In this document: positions 1 through 64,000 of the stretch, piece after piece
Layout of the letters: each line of letters begins with the position of its first letter
Position numbering within the stretch: the first letter of the stretch is position 1
Assembly (NCBI RefSeq): GCF_013488225.1
Contig: NZ_CP041241.1
Span: 1,178,001-1,242,000 of the forward strand
Direction of reading: 5' to 3'
DNA length: 64,000 nucleotides
From: Sinorhizobium mexicanum
GTDB taxonomy: Bacteria > Pseudomonadota > Alphaproteobacteria > Rhizobiales > Rhizobiaceae
Notes under the pieces: generated by a model
Told to the model about the DNA's origin: nothing
Database searches by the model: none
Seen by the model: the letters and a program-made list of their open reading frames with translations, nothing else
Translations under genes and position numbers: made by a program

Positions 1-491
1 AGATTGGAGAGCGGCTCGTCCATCAGGAAGACGCGCGGCGTGCGCACGATGGCGCGAGCGAGCGCCACGCGCTGCCGCTGGCCGCCGGAAAGCTCCTTCG
101 GAAGACGGTTTAACAGGCTGTCGAGCTCCACGCGCCGCGCCACCTCGACAATCCGCTGCTTGCTTTCGGCCGGCGGCACTTTGCGGATTTTTAGCGGGTA
201 GCCGATATTCTGCTCGACAGTCAGATGCGGATAGAGCGCATAGGACTGAAAGACCATCGCCACGTCACGATACTTGGGCAGCACGCCATTGATGCGGTCC
301 GCGTCGATGTAGATGTCGCCGGAGGTCGCCTCCTCGAGCCCCGCAACCATGCGCATGGTCGTCGTCTTGCCGCAGCCGGAAGGACCGAGCAGGACGAGGA
401 ATTCCTTGTCCCTGATCTCAAGGTTGAAATCCATGATCGCGACGAATTCGCCGAACTTCTTCGAGACGTTCTTGAAACTAACCGACGCCAT
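1..491 (-). CDS. Sugar ABC transporter ATP-binding protein, partial at window edge
   Basis: Nucleotide-binding subunit of a CUT1 (MalK/UgpC-like) importer that energises uptake of a sugar or polyol. Only the first 163 or so residues are in the window; the gene runs off the left edge. Reading leftward from an ATG at 491 one finds Walker A GPSGCGKTT, the Q-loop MVFQSYALYPH, the signature LSGGQRQRVALARA and Walker B VFLMDEPLSNL just before the edge. The C-terminal regulatory TOBE part that separates MalK/UgpC types is not visible. It starts 3 bp after the stop of the permease at 495-1361, so it is the fourth gene of the binding protein-permease-permease-ATPase operon. Family is certain; the substrate is not known. 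Confidence 0.93.
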   Translation of the reverse strand, partial: MASVSFKNVSKKFGEFVAIMDFNLEIRDKEFLVLLGPSGCGKTTTMRMVAGLEEATSGDIYIDADRINGVLPKYRDVAMVFQSYALYPHLTVEQNIGYPLKIRKVPPAESKQRIVEVARRVELDSLLNRLPKELSGGQRQRVALARAIVRTPRVFLMDEPLSN

Positions 492-494
492 GGC

Positions 495-1361
495 TCAACC
501 CTTGACAGCCCCAAGGGAGAGCCCCCGGACGAGATGCTTTTGAACGATGAAAGCGAAGATGACGATCGGAACGCAAGCCATGAACCCGGCGGCGCTGATC
601 TCGCCCCAATAGGTGTTGTACTGCGTCACCCGCCCGGCAATGCCGATCGGCAGCGTCTGCGACTGCTCGGTCAGCGTGATGATAAGCGACAGCAGGAACT
701 CGTTCCACGAAATGATCAGGCAGAAGATCGCCGTTGCCGCAAGTCCCGGCCGGGCAAGCGGCAAGGCCACGTGCAGGAAGGCGCCCCAACGGGTATCGCC
801 GTCGACGACCGCAGCCTCCTCCAGTTCGACCGGCAGGTCCTGGAAATAGCTCTTCATCATCCAGGTCGCGAACGGCAGGTTGAAGGCGGTGTAGGCGATC
901 ACAAGCGCCGACTTCGTGTTCAGCATTTGGAAGTAGTTGAAGAACAGGTAGAGCGGAATGATGCTGACGATCGGCGGCATCATGCGTGTCGAAAGAATCC
1001 AGAACGAAACCTGCTTGCGCCACTGCCACGGATAGTGGAACCGTGCCAGGGCATAACCCGCCATAGTGCCGAAAACCACGGAGACGATCGTCGTCCCGAC
1101 CGCGACGAGGAAGCTGTTCAGCGCGTAGCGCAGGAAAGGACGCTGGATGAAGGCTTCCTGGTAATGTTTCAATGTCGGGTTTCTGGGCAGCCATTCCGGC
1201 GGCACGGCGAAAATGTCGATATCGAACTTGAACGAATTGGCAGCGATCCAATAGATCGGGAAAAGCGTCAGGATCAGTGCGACCAGGATCGCCAGATAGG
1301 CCAAAAGGCGTGTGAGCACCTCTTTGGTGCGACTGCGTCTGTGGAGGGTCCTTGTCGCCAT
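495..1361 (-). CDS. Carbohydrate ABC transporter permease (MalG-like)
   Basis: Inner-membrane permease of the same CUT1 importer, 288 residues. There is a short basic N-terminus, a first membrane segment near residues 18-40, and further hydrophobic stretches typical of a six-helix MalG-type subunit. The EAA loop that docks on the ATPase reads EAAVVDGDTRWGAF and is followed by LPLARPG. I chose the ATG at 1361. A TTG at 1370 overlapping the stop of the upstream permease gene would add three residues and is also possible. The gene sits between the other permease and the ATPase with almost no spacing, so the genes are co-transcribed. Confidence 0.93.
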   Translation of the reverse strand: MATRTLHRRSRTKEVLTRLLAYLAILVALILTLFPIYWIAANSFKFDIDIFAVPPEWLPRNPTLKHYQEAFIQRPFLRYALNSFLVAVGTTIVSVVFGTMAGYALARFHYPWQWRKQVSFWILSTRMMPPIVSIIPLYLFFNYFQMLNTKSALVIAYTAFNLPFATWMMKSYFQDLPVELEEAAVVDGDTRWGAFLHVALPLARPGLAATAIFCLIISWNEFLLSLIITLTEQSQTLPIGIAGRVTQYNTYWGEISAAGFMACVPIVIFAFIVQKHLVRGLSLGAVKG

Positions 1362-1366
1362 CGTCT

Positions 1367-2293
1367 TCAATCCGCCAGCCGCATGCGCTTCATGAACCAG
1401 GTGCTGAGAACGATCGTTACGAACAGCACGAACAGCGATATCGCCGCCGCATAGCCGGGATCGGCGAAACGGTAAGCGACCTGGTAGATGTAGAGACTCA
1501 ACACCTTGGTGCGATCGGCGGGGCCGCCGCCGGTGAGAATGAAGACCAGATCGAAGAGACGCAGTGCGTCCATCACCCGCAGCAGCAGCGCGATTGCGAT
1601 GACCGGCTTCAGGAAGGGGATCGTCAGGTCCCAGAATTGCCGCCAGGACGAGGCGCCATCGAGTGCGGCCGCCTCATAAGGTTCCACCGGCAGGCTCGCG
1701 AGCCCCGCCAGCATCAACAGGAATATGAAGGGTGTCCACTGCCAGACATCGGCAACGATGATCGAGAACATCGCGAGGTTCACGTCGCCTGCCCATGCCT
1801 GCAAGGGAAGACCGAGGCGGTACATGATTTCGTTGAGCACACCGAATTGAGGCTCGTAGATCAGCTTCCAGGTGATGGCGACGGCAATCGGCGGCAGCAT
1901 CATCGGAATCATCAGCACGGTCTTTAGAAAAGTCAGCCGGCGGATGAATTTATCAAGAAGCAGCGCCAGGCCGAGACCGAGAAGAAATTCGGCCGTGACC
2001 GCCACCACCGTGAAGACGATGGTATTGCGGAGCGCCACATGAAACTGCGCATCCGACAGGAGCCGCGCAAAATTGCCGGCACCGACGAACTCCCACGGCA
2101 GATCGGGGTTCGGGCTGATCCTGTGAACCGCCGCGTAGAACATGTAGAGGCTCGGAAAGATCGTCAGCGCCAGCAGTATCAGAACTGTCGGCGCAAGCAT
2201 CAGGTAGCGCAGGTGGCGCTCCGCCCACCGTTCCAGCCCACCACCTGGCTGAGACTGTGCAGTCGATGTGCCGTCGCTCGCGGACTTCAACAT
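1367..2293 (-). CDS. Carbohydrate ABC transporter permease (MalF-like)
   Basis: Second membrane subunit of the importer, 308 residues, of the CUT1 MalF/UgpA type. After a polar N-terminal tail of about 30 residues comes the first helix (LMLAPTVLILLALTIFP) and a periplasmic loop, then further helices. The EAA loop EAAALDGASSWRQF is followed by IPFLKPV. The reading frame is open upstream to 2500, but that extension is Arg-rich, reads antisense to the binding-protein end and has no membrane character. I therefore start at the ATG at 2293, 83 bp downstream of the binding-protein gene. Confidence 0.92.
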   Translation of the reverse strand: MLKSASDGTSTAQSQPGGGLERWAERHLRYLMLAPTVLILLALTIFPSLYMFYAAVHRISPNPDLPWEFVGAGNFARLLSDAQFHVALRNTIVFTVVAVTAEFLLGLGLALLLDKFIRRLTFLKTVLMIPMMLPPIAVAITWKLIYEPQFGVLNEIMYRLGLPLQAWAGDVNLAMFSIIVADVWQWTPFIFLLMLAGLASLPVEPYEAAALDGASSWRQFWDLTIPFLKPVIAIALLLRVMDALRLFDLVFILTGGGPADRTKVLSLYIYQVAYRFADPGYAAAISLFVLFVTIVLSTWFMKRMRLAD

Positions 2294-2376
2294 CCGTCTC
2301 TCCCTGCAGACCCTCTGTCGCTCTCGGTTCCTGTCACGAACGGGGCCCGAAAGCTCCGTTCGTGCAGGAATTCCGG

Positions 2377-3636
2377 CTATTTGAGGCCGGTGATCTGCTC
2401 GACTGCCGCCTGCGAGTTCTTCAGCGCCTCCTCCGGCGTGATCGTGCCGGCAACGGCCTTGGAGAGTTCGATGCCAAAGGCATTTTCGATCTCGGGCCAT
2501 TTCGGATGGCGCGGACGCGGGGTCGAAGCCTGGATTGCCTCCATCAGCACCGGATAGTGCCGGAACTTCTCCTGCTTCGTCAGTTCCGGATCGGTGAAGA
2601 CTGAGGCCCGGACAGGCGGATTGCCGCGCTCTGCGGAAATCTTGATCTGTTCGGGCGAAGTTGCCCAGAGCATGAAGTCGAAGGCTTCCTGCTTGTTCTT
2701 CGATGCCGACATGATGCCCATGGTCCAGTGGCCGATTTCCGAACTGCCGGGCTTCGTTCCGGCTGGAATGGCGGTGTAGGAGATCTTGCCGACCATCTTC
2801 GACTGGCTCGGATCCTCAAAGGTCGCGACCCAGTTCGGCCAGTTGATCGATGAAGCGGACGTGCCCGCGGCGAGCGCCGTGCCAACTTCGTTGGCATTGT
2901 AGCTTTCGACCCCTTTCGGCGAGACGTCGCGCAGCGCCATGAACGTCTTCATGGCGGCAGCACCTTCCGGCGTGTCGATCGTGACCTTGCTCCGGTCGGC
3001 ATTGAAGAGGTCGGCGCCATAAGACCAGAAGATCGGCATGAAATCGGCAACGACCGGGTTGCCCTGGCCGCCGCGGAAGACATAGCCGAAATAGCGGCCG
3101 CCGCCGTCTTCCGTCAGCTTTTTGCTGGCCTTCAGCACGTCGTCCCAGGTTTTCGGGGCGTCAACGCCCGCTTCCTTGTACTTGGCGGCGTCATAGAAGA
3201 ACATCTGCGCATTTCCCACATAGGGCAGGCAGACATAGGGCCCGGAATTATAGGGGTTGCGGCAGATCGCCAGCGACTTCGACAGGAAATCGTTGTCGGG
3301 TCCTTCCAACCCAGCTTTCTTGAAGTACGGCGTCAGGTCCTCCAGGTGCCCGTTTTCTGCAAAGAACGGAATCCAAGGATCATCCATCAGGACGATATCG
3401 AAGACGCCGGACTTGGTGGCGCCGGCATTGGCACCTTGTTCGAAGACGTTGGCGTAGGGCGCCTGGACGGTCTCTACCTTGGTGCCCTTCATCTTTGCGT
3501 AGTCTGCGGCCGCGGCTCTCAGGCCGTCGCCTTCGCTGCCGGATGGCACGAGGACCGTGATATCGGCCCATGCGACACCCCCGATCGCGAGCGCGGACGC
3601 CGCTGCAGCCAAGGTGAGAAACAGTTTACGAACCAT
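2377..3636 (-). CDS. Extracellular solute-binding protein, sugar ABC transporter
   Basis: Periplasmic sugar-binding protein, about 419 residues, family SBP_bac_1, first gene of the CUT1 operon. A Sec signal peptide occupies the first 24 or so residues (basic start, Ala-rich core, cleavage after GVAWA). Typical features follow: a DIVLMDDPWIPFFAENGHLEDLTPY stretch, broken here by family variation, then the TWDDVLKASKKL motif and a C-terminal region with PPVRASVF. Two ATGs adjoin; the second (3636) is better spaced from GGGAGG. The substrate cannot be deduced. The operon has no recognisable local regulator. Confidence 0.92.
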   Translation of the reverse strand: MVRKLFLTLAAAASALAIGGVAWADITVLVPSGSEGDGLRAAAADYAKMKGTKVETVQAPYANVFEQGANAGATKSGVFDIVLMDDPWIPFFAENGHLEDLTPYFKKAGLEGPDNDFLSKSLAICRNPYNSGPYVCLPYVGNAQMFFYDAAKYKEAGVDAPKTWDDVLKASKKLTEDGGGRYFGYVFRGGQGNPVVADFMPIFWSYGADLFNADRSKVTIDTPEGAAAMKTFMALRDVSPKGVESYNANEVGTALAAGTSASSINWPNWVATFEDPSQSKMVGKISYTAIPAGTKPGSSEIGHWTMGIMSASKNKQEAFDFMLWATSPEQIKISAERGNPPVRASVFTDPELTKQEKFRHYPVLMEAIQASTPRPRHPKWPEIENAFGIELSKAVAGTITPEEALKNSQAAVEQITGLK

Positions 3637-3639
3637 CAT

Positions 3640-4047
3640 ACACCTCCCATTCCGAGTTGTTATTCAGAGGCCGCTTTTTCGAAAGGAGGACCTCACCCTA
3701 TCCGGCATGGCGGAGACGCTGCTTTGAAGCGTGTAACGAGAAACTGAAATTTTCCGGCGCCTCCCTAGGCCGGAATTGCTCCCAGGCGCGATTTTATCAC
3801 AGTGCGCGCATTCCTCATAAGCGCAACATTAGCGACAACTTAGATGACGTCTTACGCAATCGGGAGGGCGCGGGAGCCAATCTTTGGGTTTACTGCCCTT
3901 CTACTCTGCGCATCCGGGCAGCATGTCGGGGAAACGGCGACAGCCTCCCGCCGCGACGGCTTGTGGCACCGATCGTTCGGGACATCTCGCGGCGGGGGGT
4001 CGGCCGGGCGATGGGGCAGATGAAGCCGCGAGATTGGCGCGTGCCCT
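3640..4047. other. Intergenic region, 408 bp, upstream of the sugar importer
   Basis: This stretch lies between the start of the binding-protein gene and the end of the DUF930 gene, both on the minus strand. It must carry the importer promoter, but I find no convincing -35/-10 pair, operator palindrome or terminator. Short open frames on both strands are Arg/Pro-rich and have no ribosome-binding site. I see no gene in it. Confidence 0.5.
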
Positions 4048-4983
4048 TCAGTTCACCGGCAGCCGGCGCGCATCCCATTCGCTCTTCGGCACAGCGCCGC
4101 CGATCGCAAAGCTGAAGGAAACCACCGACGTCGCTTCGGCGTCGACCTCGCATTTGAAATCGACGTTGTACCAGTTCGCCTTGCTTCGATAGGCGCTGCC
4201 TATCGCGGTGACCGCCGAAGTTGAAATAGTCCCGGCGCGGGCCAGCATATCCGGGAAAGCGCCCGGCCTCTGGTTACGGATCTGCTCCAGCGCCTCGATG
4301 CTGCAGATCTGCGCGATCCGCTTCGTGACGGGGAGCTTCCCGAGCGCTTGCTTGATGCGCGGGTTCGACAGTGCATTTGGCGAAAAGAGTTCTTTTGCCG
4401 GAACAAGCGCGTCGGATTTCCGTTCGACTTTCGCGCCTGTCGGCTCCGGGGACTGCTGTTTCTCCGCAGTTTCCGGCGGCGGCCTTTGCGCGGGAATCGG
4501 CACGCTTTCAAGGGAGGCCGCTTCCGTCTCACCCTGCTGGGTCGCCGCGTGCCGTTGCGGCGTTGCCAGCACCGGCGGCGCCGGTTTGGGTTCCGGCAGT
4601 TCGCGCGCAGCGGTTTCTGTCGTGGATGACGTCTGTTTCGGCTGTTCGACGGCTTTCGGAGCTTGTTGCGCCTCACCCTGCTTCGGCGGAAGTTGCTGCT
4701 CTTCGTTGTTTAGATCCGCGTGCGCTGAAGCGGATTCGAAGGCCTGTGGCGGCGCGGCCGATGGCTTGGTGCTTGATTTCGCCGGTTCTACCGGCGGTTT
4801 TTCCTCCGCCTTCGGACGCGGCGGCGGAACCAGTTCCACGTTGACGCTCTGCTCCTTCGCCGGTTCCGGCGGTGCTTCGGGCGGACGAAAGAGCAACAAG
4901 AACGCGACGGCCAGATGCAGGGCAACCGACGTCGGCATGCCCCATGCGATCTCTCTCTTCGGCGCCTTGGCGAACTGTTGCAT
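4048..4983 (-). CDS. DUF930 domain protein with N-terminal anchor and Pro-rich spacer
   Basis: Rhizobial envelope protein of unknown function, 311 residues. A single membrane segment lies at about residues 16-33. A TonB-like spacer of about 150 residues follows, rich in Pro, Lys, Glu and Gln, with repeated PPEAPPEPAK- and PPPRPKAEEKPP-like runs. The C-terminal 105 residues match the DUF930 pattern as I know it (KRIAQICSIEALEQI near the domain start, SKANWYNVDFKCEVD further on, two Cys that could pair across the domain). The layout suggests an inner-membrane protein that reaches across the periplasm. No operon partner is adjacent; the next gene is divergent. Confidence 0.8.
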   Translation of the reverse strand: MQQFAKAPKREIAWGMPTSVALHLAVAFLLLFRPPEAPPEPAKEQSVNVELVPPPRPKAEEKPPVEPAKSSTKPSAAPPQAFESASAHADLNNEEQQLPPKQGEAQQAPKAVEQPKQTSSTTETAARELPEPKPAPPVLATPQRHAATQQGETEAASLESVPIPAQRPPPETAEKQQSPEPTGAKVERKSDALVPAKELFSPNALSNPRIKQALGKLPVTKRIAQICSIEALEQIRNQRPGAFPDMLARAGTISTSAVTAIGSAYRSKANWYNVDFKCEVDAEATSVVSFSFAIGGAVPKSEWDARRLPVN

Positions 4984-5061
4984 TGCTCAAAAGACAGCGG
5001 GCTGCGCGGGCAATGGCCGTACAGCAAGACGAAGCAGTCTTTGCCCCACCCCGCTCCAGCC

Positions 5062-5080
5062 TGTGACGATCAACGTCACA
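5062..5080. promoter_or_regulatory. 19-bp perfect palindrome in divergent promoter region
   Basis: TGTGACG and CGTCACA are exact inverted arms around ATCAA. The site lies 79 bp upstream of the DUF930 start and about 170 bp upstream of the aldo/keto reductase, so it could control either. The half-site resembles CRP/FNR-superfamily operators, but the five-base centre is not diagnostic. The regulator is unknown. Confidence 0.45.
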
Positions 5081-5252
5081 TAAGGGCTTGAACGGCTCTG
5101 AACAAGCGGAAAGTCCCGACGCGACCCACCGTGTCTCGCATCACGACTTCGTGGTTTCAGGCCCCGGCGGCAGCGGTTCATTATCTCGTCGGATGCAGCG
5201 GATACCGTTTTGAATGTTTGTCCCTTACCGAGCGCGGAAAGGAGGTGCCCCG

Positions 5253-6170
5253 ATGAGGTTCACACGGCGAAGCGTCCTTCAGGGACTTGCATTGGCAGCA
5301 TCCTTGCCGGCGATCGGACGCTCCTCACGTGCCCAGACCACCGCTCTCACCCGAAGGACAATCCCGTCGAGCGGCGAGGAAATACCGGTAATAGGGCTCG
5401 GCACCTGGATCACTTTCAACGTCGGCGACGATCCGGTCCTCAAGGACGAGTGCGCCGCCGTGATGGGCGCCTTCTTCGAAGACGGAGGACGCATGGTCGA
5501 TTCCTCTCCCATGTACGGCTCCTCGCAGCCGACCATCGGCTATGGCCTTCAGAAGCTGAAATACCCCGATCGCCTGTTTTCAGCCGAGAAGGTTTGGGTT
5601 TCCGATCCGGCAAGTGGGGCGGAGCAGATCGAAGCCTCCCGCGCCTACTGGGGCGTTGAGAAGTTCGATCTCATGCAGGTCCACAATCTTGTTTCCTGGG
5701 AAGACCATCTGCCGATGCTGTTCGAGATGAAGGCAAAGGCGCAATTGCGTTACGTCGGCATCACCACATCGGAAGGGCGGCGGCATCGGGAAATCGAAAG
5801 CATCATGGCGAGCCAGCCGATCGATTTCGTACAACTCACCTACAACATCCTCGACCGTGAGGCGGAGGAGCGCATCCTGCCTCTGGCGCGGGAGAAAGGC
5901 ATCGCGGTCATTGTCAACCGCCCGTTCCGCCAGGGCAGTCTGATCCGGCAGCTCGATGACGAACCTCTGCCCGAATGGGTTGCCGAGACAGGCGCGCGAA
6001 GCTGGGCGCAGTTCCTGCTCAAGTTCATCGTCGCGCATCCGGCGGTCACCTGCGCCATACCGGCGACGACCCGCGTCGACCACGTGCGCGAGAATCTCGA
6101 AGCTGGCGGCGGCGTCCTGCCTGACCAGGCGATGCGACGGCGTATGGTCGATTACGTGGAGGCGTTGTGA
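5253..6170 (+). CDS. Tat-exported aldo/keto reductase
   Basis: Predicted periplasmic NAD(P)H-dependent oxidoreductase of the aldo/keto reductase superfamily, 305 residues. The N-terminus is a twin-arginine signal (TRRSVLQG, hydrophobic Ala/Leu stretch, end near GRSSRAQ). The barrel begins with RTIPSSGEEIPVIGLGTW. The catalytic Asp/Tyr region reads DSSPMYGSSQPTIGYGL and the Lys-bearing strand LFSAEKVWV, followed by DLMQVHNLV where the usual catalytic His appears. The C-terminal cofactor segment contains AIPATTRVDHVREN. The start is the ATG at 5253 after AAAGGAGGTG; an upstream in-frame start at 5214 would spoil the Tat signal. It is 50 bp from the next gene, perhaps co-transcribed. Confidence 0.9.
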   Translation: MRFTRRSVLQGLALAASLPAIGRSSRAQTTALTRRTIPSSGEEIPVIGLGTWITFNVGDDPVLKDECAAVMGAFFEDGGRMVDSSPMYGSSQPTIGYGLQKLKYPDRLFSAEKVWVSDPASGAEQIEASRAYWGVEKFDLMQVHNLVSWEDHLPMLFEMKAKAQLRYVGITTSEGRRHREIESIMASQPIDFVQLTYNILDREAEERILPLAREKGIAVIVNRPFRQGSLIRQLDDEPLPEWVAETGARSWAQFLLKFIVAHPAVTCAIPATTRVDHVRENLEAGGGVLPDQAMRRRMVDYVEAL

Positions 6171-6220
6171 TCACCCGCCTCACCCGCTGCTGCCCAACGC
6201 ATGAGTTGTGAGGTCGGCGA

Positions 6221-6880
6221 ATGTCGGAGTGGTGGACGTACACACCTGGCGATTTCCTGATGTTCTCGCCGCGCGTCTACCTTCGTCTCGTCGAGCGCTA
6301 CAATGAGGATTTTTGGCCGCTTCAGCTCGTCTTCGTGATCGGCATGCTGGCGATCGTGGTTCTCGCGCTTAGAGAGGTACGCTTGGCGAAGGCCGCGCTT
6401 CTGCCGGCATTGGCCGTGGCCTGGGCCTTTTGCGCATGGCAGTTCCTCTGGCTTCGCTATGCGACCATAAACTGGGGCGTGACCTATGCCGCAATGGCCT
6501 TCTTTCTTCAGGCCGGGCTTCTGACGATTCTCAGCTTTGATACGAACCATGGCATCGCCGTGAACCGATGGCGCCGCTACGGCGGGACAGTTCTTGCCTT
6601 GTTCGGGCTCTTGGTTCACCCGCTCCTCGCGTTGTTTTCGACGCGTTCGCTGGCCGCCGCAGAAACCTTCGGCATGATGCCGGATCCAACCGCGATCACG
6701 ACGCTCGGCACCGTGCTGACAATCAGAGGAAGACGCCTCTTGCTGCTTCTGCCCATTCCGCTCCTGTGGTGCGCGTTCAGTGGCCTGACTCTGCTGGCCA
6801 TGGAGGATCGTGCTGCAGTCGTCCCGCTTGCCTCGATCGTCCTTGTCGCGATCTTGCTGCTGCCCCTTGCCCGGCCTTGA
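6221..6880 (+). CDS. DUF6064 family integral membrane protein
   Basis: A 219-residue protein with about six hydrophobic helices and very short loops. The start MSEWWTYTPGDFLMFSPRVY and the following RLVERYN resemble the DUF6064 proteins I know from rhizobia. No catalytic motif is visible and the function is unknown. The gene follows the aldo/keto reductase by 50 bp on the same strand. Family naming is from memory; that it is a membrane protein is clear from the sequence. Confidence 0.75.
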   Translation: MSEWWTYTPGDFLMFSPRVYLRLVERYNEDFWPLQLVFVIGMLAIVVLALREVRLAKAALLPALAVAWAFCAWQFLWLRYATINWGVTYAAMAFFLQAGLLTILSFDTNHGIAVNRWRRYGGTVLALFGLLVHPLLALFSTRSLAAAETFGMMPDPTAITTLGTVLTIRGRRLLLLLPIPLLWCAFSGLTLLAMEDRAAVVPLASIVLVAILLLPLARP

Positions 6881-6902
6881 ACCCTGTCTAGGAACCGATG
6901 CT

Positions 6903-6918
6903 GAGAAAACCTTTTTTC
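6903..6918. promoter_or_regulatory. Candidate LacI-family operator O1
   Basis: GAGAAAA-CC-TTTTTTC is an imperfect palindrome with one arm mismatch. It is nearly identical to the site 32 bp downstream. It lies just upstream of the -35 box of the lacI-like gene, and its centre is about three helical turns from the second site. Confidence 0.6.
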
Positions 6919-6920
6919 TG

Positions 6921-6949
6921 TTGACAGCGGCAGTGAGAAAAGGTTTTCT
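6921..6949 (+). promoter_or_regulatory. Candidate promoter of the LacI-led arabinoside operon
   Basis: A consensus -35 TTGACA (6921-6926) is followed after 17 bp by TTTTCT (6944-6949). The -10 is weak but lies inside operator O2, so a bound repressor would block polymerase directly. Confidence 0.5.
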
Positions 6950-6950
6950 C
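6935..6950. promoter_or_regulatory. Candidate LacI-family operator O2
   Basis: GAGAAAA-GG-TTTTCTC has exact 7-bp arms around a 2-bp centre, the usual size of a GalR/LacI-class operator. It overlaps the predicted -10 and lies just upstream of the regulator gene, consistent with autoregulation of the whole operon. Confidence 0.65.
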
Positions 6951-6972
6951 TGCCTGACCATAGGAGGGTGCG

Positions 6973-7989
6973 CTGGACAATCCGACCAACAGACGCGTGA
7001 CCATTCATGACGTGGCTGCGGCAGCAGGCGTCAGTATTTCAACGGCCTCGAAGGCGTTGAACAATACTGGCCGCATGGGCGCCGAGACGCGCGAGAGAGT
7101 GAAGCGCATCGCTGGCGAAATCGGCTTCAGGCCGAACGCGCTTGCGCGCGGATTGCTCAGCAAGCGCAGCTTCACCATCGGGCTCCTGACGAACGACACC
7201 TATGGACGTTTTACCCTGCCGGTCATGGCGGGCATTTCGGAAGCACTGGTCGATCACGGCGTCTCGGTATTCCTCTGCGCAATCGAAGACGACCCAGCGC
7301 TGGGGCAGATCCATGTCGATGCCATGCTCGACAAGCAGGTCGACGGCATCATCGCCTCCGGCAAGCGCCTGGACCGGCGTTTGCCGGTCGATCTGTCGAG
7401 CCTGCCAGTACCAGTCGTTTACGCCTTCACGGAAGGCACGGAAAACAGTGTCACGCTGCGCTCAGACGATGCGCAGGGCGCGCGTCTTGCGGTTGAATGG
7501 CTGGCGAAGCTGGGGCGCCGTCGGATCGCGCATATCACGGGACCTGAGGATTTCTTCTCGGTCCGCGAGCGCGCCAGCGCCTACCGAGAGGTCGCCGGCG
7601 ATGTCGAGCCGGTGCTTTACGGCGTCTGGGCCGAGAGCTGGGGACATGAGGCGGTCGGGTCAATCTGGGATCGGCCCGGAGAAAAGCCCGATGCCATCTT
7701 CTGCGGCAACGACCAGATCGCCCGCGGGGTCGTCGACGCCTTGCGTGAGCGCGGCGTCAGGGTGCCTGAAGACTTGTCGATCGTCGGCTTCGACAACTGG
7801 GAGATCCTGGCGGCGCAAACGCGGCCGCCGCTGACGTCCATCGACATGGGGTTGAAAGAGCTTGGCCGTGAGGCCGGCCTGACTGTGCTCGCGCTCGCAG
7901 AGGGGCGGCGCGTCGAGCCGGGCGTGAGGAAATTGCCGTGCCGGTTGGTTGTCCGGCAATCGTGCGGGGGCATGAGCCCCACGGAATGA
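6973..7989 (+). CDS. LacI-family transcriptional regulator
   Basis: Repressor or activator with an N-terminal helix-turn-helix (TIHDVAAAAGVSISTASKALN) and the hinge helix NALARGLLSKRS. A periplasmic-binding-protein-like sensor domain follows to the end, with motifs such as DAIFCGNDQIARGVVDALRERG and DLSIVGFDNWE. The start is uncertain. A GTG at 6997 is the first ordinary codon, but the only good ribosome site (AGGAGGG, 6962-6968) is 5 bp before an in-frame CTG at 6973. That start adds the eight residues (M)DNPTNRR usual before the DNA-binding helix. The gene heads an operon of binding protein, permeases, GH127 enzyme and ATPase, and probably senses the imported sugar. Confidence 0.9.
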   Translation: MDNPTNRRVTIHDVAAAAGVSISTASKALNNTGRMGAETRERVKRIAGEIGFRPNALARGLLSKRSFTIGLLTNDTYGRFTLPVMAGISEALVDHGVSVFLCAIEDDPALGQIHVDAMLDKQVDGIIASGKRLDRRLPVDLSSLPVPVVYAFTEGTENSVTLRSDDAQGARLAVEWLAKLGRRRIAHITGPEDFFSVRERASAYREVAGDVEPVLYGVWAESWGHEAVGSIWDRPGEKPDAIFCGNDQIARGVVDALRERGVRVPEDLSIVGFDNWEILAAQTRPPLTSIDMGLKELGREAGLTVLALAEGRRVEPGVRKLPCRLVVRQSCGGMSPTE

Positions 7990-8028
7990 CGAAACGGCGC
8001 GAGGAGGCGCCACAACGGGAGGAGTGCC

Positions 8029-9267
8029 ATGATCAAGCGTCTATTGGCAGCAACGAGCATCATTACCTTGTGTCTGGCGTCCGGTGCGTCGGCCGCCGAG
8101 AAAATCGAAATGTGGGTTCGTTCCGGCATCGGCGAATCCTTCAAGAAGGTCGTCGAGGCCTACAACGCCAGCCACGAGAACCAGGTCGCCATGACCGAAG
8201 TGCCGTTCTCCGAACTGGTGCAAAAATATGCGACCGCGATCGCAGGCGGGCAGGCCCCGGACGCGCTTTCGCTCGACCTCATCTACACCCCGGCCTTTGC
8301 CGCCGCCGGCCAACTCGAGGACCTGACCGATTGGGCGAAGGCACTGCCCTACTTCAATTCGCTCTCGCCGTCGCACGTCAAGCTCGGGACCTATCAGGAT
8401 CGCATCTATGGCCTGCCGCTTTCGGTCGAGACGTCGATTTTTGCCTGGAACAAGGACCTCTACAAGAAGGCCGGCCTCGACCCGGAAAAGGCGCCGACCA
8501 CCTGGGAGGAGATCGAAGCCAATGCCGAAAAGATCCGCGCGCTCGGTGACGATATCTACGGCTTCTACTTCTCCGGCGGCGGCTGCGGCGGCTGCATGAT
8601 CTTCACCTTCACGCCGCTTGTCTGGGGTTCGGGCGCCGACATTCTCTCCGGCGACGGCAAGAAGGCGACGCTCGACACGCCGGAAATGCGCAAGGCGGTC
8701 GATATCTACCGTTCGATGGTCAAGAAGGACCTCGTGCCGGCGAGTTCGGCCAGCGACAACGGCGTAAACTTCCTGACTTTCACGAATGGCAAGATCGGCC
8801 AGCAAAGCCTCGGCGCCTTTGCCATCGGCACGCTGGTCACCGAAAACCCCGACATCAACTTCGGCGTGACGCTGATCCCCGGCGTCAATGGCGGAACCTC
8901 GTCCTTTGCCGGCGGCGACAACTTCGTCATCACGAGGGGCACGAAGAAGATCGATGCGGTGAAGGAATTCCTCGAATACACCTATTCGATGGACGGCCAG
9001 AAGGTGATGGCGAAATACGGCAGCCTGCCGACCCGCGGCGATATCGCCGACAAGGTACTTGAGGGTCTCGACCCGCGCATGCAGGTGGGCATCAAGGCGA
9101 TCGAAGTCGCCAAGACACCCTACACGCTGCAGTTCAACGATCTGATCAACAGCGCCAACGGCCCCTGGGCGACCTTCACCAATGCGGCAATCTATGGCGA
9201 CGATGTCGACGGGGCATTCTCGAACGCCCAGTCGGAAATGCAGTCAATCATCGACACTGGGCAGTGA
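8029..9267 (+). CDS. Extracellular solute-binding protein for the arabinoside operon
   Basis: Periplasmic sugar-binding protein, 412 residues, SBP_bac_1 family. The signal peptide covers about residues 1-22, with cleavage after SGASA. The mature part begins KIEMWVRSGIG, the usual first strand of CUT1 binding proteins. An unusual GGGCGGC cluster sits mid-protein (near residue 185) with two Cys that might form a disulfide. The ATG follows GGGAGGAG. It begins 39 bp after the LacI gene and is followed, after a mosaic repeat, by two permeases. Genomic context suggests an arabinofuranosyl oligosaccharide as ligand; this is inference. Confidence 0.92.
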   Translation: MIKRLLAATSIITLCLASGASAAEKIEMWVRSGIGESFKKVVEAYNASHENQVAMTEVPFSELVQKYATAIAGGQAPDALSLDLIYTPAFAAAGQLEDLTDWAKALPYFNSLSPSHVKLGTYQDRIYGLPLSVETSIFAWNKDLYKKAGLDPEKAPTTWEEIEANAEKIRALGDDIYGFYFSGGGCGGCMIFTFTPLVWGSGADILSGDGKKATLDTPEMRKAVDIYRSMVKKDLVPASSASDNGVNFLTFTNGKIGQQSLGAFAIGTLVTENPDINFGVTLIPGVNGGTSSFAGGDNFVITRGTKKIDAVKEFLEYTYSMDGQKVMAKYGSLPTRGDIADKVLEGLDPRMQVGIKAIEVAKTPYTLQFNDLINSANGPWATFTNAAIYGDDVDGAFSNAQSEMQSIIDTGQ

Positions 9268-9280
9268 TCGCAAGCTGCAA

Positions 9281-9384
9281 CTACAGCGCCGTGCGTCTTT
9301 TCAGACGCACGAGGGCCGCTGTAGCATTTTGAATTGCTGCATGTTTTTATCCTTAAATCGGCTCCGATTTAAGGAACATGCAGC
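9281..9384 (+). repeat. RIME1-like intergenic mosaic element
   Basis: A 104-bp element made of two nested stem-loops. The first runs CTACAGC (9281) to GCTGTAG (9324) and contains the hairpin GTGCGTC/GACGCAC. The second runs GCTGCATGTT (9336) to AACATGCAGC (9384) and contains CCTTAAATCG/CGATTTAAGG. This matches the length and sequence of the rhizobial RIME elements as I remember them. Its first half is homologous to the element at 18668-18775 on the other strand. It sits between binding-protein and permease genes and may act as a stabilising or attenuating mRNA hairpin. Confidence 0.8.
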
Positions 9385-9436
9385 GGGCCGAAGGCAATCC
9401 TCCGGCCCCTCTTTCTTGAACAGGCGGAGAATTGCA

Positions 9437-10357
9437 ATGGCCGGCTCTGGCCCAGGAAAAGCATTGCCCGTGCGCAGGAGACGGCGGCGCCACTCGCAAT
9501 GGCGCGGTCTCCTTTATATCGCCCCGGCGATGGCCCTCGTCATCGTCTTCTTCGTCATGCCGGTGCTGTTTACTGGCTGGATGAGCCTGCACAATTGGCC
9601 TCTGCTCGGTTCGCCGCGCTGGATCGGCTTCAACAACTATTTCCGGATGGCAAACGACGGGCGCTTCGTCTCGGCCCTGCGCTTCACGACCTACTACACG
9701 GTGATCGTGACGATCGCGATCTTCGCCGTCGCCTTCCCATTGGCGATCTTCGTCGAGAAGCACCGACGCTTCGTCGGCGCCTACCGCACCATCATCTTCC
9801 TCCCCGTCGTCGTCGGCCTCGCCTCGGCATCGTTGCTCTGGGTCTGGCTCGCGAACGTCGACAGCGGCTTCATCGGCCCTGCGTTGAAGGCACTCGGACT
9901 CGTGGAGAAGAGCCCCAATCTGCTCGCCACTTTCGATAGCGCCTTTTTCACGATCATCGTCATGGTCGTCTGGAAGATCGCCGGCTTTACGATGATCATC
10001 CTGCTCACCGGGCTACAGGCCATTCCCTCCGAGTTGACCGAGGCGGCCCGCATCGACGGCGCCGGTCGGTGGCAGCGGTTCCGCTATCTCACCTTACCGC
10101 TGATGCGCCGGACGATCGCGCTGGCGCTGATCATTTCGGTGACAGGCTCGATCCTCGCCTTCGACCAGTTCTACATCATGACCAGCGGCGGTCCGCAGAA
10201 CCGGATGATCTCCGTCGTCTACTACATCTTCAACCAGTCCTTCGTATCCTTCAATCTCGGCTATGGCGCGGCTCTCTCGATCGCGCTCCTCGCCATCCTG
10301 GTGGTTATCAGCATCGTGCAATTGCGGCTGCTTCGCGTCGGGGAGGATCGCCCTTGA
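9437..10357 (+). CDS. Carbohydrate ABC transporter permease (MalF/UgpA-like)
   Basis: Inner-membrane subunit of the arabinoside importer, 306 residues. A strongly basic tail (RRRRRRHSQWRG) precedes the first helix (LLYIAPAMALVIVFFVMPVL), and several further helices follow. The EAA loop reads EAARIDGAGRWQRF followed by LPLMRR. The open frame extends back to 9182, but that part overlaps the binding protein and the RIME-like repeat. The ATG at 9437 after GGCGGAGAATTGCA is the sensible start. It overlaps the next permease at a TTGA junction. Confidence 0.92.
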   Translation: MAGSGPGKALPVRRRRRRHSQWRGLLYIAPAMALVIVFFVMPVLFTGWMSLHNWPLLGSPRWIGFNNYFRMANDGRFVSALRFTTYYTVIVTIAIFAVAFPLAIFVEKHRRFVGAYRTIIFLPVVVGLASASLLWVWLANVDSGFIGPALKALGLVEKSPNLLATFDSAFFTIIVMVVWKIAGFTMIILLTGLQAIPSELTEAARIDGAGRWQRFRYLTLPLMRRTIALALIISVTGSILAFDQFYIMTSGGPQNRMISVVYYIFNQSFVSFNLGYGAALSIALLAILVVISIVQLRLLRVGEDRP

Positions 10358-11247
10358 CCCTTTCCAAGATGAACATGTCCAACATGAGTCTCTCCAGTCG
10401 GCGCCGGGCACGCAAGGCCTTTCGGGCAGAATCGACCTATCACGCGACAGGCGTGGCAATCGCGCTCTTCTTCCTGGCGCCTTTCGCCATCACCCTGCTC
10501 GCGTCGTTCCGACACGGCACCGAGGCGCGTCTGCCGCCATTGCCGCCGTGGCCGGCTAATGGCATCAGCTTCGATTCCTATCGCTCGCTCGACACCTTCG
10601 GCGCCGGCGTCTGGCAGCACACGTTCAATTCGTTGCTCGTGTCGCTCGCAACCGTCGCGCTCACCGTCGCCGTCAGCGTGCTTGCGGGTTATGGCTTCTC
10701 GCGCTACCGCTTTCCGTTGAAGAACGTGCTGTTCGTGCTGATCATCGCCACGCTGATGATCCCGTTCCAGTCGATCCTCACGCCCCTCTTCATCATCCTC
10801 GCGAGACTCGGACTCAACAATTCGCTGTTCGGGCTGACGCTTGTCTACGTGACGCTGCAGCTTCCCTTCTCGGTTTTCATGATGCGCAACGCCTTCGATG
10901 CGGTGCCGAAGGAGATCGAGGAGGCGGCCCGCATCGACGGCGCCCGCGACCTGAAACTGCTCTTCCGGGTGCTGATGCCGCTGGTGCTGCCCGGCATCGC
11001 CACGGTCGCGATCTTCGCTTTCCTCAATGCCTGGAACGAATTCCTGGCGGCACTCGTGCTCTTGTCGAGCAACGAGAAATATACGCTTCCGGTGCTGATG
11101 ATGGCCGTGCGCGCCGGTCGCCTCGGCGCCGTCAACTGGGGCGCGGTTCAGGCCGGTGTCGCCGTCATGACGCTGCCCTGCCTCGTCGTCTTCCTGCTTC
11201 TGCAACGCTACTACATGCGCGGGCTGATGGCCGGCGCCGTGAAATGA
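10354..11247 (+). CDS. Carbohydrate ABC transporter permease (MalG-like)
   Basis: Second membrane subunit of the arabinoside importer, 297 residues. I chose the TTG at 10354, which overlaps the preceding stop (TTGA) and follows GGGGAGG at good spacing. The first ATG (10369) lacks a ribosome site. A first helix lies near residues 32-50, and the EAA loop is EAARIDGARDLKLLF followed by MPLVLPG. The C-terminus RYYMRGLMAGAVK is typical of MalG-type subunits. The GH127 gene starts 22 bp after it. Confidence 0.92.
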   Translation: MTLSKMNMSNMSLSSRRRARKAFRAESTYHATGVAIALFFLAPFAITLLASFRHGTEARLPPLPPWPANGISFDSYRSLDTFGAGVWQHTFNSLLVSLATVALTVAVSVLAGYGFSRYRFPLKNVLFVLIIATLMIPFQSILTPLFIILARLGLNNSLFGLTLVYVTLQLPFSVFMMRNAFDAVPKEIEEAARIDGARDLKLLFRVLMPLVLPGIATVAIFAFLNAWNEFLAALVLLSSNEKYTLPVLMMAVRAGRLGAVNWGAVQAGVAVMTLPCLVVFLLLQRYYMRGLMAGAVK

Positions 11248-11269
11248 ACTCCAAGAAACGGATGAAGCC

Positions 11270-13198
11270 ATGAACAAACTCCGACAGGATCGCCAGTTCC
11301 GCCCCCTCCCCGTTCCGAGTGTTGAAGTGCACGGTCTTTTCGGCGACCGCCAGGACGCAATCTGCGAATCCACCGCCGAAGTCCTGCTCGACCGCTGCGT
11401 CGAGGCCGGCATGCTCAGGGCGATCGACGTCGAGCAGCCAAGCCCCGGCATCGTCATTCCGCTGCAGGCCTGGTCGGGCTCGACCCAGATGTTCTGGGAC
11501 AGCGATCTCGGAAAATCGATCGAGACCATTGCCTATTCGCTCTACCGGAGGCCCAACCCCAGGCTCGAGGCGCGTGTCGATGCCATCGTCGACATGTATG
11601 AAAAGCTGCAGGACGAGGACGGCTACCTGAACGCCTGGTTCCAGCGGGTGCAACCCGGCCGGCGCTGGACCAACCTTCGCGATCACCACGAACTCTATTG
11701 CGCCGGCCATCTGATCGAGGGCGCCGTCGCCTATTACCAGGCGACGGGAAAGCGCAAGCTGCTCGACGTCATGGCCCGCTTTGCCGACTATATGATTGAA
11801 GTGTTCGGCCATGGCGAAGGGCAACTGCCGGGCTACTGCGGCCATGAAGAAATCGAGCTCGCGCTGGTAAAGCTTGCCCGCGTCACGGGCGAGAAGAAAT
11901 ATCTCGATCTCGCCAAGTTCTTCATCGACGAGCGCGGCAGAGAGCCCCACTTCTTCACCGAGGAAGCGATCCGCGACGGCCGCGATCCGAAGCAGTTCAT
12001 CCAGAAGACCTACGAATACGGCCAGGCCCATCTGCCCGTCAGAGAGCAGAAGAAAGTTGTCGGCCATGCCGTTCGCGCCATGTATCTCTATTCCGGCATG
12101 GCGGATATCGCGACCGAGTACAACGACGACAGTCTCACCACGGCGCTCGAAACCCTTTGGGACGACCTGACGACCAAGCAGATGTATGTCACCGGCGGGA
12201 TCGGACCGGCGGCGTCGAACGAAGGCTTTACGGATCACTACGACCTGCCGAACGAGAGCGCCTATGCCGAGACCTGCGCCTCCGTCGGTCTCGTCTTCTG
12301 GGCAAGCCGCATGCTCGGGCGCGGCCCCAATCGGCGGTATGCCGACATCATGGAGCAAGCGCTCTACAACGGCGCCATGGCGGGTCTTTCGCTCGATGGG
12401 AAAACCTTCTTCTACGAGAACCCATTGGAAAGCGCCGGCAAGCATCATCGCTGGATCTGGCACCATTGCCCCTGCTGCCCGCCGAACATCTCGCGCCTGC
12501 TCGCCTCTATCGGCTCCTATATGTATGCCGTCGCCGACGACGAAATCGCCGTCCATCTTTACGGCGAGAGCAAGGGCCGCTTCGAAATCGGCGGCAAGAA
12601 GGTCGAGCTTGCGCAGAAGACCCGCTATCCCTGGGACGGCGCCATCCGCTTCGACGTCACGACGCAGGATCCGGTCCGCTTCTCGCTGTCGCTGCGCATT
12701 CCCGAATGGGCGGAGGGCGCCGCGTTGAAACTGAACGGCGAGAGCGTCGACCTTTCGAATGTAACGATCGACGGCTACGCGCGCATCGAGCGCGAATGGC
12801 GAAGCGGCGACCGCGTGGAGCTCGATATCCCGCTAAAGCCTCGTACACTCTGGGCAAATCCGCAGGTGCGGCAGGACACCGGCCGCGTCGCACTCATGCG
12901 CGGGCCGCTCGTCTATTGCGCAGAGGCAACCGACAACGGCGCGGGTTTGAACGGAATCGTGCTTGGCGGCGACATTTCGAACGCGAAGACTGCAGAAATC
13001 GCTGAACTTCAAGGCGCAGTCGCGCTCGACATTTCCGTCGCCCGCGACAAAGCGGATGATTGGGGCGCCACCCTCTATCGCACATCACCGCCGAAAGTGA
13101 ACCAGGCAACGGCCCGCTTCGTTCCCTATCACCTGTGGGACAACCGCACGCCCGGCGAGATGCTCGTCTGGGTTCGCGCCGGCGAAGTCGGGCGGTGA
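11270..13198 (+). CDS. GH127 family beta-L-arabinofuranosidase-like hydrolase
   Basis: A 642-residue glycoside hydrolase of family GH127 (formerly DUF1680). The best-known member, bifidobacterial HypBA1, removes beta-1,2-linked L-arabinofuranose from hydroxyproline-rich plant glycoproteins, using a Zn-held cysteine nucleophile. The equivalent residues are all here: acid/base Glu318 (ASNEGF), Glu334 and Cys336 (YAETCAS), and the pair Cys402-Cys403 (PCCPPN). An N-terminal (alpha/alpha)6-barrel region and a C-terminal beta region are evident. There is no signal peptide, so hydrolysis is cytoplasmic, after import. Its position between the permeases and the ATPase links enzyme and transporter closely. 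Exact linkage specificity is inferred. Confidence 0.9.
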   Translation: MNKLRQDRQFRPLPVPSVEVHGLFGDRQDAICESTAEVLLDRCVEAGMLRAIDVEQPSPGIVIPLQAWSGSTQMFWDSDLGKSIETIAYSLYRRPNPRLEARVDAIVDMYEKLQDEDGYLNAWFQRVQPGRRWTNLRDHHELYCAGHLIEGAVAYYQATGKRKLLDVMARFADYMIEVFGHGEGQLPGYCGHEEIELALVKLARVTGEKKYLDLAKFFIDERGREPHFFTEEAIRDGRDPKQFIQKTYEYGQAHLPVREQKKVVGHAVRAMYLYSGMADIATEYNDDSLTTALETLWDDLTTKQMYVTGGIGPAASNEGFTDHYDLPNESAYAETCASVGLVFWASRMLGRGPNRRYADIMEQALYNGAMAGLSLDGKTFFYENPLESAGKHHRWIWHHCPCCPPNISRLLASIGSYMYAVADDEIAVHLYGESKGRFEIGGKKVELAQKTRYPWDGAIRFDVTTQDPVRFSLSLRIPEWAEGAALKLNGESVDLSNVTIDGYARIEREWRSGDRVELDIPLKPRTLWANPQVRQDTGRVALMRGPLVYCAEATDNGAGLNGIVLGGDISNAKTAEIAELQGAVALDISVARDKADDWGATLYRTSPPKVNQATARFVPYHLWDNRTPGEMLVWVRAGEVGR

Positions 13199-13202
13199 CG
13201 GC

Positions 13203-14276
13203 ATGCATGAAACCGGAGTTGTATTGACGGACATTCGCAAGAGCTTCGGCAGCCTGGAGGTGATCCATGGCATCGACCTCAGGATTGCCGAAGGTTCGTT
13301 CGTCGTCTTCGTCGGGCCGTCCGGCTGCGGGAAGTCGACGTTGCTGCGCATGATTGCGGGCCTCGAGGAGGTCACCGACGGCGAGATCGAGATCAAGGGC
13401 CGCAACGTTACCGACCTCGATCCCTCCGATCGCGGCATCGCGATGGTCTTTCAATCCTATGCCCTCTATCCGCATATGAGCGTGCGCGAAAATCTCGCCT
13501 TCGGCCTCAAAATGGCGCGCACTGAGACGGCCGAGATCGAGGCGCGCGTGAAAGCCGCCTCCGCGATCCTGAAGATCGACCACCTGCTCGACCGTCGCCC
13601 GGGTCAGCTTTCCGGCGGGCAACGCCAGCGCGTCGCGATCGGACGAGCGATCGTGCGCAAACCTGACGTCTTTCTTTTCGACGAGCCGCTTTCGAATCTC
13701 GATGCGGAGTTGCGCGTCTCGATGCGCATCGAGATCGCCAGACTCCATCGCGAACTGGGCAATACGATGATCTATGTCACCCACGACCAGACCGAGGCGA
13801 TGACGCTTGCCGACAAGATCGTCGTGTTGCGCGACGGCCGCATCGAGCAGGCAGGAACACCGCGCGAGGTCTACGAAAATCCCGCCAATATCTTCGTCGC
13901 GGGCTTCATCGGCTCCCCACGAATGAACCTGCTCGACGCAGTCTGGCTAGGCAACGGACGCGTCCGCGTCGCGGGCAGCGAGATGTCGGTGCCCGTCTCC
14001 GACGAGGACTTGCAGATCGGAGAAAAGGTTTGCTTCGGAGCGAGGCCGGAGCATCTTTTCGTCACCGAAGGCGGAGAGGGATGCATTCCCGCAAAGGTCG
14101 ATTTTGCCGAATATCTCGGCGGCACCCAGTATCTCTATTGCCAGCTTGCCGATAGCCAGCCGCTCATTGCCGAATACCGTTCGGGACCGGGAATCAATGC
14201 GGGCAGCACGATAGCCCTTTCGGTCGACGGCAATCAGCGGCGGTTATTTGCTGCTGACGGCCGGCGGCTGCGGTGA
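13203..14276 (+). CDS. Sugar ABC transporter ATP-binding protein (UgpC/MalK-like)
   Basis: ATPase of the arabinoside importer, 357 residues, complete. It has Walker A GPSGCGKST, Q-loop MVFQSYALYPHM, signature LSGGQRQRVAIGRA, Walker B DVFLFDEPLSNLD and switch His YVTHDQ. A C-terminal TOBE/OB region contains FIGSPRMNLLD and FGARPEHL. It starts 4 bp after the GH127 stop and is the last gene of the operon. The following dehydrogenase is convergent. Confidence 0.94.
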   Translation: MHETGVVLTDIRKSFGSLEVIHGIDLRIAEGSFVVFVGPSGCGKSTLLRMIAGLEEVTDGEIEIKGRNVTDLDPSDRGIAMVFQSYALYPHMSVRENLAFGLKMARTETAEIEARVKAASAILKIDHLLDRRPGQLSGGQRQRVAIGRAIVRKPDVFLFDEPLSNLDAELRVSMRIEIARLHRELGNTMIYVTHDQTEAMTLADKIVVLRDGRIEQAGTPREVYENPANIFVAGFIGSPRMNLLDAVWLGNGRVRVAGSEMSVPVSDEDLQIGEKVCFGARPEHLFVTEGGEGCIPAKVDFAEYLGGTQYLYCQLADSQPLIAEYRSGPGINAGSTIALSVDGNQRRLFAADGRRLR

Positions 14277-14348
14277 AGCGAGGCAGATCGCCTACTGTAG
14301 TGGGTGGATCAGCCGTGACCTGGCAGCAGGACGCGGGAGAGCGCATCT

Positions 14349-15410
14349 TTAACGCGCTGGCCGCTTGCCGTCCCAGGCATCCTGCAGCAAGGCGCGGATG
14401 GATCGGCGATCGACCGGCCGCGGGTTCCAATAGGGATTTTCTGTCGCGATCGCCGCGGCCCGGTCGAGATCGGGCTCGCTCAAGCCCAGATCCTTCAGCG
14501 CCAGCGGCGCGCCGATTTGCGTGGCGAGATCCCAAAGCCCGCCCCCGATCGCGCCGCCGAAAATCTCCGCGACCGGAGCCAATAGCTCCGGGACAGCGGC
14601 GGCGTTGTAACCGGCGGTGTGCGGCAGCATAACTGCGTGCGTCTCGGCATGCGGCAAATCGAGAGTGCCACCGAGCGTATGGCAAATCTTGTGGTGCAGA
14701 GCCATGCCGACCGTGCCGAGCACCGCGCCGCAGAGCCAAGCGCCGTAAAGCGCCTCGGTCCGCACTTCGATGTCGCGCGGAGCCTCCACGATCTTAGGTA
14801 AAGCCGCCTTGAAGGCGCGCAGCCCCTCGACCGCCATCAGCGTCGAGATCGGATTTCGGTCCTGCGCGTACAGCCCCTCGACAGCATGCGCCATTGCATT
14901 CAAGCCGCTACTAACGCTGATGCCGACTGGAAGCCCCAGCGTCAGAGCGGGATCATAGATCACGACCTCCGGCAGAATGCGTGGATGACGGACGGTCGTC
15001 TTCCGCCCGCCTTCGGTCTCACCGAGGATCGGGGTCACCTCTGAGCCGGCATAGGTCGTCGGAATGACAATCTGCGGCAGATCGGTGCGATAGGCGATCG
15101 CCTTGCCGAGGCCGGTGGTCGAACCACCTCCAAGCGAGACGACACAGTCGGCGCCCGTTCGCGCCACCGTCTCCATCGCCCTTTCCGTCGCGTCGACCGG
15201 GGTATGCATCACGGCGCCGGCAAATACACCGGCAGCGACCCGACCGAGACGCACGGCCAGCGCCTCTGCGTCCGCCTGCCGCTGTGGTGTCGAGAGCACA
15301 AGCGCTTTCCGGCAACCGATCTTCTCTACCCATTCCCCGGCCAGCGCGCCCTTGCCTTCGCCGAAAACGATGTGAGCAGGGCTGCCGCTATAGACGAAAT
15401 CACGGCTCAT
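14349..15410 (-). CDS. Iron-containing alcohol dehydrogenase, maleylacetate reductase type
   Basis: A 353-residue group III (iron-dependent) dehydrogenase. Maleylacetate reductases of this group reduce maleylacetate to 3-oxoadipate with NAD(P)H at the end of hydroxyquinol and chlorocatechol breakdown. Visible signatures are FGEGKGALAGEW in the first nucleotide-binding strand, the GGGS cofactor turn (VSLGGGSTTGLGKA), PTTYAGSEVTP and the metal/substrate region MALHHKICHTLGGTLDLPHAETHAVMLPH, broken up by family variation. The open frame continues far upstream, antisense to pepT, so the start is the ATG at 15410. No ring-cleavage genes are near, so the substrate is uncertain. Confidence 0.85.
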   Translation of the reverse strand: MSRDFVYSGSPAHIVFGEGKGALAGEWVEKIGCRKALVLSTPQRQADAEALAVRLGRVAAGVFAGAVMHTPVDATERAMETVARTGADCVVSLGGGSTTGLGKAIAYRTDLPQIVIPTTYAGSEVTPILGETEGGRKTTVRHPRILPEVVIYDPALTLGLPVGISVSSGLNAMAHAVEGLYAQDRNPISTLMAVEGLRAFKAALPKIVEAPRDIEVRTEALYGAWLCGAVLGTVGMALHHKICHTLGGTLDLPHAETHAVMLPHTAGYNAAAVPELLAPVAEIFGGAIGGGLWDLATQIGAPLALKDLGLSEPDLDRAAAIATENPYWNPRPVDRRSIRALLQDAWDGKRPAR

Positions 15411-15569
15411 GCATGCACTCCTTGCCTTGAGCGCCACGATGGGCACATCCCCTGTTAGGATAAGCCAAACCGAGACGGCGTTTGAGGAGGTCCGACAAAA
15501 AAATGCATTCACGGAAAGGCCCGCGAAGGCTATAGCGGTCGCAACGCCGACGAACAGATTGGAGCTGCC

Positions 15570-16802
<1,233 letters not shown>

Positions 16803-16820
16803 ACCATCCTGGTTCGGGCT

Positions 16821-16840
16821 GCTGGCCGGCCACGGCCAGC
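16821..16840 (+). terminator. Stem-loop downstream of pepT
   Basis: GCTGGCCG and CGGCCAGC form a perfect 8-bp GC-rich stem with a 4-nt loop, 19 bp after the pepT stop. No U-run follows, so it may be an RNA-stabilising hairpin rather than a true intrinsic terminator. Confidence 0.45.
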
Positions 16841-16843
16841 GCT

Positions 16844-16953
16844 AGATCACGGTGATTTTACGTCCGATCGACGTAAATCATAAACGTAATCGATTCTAAT
16901 GCGTTAGCGCGGGATGCGGGCGGAAAACCGTACACACTTTTCCTCATCCCGCG
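16844..16953 (+). repeat. Rhizobial intergenic palindromic repeat
   Basis: An AT-richer element of about 110 bp. It contains an imperfect hairpin (GATTTTACGTC with GACGTAAATC) and, further on, GCGGGATG pairing with CATCCCGC across a spacer holding CGGGCGGAAAACCG. I recall very similar sequences dispersed between genes in rhizobial genomes. It lies between the convergent pepT and polyferredoxin genes. Confidence 0.6.
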
Positions 16954-17050
16954 CTGGCATCGTTCAGTCTCTGCCCCGCGACAGATAGCCGGATGTGCGC
17001 GGTTTGCAAGCGAGGGTACGGCCGGTCTTGACGCCGGAAAGCGGCATCCG

Positions 17051-18451
17051 TTACCAGCCCCAGAAAAACAGGAACCAGCCCGCATTGGCGATCGCAACCG
17101 CAAGCCCAACGCTCGCAAGCGCCATCATGCGGCGCCTTGGCGGTTTGCAATAAAGCCCTGTGACGCGCCAGCAGAGCACGCCGGACCAACCGCTCGCAAG
17201 GAAGAGCATGGCTCCGCGCGCTTCATCGACCCACGGCAGATCGATCCCGTCCATGCGAAGCTGCGTGACCGACAGCGCGGACAGTCCGAGAAAGACGCCG
17301 GCGGCCGCGAGCGGGATGAGCGTTTGCGCAAAATGATGAAACCGCGCCGCGTTCCAGCGACCAAGGCACAGTGTTGCAAGCGAAAGCAGCAGCGTGATCG
17401 CGAGCCCAACGGCAAGCGCCGTCGTGAGCACGTAGGAAACGAGGATCACCCCGTCCAGCAGAGACAATACGTCGTTTCTCTCGGGATAGTTCGTCAGCAC
17501 CCACCAGGGCGGCGAAATCTCCAGCGGCCACAGCACACCGCGTTCGACAAGCCATTCGGCAACCCATTGCTTTGCGGCGTTGAACCAGGGGCTCACGCTC
17601 CAATGGAAGGCGCCGACAGCAACGCCCATCAACCCGAAGACGATCAGCACCGTTTCCCACGGCTTCGGATGTTCCCCCGCCACATGCACGATCTCATGAA
17701 GGGGCGACCGGCGCGCGAGCCGGATCGCGCCGCGGAATCCGCTGCACCGGCCACACATATGGCAATCGCTTGCGCCCCGCATCGTCTTCAATGGCACCAG
17801 CGGCGCACAGTTGACGGCGCCCGGTTTGAACCCCGCCCGCTGTGTCTCCCGCCAGATCTCCGCATCGACGCGGAAGTGCAGCGGCGCGAGCTTCGCGAGC
17901 AGGCCAAATACCCCGCCGACTGGGCAGAGATAGCGGCACCACACACGCTTTTCCTTGCCGTAGAGATAACCCACGATGGCCGCCGCCAGCGTTGACCCGC
18001 CGAGCACCAGCAACGCCGGTTTCGGATACTGATAGACGCTGACCATCTGGCCATAGAGCGTCGTGCCGGCAAAGGCGATCGTCGGCCATCCGTTCCATTT
18101 GACCCAGCGCGGGATACCACCTCCCCGTCCGTGTCGGCTGCTGAATTCGGAAATCGCCCCCTCGGGGCAAAGAAGCCCGCACCACACGCGCCCGACAAGC
18201 GCCGTCGCAAGCAGGACCATTGGCCACCATATGCCCCAGAACGCAAACTGCGCAAAGCGGGTGAAATCGTCCCAGATATGCGCGGCGTTGCCCGGCATCG
18301 GCCGCAAAACCGGGGCGACGAGCAGCGCCGCATAGACCGAAACGACGCTCCATTGAAGCCAACGGATTTGCCTTTGGTGCCGCGCCAGCCAGTCGCCGAT
18401 GCGCTGCCAGACATCGCGCTGTGGACGCGACAAAAGCACAGTCACGGTCAT
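17051..18451 (-). CDS. Membrane 4Fe-4S polyferredoxin (NosR/CcoG-like electron carrier)
   Basis: A 466-residue integral membrane iron-sulfur protein. Several helices carry two CxxxCP-type clusters facing a soluble side (VWCGLLCPEGAISEF and VWCRYLCPVGGVFGL). A third Cys-rich stretch (CHMCGRCSGFRGAI) follows, then four or so C-terminal helices. This is the layout of NosR C-terminal/YccM-type proteins that move electrons across the inner membrane. With the P19-type iron protein next to it, it matches bacterial iron-uptake clusters in which a polyferredoxin and P19 accompany an Ftr1-like permease. No permease is in the window. The start is the ATG at 18451; a repeat separates it from the P19 gene. 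Confidence 0.82.
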   Translation of the reverse strand: MTVTVLLSRPQRDVWQRIGDWLARHQRQIRWLQWSVVSVYAALLVAPVLRPMPGNAAHIWDDFTRFAQFAFWGIWWPMVLLATALVGRVWCGLLCPEGAISEFSSRHGRGGGIPRWVKWNGWPTIAFAGTTLYGQMVSVYQYPKPALLVLGGSTLAAAIVGYLYGKEKRVWCRYLCPVGGVFGLLAKLAPLHFRVDAEIWRETQRAGFKPGAVNCAPLVPLKTMRGASDCHMCGRCSGFRGAIRLARRSPLHEIVHVAGEHPKPWETVLIVFGLMGVAVGAFHWSVSPWFNAAKQWVAEWLVERGVLWPLEISPPWWVLTNYPERNDVLSLLDGVILVSYVLTTALAVGLAITLLLSLATLCLGRWNAARFHHFAQTLIPLAAAGVFLGLSALSVTQLRMDGIDLPWVDEARGAMLFLASGWSGVLCWRVTGLYCKPPRRRMMALASVGLAVAIANAGWFLFFWGW

Positions 18452-18667
18452 GCGACGGCCCGCCGCTTCGCCCGGTCAGTCCGCCTTTCTTCGAGCGGGA
18501 CCTTAAGTCCCGCGCATGGCAAGAAGATTTGGAGAATTGGCGCCATGGTAGGTCCGGGTATCGCTATGGCGGGGTGCGAAGAGGCCGCATTTGCGCGGCC
18601 TCCCCGGCTGTAGGGCGCGGCGTCTACCGTCAAGATCGGCCGCTCCCGTTCACGCCGTGGGACAGGC

Positions 18668-18775
18668 TCTAGAGCATCCCGCTTTCAAAGTGGCATCACT
18701 GAAGGCGGATAAGATGCTCTAGAATCAAAATGCTGGAACGTCCTTTGTGCGTTCATTGAACGCACGGCGCTCTAG
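18668..18775 (-). repeat. RIME2-like intergenic mosaic element
   Basis: A 108-bp element whose minus strand reads GCGCCGTGCGTTC, a hairpin with GAACGCAC (18747-18765), then CATTTTGATTCTAGAGCAT. That half is homologous to the start of the element at 9281-9384. The other half is an outer palindrome around AGAGCATC and GATGCTCT. It ends on the stop codon of the iron-protein gene at 18772. The remaining intergenic sequence up to 18451 shows no gene. Confidence 0.7.
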
Positions 18776-19317
18776 TAGCCGCCCTTCTTCCCCACGCCGG
18801 CGTAGGTGAATTCATATTCGACGGAAAATGCCTCGGGCCAGGGCGCGACCCCTGTTTCCTTGTCCACGTGACGACCAAAATGGGCCGTCTCGTCATGGGA
18901 TTCCGAGTGGATGGTCAGTTCCAGTCTGTATTTGCCCGGGCCCATGAGCTTGACGTTGTCGCCATAGTGTGGCCCGTCGCTCGCGACCATGGGCATGAAG
19001 GAACCTGCCGTCTCCTCACCGGTGTCGGCTTTGGTCAAGCGATACTCGACGTGGAGGTTGGGCAACCAGTCCCCTTCCGCAAAACCGTTCTTGTTATCGG
19101 CTGCGGCTTGAACATCCGCCTCCAGATGGATATCGGCTTCGGCCGCCGGCGTCATCACGCCGGGAGGATCCATTTCGATCGGCTGCAGGTAGACGGCTGC
19201 TATCTCCATGCCGTGGCTCAACAACGGATCGCCGATCCGATATTCCGCCGCGGACGCCAACGACACCCCCGTGACGAGGACGCCGACCGATGCGAGCGGA
19301 AGCAATTTGAAGCACAT
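18772..19317 (-). CDS. P19/FetP-type periplasmic iron-binding protein
   Basis: A 181-residue member of the P19/Tp34/FetP family, which binds Cu and Fe in the periplasm and supports ferrous or ferri-rhodotorulic iron uptake. The signal peptide is residues 1-23 (cleavage after SLASA). The mature part starts AEYRIGDPL. Family residues are visible: HGMEIAAVYLQPIEMDPP, an acidic metal-binding DIHLEADV with His, MPMVASDGPHYGDNV, and a C-terminal His-rich HSESHDETAHFGRHVD. The open frame runs upstream to 19377, but the ATG at 19317 gives the clean signal peptide. The stop codon lies at the edge of a RIME-like repeat. It precedes the polyferredoxin gene and may be co-transcribed. Confidence 0.85.
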   Translation of the reverse strand: MCFKLLPLASVGVLVTGVSLASAAEYRIGDPLLSHGMEIAAVYLQPIEMDPPGVMTPAAEADIHLEADVQAAADNKNGFAEGDWLPNLHVEYRLTKADTGEETAGSFMPMVASDGPHYGDNVKLMGPGKYRLELTIHSESHDETAHFGRHVDKETGVAPWPEAFSVEYEFTYAGVGKKGGY

Positions 19318-19604
19318 GCGTGTTTTCCTTCCCGGGAAGCGAGCCAATCGGCTCTTATTTATGAGTTGTTTTCTCACCTTTTATGCGCGCGATATCTGAA
19401 GATCATTGCGCTGGAGCAAACTACTCGCGTCCCGGTTCCACACCGTTTCGCGGCAGGGGCTTCTGCGGTGCCTCTCGATCACAAAGAAATCCGTCGGCGG
19501 CAAAGATCGGATTCAGTCTTTCTTGGTAATTTTCCGTTAGCAATTCCCGTCAGTGGGTTCGACGGCGGCTCTGCCGTCACCGAAAGTCTTGCGTACGGGT
19601 TCCT

Positions 19605-20654
19605 ATGCGTTTCTCAGCTGTGCCAGTGCTCCTCCTTGCCGGTCTCGTTTTGTCGGGCTGCGGGTTCAGTTCCAATCGGGAAAGGGTTGCCGCTCAGCAA
19701 CCATCCCGGGAAACGACGAGCTCCGTCGCCCAGTCGCCCGCCCCAATGCCTGCCGCGAACGTAGGCGCGGCTGCTTCGCCAGCGGCACCGCCGCAGGAAA
19801 TGCTCGCGTGGGCGGGGCCCGTTCCAGAGCCGCAGGCCTTCGCGCCCGTGGCAAGAACTGCCGGCATGCCCGTCCCTTCGGAAAGACCGATCACTCTGCG
19901 CACGCCGGAAAACCCGGCGATCGAGGAGGCGCCGCCAACGCGCGGGCAAATCTACAGCCATCGCTTCCGCGACGCCAAACCGATCAATTTCGGCTCCCGC
20001 TCGCCGAGGAAGCTTGCCGTGCACGGTGTCGACGTTTCGCGCTGGCAGGGCGAGATCAACTGGGCGAAATTGCGGACGCAGGGCGCGAACTTCGCCTACA
20101 TCAAGGCGACCGATGGCGGCGACCATCTCGATCCGATGTTCAAGAAGAACTGGCGCCGGGCGAAGGAAGCCGGGCTCAAACGCGGCGCCTATCACTTCTT
20201 CTACTGGTGCCGAACCGCCGGCGAACAGGCCGACTGGTTCATCCGCAACGTGCCGAGGGAAGCCGGCGCATTGCCGCCGGTCATCGATGTCGAGTGGAAC
20301 GGCGAGTCGAGCTGCAAAAGGCGCCCCTCGCGCGAACGTGTCCTGGAAAAGATGCAGGTCTTCATGGACAAGCTGGAGAGGCACTACGGTCAGCGCCCGA
20401 TCATCTACACCGCGCCGGATTTCTATCGCGACAACCTGAAGGGCGCCTTCCCGAACCATCCATTCTGGCTGCGCTCGGTGGCCGCTCACCCGTCCAAGGT
20501 CTATCCGGGACGGAAATGGCTCTTCTGGCAATATTCCGGCTCCGGCCTTTCGCACGGCGTGGACGGCAGGATAGACCTCAACGTGTTCCACGGCAGCGAG
20601 AACGAGTGGCACAGCTGGGCGGCTGCAGGATCCAGCTTGGCGAGCCGCGACTAG
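19605..20654 (+). CDS. GH25 lysozyme-family lipoprotein
   Basis: A 349-residue glycoside hydrolase family 25 protein that probably cuts the MurNAc-GlcNAc bond of peptidoglycan. It is exported as a lipoprotein: hydrophobic N-terminus ending in the lipobox LSGC with Cys19. A Pro/Ala-rich tether of about 110 residues follows, then the GH25 barrel from residue 139 (GVDVSRWQGEINW, Asp143). The catalytic pair is Asp228-x-Glu230 in PPVIDVEWNG. AYIKATDGGD and WLFWQYS are further family motifs. It is monocistronic in this window. Whether it remodels the cell's own wall or attacks others is open. Confidence 0.88.
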   Translation: MRFSAVPVLLLAGLVLSGCGFSSNRERVAAQQPSRETTSSVAQSPAPMPAANVGAAASPAAPPQEMLAWAGPVPEPQAFAPVARTAGMPVPSERPITLRTPENPAIEEAPPTRGQIYSHRFRDAKPINFGSRSPRKLAVHGVDVSRWQGEINWAKLRTQGANFAYIKATDGGDHLDPMFKKNWRRAKEAGLKRGAYHFFYWCRTAGEQADWFIRNVPREAGALPPVIDVEWNGESSCKRRPSRERVLEKMQVFMDKLERHYGQRPIIYTAPDFYRDNLKGAFPNHPFWLRSVAAHPSKVYPGRKWLFWQYSGSGLSHGVDGRIDLNVFHGSENEWHSWAAAGSSLASRD

Positions 20655-21017
20655 CCCGAACGTTCAGGAAGGAACAGGCGCCAGCGACGACCTCCTCCCC
20701 AGCTTTCCCCGCAAATCCCGACGCAACCTGGCTGTGGCTCACGACCACTGCGGCCCTCGCATGTGGCCTCCGCTGTTGCCATAAAAGCCTTTGTGGCCAG
20801 CCGCGTGCCGGCATCCGTCCCGCGCCATGGGCGCTCGTTGATGCGGATCAAGGATCGAAAGAACTCCTCGGGCTTAACTTTTTTTCGAAACGCCGTGCGT
20901 TTCGACGTAGACTGACGGCTCGGTAAAAGTCCCTTCAACGCTCTTTGGCAGTGCGGCGGACCGTTCGGAAGGCCGCTTTGCCGACCGAACAAATGACGAG
21001 CCCGAGAACGAGGAGTC
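20655..21017. other. Intergenic region, 363 bp, upstream of the phasin-like gene
   Basis: It holds a hairpin CGAAACGC/GCGTTTCG with a 3-nt loop near 20889-20907, preceded (not followed) by a T-run, so it is not a terminator on the plus strand. A minus-strand open frame of 127 codons spans it but shows no family signature or ribosome site. I see no convincing gene. Confidence 0.4.
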
Positions 21018-21413
21018 GTGTCAATGCCCAGCATGATCGCAACCCCTATGCCCCCCTCACCGACGCAAAGCTGGCCGCCGATGGCCGATGGTGCGAAATA
21101 CCTTCTCTCGATGGGACGCTTCCAGGCGGAGGCCTTGAGGATGACGCTGCGTTACCAGGTCGAGATGCTGAATTTCCTGAAGACCCGACGCGAACAGGAC
21201 CTGAAGCTACTCGAGGATCTGCTCTCGCCGGACCATCTCAACGAAACGTTCGACCTCTATTGCAGCTTCTGGCAGAACGCAGTTCTCGACTATTCCGACG
21301 AGGCCGCGCGCATTGCGGAGATCGGATCGGACATGGCAGCCGAGACGGCAAAGCAGGTTCGCGAGGACAAGGAATTGCTGACCAAGGACATGGCCGGGCA
21401 ATTGGTCATGTGA
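21018..21413 (+). CDS. Phasin-like protein
   Basis: A 131-residue, mainly helical protein without signal peptide. After a Pro/Met-rich start of about 20 residues comes an amphipathic helical region with EALRMTLRYQVEMLNFLKTRREQD and DLYCSFWQNAVLDYSDEAARIAE, of the kind seen in phasins that coat polyhydroxybutyrate granules. I chose the GTG at 21018, close after GAGGAG; an ATG at 21024 is equally possible. Family assignment is by pattern only. Confidence 0.6.
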   Translation: MSMPSMIATPMPPSPTQSWPPMADGAKYLLSMGRFQAEALRMTLRYQVEMLNFLKTRREQDLKLLEDLLSPDHLNETFDLYCSFWQNAVLDYSDEAARIAEIGSDMAAETAKQVREDKELLTKDMAGQLVM

Positions 21414-22196
21414 ATGCGGTCTCGGGTCGTAGCCGCGAACAGAATGACGGACCGTTAAGGCTGGTGGGAGAAATTCCGCCGCAAGAGCATCAAATTGCCG
21501 CGCGTAAAATTGCATGACGAATGGTTTGGTGCGTCTTTTTCTCGGCTATTCCGCGCGGTCGATGCTCTGGGCGCGCGTTCGCTGAGCGACACACAGCAGT
21601 TCGCCCCATCCTCCTTCGCCGAAAGGAGTGTGCTGGTTCTCGCCGCATCATCACTGCTTGTCGTCATCGAATTCGACAAATGGCGCTGCCGCCACGGTCG
21701 CGCCGGGGCGAGCCCCGATGACATCGTCCGCGCAGCCAAATGCAAACCTCAACAAGGACCTAGGGCCGGCGAAATGCGCTTCCAACAAGCGATGCGCGCG
21801 CCAACCGAGAGCGGAGATGTTACAGATGTAACAAGGATCAGGGCGCCCATGCGGTATGATTAATGCTACCGTTGAAGCATACTGACAATACCTCTGTGAC
21901 CGACGAGCAGGTCTTGCACCAGGACCTTGGCTTCATGCCGTCACACGCCAGTTAAAGACACTTCGTTAGTGGCTTATAAAGTTCGGTTAGTGCTCGGGGA
22001 GCTGAACGGCTCCGCGTAACTTTTGATGCAAGTCGGCCCACGTTTCGGCCGAAATGCATTCTGCTCCCGCGCCCTACCCGCTGATTTTTCGATGCTTAGA
22101 CCCTGACTATCGAACACGCATGGAAGTCCATGGCGCGGGGAGAAAGCTCGCGACCACTTGGAACAACGCGAAACAACACTTTTGGGGTGGGTCATC
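21414..22196. other. Intergenic region, 783 bp, with the first TGTAACA promoter element
   Basis: Two overlapping open frames (about 120 codons plus strand, 96 minus) occupy 21455-21863. Neither has a ribosome site, a recognisable motif or consistent codon use, so I do not call them. The only clear structure is the repeat-plus-TATGAT element at 21818-21860. The next 330 bp to the secreted-protein gene are lower in GC and could be a long leader. Confidence 0.4.
21818..21860 (+). promoter_or_regulatory. Bipartite promoter element, copy 1 (TGTTACA-GA-TGTAACA-N21-TATGAT)
   Basis: TGTTACA (21818-21824) and TGTAACA (21827-21833) are 2 bp apart. TATGAT follows after exactly 21 bp (21855-21860). The same arrangement occurs at 27726-27768. 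With TATGAT as a -10 box, the repeats would sit at about -35 to -50, as for an activator that touches polymerase. It faces the operon starting at 22197. Confidence 0.55.
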
Positions 22197-22589
22197 ATGC
22201 GAAACGTTCATCTAGCCGCAATAATCATAATACTTTCACCCTTCGACACCTTCGCGGCATCAGGCGACTACTCATGCAGCAACGGTGAGTTCGAAATCCA
22301 CTGCAACTCCTACAAGTGCGAGAGTGAAGAGGACTTCACGCCTGCTGGCGGCGTGGTCAATACCAGCACCAAGGATATGTCGGTGTGCGCATACAACGGG
22401 TGCTGGGAAGGGAAAGCCGACAGCATCATCTCTTCCCAAGGCCATATCATCGCCTACTCGGACCGGCTCCAGGGAAACAATCCCGGTCTTCATCCAACCT
22501 CGGCCGCCATTGTCATTAACCGTGAAACCTTGGGCGCAACGCTCAACGCATTCGGATTCCAATCACCCATGTCCTGTTCTCTCAAGTGA
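22197..22589 (+). CDS. Small secreted six-cysteine protein, unknown function
   Basis: A 130-residue protein with a signal peptide of about 21 residues (hydrophobic IIIILSPFDTFA) and a mature domain of about 109 residues. There are six Cys at 27, 36, 41, 64, 69 and 127, enough for three disulfides. I recognise no family. The frame opens at 22158, but the ATG at 22197 gives the signal peptide. It lies 22 bp before the GH19 enzyme gene and probably shares its mRNA. Possible roles are an inhibitor, a binding module or an immunity protein for the lytic enzyme; none is shown by sequence. Confidence 0.7.
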   Translation: MRNVHLAAIIIILSPFDTFAASGDYSCSNGEFEIHCNSYKCESEEDFTPAGGVVNTSTKDMSVCAYNGCWEGKADSIISSQGHIIAYSDRLQGNNPGLHPTSAAIVINRETLGATLNAFGFQSPMSCSLK

Positions 22590-22611
22590 GTCTTGAACAT
22601 AGGAGGCACGA

Positions 22612-23559
22612 ATGCCATTCGATCGCACATTCTTCTTCAATCAAGCTCGGCCGATGTTCGGTGGCCGGCTGACTCAAGGTCAAGTAGACGGGATGTCGGC
22701 CATACTTGACGAGTGGGAGCTGAGACTTCCGGACGGCGACCCCCGCTGGCTGGCTTATATGCTTGCCACGACATTCCATGAAACGGCCCGGCAGATGACA
22801 CCGGTGAAGGAGGCCTATTGGCTCTCCGAAGCCTGGCGACGGCGCAACCTTCGCTACTATCCTTACTACGGGCGTGGATATGTCCAGTTGACCTGGCGGG
22901 ATAACTATCGACGCGCCGGCGGCCATGTCGGCGACAATCTCGCCGACAACCCTGATTTGGCTCTGCGGCCGGACTATGCAGCCGCGATCATGTTTGTCGG
23001 CATGGGGGAAGGTTGGTTTCGAGGCGACAGCGGCGGCCGGCACAGCTTGGCGCGGTACTTCCGGCATAACGTAAACGACCCTGTCGGAGCGCGCGCCATC
23101 ATCAACGGGCACGAACCAGGGATTGCAGAAGCGATTGCGCGGTATCACGCACGGTTTCTTGGAGCCCTCCGGCTCGTTGTGCCCGTCAGAGGCGGGCTGG
23201 AGACTGCCTTTGGGCCAGAGGTCGTACAAGGGATCGGCACGCGCTCGGCGATTCCGATCGCCGCAGCCCATTACGACGACGGCTCGGAATTCATGGAGAC
23301 ACCCAGGACTCCGCTGTTCCCTGTCGAGACCATGGACAGCGACGCGGCGCAACCGGATCCGATATTGCAGATGACGACCGAGATCGTGACCGGGTTCGTG
23401 AGCAACAACAAGCTCGATCCCGCCAAGATATCCGAACTGATCGCGGACGTTTACTTCGCCCTTTCGAACTCCGACGACTTGTCTCGCCGCCGGCGGCTTG
23501 CCGAACCGGACAATGAGTATCTCGAAGGGAGCGAAGAGGCGGAACCGCGCGCTGCTTGA
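22612..23559 (+). CDS. GH19-family endolysin/chitinase-like enzyme
   Basis: A 315-residue protein whose first 190 residues match the GH19 lysozyme/chitinase fold. The catalytic Glu57 lies in TTFHETARQM, and the substrate cleft motif YYGRGYVQLTWRDNY spans residues 85-99. A helical C-terminal tail of about 120 residues has no clear homology. There is no signal peptide, as in phage endolysins, so release would need a holin-like pore, lysis or a secretion system. The start follows TAGGAGG. It is the second gene of the operon begun by the six-cysteine protein and ends 80 bp before the protease gene. Confidence 0.85.
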   Translation: MPFDRTFFFNQARPMFGGRLTQGQVDGMSAILDEWELRLPDGDPRWLAYMLATTFHETARQMTPVKEAYWLSEAWRRRNLRYYPYYGRGYVQLTWRDNYRRAGGHVGDNLADNPDLALRPDYAAAIMFVGMGEGWFRGDSGGRHSLARYFRHNVNDPVGARAIINGHEPGIAEAIARYHARFLGALRLVVPVRGGLETAFGPEVVQGIGTRSAIPIAAAHYDDGSEFMETPRTPLFPVETMDSDAAQPDPILQMTTEIVTGFVSNNKLDPAKISELIADVYFALSNSDDLSRRRRLAEPDNEYLEGSEEAEPRAA

Positions 23560-23570
23560 AATCATGGGAA

Positions 23571-23597
23571 GACGCCCGGCATTCCATGCCGGGCGTC
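23571..23597 (+). terminator. Strong stem-loop after the GH19 gene
   Basis: GACGCCCGGCAT and ATGCCGGGCGTC form a perfect 12-bp stem with a 3-nt loop, 11 bp after the stop. No U-run follows. It may partly end transcription or protect the upstream mRNA, and it argues against starting the next gene at 23564. Confidence 0.6.
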
Positions 23598-23638
23598 AGC
23601 CAATCAGAACCGATTCTGGCTTTTGGGCGCTTACCACC

Positions 23639-25663
23639 ATGCAGGTTTTTTCTCGCAAGCGGCAGGAGACGGTACGCAATGTTCCGCGCGATCCAACTGA
23701 TTTGCGCGATCAGATCTACACGCCGAACCTTCGCCCTCTCCTCCCGGCGCTGTCGCCGGCTGAACTCGTTCTTGATGCGCTGAAGAGCGCCGAGCCTCTG
23801 TACTGGCTGCCGAGAAATCAGGGCGTGGAGGGCACGTGCAGCGCCCAGGCGCTCGCCAGTCTCATCGATCTCCAGAGATTGCTCAATTGCCAGGATGCAG
23901 CTGCCAACGTGCCGGTCAGCGCGCGCATGCTTTACGAGATGGCTCGACTGCGCGAACCAGCTGACGGCGATGAGGGCCTTTCCCTTAGGGAAGCCATCAA
24001 AAGCTTTTACCACCATGGCGTTTGCTCCGACGATCTCTGGAAGTACGAACCAGGTGACCCCCGCGGTACGCTGAACGTCAGGCGTGCCAAGGCCGCACGC
24101 GAAGTGTCGCTGGGCGCCTACTATCGCTTGCGTCCGAGCCTCAACGACTATCACGCGGCCCTGAACGAAGTTGGACCCGTCCTTGTTTCCGCCGCGACGC
24201 ACACCGGCTGGAATATCGAAGCCGTGCGCGCGAATGAAGGCAAGATCATACAGTCGACCGGAGACGGAGGCGGCCATGCCTTTGTCGTCGTCGGCTACGA
24301 CAGCACGGGCTTTCTCGTGCTCAATTCGTGGGGGACGGAGTGGGGCAGCTATCTCGGCTGCAACGGATTGGGCCATTGGTCCTATCAGGACTGGGCCGAC
24401 AACATCTTCGATGGCTGGGTACTTCGGCTGGGCGTTTCCACCCCCGGCGCCTTCGACCTCTCAATCGGAGAACAGGGCATCTTTTTTGCTCGCAAGCCTG
24501 CCCGCGTTGCCGGTGTCCCGGGTTACGAGGTGCTGGGTCACCTCATCCACCTCGACGACGGGAAAGAAGTCAAAAGAGCGCCCTACCCATATTCCGCCAA
24601 GACATTCGACGAAACCGTCAGGTTCCTCAGTCGGGACGGCCGAGACAATGAACCCGTCGCGCCGGTCTGGGAGCCAAAGGACGGCCCGGCCAATCGTGGC
24701 TACCGCGGAATTCTGCTGCGGTTTGGCGGCAGTTTGCTGGGGCTCGGTCAGACCGCCCAGCAGATCGCACGAGAAAAGAATGCGATAAAGCAGCATGGCC
24801 TCTACCCGCTGACGATCGTTTGGTGCAACGACTTCGTCGACCAGACGACCGCGATCCTCTCCGGTCTTTTCACCGAAGCCACCAAGCAGATCGATGTTCG
24901 CAGCGATCGGCTGGACCACCTGATCGAGGACGTTGCACATGGGATCGGCAGGTCGTTCTGGCGGGACGTCGAGTCGGCCAGCAGAAAGTCAGCGGCAATA
25001 AAGGGCCCGGTCGATCATATTCTGGAGTGCCTGTTGCCGCTGGATCAATATTCCCTGCACATCATTTGCGACGGCGCTGGCGTCCTTCTCTTCCGCGACC
25101 TCATTGAGAGATGGAGACGTGACCGCGTCGCGTCGTTCCGTCTGCTCGCCAGGCGTCTCGCCAGTCTCGACTTCATCACGCCGACGATTGACGCAAAGGA
25201 CTTTGCTGACGGCTTCACGCAACTGATATCGGCGCTACCGCCAACGGGCCAAACCAATGCGCCGGCTGTTGCGCTCCACGTCCCTGACTCGGCTACGAAT
25301 GGAAGGCTGACCGTCGGCATGTACTCGAAGTCGATACTCGACCTCATAGAGAAAGCTTTCTCCGATCGCTCGAGCGACCCTCCGCCGGTCTTCATCGGCA
25401 AGTCGCTTCGCAAGACTCGGATCGACGAGATCTGGAAAGATCACCCCGCCTTCGCGAAAATCCAGATCAACGAAATCTCGATCCCGCCTCGCCTCGGAGA
25501 ATTGCTCCAACAGGAAGATCTTCAGCTGAAGACCGACCTCATCAGCCAGATACTCAACCGCATCGCGCCAGTGTCGGATGTTCCCGACCGGCAAAGAGGG
25601 AGGACGGGTTATGACGTCAGGCAGCAAAATATCTTTGGAAGAACTGAACAGGAAGCTTGCTGA
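23639..25663 (+). CDS. Papain-like cysteine protease fused to degenerate alpha/beta-hydrolase
   Basis: A 674-residue two-domain protein with no signal peptide. Domain one (residues 50-265) is a C1A-type protease: oxyanion Gln61 and nucleophile Cys67 in NQGVEGTCSAQA, catalytic His213 in GGHAFVVVGY, and Asn229 in LNSWGTEWG. Domain two (about 355-610) follows the pattern of an alpha/beta-hydrolase (RGILLRFGG, YPLTIVWCND), but where GHSAG is expected the sequence is CDGAG at 477-481. Gly thus replaces the nucleophilic Ser and the domain may only bind ligand. The start at 23639 avoids the hairpin upstream; 23564 is an alternative. It overlaps the SGNH-caspase gene by 53 bp, suggesting coupled translation. 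Confidence 0.8.
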   Translation: MQVFSRKRQETVRNVPRDPTDLRDQIYTPNLRPLLPALSPAELVLDALKSAEPLYWLPRNQGVEGTCSAQALASLIDLQRLLNCQDAAANVPVSARMLYEMARLREPADGDEGLSLREAIKSFYHHGVCSDDLWKYEPGDPRGTLNVRRAKAAREVSLGAYYRLRPSLNDYHAALNEVGPVLVSAATHTGWNIEAVRANEGKIIQSTGDGGGHAFVVVGYDSTGFLVLNSWGTEWGSYLGCNGLGHWSYQDWADNIFDGWVLRLGVSTPGAFDLSIGEQGIFFARKPARVAGVPGYEVLGHLIHLDDGKEVKRAPYPYSAKTFDETVRFLSRDGRDNEPVAPVWEPKDGPANRGYRGILLRFGGSLLGLGQTAQQIAREKNAIKQHGLYPLTIVWCNDFVDQTTAILSGLFTEATKQIDVRSDRLDHLIEDVAHGIGRSFWRDVESASRKSAAIKGPVDHILECLLPLDQYSLHIICDGAGVLLFRDLIERWRRDRVASFRLLARRLASLDFITPTIDAKDFADGFTQLISALPPTGQTNAPAVALHVPDSATNGRLTVGMYSKSILDLIEKAFSDRSSDPPPVFIGKSLRKTRIDEIWKDHPAFAKIQINEISIPPRLGELLQQEDLQLKTDLISQILNRIAPVSDVPDRQRGRTGYDVRQQNIFGRTEQEAC

Positions 25664-27530
25664 TCCCAGTCTGAGCGAGCAGGAGCTTCAGAAATACTTT
25701 CTGGTCGACGACGAGAAGTCGGGACCCTTCAACCCGGTGCTCGAGATCAATCGCGAGTTGGTCACCGTGCCCGCGACACCGGAAGGGCGGGCCCGCAGCG
25801 CCGCACTTCTGAACAGCGCGAACTTCATCTCGCGCCTTCGCCGCCAGGCCGCTTTCCACAATCGCATCGGCAGCGGAGACTACAAGGGGCCGATCATCGT
25901 CTCTGAGGGCGACAGCTGGTTTCAGTATCCATTCCGCCTGATGGACGTCATCGACCAGTTGATGAAGCACTACGCAATCTTCAGCCTCGACGCCGCCGGC
26001 GACACGTTGTCGAACATGCTGAGACAAGCCGAATACATGGATGCGATCGAAAACACGGGAGCATCCATCTTCCTGTTCAGCGGCGGCGGCAACGATGTCG
26101 TGGCGGGCGGCAACCTCGCCGCTCATCTCTTCGATTTCGATCCTGCCTTGCCGCCCGAGGCGCATCTCAGGCCCTCGTTCGAGGCGCTGCTGGACGATGC
26201 AATCGGCATGTACGGCAAGCTCGTTCGGCAGGTCGCCAAGGCCTTTCCGAAAGTGCAGATCCTTTGTCATGGTTACGATTACACGATCCCGGCAAAGGGA
26301 AATTGGCTTGGCAAACCGATGGAATCGCGAGGGATCAAGGATCCGGATTTCCAGCGGGCGATTGCCCGCGTCATGATCGATCGCTTCAATGAACGCCTGT
26401 CGCTGTTGCAGAGCTCATCGGCGCGGCTCAACTACATCAATTGCCGCAACATAGTGGGCGCAACGGAGTGGTTCGACGAGTTGCACCCGACAGACAACGG
26501 CTATGCCAAGGTGGCACAAAAATTTGCGGCGCTGATCGAACAGTTTGCCTCAAGGGCACGGGACGTCGAGCATAAAGCGAGCAAGGCGCGCGCCGGAAGA
26601 GCCAAGGCGCCGTCCGCCGCGACAGCGGCCCTCGAAACACCTTCCCGCCCGGCTGCCGCAAGTTCGCGAGCAACCGACGGGCCGTCAGGGATGTCGCTCC
26701 ACATCGGCCTGAATATGGTCAGCGCCGCTCACTATGCGGGCTGGGACGGACCGCTGCGCGCCTGTGAATTCGACGCCAGCGATATGCAGGAAATCGCGGC
26801 CGCTCTCGGATACGACACCAAGTCGCTCCTCACCAAGGAGGCGACACGCCAGAACGTCATCAGCGAGGTCAAGAGAGCAGCGAGGGATCTCAAGGAGGGT
26901 GATATCTTCCTGATCAGCTACTCGGGTCATGGCGGGCAGCTCCCGGATTTCAACAACGATGAAGACGATTCCACCGACGAAACCTGGTGTCTCTACGACG
27001 GCCAGCTTGTCGATGACGAGCTCTATGGCCTCTGGTCCGAATTCAGGGCGGGCGTCCGCGTGCTGGTCGTTTCGGACAGTTGCCACAGCGGCACCGTCGT
27101 GCGCGCCGGCGTCGCTGACGGACATGCACTGACGAACGGTCACGCAGTTGCCGCGGGCATACCGCGCGCGATGCCCATCGACGTCGCCACGCGGACGTTC
27201 CGCCAGAACCGCGACTTCTATGCGCGCCTCGGCGCCTCCATCTCGCTTGGCGAAGGACGCAATCTGACACGCGAGATCACGTCTCCGATCTCGTGCAGCG
27301 TTCGCCTGATTTCCGGATGCCAGGATAACCAGGTCTCGCTCGACGGCATCGGCAATGGTGCCTTTACCGCCGCGTTGATCTCCACCTGGAACCATGGTCG
27401 CTTCACCCGCGACTATGCCGCCTTCCACCGGGCCATCATGATGAAATTGCCACCCGACCAGACCCCCAACCACTGGCAGGTCGGACCGAGGAACCCTATT
27501 TACGATGCGCAGACGCCCTTTGCGATCTGA
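25611..27530 (+). CDS. SGNH/GDSL hydrolase fused to caspase-family (C14) protease
   Basis: A 639-residue fusion without signal peptide. Residues 90-310 form an SGNH hydrolase: Ser102 in SEGDSW, block III Asn161 in GGGNDV, and Asp289/His292 in DELHPTDNGY. An Ala/Ser/Pro-rich linker spans about 315-360. Residues 362-639 are a metacaspase-type domain with catalytic His440 (SYSGHGGQ), Cys491 (SDSCHSGT) and an acidic loop between them (NDEDDSTDE), as in Ca-responsive type I metacaspases. The start at 25611 follows GGGAGGACGG inside the end of the protease gene. Esterase and caspase activities are predicted from intact residues; targets are unknown. Confidence 0.88.
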   Translation: MTSGSKISLEELNRKLADPSLSEQELQKYFLVDDEKSGPFNPVLEINRELVTVPATPEGRARSAALLNSANFISRLRRQAAFHNRIGSGDYKGPIIVSEGDSWFQYPFRLMDVIDQLMKHYAIFSLDAAGDTLSNMLRQAEYMDAIENTGASIFLFSGGGNDVVAGGNLAAHLFDFDPALPPEAHLRPSFEALLDDAIGMYGKLVRQVAKAFPKVQILCHGYDYTIPAKGNWLGKPMESRGIKDPDFQRAIARVMIDRFNERLSLLQSSSARLNYINCRNIVGATEWFDELHPTDNGYAKVAQKFAALIEQFASRARDVEHKASKARAGRAKAPSAATAALETPSRPAAASSRATDGPSGMSLHIGLNMVSAAHYAGWDGPLRACEFDASDMQEIAAALGYDTKSLLTKEATRQNVISEVKRAARDLKEGDIFLISYSGHGGQLPDFNNDEDDSTDETWCLYDGQLVDDELYGLWSEFRAGVRVLVVSDSCHSGTVVRAGVADGHALTNGHAVAAGIPRAMPIDVATRTFRQNRDFYARLGASISLGEGRNLTREITSPISCSVRLISGCQDNQVSLDGIGNGAFTAALISTWNHGRFTRDYAAFHRAIMMKLPPDQTPNHWQVGPRNPIYDAQTPFAI

Positions 27531-27582
27531 TCATTTTGAGCAGGTCGCTGAGAGGACCGAGGGCGAAGATGGAACTCGGCCG

Positions 27583-27606
27583 GACGGCTCCCATGGGGGA
27601 GCCGTC
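27583..27606 (+). terminator. Stem-loop downstream of the SGNH-caspase gene
   Basis: GACGGCTCCC and GGGAGCCGTC form a perfect 10-bp stem with an ATGG loop, 53 bp after the stop. No clear U-run follows. The region between here and 27725 shows no gene. Confidence 0.55.
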
Positions 27607-27725
27607 CCTCACCATCAGATTACGGGAAGAGATTACTATCGGCTCGCCGACGCGGTTTGCTGTTTGCAAGTCGCATCACGGACAATAAGGACATCTGGAC
27701 TCAAACCAGCCGAAGAAATTTATAG

Positions 27726-27768
27726 TGTAACAAATGTAACAGGTCCGGCGATCAGCCCGCGCTATCAT
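27726..27768 (+). promoter_or_regulatory. Bipartite promoter element, copy 2 (TGTAACA-AA-TGTAACA-N21-TATCAT)
   Basis: Direct repeats TGTAACA at 27726-27732 and 27735-27741 are followed after 21 bp by TATCAT (27763-27768). It matches copy 1 at 14 of 16 positions in the repeat block with identical spacing. It lies about 120 bp upstream of the 38-residue peptide gene and would drive that gene and the membrane protein behind it. Confidence 0.6.
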
Positions 27769-27890
27769 CTAATATCTACAAGCCGCTTGCGTATTTGAAG
27801 GCGATTATTCTTTCCCAAGGCGGCTTTGTATCGAACCTCAACCATCTCACGCCTGAAAGGTGCCGCGAGGTCCTGTTCGTGGAGCTGGCC

Positions 27891-28007
27891 ATGCGAAAGC
27901 AATTCCTCCTGACCCTACTTTTGGCGACAACCATAGCATGCGGGCTGGTTCCTGCCGCGTCGTGGGACGCGAATGCGCAATGTAATCCGCAAATCAATCG
28001 ATGCTGA
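27891..28007 (+). CDS. Predicted 38-residue exported peptide
   Basis: A very short gene: start ATG at 27891 behind GTGGAG, stop at 28005. The product is almost all signal peptide (RKQFLLTLLLATTIACGLVP, then ASWDANA), leaving a mature peptide near QCNPQINRC, whose two Cys could close a loop. A 70-codon frame from 27795 would hide the signal sequence and is less likely. It lies 12 bp before the membrane-protein gene. It could be an exported signal, a lipoprotein-like entry peptide or a small toxin; I cannot tell. Confidence 0.55.
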   Translation: MRKQFLLTLLLATTIACGLVPAASWDANAQCNPQINRC

Positions 28008-28019
28008 GGGGTGCACGCC

Positions 28020-29837
28020 ATGGGCGCGTTGGTTGACTGGTTGCGTGACCCGACAAGCCTGACATTCCTGTTCGGGGCCTTGACGATCGCCTTTCATTCA
28101 AGAAAGCGGGTCGAGTCCCTGATAACACCGCCCAGAGGCGAGGAATTCGACTTCGTACGTCTGCTTTCGCTGCCGGCAATCGTCGGCAAGAGCGTTTTCC
28201 GCAAGGCCTACCTCATCTACACGGTGTCACTGGAAATTCTCTATTTCTTCATGTGTGCATCACAGCCGATCATACGGGTGCTGGCCGAGGGAAAACTCGA
28301 CGGTTTTGAAGGACCGGCATGGCCGCTTGGTGCGGCCCTGATCGTCATAGGCGTTATCCCGTCCACTCCACTGTTCGCTCAGATCGAACTTGCCCTGCGC
28401 AGCATGGCCCATAGTGTATCCAACATCCCCGATGAATTTTTCGAGCGTGTCACCAAGCTCTCCCAGAGCGAGATCGAGGCGTATGTAGGAAGGGATCCCC
28501 GCTATGAGCCGGACCTGCAGCGGTTCCGCAAGATCCAAAGCCTCGCTCTCTATGCTGGCTGCTCGCGGGAGGAGGCTGACAAAGTCGCAAGGCGGACGGT
28601 GGGCGCGGAACTGTTTGCCCGATGGACGATCAACGGCCAGGACATTTGGTCGGCGGGCGAATTCGACAAATACCGCGATGTCCTGGATGTTCTCAGGCCC
28701 AGGTCCGAAAACCTGAAGCAGGAGGTAAAGGAACTTGTTTCAAAGACCTCATCTTCCCCCGTCGTGAGATACATAATTGAAAGAAGCAACACGTCGCCGG
28801 AGGCTCCGATCAAGGACGGCGATTCACAAAGGATTCAATCTATTTCCGCCGAAATTCTCGCTAATCCAGGGTCAATTTTCGCGTCGCTGGAGCAAGAGGA
28901 TATTCGCTCCTACCTGACGCTTGCGGACCTGTGGCGCGCGAAAGCAGCCGAAATCGGCATATCCAACCGCAGATTGAGTGCCCTTTTTGCGATCATTGCT
29001 CTCAATGACACAAGAGTGATGAAGGCATACGTGCACCCGGACCGAGGCGCTCGGCCCCTGGACGTGGTGCTTAGAGAACTGCTGTTGCTCGTGCGGAAAA
29101 GCCGCAGCAAGCCTCGGCCATGGAATAACTCAGCCTTGTTGTCGACCTTTACTGCATTTCTCGGCTGCGTGATCCTGCTAACCGCATACCACAAAATACA
29201 TGCTGTTTTCTTGCCCGGCCCTTCGACAGTGAGTCCGTTCGAAGAGGCTTTCTTCACCTCGGCATCACTCTTTACAAGCTTCCTCGCGGCCGGGATCTGC
29301 GCTCTTGTCATACGAACCCACAAGATCGACCAGGGTGCGTGGACAGCCTTCTCGGATATCCGGAATTTCCCGCTTTCCCAGTATGGCGGTATCGTCTTCG
29401 CCGCAATGACTTGTGCCTTCGCCACAGCCATCATTTGGGTAATTTTGTATCAGTGGAGATATGACAGCGTGACTGCGCTTTTGCAGATCGGCCAAGGAGG
29501 AATTCTTGTGCTGACGGGGTATTACGCAATCTGCTCTCTTATTCCGGCAATGTATGGCGTCGGCATCTGCGTAATAACGGATTGTGTTATCGAGAACGAA
29601 GAAAGATCCGAAGGCCTCAGGCTTCCCCTTTATTGTTTCGCGGCAATATTCATCGTGATTTATATTCTGCTTGAGACGAGCATCCTGATCGAACCTGCCT
29701 ATCGGGCGACATTTCTGGTGAGCCTGGTATCCAAATCACTGTTCTCGTTGATCGCGCTCGTGACCTTCGCTTTGAGCTTGCAGTCAAATGGCCAGGCCAG
29801 AAACCAGGCCGCTTTGGCCGGTGTACGGCCCGTGTAG
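28020..29837 (+). CDS. Polytopic membrane protein, unknown family
   Basis: A 605-residue protein with about three N-terminal hydrophobic segments (near 12-26, 62-82 and 100-120), a soluble helical middle of about 250 residues, and some six helices in the last 230 residues (beginning LSTFTAFLGCVILL). The middle contains charged helices and no known catalytic motif. I recognise no family. The ATG at 28020 is preferred over a GTG at 28011, given GAGGGG upstream. It is co-directional with the exported peptide and the proteases before it. A channel or sensor role would fit the cluster, but that is inference only. Confidence 0.75.
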   Translation: MGALVDWLRDPTSLTFLFGALTIAFHSRKRVESLITPPRGEEFDFVRLLSLPAIVGKSVFRKAYLIYTVSLEILYFFMCASQPIIRVLAEGKLDGFEGPAWPLGAALIVIGVIPSTPLFAQIELALRSMAHSVSNIPDEFFERVTKLSQSEIEAYVGRDPRYEPDLQRFRKIQSLALYAGCSREEADKVARRTVGAELFARWTINGQDIWSAGEFDKYRDVLDVLRPRSENLKQEVKELVSKTSSSPVVRYIIERSNTSPEAPIKDGDSQRIQSISAEILANPGSIFASLEQEDIRSYLTLADLWRAKAAEIGISNRRLSALFAIIALNDTRVMKAYVHPDRGARPLDVVLRELLLLVRKSRSKPRPWNNSALLSTFTAFLGCVILLTAYHKIHAVFLPGPSTVSPFEEAFFTSASLFTSFLAAGICALVIRTHKIDQGAWTAFSDIRNFPLSQYGGIVFAAMTCAFATAIIWVILYQWRYDSVTALLQIGQGGILVLTGYYAICSLIPAMYGVGICVITDCVIENEERSEGLRLPLYCFAAIFIVIYILLETSILIEPAYRATFLVSLVSKSLFSLIALVTFALSLQSNGQARNQAALAGVRPV

Positions 29838-29906
29838 ATTTGCGGCATTAGATAGCAAAGACCACTGGGCGCAGCGGCACATGGCGCGATCTTGTAGGGG
29901 ACGCCC

Positions 29907-30074
29907 TTAGAGGGTAAATTGCGGGAAAGTCCCAGGGTCGATACCCAACGTCCTTAGGTCGCGATCGTTGGGACGGCGATTGTCTTCAATCGCGGTGGCT
30001 ATAGCACTTGCGGCACCAATAGCGGCGAATGTGCGACCCAGAAGACCCCTGCCAACTTTACGGATCTTGCTCAT
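29907..30074 (-). CDS. Small DUF1127-like protein, 55 residues
   Basis: Read from an ATG at 30074 to TAA at 29907. A basic start (MSKIRKVGRGLLGR) leads into an Ala-rich helix (FAAIGAASAIATAIE), then an Arg/Asp-rich segment ending DLRTLGIDPGTF. The last part resembles the LxxIGL tail of DUF1127 (YjiS) proteins, short rhizobial proteins often tied to RNA binding or stress. The family link is weak and there is no strong ribosome site. No other gene is seen between 29838 and 30205. Confidence 0.45.
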   Translation of the reverse strand: MSKIRKVGRGLLGRTFAAIGAASAIATAIEDNRRPNDRDLRTLGIDPGTFPQFTL

Positions 30075-30170
30075 CCTGAACCCCCATCAACCTCAGTTTG
30101 CAATAACACTGTCGTCCGTAAGCAGGCAGAGGTCGTTGCGATAGCGCAAATAGGGATTGATCCGTTATTA

Positions 30171-30200
30171 GAGCATTCCAGGAAAAGCGTGTAACGCTTT
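30171..30200. repeat. Fragment of a rhizobial palindromic repeat
   Basis: GAGCATTCCAGGAAAAGCGT with a following CGCTTTCGCGG resembles the core of a palindrome I know from many rhizobial intergenic regions. Only one arm seems present. It lies just after the stop of the Atu4866-type gene. Confidence 0.35.
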
Positions 30201-30205
30201 CGCGG

Positions 30206-30595
30206 CTATCGACGGCGGAGGACCATGCCGCCGTGATGGAGCGTGTTCTCGTCCACAAAATCGCCGTCGGCGGTGAAACCGGTGTCGTCCCAATATTCGA
30301 TATGATTGCCGGAGACCTCGTAGCGCCCCTGGTAGGCGCTATCCCGAGTACCGCGGGCCTCATCGTAGCGCCCGTTGGCGAGGAGTTCGTGCCGGACATA
30401 TCCGTCGTCCGTCACCCACATCCCGACATAAGGATGCGGTGCCATTGCTTCCTGCTTCGTGCGTTGATGCGGTGACGGATCGTGAATCCGGTCTTCACCC
30501 GAGGCGGAACTCACCGATGTGCAGGTCGCAAGCAAGGTGATGGCCGGACCGAGCGCCAGGTTCTTGGGAAAGGTCGTGAACATGTTTCCTCTCAT
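30206..30595 (-). CDS. Atu4866-domain protein, exported
   Basis: A protein of about 129 residues with an N-terminal hydrophobic signal (FPKNLALGPAITLLATC) and a C-terminal 75-residue domain matching the Atu4866 family. That family is an eight-stranded barrel of unknown ligand. Motifs are VGMWVTDDGYVRHELL, NGRYDEARG, EYWDDTGFTADGDF and LHHGGMVL. LLATC resembles a lipobox except for Thr before Cys, so lipid attachment is doubtful. I start at 30595; an ATG at 30583 is also possible. It diverges from a LysR regulator that may control it. Confidence 0.75.
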   Translation of the reverse strand: MRGNMFTTFPKNLALGPAITLLATCTSVSSASGEDRIHDPSPHQRTKQEAMAPHPYVGMWVTDDGYVRHELLANGRYDEARGTRDSAYQGRYEVSGNHIEYWDDTGFTADGDFVDENTLHHGGMVLRRR

Positions 30596-30663
30596 GAAGA
30601 TCTGATGACGATCGCAGAGTATGCGCCCGATATGCCGCGATCGAGTTGCCAATCCAGGATGCG

Positions 30664-30684
30664 TTGGTTAGAGTTTCTAACCAA
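30664..30684. promoter_or_regulatory. 21-bp palindrome at the LysR start
   Basis: TTGGTTAGA and TCTAACCAA are perfect 9-bp arms around GTT, ending on the first base of the LysR start codon. The place suits autoregulation plus control of the divergent Atu4866-type gene, whose start is about 70 bp away. Confidence 0.6.
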
Positions 30685-31580
30685 TGGTCGATGATTTCGA
30701 AGGCATTTCGGTATTTCTGGCGATCGCCGAAGCGCGCAACTTCCGCGTTGCGAGCGAGCGACTGGGCGTCACCCGCTCGGCGGTGAGCCAAGCACTGCAA
30801 CGCCTGGAAGATCGCATCGGCGTCGCTCTCGTGCAGCGCACGACGCGCAGCGTTAGGCTGACGGAAGCAGGCGAGCTTTTTTACGAGAGCGTGCGTTTAT
30901 CGGCCGCCCAGGTCAGCGCTGCAGTACAGACGGTACGGGAGGTTGAGGCCAATCCGAGCGGGCGCTTGCGGATTGCCATTTCGTCGATCGCCGAGAGCTT
31001 CCTGTCCGGCAGGCTGCTCGCCGGTTTTGTCGAGGCCTTTCCGAAGGTGAGGCTGGACTTGACGATCACGGACGAGGAGTTCGACATTGTCGAGGCCGGT
31101 TTCGATGCGGGCGTGCGCCTTGGCGAAGTCATCGAGCAGGACATGATCGCGCTGCCGGTGTCGGCGGAGCAAAGACAATGCGCTGTCGCCTCCCCCGTAT
31201 ATATCGAACGGCACGGGACTCCCAGCCATCCGCGCGATCTCTCGACGCATGTCTGCATCGGCTGGCGGCCGCGCCCGGACACTGCGCCCTACCGCTGGGA
31301 ATTCACAGAGAATGGTCGAGATTTCGATGTCTCAGTGGATCCGATCGTGACGACCAACGACATGGGAATGATGATCCGTCTGGCCAGGGCCGGTGCGGGC
31401 ATCACCTTCGGGATGGAGGAGACGTTCCAGCCCTATATCGAGCGCGGCGAACTCGTGCCGCTGCTCGAAGCCTACTGTCCGCCCTTCGCCGGCTTCTATC
31501 TCTATTACCCCACGCGCCACCAGCAGCCGCTGAAGCTGCGCGCATTGGTCGAATACATTCGGAAATCGAAAAAGGCTTGA
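30684..31580 (+). CDS. LysR-family transcriptional regulator
   Basis: A 298-residue LTTR. The N-terminal winged helix-turn-helix spans residues 5-65 (VFLAIAEARNFRVASERLGVTRSAVSQALQRLE). A LysR substrate-binding domain follows from about residue 90, of the CrgA/PA2206-like subgroup (LRIAISSIAESF, FDAGVRLGE, WRPRPDTAPYRWEF). The LTTR gene is divergent from the Atu4866-domain gene, the usual arrangement for a regulator and its target. The effector is unknown. A perfect palindrome overlaps its start. Confidence 0.92.
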   Translation: MVDDFEGISVFLAIAEARNFRVASERLGVTRSAVSQALQRLEDRIGVALVQRTTRSVRLTEAGELFYESVRLSAAQVSAAVQTVREVEANPSGRLRIAISSIAESFLSGRLLAGFVEAFPKVRLDLTITDEEFDIVEAGFDAGVRLGEVIEQDMIALPVSAEQRQCAVASPVYIERHGTPSHPRDLSTHVCIGWRPRPDTAPYRWEFTENGRDFDVSVDPIVTTNDMGMMIRLARAGAGITFGMEETFQPYIERGELVPLLEAYCPPFAGFYLYYPTRHQQPLKLRALVEYIRKSKKA

Positions 31581-31644
31581 ACGACGCCGCCGAAAACATC
31601 GGCGGAAGCAACGGGAGCCGCATAGGCGGACCGTGTTCTCGCCC

Positions 31645-32436
31645 TCACATCATCCATTTGGAAGCGACCGCATGCCGGGCGGAATTCACCTGTCCGCAAT
31701 GGACGGGTGGCAGGGTTGGCTCGGACAGGAGAAACCCCTGCACATGTGTTGCCCCGGCCGCTTTCGCAGCCTCTAACTGGGCATATGTCTCGATGCCTTC
31801 GACGACCACGGTGCACGCCGCGCAGCACGCCAGACCGACCATGTGCCGAAGGAACCGCTCCGCTTTATCGCCGCGGCGCTGTACGAAAAAGCCGTCGATC
31901 TTCACGATGTCGACGGGGAGGGACAAAAGCGTTTCGGGCGTCGAATAGCCGGTACCGAAGTCGTCTATCGCGACTTTGTATCCGAGATCGCGAACGCTCT
32001 GAAGCAACTCAGCCGCGGCGGAGAGCGTCGCAACCGGCAGGCTTTCCGTTATCTCGAGAACGAGGCGCGGAGCCATCGCTCGATGCCTGTGAAGCAGATC
32101 GTACAGAACAGCCCAATTCTGTTTGCCGGCAAGATTTTCTGCCGAAATGTTGCAGCCCAAAGACGCCGCCGGATGGCAAGCCAACCAGTCGAATGCGAGA
32201 TCAACCACGTGCCGGTCAAAAGCGGGCGCCCGCCCCGACGCTTCGAGAAAGGCTATGAATTCGCCACAGGTCCTGATTGTGCCGTCAGGCTCGACGAGCC
32301 TTCCCAAGCATTCCGAATAGAGAACTTCGCTTGGATCGTCGACCGCGTTGATTTGCTGCAGGGAAAAACCGATCCGTCCGTGTTGCATCGCCTGTGTCAC
32401 ATGACGAACGACACTGCTGAATTTCTCCAGGTTCAT
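31645..32436 (-). CDS. EAL-domain cyclic-di-GMP phosphodiesterase
   Basis: A single-domain EAL protein of 263 residues, predicted to hydrolyse c-di-GMP to pGpG. The signature is ECL (Glu42-Cys-Leu) instead of EAL. The other catalytic and metal residues are kept: Asn96 (CNIS), Glu128 (EITES), Asp158-Asp159 (DDFGTGYS), Lys179 (VKID), Glu213 (EGIET) and the QGF motif. It has no N-terminal sensor or membrane segment, so it is likely cytosolic. It stands alone between the LysR gene (convergent) and the duplicated-domain gene. Confidence 0.88.
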   Translation of the reverse strand: MNLEKFSSVVRHVTQAMQHGRIGFSLQQINAVDDPSEVLYSECLGRLVEPDGTIRTCGEFIAFLEASGRAPAFDRHVVDLAFDWLACHPAASLGCNISAENLAGKQNWAVLYDLLHRHRAMAPRLVLEITESLPVATLSAAAELLQSVRDLGYKVAIDDFGTGYSTPETLLSLPVDIVKIDGFFVQRRGDKAERFLRHMVGLACCAACTVVVEGIETYAQLEAAKAAGATHVQGFLLSEPTLPPVHCGQVNSARHAVASKWMM

Positions 32437-32506
32437 GGATCGATCCGTCCCATTCGGCTTAAGGGCCGGCTGCAGCGGTTACCGCCACTGCCGGCCAGGC
32501 TTAGGT

Positions 32507-33640
32507 TCAATTTGCGGATTCCAGCTCCGGATCGGTTGTCTCAGGTTCCAACTCGGGATCGGCAGGCTCCGGAAGCGTCGCGCGGATCTCGTCGATCTTG
32601 CCGACCGCCGGCCCGACACCGAGTATGTCCTTGGCGTCAGCGAGCGTGTCGTCGGTCACAACGCCGTCCTTCGTGAAACCCTCGAGGGCTTCGCGAAGCG
32701 CGTCATCGCTCAAGGCCGGATCTGTCGGAATGGCGTCCGGGCCGTTCTCAGCCTCGAACTCGGCATAGGCGGTGGCGTAGGCGGAAATGCCGGCCATGCG
32801 AGGATCATTGGAGTTCAAATAGGCATGATAGTTCCGGTTCAACGAGCTCAGGTTTGCCGTGTCGGAGGTTGTGTTCTCCAGCTCGGTTATGGTCACTGTT
32901 TCCGTATCTACGGCCTCCGCCGCCTCCGGATCGGTTGTCTCAGGTTCCAACTCGGGATCGGTAGGCTCCGGAAGCGTCGCGCGGATCTCGTCGATCTTGC
33001 CGACCGCCGGCCCGACACCGAGTATGTCCTTGGCGTCAGCGAGCGTGTCGTCGGTCACAACGCCGTCCTTCGTGAAGCTCTCGAGGGCTTCGCGGAGCGC
33101 TTCATCGCTCAAGGCAGGATCTGTCGGAATGGCGTCCGGGCCGTTCTCAGCCTCGAACTCGGCATAGGCGATCGCATAGGCGGAAATGGCCTTCATGCGG
33201 GGGTCGTTGGAGTTCAAATAGGCATGATAGTTCCGGTTCAGCGAACTGAGCTTTGCTGTGTCGGAAACCGTCTCCGGCGTGGTTACGGTCACCGTTTCCG
33301 TCTTCACGACCTTTGCCGCCTTGACTGCCGAGCCGGATTTCTTGTGTGTGGTGACGGATTTTTGCTTCGACGTACCGTGGCTATTGCCGCTTTTCTTGCT
33401 CGTCCCTGACGTTCCCGATTTGGACGTTCCCGATTTCCCCGAACTGGAATGCGAGCCACTGTGGCCGCCGCCGTTTCCACCCCCATGGCCACCGCCGTTG
33501 CCCCCTCCCCCGCCGTTTCCACCGCCATTGCCGCCCTTGGCAAAAGCAACAGTCGATGCGCCGAAGGTAACGGCTGCAACTGGGGCGACGGTGAGCGCCA
33601 GCGCGACGAAGCTTCGTCCGATTACTTTGGAAATGGTCAT
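32507..33640 (-). CDS. Secreted Gly-rich protein with two near-identical domain repeats
   Basis: A 377-residue protein. It has a signal peptide (residues 1-34, ending VAFAKG), a Gly/Asn/His-rich stretch and a Ser/Thr/Lys-rich linker. Two repeats of about 115 residues follow, each starting LSSLNRNYHAYLNSNDPRM and ending with an acidic DPELEPETTDPE tail. The repeats are also close at DNA level (period 399 bp). I do not know the domain; its short helices recall DUF-type adhesin or stalk repeats. The frame opens upstream to 33700, but 33640 gives the signal peptide. It diverges from a histidine kinase gene, 188 bp away, whose system may control it. Confidence 0.75.
   Translation of the reverse strand: MTISKVIGRSFVALALTVAPVAAVTFGASTVAFAKGGNGGGNGGGGGNGGGHGGGNGGGHSGSHSSSGKSGTSKSGTSGTSKKSGNSHGTSKQKSVTTHKKSGSAVKAAKVVKTETVTVTTPETVSDTAKLSSLNRNYHAYLNSNDPRMKAISAYAIAYAEFEAENGPDAIPTDPALSDEALREALESFTKDGVVTDDTLADAKDILGVGPAVGKIDEIRATLPEPTDPELEPETTDPEAAEAVDTETVTITELENTTSDTANLSSLNRNYHAYLNSNDPRMAGISAYATAYAEFEAENGPDAIPTDPALSDDALREALEGFTKDGVVTDDTLADAKDILGVGPAVGKIDEIRATLPEPADPELEPETTDPELESAN
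32525..32870. repeat. Direct DNA repeat, copy A
   Basis: About 345 bp, nearly identical to 32924-33269 with an offset of 399 bp and only scattered substitutions. It encodes the C-terminal domain copy of the duplicated secreted protein. The high identity at synonymous sites suggests recent duplication or gene conversion. Confidence 0.8.
32924..33269. repeat. Direct DNA repeat, copy B
   Basis: Partner of copy A at 32525-32870. It encodes the N-terminal domain copy. Homologous recombination between the copies would delete one domain in frame (399 bp is divisible by 3). Confidence 0.8.
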
Positions 33641-33828
33641 GAACTTCTCCGTGTCTTTTGATGCTTGCGGTCCCGCTGCCGATAGCGCTGATCGAACCAC
33701 ATTCGAATTGGTGCAACGTTAACTTGCGCCGCTGGAGGACACCACCGTCCCCGGACCATTGCGCTGATGGATAGGACTTAGGTCCGATCACCCGCCATCA
33801 AAAGTCCGATGGACATGACCAAGGCCGC

Positions 33829-35325
33829 ATGGCATTGACCGGCCGCTTGGGCGCATTAGTTTTACCGACGCGACTGCGATCGACGTCCAGCTGCTTTGTT
33901 GAGCGTGTAACTCCGAGATTCCTCTTGCGTGCCAATGACCTGATCAAACGATGGAACGCGCAGCCGCTGGCGAAGCAGTTCCTGCTGATCGGCGGCATCG
34001 TTGCAATGTCCGCCATGCTGGTGGTCGGCGCTTTCGTCACCAGCCTCATTGAAGGCGCCGTTACCCGGAACTCGGCAGCGACGACTGCACTCTACGTGGA
34101 CAGCGTGATCGCGCCGCTCCTGCCCGACATGCAGACGACGCAAGTTCTCGACGACACGGTTGCGCGCGCGCTCGACGAGACGCTCGGACAAGGGGCCCTC
34201 GGAAACCGGTTGCTGGCATTTCGCCTGTGGCGCTCGGACGGCACCATTCTCTATTCGAACGAAGAGAACATGGTCGGACAGCGTTTCGAGCTCGGCGATG
34301 AGCTGAGAACCGCATTCGGCGGCGAGATGGTGGCTCAGTTCAAGCCCGCTGACGACGCCGCGGACGAGACGAACCAACGGGCGGGCAAGCCGCTGCTCGA
34401 GATCTACAATCCTGTGCTCCAGCCTTGGTCCGGACAGGTCGTCGCGGTTTCGGAGTTCCATGAAATTGCCCACGATTTCGAAACCAGCCTGAGTCAGGCC
34501 CGTTTTCTGACCTGGCTGGCCGTCGCAGGCTTCACCCTGGCGTTTTTCATCATGCTTTCTGCGATCGTTATGCGCGGCAGCAGGACCATCGAAAAGCAGC
34601 GCCATGCGCTTCGGCAGCGTGTGGACGAGCTTTCGGCTCTGCTCTCGCAGAACGAGGCCCTGCGTGGGCGCTTGCAGCACGCTTCGCAACGCGCAACAGC
34701 GTTGAACGAGAACATGCTGCGCCGACTCGGTGCCGATTTGCATGATGGCCCGGCGCAGCTCGTCGCCTTCGCCTCGTTGCGGCTGGACAGCAACGCATTG
34801 GTCAGTGCATCGACTTCGGCCGCGGTACGCGAACGGGAAATCACAGCCATCAAGGCAAGCCTCGACGAGGCGATGCACGAGATCAGAACGATATGCAGCG
34901 GGCTGGTTCTGCCGCAGATCGAGATGGCGAGCCTGCCGGAACTCCTGGAGCGTGTCGTTCGCGCCCATGAACAACGAACCGGATCGACTGTCGAGCTATT
35001 GCTGTCCGATCCGCCTGAACGCCTTTCTCCCTCCGCAAAGATATGCATATACCGCTTCGTGCAGGAAACGCTCAACAATGCTTACCGCCACGGTGGCGGT
35101 GTCGGACAACGTGTGGCGCAGAGCACGGAAGGCAACAGGGTCTGCATTGCGGTTGCGGACGGCGGAACGGGTTTTGATCCCAAAAACATACGACCGACGA
35201 GCCTCGGACTGGCCGGGCTCAGGGAACGGATAGAGAGTCTGGGCGGCACATTTGAAGTCGACGGCGCCGGCCCCGGCACCATCGCCAGGATGTCACTCGG
35301 TATCGAGGAGATTGGACAGGCATGA
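33829..35325 (+). CDS. NarL-type sensor histidine kinase (HisKA_3)
   Basis: A 498-residue membrane kinase. The first transmembrane helix is at about residues 50-75 and a periplasmic sensor of about 150 residues follows. A second helix lies at 226-248, then a coiled coil, and a HisKA_3 domain with phosphoacceptor His305 in [14 protein letters not shown]. The C-terminal HATPase has an N box ([14 protein letters not shown]), DGGTGFD and [10 protein letters not shown]. The start is uncertain: 33829 gives about 45 extra N-terminal residues, and later starts inside them are possible. It overlaps the response-regulator gene by 4 bp. Confidence 0.92.
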
Positions 35326-35963
35326 TACGTGTGGCGGTAATCGACGATCACCCTCTGTTCAGAGAGGGCGTGACGAGAAGCCTTTCGGAAATCGACGGGT
35401 TTGAGATCGTTGCGGAGGGAAGTTCGCGCGACGACGCGCTGAGAATCGCCCAAAACCTTTCTCCAGACGTCATGCTCTTGGACATCTCCATGCCGGGCGG
35501 TGGGCTGAACGCGATTCCGCTGATCCTGGAATTGGTACCGCTGCAGAAGATCGTGATGCTCACCGTGTCCGAGGCTGGCGACGACGTCACGGCGGCTCTC
35601 AATGGCGGCGCGAAGGGTTATGTCCTGAAGGGGATCGGATCGAGGGCGCTGGCGGACGTCATACGGACGGTGGCCTCCGGCGACAGCTACGTCGCTCCGA
35701 CACTCTCTGCCAAGCTGCTCTCGAACCCTTCGCCGGCCACTGTGAACAAATCCGACCTCATCGCGGAACTGACCGCTCGGGAGCACGAGGTTCTGCGCCT
35801 TGTGGCCTCTGGCATGAGCAACAAGCAGGTTGCAAGAAAGCTCGATCTCCAGGAGAAGACTGTCAAGCACCACATGACGCAGATCATGACGAAACTTGGC
35901 GCCGCCAACCGGACGGAAGCGGCGATGGTGCTGCGCGACGCAATAGACGGCCGCTCCGGTTAG
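35322..35963 (+). CDS. NarL/LuxR-family response regulator
   Basis: A 213-residue regulator paired with the kinase before it (ATGA overlap). The receiver has the acidic pocket DDH (residues 8-10), phosphoacceptor Asp54 ([11 protein letters not shown]) and Lys103 (YVLKGIG). A short linker leads to a LuxR-type helix-turn-helix ([29 protein letters not shown] and KHHMTQIM). The target genes are not known; the divergent repeat-protein gene is the closest candidate. Confidence 0.94.
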
Positions 35964-36107
35964 ATCATTTCAAAGCCTACACTTGCCTCGTCCCGCGCAA
36001 TCGCCCGCCAGGCAGGAAAGACGCGTCTCGCCGCGCAGCCGGCTATTTGCAATGGCAGTGTTGTTCGTCGTAACATTCCGTCCGCTTGATCTTAGAGGAG
36101 ACGCAGC

Positions 36108-36500
36108 ATGGACCGATTCACGGGCGGCTGCCTGTGCGGCAATGTCCGCATTGTGGCGTCGGGGCTCCCCTACCGGGTTGGCCTTTGTCACTGTCTCGAC
36201 TGCCGCAAGCATCATGGGGCCCTTTTTCACGCATCCGCGATATTCCCTGAGGATGCGGTGACAATCGATGGCGAAACACGCGACTACGCCGGGCGGTTTT
36301 TCTGTCCCCGCTGCGGCTCGTCCGTTTTCGCGCGCACCGCAGACGAGATCGAAGTGAACCTGGGATCCCTGGATGCCCCTGACCAACTGATGCCAACTTA
36401 CGAAAGCTGGATTGTCCGTCGCGAGTCCTGGTTGCCGCCGTTTCCGCTCAAGAAACGATACGACCGTGATCGTGATGCCACTGGTCGCTTTGAGGAGTAG
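36108..36500 (+). CDS. GFA-family (Mss4-like fold) zinc protein
   Basis: A 130-residue protein of the GFA family, named after glutathione-dependent formaldehyde-activating enzyme, though most members have unknown substrates. The zinc-binding cysteines are in place: Cys8/Cys10 (GGCLCGNVR), Cys27/Cys29/Cys32 (CHCLDCRKHHG) and Cys66/Cys69 (FCPRCGSSVF). The ATG follows AGAGGAG. It stands alone, downstream of the two-component pair. Confidence 0.9.
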   Translation: MDRFTGGCLCGNVRIVASGLPYRVGLCHCLDCRKHHGALFHASAIFPEDAVTIDGETRDYAGRFFCPRCGSSVFARTADEIEVNLGSLDAPDQLMPTYESWIVRRESWLPPFPLKKRYDRDRDATGRFEE

Positions 36501-36603
36501 GTGGCGCGAACGGTGCGAAGGTGCCGTTACGAGGTGGCCGAGATGTCTGCCTTAATCGACATCTCAAACCAGATGATCGAGGGCTTTCGATCACGCCGGC
36601 GCG

Positions 36604-38112
36604 TCACTCCGGAAGACCGGCCTTGCGGAAGCCATCAACGAAGTGCTCAAGCGCCGCACCGTCGCGGAACGGCTCCGTCTCCGCCCAGTGGCGGGTTGAG
36701 AAATGCGGGTTGGAGACGAGGAACAGTTCGACCTCTGCGCGCGCCTCGTCGAGCCGGCCCAGTTGGGCAAGGCTTGCCGCCAGGAAACGGCGTGAGCTTG
36801 TACGATAAGTCTCGTCCCTGCGCAGAGTCTCGACAGCGGCTTCGTAGTCGCCGGCCGCATATTGCGCCTGGCCGAGCGTCAGATAGTACCAGCTCGCCGG
36901 CAACGGGTTCAGCCGGAACGCCTTGCGAATGTGTTCAAGGCCCTCATCGACCCGCCCGGCCAAGACCGCGATGTCGGACAGTGTCGCCCAGGTGTCGGCC
37001 TCGTTCGGGTCGAGCTCGATCGCCTTGGCGAATTCCGCATCCGCCTCGGCGAAGCTGCGCTCATAGGCAAGCAGGTTAGCCAGGACCCAGCGGCAGCCAG
37101 CGTCGTGGGGATCTATCGCGACAGCCTTGCGCGCCAGTTCCAAGGCAACGCTGCGGTTAGGCTCAATGGGTTCCCCCCAATGCACCCATCCCGTCCAGTG
37201 ATTGATGGCAAGCCAGCGATAGGCCTCGGCGTATTCGGGATCGAGCGACACCGCGCGCGTGAGCATCAGATGCGCTTCGCGCGCCGTCTGCGGCGAATCG
37301 TCTATCAGCTTGCGCGCCCGCACGCAGAGATCGTAGGCCTCGAGATTTTTGGGCCGATTGCGCGGCGGTGGCGCGCGCAGCCGCCCGAGCAACGCCTCAA
37401 CAATCTTGCCGGTGACCTCGTCCTGAACGGCAAAGATGTCTTCCAGGCTTCGATCGAAGCGTTCCGCCCACAGATGTTCGCCACTCACGGCGTCGACGAG
37501 CTGAGCGTTGATGCGCACACGCCCTGCGGCGCGTCTTGCGCTACCCTCCAGCAGGTAGCGTACGCCAAGGTCTCGCGCGATCTCGCGCACGTCCCTCGCC
37601 TTCGCTTTGTAGGCAAAGGCCGAGTTGCGTGCGATGACGAACAGGCCGGAGCTCCTGGACAGGTCGGTGATCAGGTCCTCGGTCAACCCATCCGCGAAGG
37701 ATTCCTGCTCGGGATCGTTGCTGACATTCACGAAGGGCAGCACGGCGATCGATGGCTTGCTGGGCAGCGGCAAAGTTCTCCGCTTCGCGCCAGCGAGCTG
37801 CTCGATGGCGCCCGTGAAGCGGTAGCCGACGCGCGGAACAGTTGAGATCCATTCACCGCCGTCGGCGGCCGGACCAAGCAGCTTCCTCAGCTGCGCGATC
37901 TGGACGGTGAGGTTGCCTTCCTCGACGGCCGTGCCCGGCCACGCCGCGTCCATCAGTTCGGCCTTGGCCAGAATTTCGCCGGGCCGTTCGACGAGCGCCG
38001 CAAGCAGCTTCAGCCCGCGATAGCCGACAGCGACGGGATCATCGTTCCGAAGGAGCGTTCCCGCACCCGGATCAAGCACGAACGGACCAAAGGCAAAGCG
38101 CGATTCCTGCAT
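36604..38112 (-). CDS. CadC-like winged-helix regulator with TPR repeats
   Basis: A 502-residue regulator. Residues 1-100 form an OmpR/CadC-type winged helix (GYRGLKLLAALVERPGEIL and TVQIAQLRKLLG, ending ISTVPRVGYRF). Residues 115-245 resemble the FlgO/TolB-N-like domain common in this protein class (SIAVLPFVNVSNDPEQESFADGL). From about 260 to 490 there are TPR units (for example AIELDPNEADTWATLSDIAVLAGRVDEGLEHIRKAF, broken across helices). There is no transmembrane segment, unlike CadC itself. The target is unknown; the gene is divergent from the DUF1127 gene. Confidence 0.88.
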   Translation of the reverse strand: MQESRFAFGPFVLDPGAGTLLRNDDPVAVGYRGLKLLAALVERPGEILAKAELMDAAWPGTAVEEGNLTVQIAQLRKLLGPAADGGEWISTVPRVGYRFTGAIEQLAGAKRRTLPLPSKPSIAVLPFVNVSNDPEQESFADGLTEDLITDLSRSSGLFVIARNSAFAYKAKARDVREIARDLGVRYLLEGSARRAAGRVRINAQLVDAVSGEHLWAERFDRSLEDIFAVQDEVTGKIVEALLGRLRAPPPRNRPKNLEAYDLCVRARKLIDDSPQTAREAHLMLTRAVSLDPEYAEAYRWLAINHWTGWVHWGEPIEPNRSVALELARKAVAIDPHDAGCRWVLANLLAYERSFAEADAEFAKAIELDPNEADTWATLSDIAVLAGRVDEGLEHIRKAFRLNPLPASWYYLTLGQAQYAAGDYEAAVETLRRDETYRTSSRRFLAASLAQLGRLDEARAEVELFLVSNPHFSTRHWAETEPFRDGAALEHFVDGFRKAGLPE

Positions 38113-38241
38113 GCGGCGTATCTATAGTCCGTTTGGAAGTTTTTGAGAACTTTTTGGGAGGGCTTAATTACAGCGCGGTTCGTATCCTGCAGAATTCATT
38201 CTTCTTTTTGTCCCCGGACCTCAATCCGCATGGAGGTTGCC

Positions 38242-38499
38242 ATGAACAAAACTTTCAGCCCTGCGTCGGCTCCGCATCAGGCAGTACGGCCGGGAACGCG
38301 CGTGGGGCTCGCGGACCGATCGCGTGGGCGCCACAGGCTGGCGACCCTGCGAGGCATCATAGCGACCTGGGACACGCGGATACGCTTTCGCTGGGAGCTT
38401 GAGCGAAAGTCGAAGGACAATCCGCATTTGATCGATGATATCGGCCTGACGAGGCAGGAGGTCGAGGCGGAGATCGCCAAGCCCTTCTGGCAACGATAA
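38242..38499 (+). CDS. DUF1127 family small protein
   Basis: An 85-residue protein whose last 45 residues match DUF1127 (YjiS): TWDTRIRFRWELERKSKDNPHLIDDIGLTRQEVEAEIAKPFW, broken by family variation. Members are small Arg-rich proteins; some bind RNA or affect phosphate and stress responses. The ATG at 38242 follows TGGAGG. The upstream frame to 38143 is not needed. The MFS transporter follows 102 bp later. Confidence 0.85.
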   Translation: MNKTFSPASAPHQAVRPGTRVGLADRSRGRHRLATLRGIIATWDTRIRFRWELERKSKDNPHLIDDIGLTRQEVEAEIAKPFWQR

Positions 38500-38601
38500 G
38501 GCGAATGCTGCAATGACACCGGATCGCCAGTTTCCGCCCGCCGCAGCAGCTTACCGGCACTTGCACTTGCCGGCATTTGCCGGTCCTGCTCCGAAGCCCG
38601 C

Positions 38602-39768
38602 ATGACGGCCGAAAGCACGACATTACCGCGCGAGGATCGGGTCCCGTGGGCGGCGATGGCCGGCATCATCGCGACCGTCACGGTGTTCGCCGTGGCACAG
38701 GGGCTGACCTATCCGCTGCTCAGCTTCATCCTGGAGCGGCAGGGGATGACGCCCGGCCTCATCGGTTTGTCGGCGGCGATGACACCCTTGGGTTTCATCG
38801 TCTCCGCGCCCTTCATTCCGACGCTGGCGTGGCGCTTGGGCGGGGCGCGACTGGCGATCCTGTGTTCGATGCTGGCGGCGTTTACCCTGATGGCGATTGC
38901 CTGGACGCAGGAAGTCTGGACCTGGATGCCGCTGCGCTTCCTGCTCGGCTTCTTCGCCAATCCGCTTTACGTGATCAGCGAAACCTGGCTGATCTCGATC
39001 ACGCCCGCATCACGCCGGGCCCGCATCATGGGCCTCTATTCATCGATCGTTTCGGGTGGCTTCGCCATCGGCCCGCTGTCGCTCGGCCTCGTCGGAACGC
39101 AGGGTTGGCCGCCCTTCATGGTCGGCATCGTGGCCTTCCTTCTCTGCGGCCTGATCGTCGTTGCGGTCGTGCCGCGCCTGCCTCAGATGCCGCATGAGGG
39201 CGAGGCAACGTCGGTTGCCCGTTTCTTCGCACTTGCGCCGCTGCTGTTGTTCGCGGTTTTCACTGCTGCCGCCTTCGAACAGATCCTGCTTTCCTTGTTC
39301 ACGGTTTATGGCGCCGCGCTCGGCAGCGCCGAGGAGCGCATCGCTTCCCTCATCACCTGTTTCATCGCAGGCAATGCCGTGCTGCAGATTTTGCTCGGGC
39401 GCGCGGCCGAAAAGTTTGGCTCAACGCGGACCCTGTTGTTCTGCGCCCTCGCGTCGCTGGCGGGTTGCCTGCTGCTGCCGTCGATCTTCAACTCGTCGCT
39501 CATCTGGCCGCTCGTTTTCGCCTGGGGCGGGGTCTCGTTCGGGATCTACACCCTGTCGCTGATCCAACTCGGCGAGCGTTTCACCGGCCGAGCCTTGATC
39601 GCCGGCAACGCGGCCTTCGCGTTCGTATGGGGCATCGGCGGCATTGTGGGCTCGCCCGCGACGGGACTGGCGATGCAAATGATCGGATACCGGGCGCTGC
39701 CAGCGTCCCTTGGGCTGCTTTGCTGTGTACTGGCGGTGTTTCTGGTGGCGGAGAAGCGGAGAGGCTGA
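38602..39768 (+). CDS. MFS transporter
   Basis: A 388-residue major facilitator with about 12 hydrophobic helices and the usual central charged loop near residue 195 (RLPQMPHEGEATSVARFF). A variant of motif A appears as WRLGGARLAIL after the second helix. The start is the ATG at 38602. Substrate and direction are unknown. It may be co-transcribed with the DUF1127 gene or stand alone. Confidence 0.88.
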   Translation: MTAESTTLPREDRVPWAAMAGIIATVTVFAVAQGLTYPLLSFILERQGMTPGLIGLSAAMTPLGFIVSAPFIPTLAWRLGGARLAILCSMLAAFTLMAIAWTQEVWTWMPLRFLLGFFANPLYVISETWLISITPASRRARIMGLYSSIVSGGFAIGPLSLGLVGTQGWPPFMVGIVAFLLCGLIVVAVVPRLPQMPHEGEATSVARFFALAPLLLFAVFTAAAFEQILLSLFTVYGAALGSAEERIASLITCFIAGNAVLQILLGRAAEKFGSTRTLLFCALASLAGCLLLPSIFNSSLIWPLVFAWGGVSFGIYTLSLIQLGERFTGRALIAGNAAFAFVWGIGGIVGSPATGLAMQMIGYRALPASLGLLCCVLAVFLVAEKRRG

Positions 39769-39924
39769 TCGAGGCACTGGAGCCCGTGTATTCAGAGAAC
39801 CACGCTGTCGATCTTCGACACAGATGCCAGGTGAAGGCGCAAGGACTTTCCACGCCGAGTGGAGGATGCAGCATCACGGCGAAGGCGCACTGCGGCATTC
39901 CCGCCGGGTTGGTCCCTACGAAGA

Positions 39925-39996
39925 GCGGGTAGCGGTTTTCCGTCCGGCGTTTTGTCGGGTCCAAGAGCCAGCGCGTCGCTGTTTCAACGAAAGTGC
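39925..39996. repeat. Fragment of a rhizobial palindromic repeat
   Basis: Contains GCGGTTTTCCGTCCGG, a block I know from the same repeat family as the fragment at 30171, and ends AAGTGCTCTA. It lies between convergent genes (MFS and N/G-rich protein), the usual place for such elements. The rest of 39769-39997 holds no gene. Confidence 0.35.
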
Positions 39997-39997
39997 T

Positions 39998-40492
39998 CTA
40001 ATCAACGAAGGCCTGAAGCCGCTTTTCATCTGCCGAGGTTGCTCGCCGGTTGACGATCGTGCGGCCGCGCGAGTCCTTCATGATGTAGCGGCCGCCCCTG
40101 ATTTCCTCGCTCAATCCGTCGGAATGGCGAACACTCAGGCCCGAACCGTTGTCTCGAACAGTCGTGCTCGTTGCGGTCGACTTGGCCGGACTGCTGCTCG
40201 ACCGGCTACTGTTCGAGCCGCCGCTTCCCTTCCCATTTCCGCCGCCGTTGCTGTTGCCGCCGCCATTTCCGCCGCCGTTGCCGTTGCCGCCTCCGTTGCC
40301 ATTTCCGCCACCATTGCCGTTTCCACCTCCATTGCCATTGCCCCCGCCGTTGTTGCCATTCTTGGCGAGGGCAGACTGGGAGGCGACGTCAAGTGTGGAG
40401 CCGGACACCGTGATCTTGTACGGGAGGGCCGCGATGGCGAAGCCGATCGACGCGGTGCACAACGCGGTGAGGAACTTTCGACGCTCCATCAT
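39998..40492 (-). CDS. Tat-type secreted protein with Asn/Gly repeat tract
   Basis: A 164-residue protein. The start MMERRKFLTALCTASIGFA is a likely twin-arginine signal. The region of about residues 45-90 is a low-complexity tract of NGGG/NGNGGG units, followed by a Ser-rich stretch. The last 50 residues form a small basic domain (LSEEIRGGRYIMKDSRGRTIVNRRAT) that may be folded. The tract resembles the one in the protein at 32507-33640. Function is unknown; a surface or matrix role is possible. Confidence 0.7.
   Translation of the reverse strand: MMERRKFLTALCTASIGFAIAALPYKITVSGSTLDVASQSALAKNGNNGGGNGNGGGNGNGGGNGNGGGNGNGGGNGGGNSNGGGNGKGSGGSNSSRSSSSPAKSTATSTTVRDNGSGLSVRHSDGLSEEIRGGRYIMKDSRGRTIVNRRATSADEKRLQAFVD
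40215..40365. repeat. Tandem GC-rich minisatellite coding Asn/Gly units
   Basis: Imperfect tandem units of 9-18 bp (minus strand AAC/GGC/GGT codons) run through the N/G-rich gene. All unit lengths are multiples of three, so slippage would change the tract length but not the frame. Confidence 0.65.
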
Positions 40493-40952
40493 TTCAGCCC
40501 TTTAATAACCTCCATCGGCGCTTCGTTCACGCGACCACGGCATTGAAAACATGCGGGCGCAACGACTGCCATTTCCGGGCGGCGAAAAGCGCCGTCGGCG
40601 CGGCAAGCCTGCGAGACACCCTCAAGTCTTTGCTCACGCTTCAATCCCGCCGTCAACTCCGAGCGCCGAAAACCGCGGCTGCCCCGGACCTTTAACTCGA
40701 CCCGCTCGGACGTTCGTCCGGCCCGTTTAGGACCAAGGTCTGAGGTAGTCATGGCGCTTCTTGCATTGGCCGTTGGCACGCGATCGGGGCGCAGATCGAA
40801 TGCTGTCACGCGCCCGCTTCTAGCCCGCTCCGGCTTCCATCGCCGTTGCCAATTGTTTTCCAAAGGTGGCAGAAAAGGGCACGTGATCGCGCGATTCGGA
40901 ACCGCCAGGCGAAATGCCTATCGCGATTCAGACGGACCCAGGACTCGAGCTG
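40493..40952. other. Intergenic region, 460 bp, divergent promoters
   Basis: It separates the N/G-rich protein gene (minus) and the beta-helix lipoprotein gene (plus), so it should hold two promoters. I find no clear operator, hairpin or gene. A plus-strand open frame of 140 codons starting at 40751 overlaps the lipoprotein in another frame and is rejected. Confidence 0.4.
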
Positions 40953-42140
40953 ATGATGCATCCGACAAAGACCATAAGCCTGTTCCTGGCAAGCCTGGCC
41001 CTCGTAAGCCTGGCCTTGGCGGGCTGCCAAAGCGATCTGGCCACGGTGGCAGACGCCGCCTTCAGCGAGCCGCCCAGGCCTCCGATCGAACAACCCCCGG
41101 TCGCCGAGCCGCCTACAGTCCCGCCTGCGCCGGCACCGGAACAGGCGGAGCCAAAGCCCGCCTGCGGCGCTGACGTGCAGGCCAAGCTGAAGGCCCCTGG
41201 CGCGAATGCCGTTTCGCTCGATTGCAGCATCCGCCTTTCATCGGCAGACGTCGTCACGCATGCCCTCGTCTTCGAAGGTGCTGCCGCCTCCGGATCCGTA
41301 CTGGACTGCGGTGGCGGGACAATCGATGTCAGCGCCGGCACATCCCGGAAGCAGAAAACGGCGGTCGTCGTCCGGTCCAGCAAAGCCGGCTCCGGAGCCT
41401 GGTCAGCACCATCGAACGTCACGATCCGCAACTGCAGGATCAACGGCTTCGTCCGCATTTATGGTCTCGGCGAGAACGCCAATGGCGAGACCATGAAAGC
41501 ATCGTCGCTGAATGCCAACCACACGGCATTTGCACAGGCCTCGGCCCCGAAGAATGTCCGCCTGGAAAACGTGACCTTCAAGGCGCCTGACGGCATACCC
41601 ATTTACATCGGACCCGGCGTGACCGGAGCAGCCCTCGTCGACTCACGCATTGACGGCAAGTCGACGTCCGTCGCGGTTTATCTCGACGCGGAATCCGCCA
41701 ACAACACGATCAGCAACAATGTTTTCGGAATCTCCACGGAAAGCCGGGAACTGATCGCCATCGACGGCTCGGCGAACAACAGGATTGCCAACAACACCTT
41801 CGACCACCCCGAGAATGGCGGAATATTCGTCTATCGCAACTGCGGAGAAGGCGGCGTCATCCGCCACCAGAAACCTGAGTTCAATCAGATCACCGGCAAT
41901 ACATTCCGCTATGGATCGGCTTTCCTCACCCAGCCGGCTGTCTGGCTGAACTCCCGCAACGGCAACCGCAACTACTGCTCCGACGAGCCGGCTTCTCCCT
42001 TCGGCAGCGCCGCCAGCAATCTCGACTTCGCCCGGCACAACATAGTGCGGGACAACAAGCTTGTGGGTGGCTCCGAAAGCCTTATCCGCAATGATGATAC
42101 CACGAACGATGTCGGGGCGAATGTGGCGACGGGCGGGTGA
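40953..42140 (+). CDS. Parallel beta-helix lipoprotein
   Basis: A 395-residue lipoprotein. The signal ends in LALAGC (Cys24 by my count). A Pro/Glu-rich tether of about 50 residues follows (PPIEQPPVAEPPTVPPAPAP, then PEQAEPKP). The remainder is built of short strands with Asn ladders (NNTISNNVFG, NNRIANNTFDHPENGG, NQITGNTF), the mark of a right-handed parallel beta-helix such as PbH1/NosD or pectate-lyase-like proteins. It could bind or cut a polysaccharide on the outer membrane; no catalytic set is evident. Confidence 0.82.
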   Translation: MMHPTKTISLFLASLALVSLALAGCQSDLATVADAAFSEPPRPPIEQPPVAEPPTVPPAPAPEQAEPKPACGADVQAKLKAPGANAVSLDCSIRLSSADVVTHALVFEGAAASGSVLDCGGGTIDVSAGTSRKQKTAVVVRSSKAGSGAWSAPSNVTIRNCRINGFVRIYGLGENANGETMKASSLNANHTAFAQASAPKNVRLENVTFKAPDGIPIYIGPGVTGAALVDSRIDGKSTSVAVYLDAESANNTISNNVFGISTESRELIAIDGSANNRIANNTFDHPENGGIFVYRNCGEGGVIRHQKPEFNQITGNTFRYGSAFLTQPAVWLNSRNGNRNYCSDEPASPFGSAASNLDFARHNIVRDNKLVGGSESLIRNDDTTNDVGANVATGG

Positions 42141-42208
42141 CGAGCGATGACCGACACATCCATCTACAGATTCGATGGTTGCCCCGCCCTGTCGCTGAAC
42201 CGCTCCGC

Positions 42209-42577
42209 TCAGACGCGAGTTTTCGCATTTAATTCAACTATCTTCGGCGGAAGTACACTTTCGATGGGTGCAGGCGGTGCTTGGTCGGCTGATCGCCATA
42301 CGAACTCCTCCGGCGCGAACGCCGCCACATCGAAGATGCTTGCCTCCAATGCAATTCTTATGGCGTGAGAAGCAATCAAATTTGTCGCCCCGACCCGCAT
42401 TAGGATCCAGCGATCAAAGGCTTTCGCAACAACCTCACCATCGATAAAGAGGAAGATCTTCTCCAGTCCGTTGTCTATTGTCGTTTCGCACAGTTGGGCA
42501 ACTTGGAGGGAAACTCCGTCGAAAAGCCCAACTGAATCCGGTAAGAAGACACAGCACTCGGAGAGGTGCTCGTACAT
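42209..42577 (-). CDS. Hypothetical protein downstream of the AONS-type gene
   Basis: A 122-residue protein with no signal peptide. Its start has a good ribosome site (AAGGA 5-6 bp before the ATG). The amino-acid mix is balanced (for example LCETTIDNGLEKIFLFIDGE), unlike shadow frames. I recognise no family. It lies 57 bp after the aminotransferase-like gene on the same strand and would share its transcript, so it may be an accessory to that pathway. Confidence 0.55.
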   Translation of the reverse strand: MYEHLSECCVFLPDSVGLFDGVSLQVAQLCETTIDNGLEKIFLFIDGEVVAKAFDRWILMRVGATNLIASHAIRIALEASIFDVAAFAPEEFVWRSADQAPPAPIESVLPPKIVELNAKTRV

Positions 42578-42633
42578 GACAGTCCTTATGAGAATTCAAT
42601 GACAGGTCTTGGTCCTGGCATGCCGGCGGGCAC

Positions 42634-43897
42634 CTATCGTCGTTGAGAGTCAGATATCTCCGCCAAGACCTCTTGGACTGCACGGCCCAAGGCCCGGATA
42701 TCGTTTTCCGAGTGACCGGCCGTCGGGCAAAGTCGTAGCCCTGCCTTCCCGCGTGCAACGGTGGGAAAGAAAATGGCCGACGTATAGAAGCCGCGGTCGA
42801 GTAGCGATCTCGCGGCTCCGATTGCCGTCAACTCGTCGCCTATCTCCACTGTGCGGATGGGCAAAGAAGAACCCTTCTGCTCGCTGGGCACGAGGCTGTC
42901 AAAGAGGGCCGTCCTCTCGCGGAGTGTCTGCTGCCGATCGGTAAGCTCTTTCGTCCGATGCAGTTCCTGCGATGCAAACGCTGCGCCGATGGCCGCGACG
43001 TTCAGTGATGCCGAGAACGCGTGCGCCACAGCGAACCTTCGAAACAGCTCTTCCTGTCGAGCCGTGCCAAGCATGATCATGCCACCCGAAGCACCGAAGC
43101 CCTTTCCAAGCGATGCGGCAATGATCGTCCGCTCCCCCAAGGAGCCCGCGATCTGCGACCTGGCGAACCCTTCCCCACGCTCGCCGAAAATTGACACGCC
43201 GTGTGCATCATCGATGTAGAGAAAGAGGCCGTATCGCTCCTGAAGACCGCGCAGTTGCTCGATGTTGGCGCTTCCACCCATGGAGTAGACGCCATCACAA
43301 ACATAAGCGACACTGTCGTTGGCGCGGCACAGGGTCTCAAGGGCGTCGACGTCGTTGTGTGCAATCGTCTCGACTCTTGTTTCGGCGGCGATGGTCCCTT
43401 TGTGAAAGGCGAGCGTCGCGTGCGCGAGGCGATCGAATACCATCACCGGCCTGACGCCACCGGTAAGGTGTCCGGAAGCGATCAGCGGCAAAGCGCCCAT
43501 GTTAGCCGCCAGGACCGTGGTGTAGGTGATCACCCGCGCGGCGAACAATTCCGACAGAGCCGCCTCCAGGTCACCCAGAATCGAGAAATTCAGGCGCGTT
43601 CTCGCGCATGACCAATGGAGCGCGCCGTATGTGCGTAGCGCTTCGACTGCACCACTAACGATCTTCGGGTGATTATCCAGGCCGAGATAAGAGCAACGCA
43701 CGAAGTCGACGACGTTGCATCCCTTCTCGTTGGGGAGCTCAACGGTGCGCCCCGCTGAGGGGCGGCCCGTAGATCGCCATCAATCCCTGGAAATGTGCAG
43801 CGTCGAAGTGTCTGTCGGCCTGTCGGATGAGGCTGTTTGTGTTTCTGGACGCACCCCTGCCTGCAGGTTTTTCCAGTGGCTGGTTTTCAGTTTCCAT
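42634..43897 (-). pseudogene. AONS-type PLP aminotransferase with a one-base frameshift
   Basis: An alpha-oxoamine synthase-like enzyme (KBL/BioF/CqsA superfamily, which joins an acyl-CoA to an amino acid). The N-terminal part starts at the ATG at 43897 behind GGGAG and reads to LMAIYGPPLSG. It then meets a stop because of a run of four C on the plus strand (43750-43753). Skipping one base continues as GRTVELPNEKG and VDFVRCSYLGLDNHP, and the frame then runs to 42634. The PLP features are intact: DDAHG and the Lys in ASLGKGFGASGG. It is a recent pseudogene, a sequencing error or a slippage site. Without the shift it would be about 420 residues. Confidence 0.75.
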
Positions 43898-43943
43898 AAT
43901 CAATCTCCCGCTGCGCTAATACAAGCTCGACGGGAGATTGATT
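43898..43943 (-). promoter_or_regulatory. Leader inverted repeat that covers the ribosome site
   Basis: AATCAATCTCCCG (43898-43910) and CGGGAGATTGATT (43931-43943) are perfect 13-bp arms with a 20-nt loop. In the minus-strand mRNA the second arm to be transcribed contains the GGGAG ribosome site just before the ATG at 43897. The hairpin would therefore hide the start of the AONS-type gene. Confidence 0.65.
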
Positions 43944-44034
43944 GCTTCGAGAATTGAATTCAACAAAGCCTCGGCGAAATATTTCTTCAATAATTTCTTT
44001 AAACTACTGAGTATTGCGAATTGTGAACTTAAAA

Positions 44035-44042
44035 TTGCAACA
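44035..44042. promoter_or_regulatory. TTGCAACA core upstream of the AONS-type gene
   Basis: TTGCAACA flanked by A- and T-rich sequence, about 138 bp upstream of the ATG at 43897. It shares the core of the operator at 50172-50191 but not the full arms, so the case is weaker than for the other copies. The 205 bp from 43898 to 44102 are AT-rich and hold no gene. Confidence 0.35.
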
Positions 44043-44102
44043 TTGAGCGTTTTTACATTATCCTTCGACGTTCGCATTTACTTTCCACAAAGGATCGCTC
44101 CT

Positions 44103-44816
44103 TCAAATATTGATCGCATAGCCCGCAGCCCGGACGGTGCGGATGAGAGCCAGCCCCGTCAGGCGCTGCAGCGAGCGACGCAGTCGTCCAACATGGACGT
44201 CAACGGTACGTGCCTGAACATAAATATTCGGTGGCCACGCTGCTTCGATCAGTTCCAGACGGCTGAAGACCCGGCCCGGTGATTCGAACAACCGGCGCAA
44301 CAACTTGAATTCGATCGGTCCGAGTTGGATCTCGCGGTCACCATAGGACACAGTGCGGCGACCCTCATCCAATTTGAGGGCGCCAAATCCAACCGTGGGA
44401 GTTGGGTTCTCCCCCGCTGGTCGCGGACGGTTTGCCCCGCTTTGGACGAGGGAACTAAGATATGCGAGTAGTCTCGCGGGCGAGACCGGCCGGACGAAGT
44501 TTTCGTCGATTCCCGCCTTGAGCAAATTGAGATAGTGACGCTCATCGCCTGCTGAAACGAGTGCAATCGTTGGAATGTGCGAGGTCGCATCCGTGCCCTT
44601 AATCGCCGCGCAAGCTGTCAGCGTGATGCTGGGCTCTCTCGCCGAATCTAGGATGATTGCGGTAACTTCCTTCACCGACGCCTGCTCGAAGACATCATCG
44701 TCGCCCACCAGGATCGTCTGGAAGCCTTCACGCACAAGGATATGGGAAAGTAGCACGTAGAAATCTGCGTTGTCGGAGCAGATAAGAACCAGTGGTCTTG
44801 CGTGTTGAGCCTTCAT
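44103..44816 (-). CDS. OmpR/PhoB-type response regulator, atypical receiver
   Basis: A 237-residue two-domain regulator. In the receiver the phosphoacceptor position is Asp57 (AIILDSAREP), but the acidic pair near the N-terminus is weak (ICSDNAD) and the conserved Lys is Arg (FVRPVS). The C-terminal winged helix is complete: IQLGPIEFKLLRRLFESPGRVFSR and TVDVHVGRLRRSL, ending IRTVRAAGYAI. An ATG at 44816 is likely; 44840 is possible. No kinase is adjacent. A TTGCAACA operator lies about 130 bp upstream. It is a paralogue of the regulator at 45846-46547. Confidence 0.85.
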   Translation of the reverse strand: MKAQHARPLVLICSDNADFYVLLSHILVREGFQTILVGDDDVFEQASVKEVTAIILDSAREPSITLTACAAIKGTDATSHIPTIALVSAGDERHYLNLLKAGIDENFVRPVSPARLLAYLSSLVQSGANRPRPAGENPTPTVGFGALKLDEGRRTVSYGDREIQLGPIEFKLLRRLFESPGRVFSRLELIEAAWPPNIYVQARTVDVHVGRLRRSLQRLTGLALIRTVRAAGYAINI

Positions 44817-44946
44817 GCGTTCCATACGGTTTGTTGTCACAAAAAATGCAAATAGTATCTATGCCCTCTCGCGTAACCCCCGCATATTCACGGGTTTTGC
44901 GAGAAAAATCGAGATGAATGCAAAAAAGCGGTGTTTTTTTCCTGGC

Positions 44947-44960
44947 TTTTGTTGCAACAT
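44947..44960. promoter_or_regulatory. GntR-type operator copy upstream of the first response regulator
   Basis: TTTTGTTGCAACAT matches 13 bases of the perfect palindrome at 50172-50191; the right arm then diverges. It lies in a 211-bp AT-rich gap between the response-regulator start and the broken MNT-HEPN gene. Confidence 0.55.
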
Positions 44961-45027
44961 TTTGTTGATTTTCGCGAGCGTTCTGCATTCAGCAAATTAA
45001 GTTCACCGGCTTCTCTATTCGTTCCCA

Positions 45028-45620
45028 ATGTCCTCAAAGAACGCGCCGGCACAAATGAAGACCAGCCTCGATCACCTCCCGCACCGAAATCAGGGCCAGC
45101 TCACGCGCATCGTGGAGGTGTTACATCAAGAATTCGAGGATGCCCTCAAAGAGGGGACAGCCGATTTCAAGGAACGCGGCCGCATTCTGAAAATCATCCT
45201 CTTCGGTCGAATGCCCGAGCCACATGGGTCGATGAACTGCACACGAAGGGATACAAATCGGACTACGATTTACTGATCGTCGTCAACAACAGGAAGCTGA
45301 CGAATTTCGCGACCTATTGGCACTAGGCGCAGGACCGGCCCATGCATCTGCCAAAGATCCGAACGCCAGTGAGCCTCATCGTCCATTCGAGACATGAGGT
45401 GAACACCGCATTCTGCAACGGACGGTATTTCTTCGTTGAGGTGCGCCGCGATGGCATTGTGCTTTACGAACTGGACGACGAAAAGCTGGCCGAGCCGAGA
45501 CCACGTGCGTCGGCCGATGCTCTGCGGCTAGCAGAAGACTTCCTGCATCAAGCTGTCGAACAAGCCTATTCAGCCCTCTTGCTTGCGCAGACGAGTTACA
45601 GCCCGCATCTCATAATCTGA
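45028..45620 (+). pseudogene. MNT-HEPN (nucleotidyltransferase-HEPN) gene, decayed
   Basis: Remnant of a protein with a minimal nucleotidyltransferase domain followed by HEPN, as known from rhizobia. The first frame from 45028 reads LTRIVEVLHQEFEDALKEG and GRILKIILFG. A frameshift near 45208 moves to RATWVDELHTKGYKSDYDLLIVVNN, which carries the DYD metal motif, then a stop at 45324-45326. The third piece (from 45342) continues in a frame with TPVSLIVHS, RYFFVEVRRDGIVLYELDD and finally LHQAVEQAYSALLL from the HEPN part, with an internal deletion near 45540 and early end. It is non-functional as read. MNT-HEPN pairs are known antitoxin/toxin modules. Confidence 0.75.
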
Positions 45621-45845
45621 GAGATTTGCGCAGCCTCGCGAGGAGCGAGATCAGCGACTGAGGTCTTTCTCCGATTGAGAAACCGCAGCCTGATGTAGAA
45701 GCCCCATCTACCGCAGACCGGAATACGGTCCACCGGAAGTCGACGACGCCGCTCCTCGAAGCACCCAAATCGCAACTCGTTGCGCCTGTTCATGTCGGGC
45801 ACAACGTATGCGATTCTCGGGCACGACTGGCTGAGCAACCGCTTC

Positions 45846-46547
45846 TCAGTCCAACCAGTGAACCCGTTCGTCGAGGGAGTAGCCAACAGATCGCACCGTG
45901 CGAATGATGTCGGCGCCATGACGATTCAACGCACGCCTGACGTGGCCAATGTGAATATCCACCGTGCGTGGCTCGACCTCGGCCTCAGGCGGCCAACCGG
46001 CTGCAATCAGGTCTTCACGACTGTGCACCATGGCAGGCTGCCTCATGAGATGAAGGAGCAATCGGAACTGTAAGGCGGTAAGATCGACAACGTGGCCGTT
46101 CCGAGTTACCCGAACGCCCGCAACATTCATCACCACGTCTGCGTAGCGGAGGACCGTCTCGGGTGTAATATCCAAACGACTTGGCATGCTCGCTCGAAGT
46201 CGCGTCAGGAAGTCGAGCAAAACGGCAGGATCGAAAGGGCTGCATATGACCGCGTCAATTCCAGCTACACGTGTCAAGCCGTGATCGGCATTCGGTGCGT
46301 TTGCGAAGGCGGCAATGGCTATATTGCCACCTCTTGCCGCCTTTATGCGTCGGCAAACGTCGGGAAGGTCTCCGTTTCGATTGGAGCAGTCAAGCAGGAC
46401 GGCTGCCGGTGTTTCGGCGTGGATCGCATCGAGCAGCTCCCGCGGATGACTGCAAATCCCAACTTCGAACCTCTCGGCGGCAAGGATATGCTTCAGGAGA
46501 AGAAAGAGCTGCACATTTTCGGTCTGAATCAGGATTCCCGCAGTCAT
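45846..46547 (-). CDS. OmpR/PhoB-type response regulator, degenerate receiver
   Basis: A 233-residue paralogue of the regulator at 44103-44816. The receiver keeps Asp53 (AVLLDCSNRNGD) but has no acidic pair (LIQTENV) and Ser in place of the conserved Lys (ICSPFDP). It may therefore work without phosphorylation. The winged helix is complete: VDLTALQFRLLLHLMRQPAMVHSRED and TVDIHIGHVRRALNRHG, ending IRTVRSVGYSL. The start is the ATG at 46547, 29 bp after the SDR stop, so it is the last gene of the aminotransferase-TPP-SDR operon. Confidence 0.85.
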   Translation of the reverse strand: MTAGILIQTENVQLFLLLKHILAAERFEVGICSHPRELLDAIHAETPAAVLLDCSNRNGDLPDVCRRIKAARGGNIAIAAFANAPNADHGLTRVAGIDAVICSPFDPAVLLDFLTRLRASMPSRLDITPETVLRYADVVMNVAGVRVTRNGHVVDLTALQFRLLLHLMRQPAMVHSREDLIAAGWPPEAEVEPRTVDIHIGHVRRALNRHGADIIRTVRSVGYSLDERVHWLD

Positions 46548-46575
46548 CTCGCACCTGCCGTTTCTCTGGGCGTGA

Positions 46576-47352
46576 TCAGAGCGGAGCGTATTCCCCACCA
46601 TTGACGTCGATGGTCACCCCATTCACGTATGCGGCCTCTTCGGACACTAGGAAGCCGATCGCTGCCGCAACCTCTTCCGGCTCCCCCATGCGCCCCACGG
46701 GAATACGCGACACGGCCGCGCGATTGACCGCGCTGTCGCGCGGCCCCGCCATCTCCGTAGCAATCCGGCCGGGCGCGACGAGATTGATGGTGATGCCGTT
46801 CGCCGCGTATCGGCCGACAAGCGAGCGTGCAAGGCCAGCAAGTGCCGCTTTCGAGGCGACATAGGCGGTGCCGGCAATCTTCGGCACCGCGCGGCCCGCG
46901 ACGGAGCCAACGAATACGATGCGGCCAAATCCTTGCGCCACCATGCCCGGCAAGGCCGCCTGGCAGCAGAGCATTGCGCCCGTCAGGTTGACCGACAGAA
47001 CAGCGTTCCATTCATCGAGCGTAATCTGCGGGAATGGTGTCGCACCATCGGGCCCCTTGGGCGATATCCCAGCGTTGCATACGAGGACCGCCGCCCGGCC
47101 CCAATGCTCTTCCAGCTCCCGAAAGAAGGCGAACACCTGGCTTGGGTTGGCGAGATCGACGCTGCGCGCGAACACGCGCTCAGGGTCGAACCGCGTCGAC
47201 AGCTCGCCAGCAGAACGTTCGACATGGGTGGAACTCTGGCCGAAGACGGCAACTCGGTAGCCACACTTAAGGAGGTGACGGGCTGTCGCCAGCCCGATCC
47301 CCGAAGTTCCGCCGGTCACAACCGCGATTCTCGATATTGCCCGAGCCGTCAT
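46576..47352 (-). CDS. SDR-family NAD(P)-dependent oxidoreductase (FabG-like)
   Basis: A 258-residue classical short-chain dehydrogenase. The cofactor turn is TGGTSGIGLA and the NNAG equivalent is VCNAGIS. The catalytic Ser lies in FVGSVAGR, with Tyr and Lys in AYVASKAALAG. The C-terminus VNGVTIDVNGGEYAPL is FabG-like. The start overlaps the end of the TPP-enzyme gene (ATGA). It would reduce or oxidise an intermediate of the local aminotransferase/TPP pathway; the substrate is unknown. Confidence 0.92.
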   Translation of the reverse strand: MTARAISRIAVVTGGTSGIGLATARHLLKCGYRVAVFGQSSTHVERSAGELSTRFDPERVFARSVDLANPSQVFAFFRELEEHWGRAAVLVCNAGISPKGPDGATPFPQITLDEWNAVLSVNLTGAMLCCQAALPGMVAQGFGRIVFVGSVAGRAVPKIAGTAYVASKAALAGLARSLVGRYAANGITINLVAPGRIATEMAGPRDSAVNRAAVSRIPVGRMGEPEEVAAAIGFLVSEEAAYVNGVTIDVNGGEYAPL

Positions 47353-48765
47353 GCCGCTTCATCCATCTTGGCGAAAAGCGAAAGCGGCGGATGTGCCGCT
47401 GGATCGGTCATCACCTCGATAAGAAGCGGCCCCTCGGCCAAGCCATGGCGCAGGTGATAACCGAGTTCGCTCGGGTCTTCTACCCGGACAGCCGGGCAGC
47501 CGCAGGCCTCCGCCAGCTTCGCGTGATTGACCTCGGCAAAGTGGCAGGCGGATGTATAGTTGCCGAACTTCACCGTTTCCGCGTCACGCTGGAACCCGAG
47601 GATACCGTTGTTAAGGACGACGATGGTAACGGGAAGCTTCATCCGCACCATGGTCTCGATCTCTGCCCAGCTATGGGCGAAGCCGCCATCCCCGACGATG
47701 GCAATCACCGGCTTATCCGGACGGGCAACCTTGGCGCCGATCGCGAGTGGCAGGCCCCAACCGAGCCCCGCCAGCCCACGCGGTGTGATGAACCGCATTC
47801 CGCCAGCGGGCGCCCGCAATTGCCCCAATACCCACATGGACGAATAGCTCGCATCGGCCACGACGGTCGTCTCGCCGGTCAGCAGATTCTGGAGCTCAGC
47901 CATAAGCCGCTCTGGCCGTATCGGGCGGGACGGCGAGGTCGCGACATCCCGCTTGTCACGCTGGAAGCGCTTCCAGCATGCGGCGATGGTCTCCACTAGC
48001 CGTGCGCGATCCGCACTCCGCCGCGTCAGGTCGACGCGCTGGAGCGCCTCGCGCAGCGCCGCAAGCGTCTCCCGGGCGTCGCCGACGAGCCGGATCGCCT
48101 CGTAGTTTCGCCCGATTTCAGCGGGATCGACATCGATATGGATGACGGTCGCCTTCGGCGAGATCTGACGCCAAGTGTCCGTTCCGTTCTGATTGGTGCG
48201 CGTTCCGATCAGAATCACGAGATCCGAGTCCTCGACCAGCGCGGACGTATGACGACCGAGTGAACGCGGGCCGACCAGAGCTCCAAGAACGCCGGCGGAA
48301 AGCGGATGGTGTTCGTCGACGGCACCCTTCCCCATATTGGTGGTGAAGACCGGGAGGCATGCCTCGTCCCGCAGTGCCGCAAGTTCCGCCGCGGCGCCGC
48401 CGCAGTGAATGCCACCGCCGGCAATGACGACCGGCGCCTGTGCGGACGCGATGAGAGACGCCGCCTCGGCCAGTGCCGTATCCGATGGGCTTTAAGGCCT
48501 CGGCGAGCGGCGGCACCAACAATGTTGCAGCGGGACCATTCTGCGCGGCAACAACACCGACCTTGCCGGAAAGGCGCGCGTAGCCATCGGCCATCGCGCC
48601 ACCCATGTTCTCCTGCCGATAGGCGATCTGGCGAATGCCGATTGCCTCGGCGGCGAGGATGACCGCCGATGGCAAGCTTTGACCGAAAATGAACTCCACG
48701 TCGTGGCGACGCAGATTTGCGGCAATCCGCTGCGCAACAGTCTTGGGGGTATCGTGGCTGGTCAT
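47349..48765 (-). pseudogene. TPP-dependent enzyme (acetolactate synthase-like) with internal deletion
   Basis: The N-terminal TPP domain reads in one frame from 48765 (VEFIFGQSLPSA, the catalytic Glu in RQENMGGAMADGYARL, NGPAATLLVPPLAEALK). At about 48495 the sense passes to another frame that opens with SPSDTALAEAASLIASAQAPVVIAGGG. In intact relatives some 80 residues lie between these two blocks, so DNA has been lost together with a frame change. The middle domain and the C-terminal TPP domain (IVGDGGFAHSWAEIETM) are otherwise intact to 47349. As read the gene cannot give a full enzyme. It sits between the aminotransferase and SDR genes with ATGA overlaps on both sides. Confidence 0.8.
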
Positions 48766-50120
48766 TGCGGACGCTCCTTTCCGGATTTTGCCTCTGTGGC
48801 AAGAAACTCATCAAATGCATTGAGGATTAGGTCGATGTCGCTGTCGGTCATGGCCGTCGACAGGCAGGCCGCGGCGCCACGGGGAAGAAGGATGCCGAGC
48901 TCCAGGAATTGGCGACCCATCGTCCGCATCAACGCCGCTTCTGAAGCGCTCAGATAAGCATCGCGAAACTCACGCGGCGCAAGACGTTTGGGGTGGATAC
49001 GGAACAGCGAGGCGGCGCCCGTCACCGAGAAGGCGGCTTCGTGCCTGGCAATGCAGGCCTGGAGGCCATCCCGCAGCCTGTCGCCGATCTGCTCGAGGCG
49101 ATCATAGGCGTCTTGCGTCATGGCCTCCATGGCCACTCGGCCGGCAACCATCGAAACAGGATTGGCGGAAAAGGTGCCGCCTTGCGGCAGCAACGGCTTT
49201 GTCTCATCGCTTCCGAACACGCGCATCACCTCCGCGCGGCCACCAATGGCGCCGATCGGAAAGCCGCCTCCGATGATTTTTCCCGCGGTGATCAGGTCGG
49301 GCGTCAGCCCGTAGCGCGCAGAGGCTCCGCCATAACTTTGCCGAAGATTAAGTACCTCGTCGGCAAGGATCAGGATCCCGTATTTGCGTGCCGTGTTCGA
49401 CAGCGCTTCGATGAAAGCAGGCTCTGGATGGATCAACCCCGCCCGGCTTGGCATCGGGTCGATCAGTACGCAGGCGATGCGGTCGCTGATTTCTCCCAAG
49501 CGCCTTTCCAACCCTTCGACATCATTGAAACGAAGGAGGTGAACCTCGTCGGCGACGCTCGGCGGAGTGCCCCGATAGGCCGGGGTCGCAGTAGGCCCTG
49601 GATCCCAACCGCCCTTGCCTGGCGCAACCCCCTGTCCCGCCTCCGCCCAGTCATAGGCTCCGTGATAGGCACCTTCGATCCGCGCGATGGCGTGCCTCCC
49701 GGTAAAGGCGCGTGCCGCCTTGATCGCAAACATCACCGCTTCCGTTCCACTGTTGACGAAGCGGACGTGCTCGATCGCGGGAATGCGGGCCGTCAGCAGT
49801 TCGGCAAGGGCAATCTCGTGCTCGGTCGGATTGGCAAAACAGGTGCCCGAGCGCATGAGGTCGACAACCGCCTCCGAGACCGGTGCGAAGCCGTGTCCAT
49901 GAATGAGGGTGGTGAAGTTGTTGAGGTCGAGGAAACGGTTGCCATCGACGTCGACGAGATAGGCCCCCTCGCCGCGCTCGACATAGATCGGCAAGGGGTC
50001 CCTCTCCACGGTGGCGCGCGTGGTTCCGTCGGGGAACACGGCCTTGGCGCGATGGAATAGATGTCTAGACTTGCTGCGAGCAGTCGGCTGCCGCAGCCTG
50101 TTTGTTGCTTGAACGAGCAT
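48762..50120 (-). CDS. Class III aminotransferase (glutamate-1-semialdehyde aminomutase-like)
   Basis: A 452-residue PLP enzyme of fold type I, class III. Visible are HGHGFAPVSEAVVDLM, the cofactor region FVNSGTEAVMFAIKAARAFTG (split by variation), RIEGAYHGAYDW, the aspartate-bearing LILADEVLNLRQSYGG and the PLP Lys in ITAGKIIGGGFPIGA, then GTFSANPVSMVAG. It is longer than HemL and has an N-terminal extension, and is probably a transaminase of a small amine. I start at the ATG at 50120 rather than 50171. A perfect 20-bp palindrome lies 52 bp upstream. It is the first gene of the minus-strand operon. Confidence 0.9.
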   Translation of the reverse strand: MLVQATNRLRQPTARSKSRHLFHRAKAVFPDGTTRATVERDPLPIYVERGEGAYLVDVDGNRFLDLNNFTTLIHGHGFAPVSEAVVDLMRSGTCFANPTEHEIALAELLTARIPAIEHVRFVNSGTEAVMFAIKAARAFTGRHAIARIEGAYHGAYDWAEAGQGVAPGKGGWDPGPTATPAYRGTPPSVADEVHLLRFNDVEGLERRLGEISDRIACVLIDPMPSRAGLIHPEPAFIEALSNTARKYGILILADEVLNLRQSYGGASARYGLTPDLITAGKIIGGGFPIGAIGGRAEVMRVFGSDETKPLLPQGGTFSANPVSMVAGRVAMEAMTQDAYDRLEQIGDRLRDGLQACIARHEAAFSVTGAASLFRIHPKRLAPREFRDAYLSASEAALMRTMGRQFLELGILLPRGAAACLSTAMTDSDIDLILNAFDEFLATEAKSGKERPQ

Positions 50121-50171
50121 GATTCCGGCTTTCTGAAAGAGATAGGATCGCTCGCTTTGCACGAGCTTCAC

Positions 50172-50191
50172 AATTTTGTTGCAACAAAATT
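50172..50191. promoter_or_regulatory. Perfect 20-bp palindromic operator
   Basis: AATTTTGTTGCAACAAAATT is a perfect palindrome centred on TTGCAA. It lies between the aminotransferase start (50120) and the end of the GntR gene (50232), at the promoter of the aminotransferase operon. Related sites are at 44947, 50209 and 50953. Confidence 0.8.
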
Positions 50192-50208
50192 ATCGCTCGT
50201 CAAGTGCA

Positions 50209-50219
50209 TGCAACAAAAA
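50209..50219. promoter_or_regulatory. Operator half-site beside the 20-bp palindrome
   Basis: TGCAACAAAAA repeats the right arm of the palindrome about 28 bp further upstream of the aminotransferase operon and could support a second regulator dimer. Confidence 0.4.
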
Positions 50220-50231
50220 CTTAGCGCCAGC

Positions 50232-50921
50232 TCAGCCTTCACCCCTTTCCCGGTTCGCGCGCTTCAGCCGGCGAAATCCGTCACGAATGTCATTCTCCAT
50301 AGCCGCTCTGAGACCTGCCGAATCGCGCTCCTCAAGCGCCTCCATGGCGACCTCATGGTTGCGAACGCCGTATTTCTCCTGCGCAAACTCAGGGTAGAGG
50401 TTGTGCAGGGAAGGACCAATCCTCAGCCACAGGCTCTCGATGATCGAGACGAGGTGTGGAAGACCCGAAAGACGGTAGATCGAAAAGTGAAATTCCTTGT
50501 TATGCCAAAGCGCCTCCGCGTAGCGCCCTTCCTCAAGCGCGGCATTGATAAGCGCTTGCAGGGACTTGAGTTTCTCCACTTCCTCCGGAGTGCCACGCTG
50601 TGCAGCCTGCTCCGAGGCCAACCCCTCGAGCGCCAGACGCGTGAGCGTTATTTCTCGAAGCGCGGCCGCATCCAGAACCGGAACGACAACCGTCTTCGGT
50701 CCTGCATAGACGAGCGCCCCCTCGTTCGTCAGGCGATTGATCGCGTCACGCGCGGGTGTTGTGCTGACATCCAGGTCCTGCGCGACGGCGCGCACGGTTA
50801 ACTTGTGCCCCGGCCTGTAAACGCCGCGAATGATCCGCTCCTTCATCTCGCGATAGGCAGCATCACCCAACCTTTCCATCGCCCGCTCCACTTGTGCGGA
50901 TTCACTCGGGACATCGGACAT
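50232..50921 (-). CDS. GntR-family regulator (FadR/FCD subgroup)
   Basis: A 229-residue regulator. The N-terminal winged helix spans residues 20-85 (GVYRPGHKLTVRAVAQDLDVSTTPARDAINRL). An FCD effector domain follows with the Asp/His metal set in HNKEFHFSIYRL and a later His (RNHEVAMEAL). The ATG at 50921 follows GAGGAGG; the longer frame to 51125 is in the intergenic region. It is placed between the aminotransferase operon and the Pot-type importer. The repeated TTGCAACA sites at both promoters, including its own, make it their likely repressor. The ligand may be the imported amine or acid. Confidence 0.92.
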   Translation of the reverse strand: MSDVPSESAQVERAMERLGDAAYREMKERIIRGVYRPGHKLTVRAVAQDLDVSTTPARDAINRLTNEGALVYAGPKTVVVPVLDAAALREITLTRLALEGLASEQAAQRGTPEEVEKLKSLQALINAALEEGRYAEALWHNKEFHFSIYRLSGLPHLVSIIESLWLRIGPSLHNLYPEFAQEKYGVRNHEVAMEALEERDSAGLRAAMENDIRDGFRRLKRANRERGEG

Positions 50922-50952
50922 TTCACCTCCTCGATCGGTTGACACTATGAAT

Positions 50953-50968
50953 TTTTGATGCAACAAAA
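50953..50968. promoter_or_regulatory. Operator copy between GntR and the importer
   Basis: TTTTGATGCAACAAAA differs from the perfect palindrome core at one base. It lies 32 bp upstream of the GntR start and 225 bp upstream of the ATPase gene, so it may autoregulate gntR and also control the importer. Confidence 0.7.
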
Positions 50969-51192
50969 GTAAAGTGTGAAGGTTTTGCAAAGCTTTTGTC
51001 GCGTCAAAGGCTTTAGCAGCTTTCCCGATTATGGTCACGCGGGCCCGCAGCTTAGCGATCTGCGGGACGCCAACAATCTTAACAAAACAAACGTGCCCCG
51101 ATCCCGTCGTCGAGGGCTTTCTCATCGCGGCCGGCCAACGGCACGCATCAGGGGAAGACGCTGTCAGCGTCCAGCTGAAAGGAAAGGCAGAA

Positions 51193-52308
51193 TTGATCGG
51201 TCAATCTCTATCCCTTGTGGGACTTCAAAAACGATACGGAGCGACATTCGCGGTTCGTGAACTGTCGCTCGACATTGCCGCCGGCGAGTTCGTCTCCCTA
51301 TTGGGACCGTCCGGCTCGGGCAAGACAACGGTCCTGACCATGGTCGCCGGATTTGATCGCCCCAACGCCGGCATGATCCTCATCGGCGGGCGCGATGTGA
51401 CGCGACTTGCCCCCAATCATCGCAATATCGGCATGGTGTTCCAGAAATACGCGCTCTTCCCGCACCTTACGATCCGCCAGAACATTGCCTTCCCGCTCAG
51501 GATGCGAGGCAAACTGCAGAAATCTGCGATAGCCCGGCGGGTCGATGAGATGCTCGAGCTTATCCAGCTCTCCGGCTACGCGGAGCGCTACCCCAACCAG
51601 CTCTCCGGTGGCCAGCAGCAACGCGTTGCTGTGGCGCGCGCGCTGGCCTTCGAGCCCCCCGTCCTCCTGATGGACGAACCGCTTGGCGCGCTCGACAAGA
51701 AGCTGAGGGAGGCCATGCAGTTCGAGATCAAGCGTCTCCAGGAGCGGCTTGGCGCGACGGTCGTCTACGTCACCCATGATCAGGACGAGGCGCTGACGAT
51801 GTCAGACCGGGTGGCAATCATGTCGGATGGCCACCTGATGCAGTGCGGCACGCCGGCGGAACTCTACCGGCAACCGAGTTCCGAATTCGTCGCGGATTTT
51901 ATCGGCCGTATGAACTTCATCGACGGCGATTGCCTCGACAGCAGGGGCGGGAAGACCGTCGTCCGGTTGTCCGAGGGAAGCGTGCTGAACCTGCGTTCTA
52001 CGAATGATCGCGAGCGCGAGTACCCACCGGGAACGGCTCTGCGCGTGGCGATCCGGCCGGAACGCATACGCCTTGCCAAGCGTGGCCAGGGCGGTGCGAA
52101 TGCGCTTCCGGCTGTCGTGGACACCTCGGTATTCGTTGGCTCCACATACATCGTCGTCGTTCGCCTTGCCGATCGGCCAGAGGCGATCTTGCAGGTGCAG
52201 ATCGCGGCGGACGGGTTCATCCCATTCGAGCGGAACGACGGCGTCGATGTCCTCCTAGACGACGAGGCTGTGCACGCCTTTCCTTTAGCGGAGAGGTGCG
52301 CGGCATGA
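51193..52308 (+). CDS. Spermidine/putrescine-type ABC transporter ATP-binding protein
   Basis: A 371-residue PotA-like ATPase. Walker A is GPSGSGKTT, Q-loop VFQKYALFPHL, signature LSGGQQQRVAVARA, Walker B LLMDEPLGALD and H-loop YVTHDQ. A C-terminal TOBE domain follows (AIRPERIRL). No ATG fits: a TTG at 51193 after AAAGGAAAGG is the best start, and the frame upstream to 51031 looks non-coding. It overlaps the next permease (ATGA). The importer is of the polyamine/opine/ferric class; the substrate is unknown. Confidence 0.9.
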   Translation: MIGQSLSLVGLQKRYGATFAVRELSLDIAAGEFVSLLGPSGSGKTTVLTMVAGFDRPNAGMILIGGRDVTRLAPNHRNIGMVFQKYALFPHLTIRQNIAFPLRMRGKLQKSAIARRVDEMLELIQLSGYAERYPNQLSGGQQQRVAVARALAFEPPVLLMDEPLGALDKKLREAMQFEIKRLQERLGATVVYVTHDQDEALTMSDRVAIMSDGHLMQCGTPAELYRQPSSEFVADFIGRMNFIDGDCLDSRGGKTVVRLSEGSVLNLRSTNDREREYPPGTALRVAIRPERIRLAKRGQGGANALPAVVDTSVFVGSTYIVVVRLADRPEAILQVQIAADGFIPFERNDGVDVLLDDEAVHAFPLAERCAA

Positions 52309-53204
52309 CAAATTCCAGGCCACAAGCACCGCCACGTCCGCTCTCCTTTTGGAAATCGGGATTCTCGTCGGCGCGCTTTTATTCGCTGCCCACATCCATC
52401 GCCCTGGCCGCGCCGCTCATCGCGGCGCTTGCGATCGGATTTCTTTATCCGGTCCTGAAGCTGGTCGCGCTGAGCTTTTCCGGAGGAACGCTCACTCAAT
52501 ATCGGCGCATTGTCACCGAGCCGCTTCACCTCAGCGTTCTCTTAAGCACGATCGAGGTCGCCCTGGTGGTGACGGTCGCCAGTCTGCTCTTCGGTTTCCC
52601 GGTTGCCTATCTCATGGCGCGCCTGAGGAAGGGCCTGGCCATGATCGTCGCAGCCTGCGTGTTCATTCCGTTGTGGACCTCCGTCCTCATTCGCTCCTAC
52701 GCCTGGGTCGTGCTGCTGCAGCGAAACGGCATGATCAACAAGCTGCTCACCGATACGGGTGCAACGGACGGGCCGTTGAAGCTGATCTACACCCAAGGCG
52801 CGGTCATTCTCGCGATGACGCATGTGCTGATGCCGTTCATGATCCTGCCGATCTATTCGGCGTTGCGTGCGCTCCCCACTGACTACGTGCGGGCCGCCCG
52901 CAATCTCGGGGCGGGTCCCGCCCGGGCCTTCACAGCCGTGACACTGCCGCTCAGTCTCCCCGGCATCTTTGCCGGCAGCGTGATGTGCTTCGTGCTGGCG
53001 CTCGGCTTCTACATTACTCCAGCGCTAGTGGGCGGGCCCGGCTCGATGCTGATGGCAACCCTCATCGGACAGCAGACGACGGTGCTGCTCGACTGGCCCT
53101 TCGCGGCGGCGCTTTCGACCGTCCTTCTCGCCGTCACGCTCCTTTTTGTTCTGCTGTTTCGCAGGACGCTATCGCTCAGCAAGGGATTGAACAGTGTCTA
53201 TTGA
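52305..53204 (+). CDS. ABC transporter permease (PotB-like)
   Basis: A 299-residue inner-membrane permease. An N-terminal tail of about 30 residues precedes the first helix (ALAAPLIAALAIGFLYPVLKL). The EAA-type loop reads RAARNLGAGPARAFTAVTLPLS. The ATG at 52305 overlaps the ATPase stop; a GTG at 52296 is another start. It forms a pair with the following PotC-like subunit and is translationally coupled to both neighbours. Confidence 0.92.
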   Translation: MTNSRPQAPPRPLSFWKSGFSSARFYSLPTSIALAAPLIAALAIGFLYPVLKLVALSFSGGTLTQYRRIVTEPLHLSVLLSTIEVALVVTVASLLFGFPVAYLMARLRKGLAMIVAACVFIPLWTSVLIRSYAWVVLLQRNGMINKLLTDTGATDGPLKLIYTQGAVILAMTHVLMPFMILPIYSALRALPTDYVRAARNLGAGPARAFTAVTLPLSLPGIFAGSVMCFVLALGFYITPALVGGPGSMLMATLIGQQTTVLLDWPFAAALSTVLLAVTLLFVLLFRRTLSLSKGLNSVY

Positions 53205-54060
53205 TCAAGCACGGCTGTCGGGCAGTTTTCCCGCGATCCTGGATGTCTTCGCCTCCCCCGCTCTGCGCGCCTACTCGACGGCATTGGGACTCCTTGCCGC
53301 AGGCGCGGCGATTGCAGCCATTCTCTTCTTTCTGCTGCTGCCGACGCTCATCGTTATCCCGATGTCGCTCAGCGAAACAAACTATATCGAGTTCCCGCCG
53401 CGCGGCGTAACACTCAAATGGTACAGCGTCTATTTCAACGATCCCGATTGGATGGCGGCGACGTGGTTCAGCCTCAAGATCGCCCTTGCGACGACGGCAA
53501 CGGCCACGATCACCGGCACCATGGCGGCGCTGGCCATCGTTCGCGGATTCCTTCCGTTCAAAACCGCGGTGCAGGCGCTCGCGCTCGGGCCCATGATCGT
53601 GCCCCACATCGTCCTCGGCGTAGCGCTCTATCTGACCTTCTCGCCGTTGCAGCTGACCGGCAGCTTCCCCGGATTTCTCGTCGCCCACACGGTGTTGGCA
53701 ATCCCTTATGTGATTATCACCGTCACGGCGGCGCTGCAGCGCTTCGATCCGACGCTCGAACTGGCAGCGCTGAACTGCGGGGCGAACAGGCTGCAGGCAT
53801 TCTTCCTCATCGTGCTGCCGAACATAGCCCCGGGCGTGGCGGCCGCCGCGGTGTTCGCCTTCCTCGCCTCATTCGACGAAGCGACCGTAGCTTTCTTCAT
53901 CTCGGACGTCGGCGGCAAATCGATCGGGCGCAAGATGTTCGAGGATATCGACTTCAACCTGACGCCCGTCATTGCCGCAGTCTCGACGGTGCTTGTCGCC
54001 ACATCGCTCCTACTCATGGGCGCGGTTCATCTCGTGAACGCCCGTAAACCCCGCTCCTGA
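53194..54060 (+). CDS. ABC transporter permease (PotC-like)
   Basis: A 288-residue permease that starts with a GTG at 53194 inside the end of the PotB-like gene. First helix near residues 28-52 (LLAAGAAIAAILFFLLLPTL), a conserved loop with PRGVTLKWYSVYF, and EAA-type loop ALNCGANRLQAFFLIVLPN. The C-terminal helices end with NARKPRS. It is the second membrane subunit of the importer. Confidence 0.92.
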   Translation: MSIDQARLSGSFPAILDVFASPALRAYSTALGLLAAGAAIAAILFFLLLPTLIVIPMSLSETNYIEFPPRGVTLKWYSVYFNDPDWMAATWFSLKIALATTATATITGTMAALAIVRGFLPFKTAVQALALGPMIVPHIVLGVALYLTFSPLQLTGSFPGFLVAHTVLAIPYVIITVTAALQRFDPTLELAALNCGANRLQAFFLIVLPNIAPGVAAAAVFAFLASFDEATVAFFISDVGGKSIGRKMFEDIDFNLTPVIAAVSTVLVATSLLLMGAVHLVNARKPRS

Positions 54061-54103
54061 AAAAACAAAAAACTCCACTTTTCATAAGACAAAGGGGACT
54101 CTT

Positions 54104-55177
54104 ATGCTCTCTCTGCTTCCGCGTTCCGCAAAAATCTTCAGGCCGGCGCTTGCCGGTCTCCTGTACATTGCGTCCATTGCTCCACCGGCATTCGCCGCGG
54201 AACAAGTCATCATCGCATCAACCGGGGGTGCCTATGACCGGGCGTTGAAGGAGGCTTGGTTCGATCCGTTCACCAAAGCAACAGGCATCGAGGTCGTCAC
54301 CGTCGTAGCAACCAACGCTGAGATGCGCGCCAAGGCTGCGGCGATGGTGAAGACCGGAAATGTCAGTTGGGACCTCTACCTCGACGGAGAGATCCAAGCC
54401 GCGTCGAAAGCACATCGCGAAATCACCGAGGATCTGACGGAGTTCTGCCGGCAGTTTGCCGATCGCCCGGGCCTCAGTGCCAATGCCTGTGCCGCCGGCG
54501 GCGCACTCCTGCAATCAACGGCAACCTTGCTGGCCTATAGAACCGGCAAGCCGGGCGAGCCTGTTCCGGAAAGCTGGGCGGATATGTGGGACACGGAGAA
54601 GTTTCCGGGAGACCGTGCCTTTCCGAATTTCGACGACCCCTGGCGCGTCATGGCGGCCGCCCTCCTTGCCGATGGCGTCAGCCGCGACGAGTTGTTTCCG
54701 CTCGATATCGATCGCGCCATCGCCAAGCTCGAGCAGATCCGCCCTTCGGTTTCGCTATGGTGGAAAACGGGTGATCAGAGCGTGCAAGGGTTTCGCAACG
54801 GTGACTACTCACTCGGCCAGATCTGGTTGACGCGCGCCAAGGCGATGCAAGATGAGGGACTGCCAATCGCCTGGTCCTACAAGGCGTCTTTCCTCGTCGG
54901 CGACCGGATCGCGCTGCTGAAGGGCGCACCGAATCGCGACAATGCACTCAAGCTGGTCGCCTTTTGGCTGAACTCGCCAGCCGCCCAGGCCAAGGCCTGC
55001 GAAGCGCTTTCCTGCACGCCGCCGAGTCGGGACGCCGTCTCGCTGATGTCCGCGGAAGCTCGCAGAACAATGCCGCAGGCTGACGACGTTCGCGATCATA
55101 TCATCGTGCCCGACGCGGAATGGATCAACACAAACGCAGCGCTGCTACTGCAGCGTTGGAACGAGTGGATCCGTTGA
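54104..55177 (+). CDS. Extracellular solute-binding protein (PotD/AfuA-like)
   Basis: A 357-residue periplasmic binding protein with a signal peptide of about 31 residues (cleavage after PPAFA). It follows the PotD class: EQVIIASTGGAYDRAL at the mature start, TGIEVVTV, and a WKTGDQSVQGFRNGDYSLG region. Two pairs of Cys are near residues 117-127 and 302-307. The ATG follows AGGGGAC, 43 bp after the permease stop. It completes the four-gene importer. The ligand may be an amine or amino acid that feeds the aminotransferase operon (inference). Confidence 0.92.
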   Translation: MLSLLPRSAKIFRPALAGLLYIASIAPPAFAAEQVIIASTGGAYDRALKEAWFDPFTKATGIEVVTVVATNAEMRAKAAAMVKTGNVSWDLYLDGEIQAASKAHREITEDLTEFCRQFADRPGLSANACAAGGALLQSTATLLAYRTGKPGEPVPESWADMWDTEKFPGDRAFPNFDDPWRVMAAALLADGVSRDELFPLDIDRAIAKLEQIRPSVSLWWKTGDQSVQGFRNGDYSLGQIWLTRAKAMQDEGLPIAWSYKASFLVGDRIALLKGAPNRDNALKLVAFWLNSPAAQAKACEALSCTPPSRDAVSLMSAEARRTMPQADDVRDHIIVPDAEWINTNAALLLQRWNEWIR

Positions 55178-55215
55178 AGACTTCTTCACGCGCAAAACGC
55201 AGGACTATTAGCAAC

Positions 55216-55240
55216 CTCCGCCGCCCGAGTAGCGGCGGAG
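55216..55240 (+). terminator. Stem-loop after the importer operon
   Basis: CTCCGCCGC and GCGGCGGAG form a 9-bp GC-rich stem with a 7-nt loop, 39 bp after the binding-protein stop. No U-run follows. The rest of the gap to 55460 shows no gene. Confidence 0.5.
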
Positions 55241-55460
55241 CGCAATGGAGTTCCGCTTCTGTCACCTCATCTGAAGCGCCGCCCGTCACGTTCGAAATCG
55301 TTAACATCTTGCGCGACCAGCTGCCGTGACTTTCCGGCTCTGGCAAAAGCGCATGGCGGCCACATTCGATCGCAAGCTCTCGTCAGCTGCGATCACACTG
55401 GAAAATCTGCCTTGCACCTTATCACCGGCAAATGGCGTCAGGATGTCTCTCCTTGTGTAT

Positions 55461-58400
55461 CTATGGAGTGACACCACGTGACCTAGCGATCGTTCGCTGC
55501 TGGATCTTGTCGCTGCTCTGCAATCGGACGGTCTGCTGCAAGAGCTTCAGCCGCTCCTGCAGGGCCCCGAGCGCGCGGCGCTGCGTCGGCGGCACGCGAT
55601 TGATCACGTCCTTCTCGCCGCGCAGAATGGCGTTGCGGCCGAACCGTTCGTCGAGCGCCCGGCTGACCGCGGCGAACTCACGCCGAATCGTGGAATCGAG
55701 CGAACCGGCGGTAGCGTCGAGCTTGCAGCCCTTCTTCTTCATCTCGGCCGAGAGCCGCCGCAAGGCCTCTTCCGCGGCTTGCGATAGTCCCGGAATAGCA
55801 ACCGCCATCCGACGCCGCTCTTCCTTAACGCCCTGGCGTTCCGCCTCAAACGCGGTCACCCAGGATGCGCCGAGCGAGCGCAGATGGGCCGCCGCCTCTG
55901 GCACGGCCTTGAGCGCGTCCTTCCTCTCCCGGCCGGAGGCGAGCATCCGATCCATCAGGCGATCCGAACCACGCATCGCACCATAGGCGGTAGGGTCGTT
56001 GGTCACGGCCGCCGCGATCCGATCGGCCGCAAAGCCCTTGACGATGAGTTCCTCGATCTTGTCGACAGCACCGGCCGGGTCGCGCCAGATGCGCTTCGCG
56101 GTCTCGGCCAGCGCCGCGCGATGATGGCGATAGTGCTGAACAGTGAGCCCCCGTGTGCGCGCTTCCTCGTCCACCGATGTTTTGAACTCTGTCACGGCGG
56201 CAAGCATCGGCAACAGCACGGCCGTCGTCTCCTTACCGGACTCGACGCTCGCACCAGCGACGATCTTCGACCGGTTCTCCTTCTCGGCAAGATGCTGCTC
56301 CTCGGCAAAGCGCCGTACCGCTTCGAACAGCCGTCTCAACCTCCCGCGCTGTTCGCTCGTCAGATCGTCCGGCATGCGTTCGACCATGTTGCGTTCGGCG
56401 ACCGCATCCGCCTTTGAGGTGAAGGCGCTCCAGCCGAAACGGGCTGTCAGCGCGTCGCTCATTGCCTTCACCTCTTGCACGACCGAGCGGTCCTCGACGG
56501 CAAGCGTAAAAGCAGCCCGGTAACCATCGTCTCCACCCTGTTTGCGCACCGCCTCGATCTCAACGAGACGCGCCATGGCGCGCGGTGAGAGCGCTGGGAT
56601 CGACAGAGACATATGCATGCGGCGCGTCTGCTCGCGCTCACGGAAGCGTTCGGCGTTTCGACGGAACTCGGTCGCATGGGCACGGGCCACGGGGAGCAAC
56701 TCCTGCAGGGCAGCCTTGGCGACGCTGCGCGCGTCGCGTTGAGCACGACCGTCGACGACGAGAGCAGACCCCCGCAGACGGCCGAGCCGCACCGGCGTAT
56801 TGGCGAGATCGTCGGCAAGCTTGCGGGGCTCGGTAGCGGTATCCGAAGCAAGCGCGTTCAAGGCGGTAAGCGCTGCCTCCGGATCGCGATAGACCTTTTC
56901 CAAAAGCGGCCGGAGGGTCGCTTCCCGCTCGGCCCATGCCGGAGACGAAAGCTGCGCGAGGCGCGCATCCTCATCGACGCTCCGGGCGAATTCAGTCGCG
57001 GACCGGATCAGAGAGTGCCTACCGACCAGGATTCCTTCGGAGAGAGATTCCGTCCGTTCCTCACTGTACGAAACGCGCCGTTCCTGCTCGATCGCGAAGC
57101 CGAGCGCTATGCTCGCCCGTTCCCAGAGCTTCGCCAGTTGCTCCCACTTTTCCCAAATCGAGGCCCACCGCTGCGGCAAGCCCTCCTCTATTCCCGCCGC
57201 GGCGAACGACAGATGATCGAGCCCGCGCCTGCGTGCGAAATCGCTGGCATACGCCTGGTGACTTGCCTCATTCTCGAAATCGAGCGTGGTGGTCTTGGCG
57301 CCGGAACGCGACAGTCGCTCGACGAGCTGTTTGAACAGCTCCGGCCGATGGCTCTCGCGTTCGATCCGCTCCTGGCGAGCCTCGGCGGTTTCGACCCGCC
57401 TGGCGGTCCAGACGTTACGATCGACCTTGCGTTCCTCCGTTCGCTTCTCGCCAGTGGCCTCATCGACGACGGTGACCTCGACCTTGACCTTCTCGAAACC
57501 GTCCTTGCGCAGCGCAACCGTATCACCTCGCGAGACCCCAGCCTCCTTGAGGGCCTTCGGCAGGCTCACGCCCCAGAGACGGTGAACGGCTCCGTCGTCT
57601 GTCCTAAGGTCGGCATAGGGGCTTTCGTGCGCAACATCATCATCGGGTCGGAATTTGGCTTCCCCGGTTTCGACGAGCTCGCCGGTGACACCCGCGGCAT
57701 GGCCGACGCGCGGTTGCCGCCTCCGTTCCGGACTCACCTCGAAATCCTCCTTCGCCGCATAAAGATCGGCGCGGTCGAGATGCCGGGTCATCGATACATA
57801 GGTCAGATGGTGGTCCATCATACCAGTGGCGAGGACGAAGGTCCGGTCCACCGTGGCACCCTGCGACTTGTGGATCGTCGCAGCATAGCCATGGTCGACG
57901 TTGCGATAGCTGTCCTCGCTGATGACGACATCTCGGCCGTTGTCGAAACGCACGGAAAGCAGTGTGTCACCCCGCTTGTCGCCGGTCGAGACGACCGTAC
58001 CGAGCATGCCGTTCTTGACATATTGAGGGCCGAGACCCCGCGCCCGCGGCTCGACGAAGCGGGCGTTTTCCAGAAAGATGATGCGGTCGCCGACGGCAAA
58101 CTCCCGCGCACCGCGCGCCGTCCGAAAGGTGCGGCCGTCGCTGAGCGCGCCCTCGTCAGTCATGACCTCGCGGAGCGCCTCATTCAGCCGTTTGACATCA
58201 TTATTGGTATGGGCGAGCACGAGCAACTCGTCACCGCGAAAGCGACGCGCATTCTCGCCCTGGGCGGATTTCTGAAGGAGATCATGTCTCGCGCCCGCCC
58301 AGTCGGAAACGATGCGGCCGATGACCTCCTCGCGCGTTTCCGCCTCGACGATACGGCCGTGGCGCGCATAGGCGTCGAGGCCTTTCTCGATCTCGCCACG

Positions 58401-60071
58401 GGCAAAGAAGCGCGAGGCATCGCGCGCCCATTGCTCGCGCTGCCGTCGCACCCCGGCAAGTTCGGCAAAGCCGACACGCTCGGAAATCGCGCGGAATGCC
58501 GCGCCGGCCTGGATCGGCTGGAGCTGCATCGGATCGCCAACGAGAACGACTTTCGCTCCCACCTGCTCCGCAGTCTTCAGGACGCGCGCCATCTGCTGCG
58601 AGGACACCATGCCGGCCTCGTCGACAACCAGCACGTCGCCGCGACTAAGCAATTCGCGCCCACTGGCCCACGCAAGTTCCCAGGACGCCAGCGTCCGCGA
58701 TCTGATACCGGAACTGTCCTCCAGTCCCTCCGCTGCCTTTCCGGTAAGCGTCGCTCCGGTCACACGACGGTCTTCGCTTTCCCAGGCAACCCGCGCGGCG
58801 GCAAGCAGCGTCGACTTGCCTGCGCCCGCGAGACCGACGACGGCCGCAATGCCGCTGTCGCCGGTGACATGACCGACGGCATCGACCTGTTCCGCATCGA
58901 GTGTCAAGTGCGCTTTCGGATCGGCTGTTTCCACGCTCTTGACGGCAGCAGCGACATTCCGTGAAGAAACGCCAAAGCCTTTTCTCCTCGAGAGGGCCTC
59001 AGCCGACTGCGCCATGTCGTATTCGATGCGCAGGATCTCCCGCGTGGTGAAGACCGCAGGCTCCGAAACATTGCCGGTCTGGGGATCGACCTGCTGCGGC
59101 TTCAACGTCACTAACTCATTTGCGGCCATCAGGCGCGCGCGGATATTGGTAAAATCGGTCGGATCGTCGACATAGCGATGCAGCGCCCTGGCGATATCCT
59201 TCTCGTCGAAGGTGGAGCGCTCGTTGCCCAGCTGCTTCAGCAAAAGCTTCGGTTCCGCAAGAAGCCGATCGGCCATATCCTGCCGGCGGGCGAGATCGGC
59301 CGGCGCGAAGTACATCTCAATGCCCTTGCGGGAGAGCGCGGCCCTTTGCGGTCCGAGATGTCTTTTCGCGATCCCGCCGAGGCCCTGTTCGACATAGGAT
59401 CGTCCGTCGAGGCGGATCTCATGGCCGGCAAGCGCAAAATGCCGGTTCGCCGTTTCTGCCCAGGCGATCTTCCACGCCTTCATCGTTTCCTTGTCGCCCG
59501 CCCAAAGCTTGTAGACGATCTTGCCACTCTGCCGGTCGGGCGTGACAACGCGCAGCGGCTCGCCGTCCTCGCCCAGGACAGGGACCTTCTTCGGCCCGAA
59601 GCCCTCCCTCGCAAGCGGTCGCAGCGTCGTCATCAGGTGGACATGCGGATTGCCGTCCTTGTCGTGATAGACCCAATCGACGACCATCCCCTTGGAGGTG
59701 AAATTGTCGCGGACGAACTCTCGGACGAGGGCGATGTTCTCCGCTCGGGTCAGCTCCTCCGGCAAGGCGATGACCAACTCGCGGGCAAGCTGCGCATCCA
59801 CCCGCTTCTCGAAGGCGTCGACCGCATTCCAGAGCGCCTCGCTGGCCTTGGCGACGGCTTGCCCGCCAATCGCCGTCCTCAGCCAGGTCGGGGTCTGGTC
59901 TGGCAGGGCCAGTTCCTCATGCACCAGATCGGGCGTCCCGCCGCGATAGCTGAACGTCGTTCCGACCTGTTCATCCATCATTCGAGCGCGATGGCAATAG
60001 GCGGCGGCGGAGACGATGCTGCGTCCCGCTCCCCTGCTGATCACCTGCGCTCTGACGAACATGATAGCCAC
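55461..60071 (-). CDS. traA: Ti-type conjugative relaxase-helicase TraA
   Basis: A 1536-residue bifunctional protein that nicks oriT and unwinds the plasmid strand for transfer. Residues 1-250 form a MobA/MobL (MOBQ) relaxase: a catalytic Tyr near residue 25 (SAAAYCHRA) and the metal His pair 143/145 (NPHVHLMTT). Residues 390-800 are a RecD/AAA helicase, with Walker A GLAGAGKS at 413-420, VLVVDEAGMVSS and VVLVGDPMQLQP, ending with TIHKSQGATVD. The long helical C-terminus has no catalytic motif. The first codon is a GTG at 60071 (MAIMFVRAQV); an ATG is four codons in. It is divergent from traC across the transfer origin. Confidence 0.95.
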   Translation of the reverse strand: MAIMFVRAQVISRGAGRSIVSAAAYCHRARMMDEQVGTTFSYRGGTPDLVHEELALPDQTPTWLRTAIGGQAVAKASEALWNAVDAFEKRVDAQLARELVIALPEELTRAENIALVREFVRDNFTSKGMVVDWVYHDKDGNPHVHLMTTLRPLAREGFGPKKVPVLGEDGEPLRVVTPDRQSGKIVYKLWAGDKETMKAWKIAWAETANRHFALAGHEIRLDGRSYVEQGLGGIAKRHLGPQRAALSRKGIEMYFAPADLARRQDMADRLLAEPKLLLKQLGNERSTFDEKDIARALHRYVDDPTDFTNIRARLMAANELVTLKPQQVDPQTGNVSEPAVFTTREILRIEYDMAQSAEALSRRKGFGVSSRNVAAAVKSVETADPKAHLTLDAEQVDAVGHVTGDSGIAAVVGLAGAGKSTLLAAARVAWESEDRRVTGATLTGKAAEGLEDSSGIRSRTLASWELAWASGRELLSRGDVLVVDEAGMVSSQQMARVLKTAEQVGAKVVLVGDPMQLQPIQAGAAFRAISERVGFAELAGVRRQREQWARDASRFFARGEIEKGLDAYARHGRIVEAETREEVIGRIVSDWAGARHDLLQKSAQGENARRFRGDELLVLAHTNNDVKRLNEALREVMTDEGALSDGRTFRTARGAREFAVGDRIIFLENARFVEPRARGLGPQYVKNGMLGTVVSTGDKRGDTLLSVRFDNGRDVVISEDSYRNVDHGYAATIHKSQGATVDRTFVLATGMMDHHLTYVSMTRHLDRADLYAAKEDFEVSPERRRQPRVGHAAGVTGELVETGEAKFRPDDDVAHESPYADLRTDDGAVHRLWGVSLPKALKEAGVSRGDTVALRKDGFEKVKVEVTVVDEATGEKRTEERKVDRNVWTARRVETAEARQERIERESHRPELFKQLVERLSRSGAKTTTLDFENEASHQAYASDFARRRGLDHLSFAAAGIEEGLPQRWASIWEKWEQLAKLWERASIALGFAIEQERRVSYSEERTESLSEGILVGRHSLIRSATEFARSVDEDARLAQLSSPAWAEREATLRPLLEKVYRDPEAALTALNALASDTATEPRKLADDLANTPVRLGRLRGSALVVDGRAQRDARSVAKAALQELLPVARAHATEFRRNAERFREREQTRRMHMSLSIPALSPRAMARLVEIEAVRKQGGDDGYRAAFTLAVEDRSVVQEVKAMSDALTARFGWSAFTSKADAVAERNMVERMPDDLTSEQRGRLRRLFEAVRRFAEEQHLAEKENRSKIVAGASVESGKETTAVLLPMLAAVTEFKTSVDEEARTRGLTVQHYRHHRAALAETAKRIWRDPAGAVDKIEELIVKGFAADRIAAAVTNDPTAYGAMRGSDRLMDRMLASGRERKDALKAVPEAAAHLRSLGASWVTAFEAERQGVKEERRRMAVAIPGLSQAAEEALRRLSAEMKKKGCKLDATAGSLDSTIRREFAAVSRALDERFGRNAILRGEKDVINRVPPTQRRALGALQERLKLLQQTVRLQSSDKIQQRTIARSRGVTP

Positions 60072-60090
60072 GACCTTCTCCAGACCTTTC

Positions 60091-60120
60091 GCACACGTCG
60101 CGTCAGCGCCGAAAATGTGC
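60091..60120. other. Candidate origin of transfer (oriT)
   Basis: The traA-traC gap holds GCACA (60091-60095) and TGTGC (60116-60120) flanking CGTCGCGTCAGCGCCG. That block resembles, on the opposite strand, the short oriT palindrome region of Ti-type plasmids as I recall it. Location between divergent traA and traC is the standard rhizobial one. The nick site cannot be fixed by eye. Confidence 0.5.
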
Positions 60121-60227
60121 CGCTCAAACCGATCGGTCTACCAAGGCCGATGCCGCTTCTCCGGAAGACGGGCAAGGGAAAAAACTCCGGCAGCGACGTT
60201 TTCGGGATGATGCAAATAGCCTATTTT

Positions 60228-60249
60228 ACTATCTCAAACAAGATAGTAT
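60228..60249. promoter_or_regulatory. Inverted repeat in the traC promoter
   Basis: TACTATCT and AGATAGTA are exact 8-bp arms with a 6-nt centre in an AT-rich stretch 44 bp before traC. It is a good candidate operator for a repressor of the transfer genes or part of the oriT region. Confidence 0.55.
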
Positions 60250-60292
60250 AGTCGGCATTGCGTAGATTGCTCCAACAAAGAAGGACTCTGGA

Positions 60293-60580
60293 ATGGCCTC
60301 GAAATCATCTATCTCCGACATCGAAGCACAGATCGAGAAGCTGCACGAACGCAGACGAAAGCTGATAGTAAAATCCGCCGAGCGTTTTGCCCGGGCCGCA
60401 ACGAAGTCGGGTCTTGCGGAGATGGAAATCGCCGACGAGGAGGTCGATCGCATCTTCGCAGAGATCGCCGGGCGATTTTGCAAAGGCGAGAAGAAGGGGA
60501 TTGCTGGCGCAGCTGCTGCGCCGCGTCGCCTGCCAGGTGGCGCGACTGGAACGCCGGCGGAGGCTTCTCATGACGGCTGA
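60293..60580 (+). CDS. traC: Conjugal transfer protein TraC
   Basis: A 95-residue, highly charged helical protein matching the start of rhizobial TraC (ISDIEAQIEKLHERRRKL, AERFARAATKSGLAE). TraC is thought to help the relaxosome at oriT. The ATG follows AAGGA. It overlaps traD by 11 bp and heads traC-traD-traG. Confidence 0.9.
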   Translation: MASKSSISDIEAQIEKLHERRRKLIVKSAERFARAATKSGLAEMEIADEEVDRIFAEIAGRFCKGEKKGIAGAAAAPRRLPGGATGTPAEASHDG

Positions 60581-60809
60581 GCGCAAGCGCGAGGCGCGGG
60601 AGAAATTTCTGCTCGGCGGCATCGTCGTCAGGGCGGGCCTGTCTGAGGCCGACCGGGCGTTTCTGCTCGGCGGCCTCATCGAACTGGCGAGGATCGCGCC
60701 GGGCTCGTCGGAACATCTACGGCTTCGCGATATCGGTGCGGAGGCATTTAAGATCGCGCCGGCCGATGTGGCATCACTGCCCGTCAGGGAGACGGCGAAG
60801 TGGCCCTGA
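60570..60809 (+). CDS. traD: Conjugal transfer protein TraD
   Basis: A 79-residue protein of the rhizobial TraD type (KREAREKFLLGGIVVRAGL, LLGGLIELAR). It is the small partner between TraC and TraG, not the E. coli F TraD coupling protein. The start overlaps the end of traC and the end overlaps the GTG start of traG, so all three are translationally coupled. Confidence 0.9.
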   Translation: MTAERKREAREKFLLGGIVVRAGLSEADRAFLLGGLIELARIAPGSSEHLRLRDIGAEAFKIAPADVASLPVRETAKWP

Positions 60810-62713
60810 AGTCAAAATCGCATCAAAACCTGTTGCTTGGACTAGTGCCAATCGCCGTCACCGCTGTTGCCGTTTATGTTGTCGAGTGGCGCTGGCCGGG
60901 ATTGGCCACCGGCCTCTCCGGGAAGACGGCACACTGGTTTCTCCGGGCGTCACCCGTGCCGGCGTTTTTGCTTGGACCGCTTGCCGGATTGCTGACCGTA
61001 CAGATGCTGCCGTTGCACCGGCGAAGGTCGGTCGCAATGGCGAGCCTTGCCTGCTTCCTCTCCGTCGCCGGCTTCTACGCACTGCGCGAATTTCGCCGAC
61101 TCGCTCCGTCCGTGGAGAGCGGCGCGGTGACATGGGATCGGGCGCTTTCCTATCTCGATATGATGGTCGTCCTCGGCGCATTCGCCGGCTTCGTGGCCGT
61201 GGCAGTGGCTGCCCGCATTTCCACCGTCGTGTCAGATCCAGTGAAGCGCGCCAAGCGCGGAACCTTTGGGGACGCAGATTGGCTGCCCATGTCGGCGGCA
61301 GGAAAACTGTTTCCGCCCGACGGCGAGATCGTCGTCGGCGAGCGTTACCAGGTCGACAAGGAAATCGTCCATGAGCTCGCGTTTGATCCGAACGATCGGG
61401 CCACATGGGGGCAAGGCGGCAAAGCCCCGTTGCTCACCTACAAGCAGGACTTCGATTCCACGCATATGCTCTTCTTTGCCGGGTCGGGCGGATACAAGAC
61501 CACGAGCAATGTCGTGCCGACCGCGCTCCGTTACACCGGCCCGCTCATCTGCCTCGATCCCTCCACGGAGGTCGCGCCAATGGTGGTCGAACATCGCACC
61601 CGCATCCTCGGTCGCGAGGTGATGGTGCTCGATCCGACAAAGCCGATCATGGGTTTCAATGTGCTCGACGGGATCGGGACGTCGCGGCAGAAGGAGGAGG
61701 ACATAGTCGGCATCGCGCATATGCTGCTGTCGGAAAGTGTACGTTTCGAATCCTCGACCGGGTCGTATTTCCTGAACCAGGCGCACAATCTTCTAACCGG
61801 CCTACTCGCCCATGTGATGCTGTCGCCGGAATATGAGGGACGACGAAACCTGCGCAATCTCCGGCAGATCGTTTCCGAGCCGGAGCCCTCGGTGCTGGCG
61901 ATGCTGCGTGACATTCAGGAGCACTCCGCTTCGGCTTTCATCCGGGAGACGCTTGGCGTCTTCACGAACATGACTGAGCAGACCTTCAGCGGCGTCTATT
62001 CGACGGCATCGAAGGATACGCAGTGGCTGTCCCTCGACAATTATGCCGCCCTTGTCTGCGGCAACGCCTTTCGGTCGAGCGACCTAGTCAGCGGCGAGAA
62101 GGACGTCTTCTTAAACATCCCGGCATCGATCCTTCGCTCCTATCCGGGCATCGGCCGCGTGATCATCGGCTCGCTTATCAATGCTATGGTTCAGGCCGAT
62201 GGCGGCTTCAAGCGCCGGGCACTCTTCATGCTCGATGAGGCCGATCTCCTTGGCTATATGCGCGTGCTGGAGGAGGCGCGCGACCGAGGCAGAAAGTACG
62301 GCATCAGCATGATGCTGATGTACCAGTCGGTCGGACAGCTGGAGCGGCACTTCGGGAAGGACGGCGCAACGTCGTGGATCGACGGATGCGCCTTCGCTAG
62401 CTATGCCGCGATCAAGGCGCTCGACACGGCACGCAACGTCTCGGCGCAGTGTGGCGACATGACGGTCGAGGTGAAGGGCAGCTCGCGCAGCGTCGGCTGG
62501 GACACAAAGAGCGGAGCGTCGCGCAAATCGGAGAGCGTCAACTTCCAGCGCCGGCCGCTGATCATGCCGCACGAGATCACACAGTCCATGCGCAAGGACG
62601 AGCAGGTCATCATCGTGCAGGGCCATAGCCCGATCCGTTGCGGTCGCGCGATCTACTTCAGGCGAAAGGACATGAACGAAGCGGCAAAGGCCAATCGTTT
62701 CGTCAAGATTTGA
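60800..62713 (+). CDS. traG: Type IV coupling protein TraG
   Basis: A 637-residue VirD4/TraG-type ATPase that brings the relaxosome to the mating-pair channel. It starts with a GTG at 60800. Three or four N-terminal helices lie in residues 10-140. Walker A is AGSGGYKTT (227-235) and Walker B is LFMLDEADLLGYM. Other coupling-protein motifs include TQWLSLDNYAALVCG and YGISMMLMYQSVGQL. The length is normal. It is the last gene of the traCDG operon; the next gene on the right is convergent. Confidence 0.94.
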   Translation: MALKSKSHQNLLLGLVPIAVTAVAVYVVEWRWPGLATGLSGKTAHWFLRASPVPAFLLGPLAGLLTVQMLPLHRRRSVAMASLACFLSVAGFYALREFRRLAPSVESGAVTWDRALSYLDMMVVLGAFAGFVAVAVAARISTVVSDPVKRAKRGTFGDADWLPMSAAGKLFPPDGEIVVGERYQVDKEIVHELAFDPNDRATWGQGGKAPLLTYKQDFDSTHMLFFAGSGGYKTTSNVVPTALRYTGPLICLDPSTEVAPMVVEHRTRILGREVMVLDPTKPIMGFNVLDGIGTSRQKEEDIVGIAHMLLSESVRFESSTGSYFLNQAHNLLTGLLAHVMLSPEYEGRRNLRNLRQIVSEPEPSVLAMLRDIQEHSASAFIRETLGVFTNMTEQTFSGVYSTASKDTQWLSLDNYAALVCGNAFRSSDLVSGEKDVFLNIPASILRSYPGIGRVIIGSLINAMVQADGGFKRRALFMLDEADLLGYMRVLEEARDRGRKYGISMMLMYQSVGQLERHFGKDGATSWIDGCAFASYAAIKALDTARNVSAQCGDMTVEVKGSSRSVGWDTKSGASRKSESVNFQRRPLIMPHEITQSMRKDEQVIIVQGHSPIRCGRAIYFRRKDMNEAAKANRFVKI

Positions 62714-62924
62714 CGTTCCGTGTTGCGTACCGCCCAATCCCAGAACGGTAGCCCCCTACGATACTGTTCGGGCGGATCGTCGGAGGCGGTGGGGGCGTGA
62801 GCCGGTCGAGAAGGATCGTGTAGCCGATTGTGAAGGCAACAAGACCGATCGTCAGGCCGAACGCCCATCAGGGAATGCCGTTGGCCGCATCCCGGTTCGC
62901 GAAGACGACGACGCCCGCCGGCAT
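62703..62924 (-). pseudogene. Decayed small membrane-protein ORF next to virB11
   Basis: On the minus strand an ATG at 62924 opens PAGVVVFANRDAANGIP, then a TGA (62868-62870), and the same frame continues WAFGLTIGLVAFTIGYTILLDRL and PPPPPTIRPNS to a stop at 62703. With the stop read as Trp it would be a 73-residue protein with one transmembrane helix. It follows virB11 on the same strand, where an accessory transfer gene would be expected. I do not recognise it. The rest of 62714-63002 holds nothing else. Confidence 0.4.
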
Positions 62925-63002
62925 GATCGAAGCGTGATGCCCTCGGCAATCAGCCCTGAAAGATCGATGGCTACCCTATTGCTGCACCAAAGGAAACTGC
63001 AT

Positions 63003-63998
63003 CTAACAAGGCGGATCGTAGTAGATCTCGGTCACGCGAAACCGTCCATCCCTCCTCTTGCATTGAATGATTATGTCTATGGCGTTCTTCAGAAGGCTGC
63101 GGATGTCGTTTCGATCAAGTTCCCGGCCGCTCTCGGACTCCTTGACGAGGAGCGTCAGTTGTTCGAGCGCCAACCTCGTGGAGTCGGCGTGCACGGTCGT
63201 GATCGAGCCGGGATGCCCGGAGTTGACGTTGCGGATGTAGGAGAAGGCCGTACCGTCACGCAACTCTTGCAGCAGAATACGGTCGGGCCGCATGCGCAGG
63301 CAGGCCTCCAAGAGCTCCCCCGCCCCGATCGTCGAGAGCCCCTGCCTCCCCTTCGAATAGAACAGCCGCACATGATTTGGATGCGGAATGACGAGTTCAG
63401 GCGTGTCCTCTATCGAGATGATCCGCTCGCTTTCGGGGATATGCCGGATCAGCGCCTTCGACAGCGTCGTTTTTCCTGATCCGGTTGCGCCCGAAATTAT
63501 GATGTTCTTGCGTGCCACGACCGCCGCGTGCAGGAACTGCTTGTGGTGCCCGGATTTATGGAGTTCGCTCAGCGTGAGGTCTGCAGTCGTCATGCCATCG
63601 GCGACAGGCCTCACATCCGCGAAAAGCCCATCACCCTCCAGATCATCGAGGCTCAGTGTCACGGAAGACGGCTTTCGGATTGTGATGCTGATCGTGTTCT
63701 TGCTCGTCGCGGGCGGGATGACGATCTGAATGCGCTCCTCGTCCGGCAGGGCCGCTGAAAGGATCGGATGCTGCTCGTCGATCGCCTGGTTCGAATAGGT
63801 GGCAATGGCGCGAGCCAATCGCATCAGCTTCTCGAAGGTGCACTCCGGCACGGCGTGGGTCCGCCATCCCCCCGCCCCTTCGGTGAGCACCTGGCCGGGC
63901 TGGTTGACCACGATCTCGAAGAGCGACCGATCGTTGAAGAAGCGTGACAACGGAGCGAGGAGCTCGCGCACGACACCGGCATCGGGATGTTCTGACAT
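63003..63998 (-). CDS. virB11: Type IV secretion ATPase VirB11
   Basis: A 331-residue secretion ATPase with an N-terminal domain (FNDRSLFEIVVNQPGQVL) and RecA-like C-terminal domain. Walker A is ISGATGSGKTTLS (about 168-180), the Asp box SIEDTPEL, Walker B MRPDRILLQELRDG and the His box VNSGHPGSITTVHADS. Length and sequence fit VirB11 better than TrbB of the Ti trb operon. The ATG lies 2 bp from the window edge, so upstream virB genes presumably continue beyond. With traACDG it suggests a virB-type mating channel for this plasmid. Confidence 0.9.
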   Translation of the reverse strand: MSEHPDAGVVRELLAPLSRFFNDRSLFEIVVNQPGQVLTEGAGGWRTHAVPECTFEKLMRLARAIATYSNQAIDEQHPILSAALPDEERIQIVIPPATSKNTISITIRKPSSVTLSLDDLEGDGLFADVRPVADGMTTADLTLSELHKSGHHKQFLHAAVVARKNIIISGATGSGKTTLSKALIRHIPESERIISIEDTPELVIPHPNHVRLFYSKGRQGLSTIGAGELLEACLRMRPDRILLQELRDGTAFSYIRNVNSGHPGSITTVHADSTRLALEQLTLLVKESESGRELDRNDIRSLLKNAIDIIIQCKRRDGRFRVTEIYYDPPC

Positions 63999-64000
63999 TC

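Follow-up and report, generated by a model that had tools for sequence, protein, structure and literature searches.

Prokaryotic metacaspase fusions were described by Asplund-Samuelsson et al. (2012; PMC3501461), and the part of that paper available to us includes a Rhizobium operon whose genes are left unnamed. Among the conflict systems of Kaur et al. (2020; PMC7159879), as presented in the portion at hand, a caspase adjoins an alpha/beta-hydrolase in the VMAP pairs, lysozyme- and papain-like effectors occur, System 3 is mostly alphaproteobacterial, and System 4 (EACC1-caspase) has transmembrane (TM) and periplasmic binding domains. LypABC of Caulobacter, a CARD-NLR-like GTA release system, causes peptidase-driven host lysis, is toxic when overproduced and is repressed, according to the available text of PMC13236601.

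The locus reported here lies in a window of 64,000 nucleotides (the whole stretch of DNA analysed) and comprises six ORFs on the forward strand at 22197–29837, arranged as two transcription units. The front unit encodes, in order, a six-cysteine protein (Cys6), a GH19 wall hydrolase, a C1 peptidase fused to a hydrolase domain and an SGNH-caspase fusion; the back unit encodes a micropeptide and a nine-helix membrane protein (TM9). An earlier note knew of no described system with this set, and none was found in the literature searched. In the accessible part of PMC3501461, an SGNH-caspase family partnered by C1 is absent, as are a fused M15 domain and a peptide or membrane partner. The VMAP pairs may have a counterpart in the C1-hydrolase gene 5′ of the SGNH-caspase gene, the hydrolase being called from its elbow motif and having no Pfam family, and the likeness extends to lysozyme- and papain-like effectors. 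In the present locus, however, C1 and a nucleophile-less hydrolase form one protein, and the six genes gave no match to MoxR, vWA, STAND, NucA, EACC1 or EAD. They thus lack the MoxR ATPase and vWA core of VMAP, and Pfam scans of them found neither family of the System 3 core (NucA nuclease and trypsin). As for System 4, the caspase scores 25.3 bits against NF047832, the EACC1-associated type (cut-off 140), and in place of a 5′ single-TM EACC1 gene there is the C1-hydrolase gene, which has no TM segment. The consulted portion of PMC7159879 does not describe a cassette of micropeptide, TM9 and SBP. LypABC shares with the locus an alphaproteobacterial host and peptidase enzymes, lysis being our inference in the present case; it has trypsin-like peptidases and an NLR-like ATPase, whereas a caspase, an SGNH hydrolase, a wall enzyme and an exported peptide do not appear in the part of PMC13236601 available. 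With the PADLOC models, the caspase alone gave a partial match (PDLC02987, 27 bits). Phage holin-endolysin cassettes share with the locus an endolysin without signal peptide, GH19 being of phage type, but the proteases and the SGNH hydrolase are additional here. Holins are much smaller than TM9, which has no PHROG, Pfam or NCBIfam match that could mark it as one.

Gene content and layout of the block

The six-gene inventory first drawn up by the earlier note agrees with the ORFs, the Pfam and PHROG matches and the motif residues. Cys6 (22197–22589, +) is a predicted exported, all-beta protein with a hydrophobic N-terminus and six cysteines, all within the mature part. Its AF2 model has a pLDDT of 73 and a pTM of 0.65, a fold search returned nothing informative, and the 7 related proteins found are, where named, all from Sinorhizobium/Ensifer. 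GH19 (22612–23559, +) is an endolysin-type wall hydrolase (Pfam GH19, 7e-7; phrog_181 endolysin, 1.3e-33) with neither a signal peptide nor an N-terminal hydrophobic segment. A perfect hairpin at 23571–23597 (+; −24.9 kcal/mol, z −5.9) lies between it and the C1 gene.

The C1 fusion (23639–25663, +; Pfam C1, 4e-7) retains all of the papain-type catalytic residues (Q61, C67, H213 and N229). Its alpha/beta-hydrolase-like domain, to which Pfam assigns no hydrolase family and which is recognised from a GxGxG/GHSAG elbow across homologs, has glycine (G479) at the nucleophile position, in keeping with its earlier description as degenerate. All 37 long C1 proteins encoded at caspase loci lack the nucleophile, and serine is kept in three of four others; the domain is probably a binding or scaffold domain. 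The SGNH-caspase gene (25611–27530, +) overlaps the C1 gene. Its SGNH part (Pfam GDSL, 4.5e-7, slightly under the curated cut-off) has S102, G130, N161 and D289/H292 in place, and its caspase part (Pfam C14, 6e-20), related to PDB 3bij (E 1.5e-85), has H440 and C491. The SGNH, caspase and C1 motifs are therefore all intact, as the earlier calls implied.

Downstream, a strong terminator-like hairpin without a T run (27582–27607, +; the region 27568–27625 folds at −29.2 kcal/mol) separates the front and back halves. The micropeptide gene (27891–28007, +) encodes a 38-residue exported peptide, already reported, whose predicted mature form is QCNPQINRC after ANA; its membership of a TM9-tied family had been missed. 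Over the nine mature codons in nine genomes there are six synonymous and no amino-acid changes, so that a predicted exported short peptide under purifying selection adjoins its membrane partner. TM9 (28020–29837, +) has an inferred topology in which a soluble domain of ~240 aa is flanked by three helices on its N-terminal side and about six on its C-terminal side; nine Kyte-Doolittle segments were obtained, two of which overlap by two residues, and one likely helix near residue 20 was missed.

A shared element, operator-like and −10-like in its two parts, precedes each unit. The operator-like inverted repeat TGTWAC-N4-GTAACA of the front unit (TGTTACAGATGTAACA, 21818–21833, +), aligned in 8 genomes, stands 18 nt 5′ of an extended −10-like element (CGGTATGAT, 21852–21860, +), and the second copy (TGTAACAAATGTAACA, 27726–27741, +), 5′ of the back unit, is spaced identically from its own −10-like element (CGCTATCAT, 27760–27768, +), the −10-like consensus being CGSTATSAT. 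The earlier observation of one bipartite element per half thus holds at both sites in 8 genomes; of the claim of a single promoter, the shared element stands, and the block consists of two units, each with its own promoter-like element. The element can be aligned at front and back sites in 8/8 genomes, with variants, and the strict composite pattern is present at 5/8 front and 6/8 back sites. Perfect repeat sites number two in the own genome, where the repeat with one mismatch is not enriched (5 matches, which add a single new place, whereas the reversed control pattern has 13). The composite pattern, which was tuned on these same sites, was found 0 times in 200 Markov-simulated windows, and in 2.92 Mb of DNA it occurs only 5′ of Cys6 or of peptide-TM9 cassettes, some of them unlinked to a caspase (L056, L064, L065 and L203).

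Occurrence of the two modules, together and apart

Among 33 Sinorhizobium/Ensifer genomes, the gene order is kept in all 8 full SGNH-caspase carriers, which supports the conserved order that the earlier note asked for. The block is also carried by Sinorhizobium terangae USDA 4894. One carrier (G004) has a broken Cys6 beside an intact GH19, and a ninth genome (G003) holds a deletion remnant in which Cys6, GH19 and a C1 fragment are kept and the rest is lost at that site, a loss affecting both halves of the block.

Across Alphaproteobacteria, the C1 peptidase with its dead hydrolase domain lies directly 5′ of the SGNH-caspase, usually accompanied by a wall-cutting enzyme and, in many lineages, with no GH19, Cys6 or TM9. 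The wall enzyme differs in fold: here it is GH19, S. meliloti has a TIGR02594 gene, Rhizobium loci have chitosanase- and L,D-transpeptidase-type genes, and in 26 of 43 SGNH-caspase loci an M15 domain is fused. Thirteen of the 43 have neither a fused M15 nor a neighbour matching the GH19, amidase or lysozyme seeds; in two of these (L096 and L104) a PG-binding protein is encoded downstream. The lytic partners are thus swappable around a constant C1-SGNH-caspase core, which points to a function in lysis. Trypsin-EEP proteins were seen in other SGNH loci.

The back unit belongs to a micropeptide family, exported, with a C-terminal C[ND]P..Q.C and encoded 5′ of a nine-helix protein, a cassette undescribed in the literature searched. 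Under a criterion fixed in the test's own script ahead of its output, a two-Cys-tail peptide was found 5′ of TM9 relatives in 10 of 13 hold-out loci, two of which (L224 and L226) share one genome and four (L221, L223, L224 and L226) one genus, against 15 of 1539 other genes; the separate hold-out Fisher value used 15/1540, and the 42 TM9 genes of the pairing count include twice-fetched places. By this criterion L230, L232 and L233 have no upstream peptide, and L204, with no peptide of this type, has a radical-SAM gene and a 73-aa ORF. SBP_bac_3 is often fused to TM9-family proteins or is their neighbour. At loci of the L221 type, an SBP occurs together with a peptide such as GPCNPQQQQC.

As C1 plus SGNH-caspase occurs without TM9, and peptide plus TM9 without recognised executioners, in other lineages, the block is, on the sequence evidence, two modules, executioners and a peptide/membrane cassette, and not one indivisible system. 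They might even be two separate systems with only a regulator and its site in common, the peptide-TM9-SBP cassette sensing or importing something (redox state, a metal, a peptide) with no link to lysis. We consider this unlikely, though it would explain why each module stands alone in many genomes and why the operator-like element also precedes caspase-less cassettes. Thirty-four of the 43 SGNH-caspase loci have no TM9, a count that includes L136 (same contig as G019), whose TM9 lies just beyond the fetched stretch, ~12 kb from the SGNH gene. Three plasmid loci (S. meliloti pSymA and two Rhizobium plasmids) carry executioners without TM9 or peptide, and most TM9-family loci outside the SGNH set have no executioner gene by the seed profiles, so that TM9 itself may serve a purpose other than lysis. 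Against separateness, the TM9 family is found in 9 of the 43 SGNH-caspase loci and in 0 of the 37 remaining SGNH loci (80 in all, none spanning more than about 21 kb). Five of these nine TM9 loci lie outside Sinorhizobium/Ensifer, where ~0.004 would be expected: L082 (Rhizobium), L089 (Leisingera), the near-identical L099 and L105, and L117 (both Paracoccus arrangements, which differ), and in all of these the modules adjoin. In L093, moreover, a peptide without TM9 adjoins C1-SGNH-caspase. In three genomes, which belong to two genera, TM9 cassettes also adjoin a lysozyme and a Tle1 lipase.

A possible cell-destruction mechanism

The reading we favour, tentatively, is a two-module cell-destruction system in which an envelope sensor governs executioners in the cytoplasm, serving programmed lysis or conflict. 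The peptide and TM9, joined in relatives by a periplasmic SBP_bac_3, would form the sensor: the two-Cys micropeptide, once in the periplasm, may serve TM9/SBP as a ligand, a gate or a small subunit, and TM9 would relay a change of state inward through its large soluble domain. The executioners (C1 peptidase, SGNH esterase-caspase fusion and wall hydrolase), having no signal peptides, would remain in the cytoplasm. One regulator would switch both modules via TGTWAC-N4-GTAACA. Upon a trigger, proteolysis would begin and membrane lipid and peptidoglycan would be cut, and the cell would therefore undergo controlled lysis, as an abortive conflict response or as programmed lysis, with whatever benefit this may bring. 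A peptide and nine-helix pair beside protein-, lipid- and wall-cutting enzymes looks like an undescribed trigger of controlled cell destruction. Cys6, exported beside GH19, may guard the periplasm from leaked enzyme, but G004, with its broken Cys6 and intact GH19, weakens this idea.

A more specific and more doubtful proposal is that the disulfide micropeptides (C[ND]P..Q.C, mature ~9–14 residues) and a dedicated nine-helix, SBP-coupled receptor, wired in several alphaproteobacterial lineages to a caspase-papain-SGNH-wall hydrolase executioner, form a peptide-gated death switch with a sensor-to-caspase layout. The sensor half offers a testable peptide-membrane pairing in Gram-negatives, its nine-residue product being kept while the DNA varies. 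Should the two modules prove to work together, a synthetic nonapeptide could serve, in a rhizobium, to study how bacterial caspases are activated.

It is improbable that the enzymes are instead antibacterial effectors, freed by a few lysing cells or by an unrecognised route, with Cys6 as periplasmic immunity against GH19. Such a role would suit the several folds cutting bacterial walls, lipids and proteins, the An_peroxidase, RoxA/Lcp-like oxygenase and EEP enzymes also carried by related loci, and the adjacency of Cys6 and GH19, both retained in the G003 remnant. Yet the enzymes have no hydrophobic N-terminal segment, no VgrG/PAAR-type family is among the Pfam hits for the six genes, and GH19 persists in G004 beside the broken Cys6. 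The contact-dependent attack suggested earlier is not supported in its T6SS form: the marker VipB (PF05943) has 0 matches in the own genome, which is 99.85% complete, and the control search detects E. coli; T6SS delivery is therefore unlikely.

Very improbable beside controlled cell destruction is a domesticated phage or GTA lysis module, with GH19 a captured endolysin and TM9 in the holin's place for particle release: prophage-like endolysin genes occur in two genomes of the genus (context judged by eye), but no phage structural genes were seen beside the block (ORF list by eye; the PHROGs scan covered five proteins), TM9 has no PHROG match, and the SGNH family has just four weak viral-contig relatives (23–26% identity). 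The N-terminal 200 aa of GH19 match 305 of 50,697 phage records, with identities below 60% throughout and never more than 80% of the query covered; phages of Sinorhizobium and Rhizobium are among the best of these. The C-terminal tail of GH19 (aa 251–290) resembles the N-terminal region of MucR.

Layout and control of the six-gene block

The six genes belong to a 1.93 Mb replicon in a genome of 7.1 Mb, flanked by GH25 and phasin genes on one side and an Atu4866-type gene on the other, and they make up two transcription units. The first comprises genes for an exported six-cysteine protein (Cys6, 22197–22589), a GH19 wall-cutting enzyme (22612–23559), a papain-type peptidase-hydrolase fusion (C1-hydrolase, 23639–25663) and an SGNH-caspase fusion (25611–27530), the last two overlapping, and a strong hairpin lies beyond its 3' end. 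The second consists of a 38-codon peptide gene (27891–28007) and, after 12 bp, the gene for a nine-helix membrane protein (TM9, 28020–29837). A perfect hairpin with a 12-bp stem (z -5.9) in the GH19/C1 gap (23571–23597) is possibly a repeat element or an RNA-stability element. At the end of the window (55461–63998) are conjugation-type ORFs and a long ORF resembling MobA/TraA, recognized by eye.

A full-length SGNH-caspase gene is present in 8 of 33 genomes of the genus, the window's own included, and all eight share the order and the location of the six genes, which bears out the conservation of gene order in relatives expected from the earlier note. Cys6 is broken in genome G004. In G003, Cys6, GH19 and a short C1 fragment run straight into the downstream flank (fragment and flank judged by eye), and this locus is a deletion remnant. 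Of the six genes, genome G019 has just those for the peptide and TM9, at a different location, near genes for a PGAP1-like lipase and for a glucosaminidase that contains a PG-binding domain.

Each unit is preceded by an element of the form TGTWAC-N4-GTAACA, 18 nt, CGSTATSAT, whose geometry would fit an operator placed across the -35 region of an extended -10 promoter. The element is alignable at both sites in all eight genomes; the strict composite pattern is found at five of the eight front sites and six of the eight back sites, the remainder being off by one to a few bases. Within 2.92 Mb of fetched DNA this pattern occurs exclusively 5' of Cys6 or of peptide-TM9 genes, a result informative only for the absence of further matches, since the pattern was derived from these very sites. 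It also precedes cassettes unlinked to a caspase in G019, G003, G013 and G293. Taken by itself and with one mismatch allowed, the repeat half shows no enrichment across the whole genome (5 versus 13 control matches).

Putative executioner genes beyond the genus

An SGNH-domain scan of one genome per species confirmed 278 relatives, and 43 of the best 80 of these have the SGNH-caspase architecture. The C1-hydrolase gene lies immediately upstream by rule in 35 of the 43 loci (in L083 as a 261-aa fragment) and exists in L081, L110 and L115, masked by start calls; two of the remaining five loci (L107 and L120) are truncated by the contig end. Among C1 proteins longer than 550 aa, all 37 from caspase loci lack the hydrolase nucleophile (Gly in 35 and Ala in 2), and 3 of the 4 from outside such loci have Ser there. 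A second kind of C1-hydrolase with the Ser kept lies in the same genus (G024, L074:3773–13172), about 4 kb from a peptide gene and a TM9-SBP fusion, with no SGNH-caspase within the fetched stretch.

The catalytic part of GH19 is similar to rhizobial phage endolysins, and its tail (22612–23559, aa 251–290) resembles the MucR N-terminal region, at 20.8 bits against a Pfam cut-off of 25.4; the tail is perhaps an oligomerisation piece. In S. meliloti M162 pSymA a TIGR02594 protein occupies the GH19 position before C1 and SGNH-caspase (74% and 84% identity, respectively), and 26 of the 43 loci encode a Peptidase_M15 domain fused C-terminally to the caspase. A chitosanase and an L,D-transpeptidase-type gene follow SGNH-caspase in R. 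ruizarguesonis, with a SIR2 gene close by, and C1, trypsin, EEP and a YEATS-associated gene surround it in R. leguminosarum 248. Other SGNH architectures include Amidase_3 with M15, trypsin with EEP domains, and caspase-SGNH-Lcp, which a GH19 gene adjoins in one of two Fibrisoma loci. The wall enzyme has therefore been replaced by unrelated folds.

The S. meliloti pSymA copy is accompanied by a gene annotated as SUMF1, whose N-terminus is weakly caspase-like, and by a small adjacent gene (L239:1017–3488); DUF5131 and TcmP genes lie farther out, and this region is likely a conflict island. A recurring gene after SGNH in L122, L127, L129, L131, L138 and L139 resembles a divergent caspase by eye ('YVSGHG' and similar), not recognized as such by Pfam in the sole member tested, L138.

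The micropeptide-TM9 cassette and its linkage to the caspase

TM9 matched no family in Pfam, NCBIfam, PHROG or PADLOC. Its relatives are often fused C-terminally to SBP_bac_3 or followed by an SBP_bac_3 gene, and are preceded by small ORFs predicted to be exported, the majority ending in C[ND]P..Q.C or a near variant. After this pattern had been noticed in earlier relatives, a criterion (22–80 aa, hydrophobic core, C-x2-8-C tail, at most 600 bp upstream) was applied to 13 newly fetched TM9 loci, and such a peptide was found in 10, against 15 of 1539 other genes (Fisher 4e-17). Across the full TM9 set, which includes some places retrieved twice, the count is 33 of 42; in five more (L052, L056, L089, L105 and L117) the peptide is present and was missed owing to gene-start calls. 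Scanning 2.52 Mb in all six frames for exported C[ND]P peptides yielded 30 hits, with four places retrieved twice: 29 directly 5' of TM9 and one, in L093, 5' of C1-SGNH-caspase-M15. Searching 5.8 billion proteins with a profile returned 16 clusters of 30–71 aa (11 at E ≤1e-3, the others up to E 3, several being query members themselves), with tails of CNP in 15 and CNNP in one; they are named hypothetical protein, plus one clipped label, 'outer membrane lipoprotein-sorting pro'. Across the nine copies from Sinorhizobium, the mature part of nine codons has six changes, all of them synonymous, and 17 of 29 signal codons alter the amino acid; from its sequence, the peptide is probably cleaved after an AxA-like site.

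In G289 (L204:8068–11357) a TM9 relative has as neighbours a radical SAM/SPASM gene and an ORF of 73 aa that ends in GNWGNWANGWGNW and resembles the precursor of a modified peptide, a further peptide next to the TM9 family. In two genera (L226:9039–12024 and L056:6191–9100) an old-yellow-enzyme type gene, assigned by eye in L056, and a RoxA-like cytochrome gene lie beside peptide-TM9; other SGNH loci contain haem peroxidases, Lcp-type oxygenases and trypsin-EEP proteins.

As fetched, 9 of 43 SGNH-caspase loci contain TM9, versus none of the 37 other SGNH loci among the best 80 of 278, although L136, counted as TM9-free, ends just short of the TM9 gene of G019. Five of the nine lie outside Sinorhizobium/Ensifer against about 0.004 expected (TM9 in about 2% of sampled genomes, genome size assumed to be 5 Mb), and the linkage therefore arose anew or was retained repeatedly. 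It is not obligatory, 34 of the 43 loci being without TM9.

A possible mode of action

The peptide and TM9, with the SBP where present, would form an envelope sensor; the executioners, carrying no export signals, would sit in the cytoplasm, and activation would have lysis as its end point. No prior description of the six-gene set or the micropeptide family was found among the open-access journal papers searched. Parallels with caspase plus alpha/beta-hydrolase conflict systems (PMC7159879) and with one caspase-amidase-GDSL protein reported in 2012 (PMC3501461) make a role in conflict, or in the programmed lysis suggested by the earlier note, appear most likely. The benefit may be phage defence, kin release or predation, and delivery of the executioners by T6SS is unlikely, VipB having no match in the genome.
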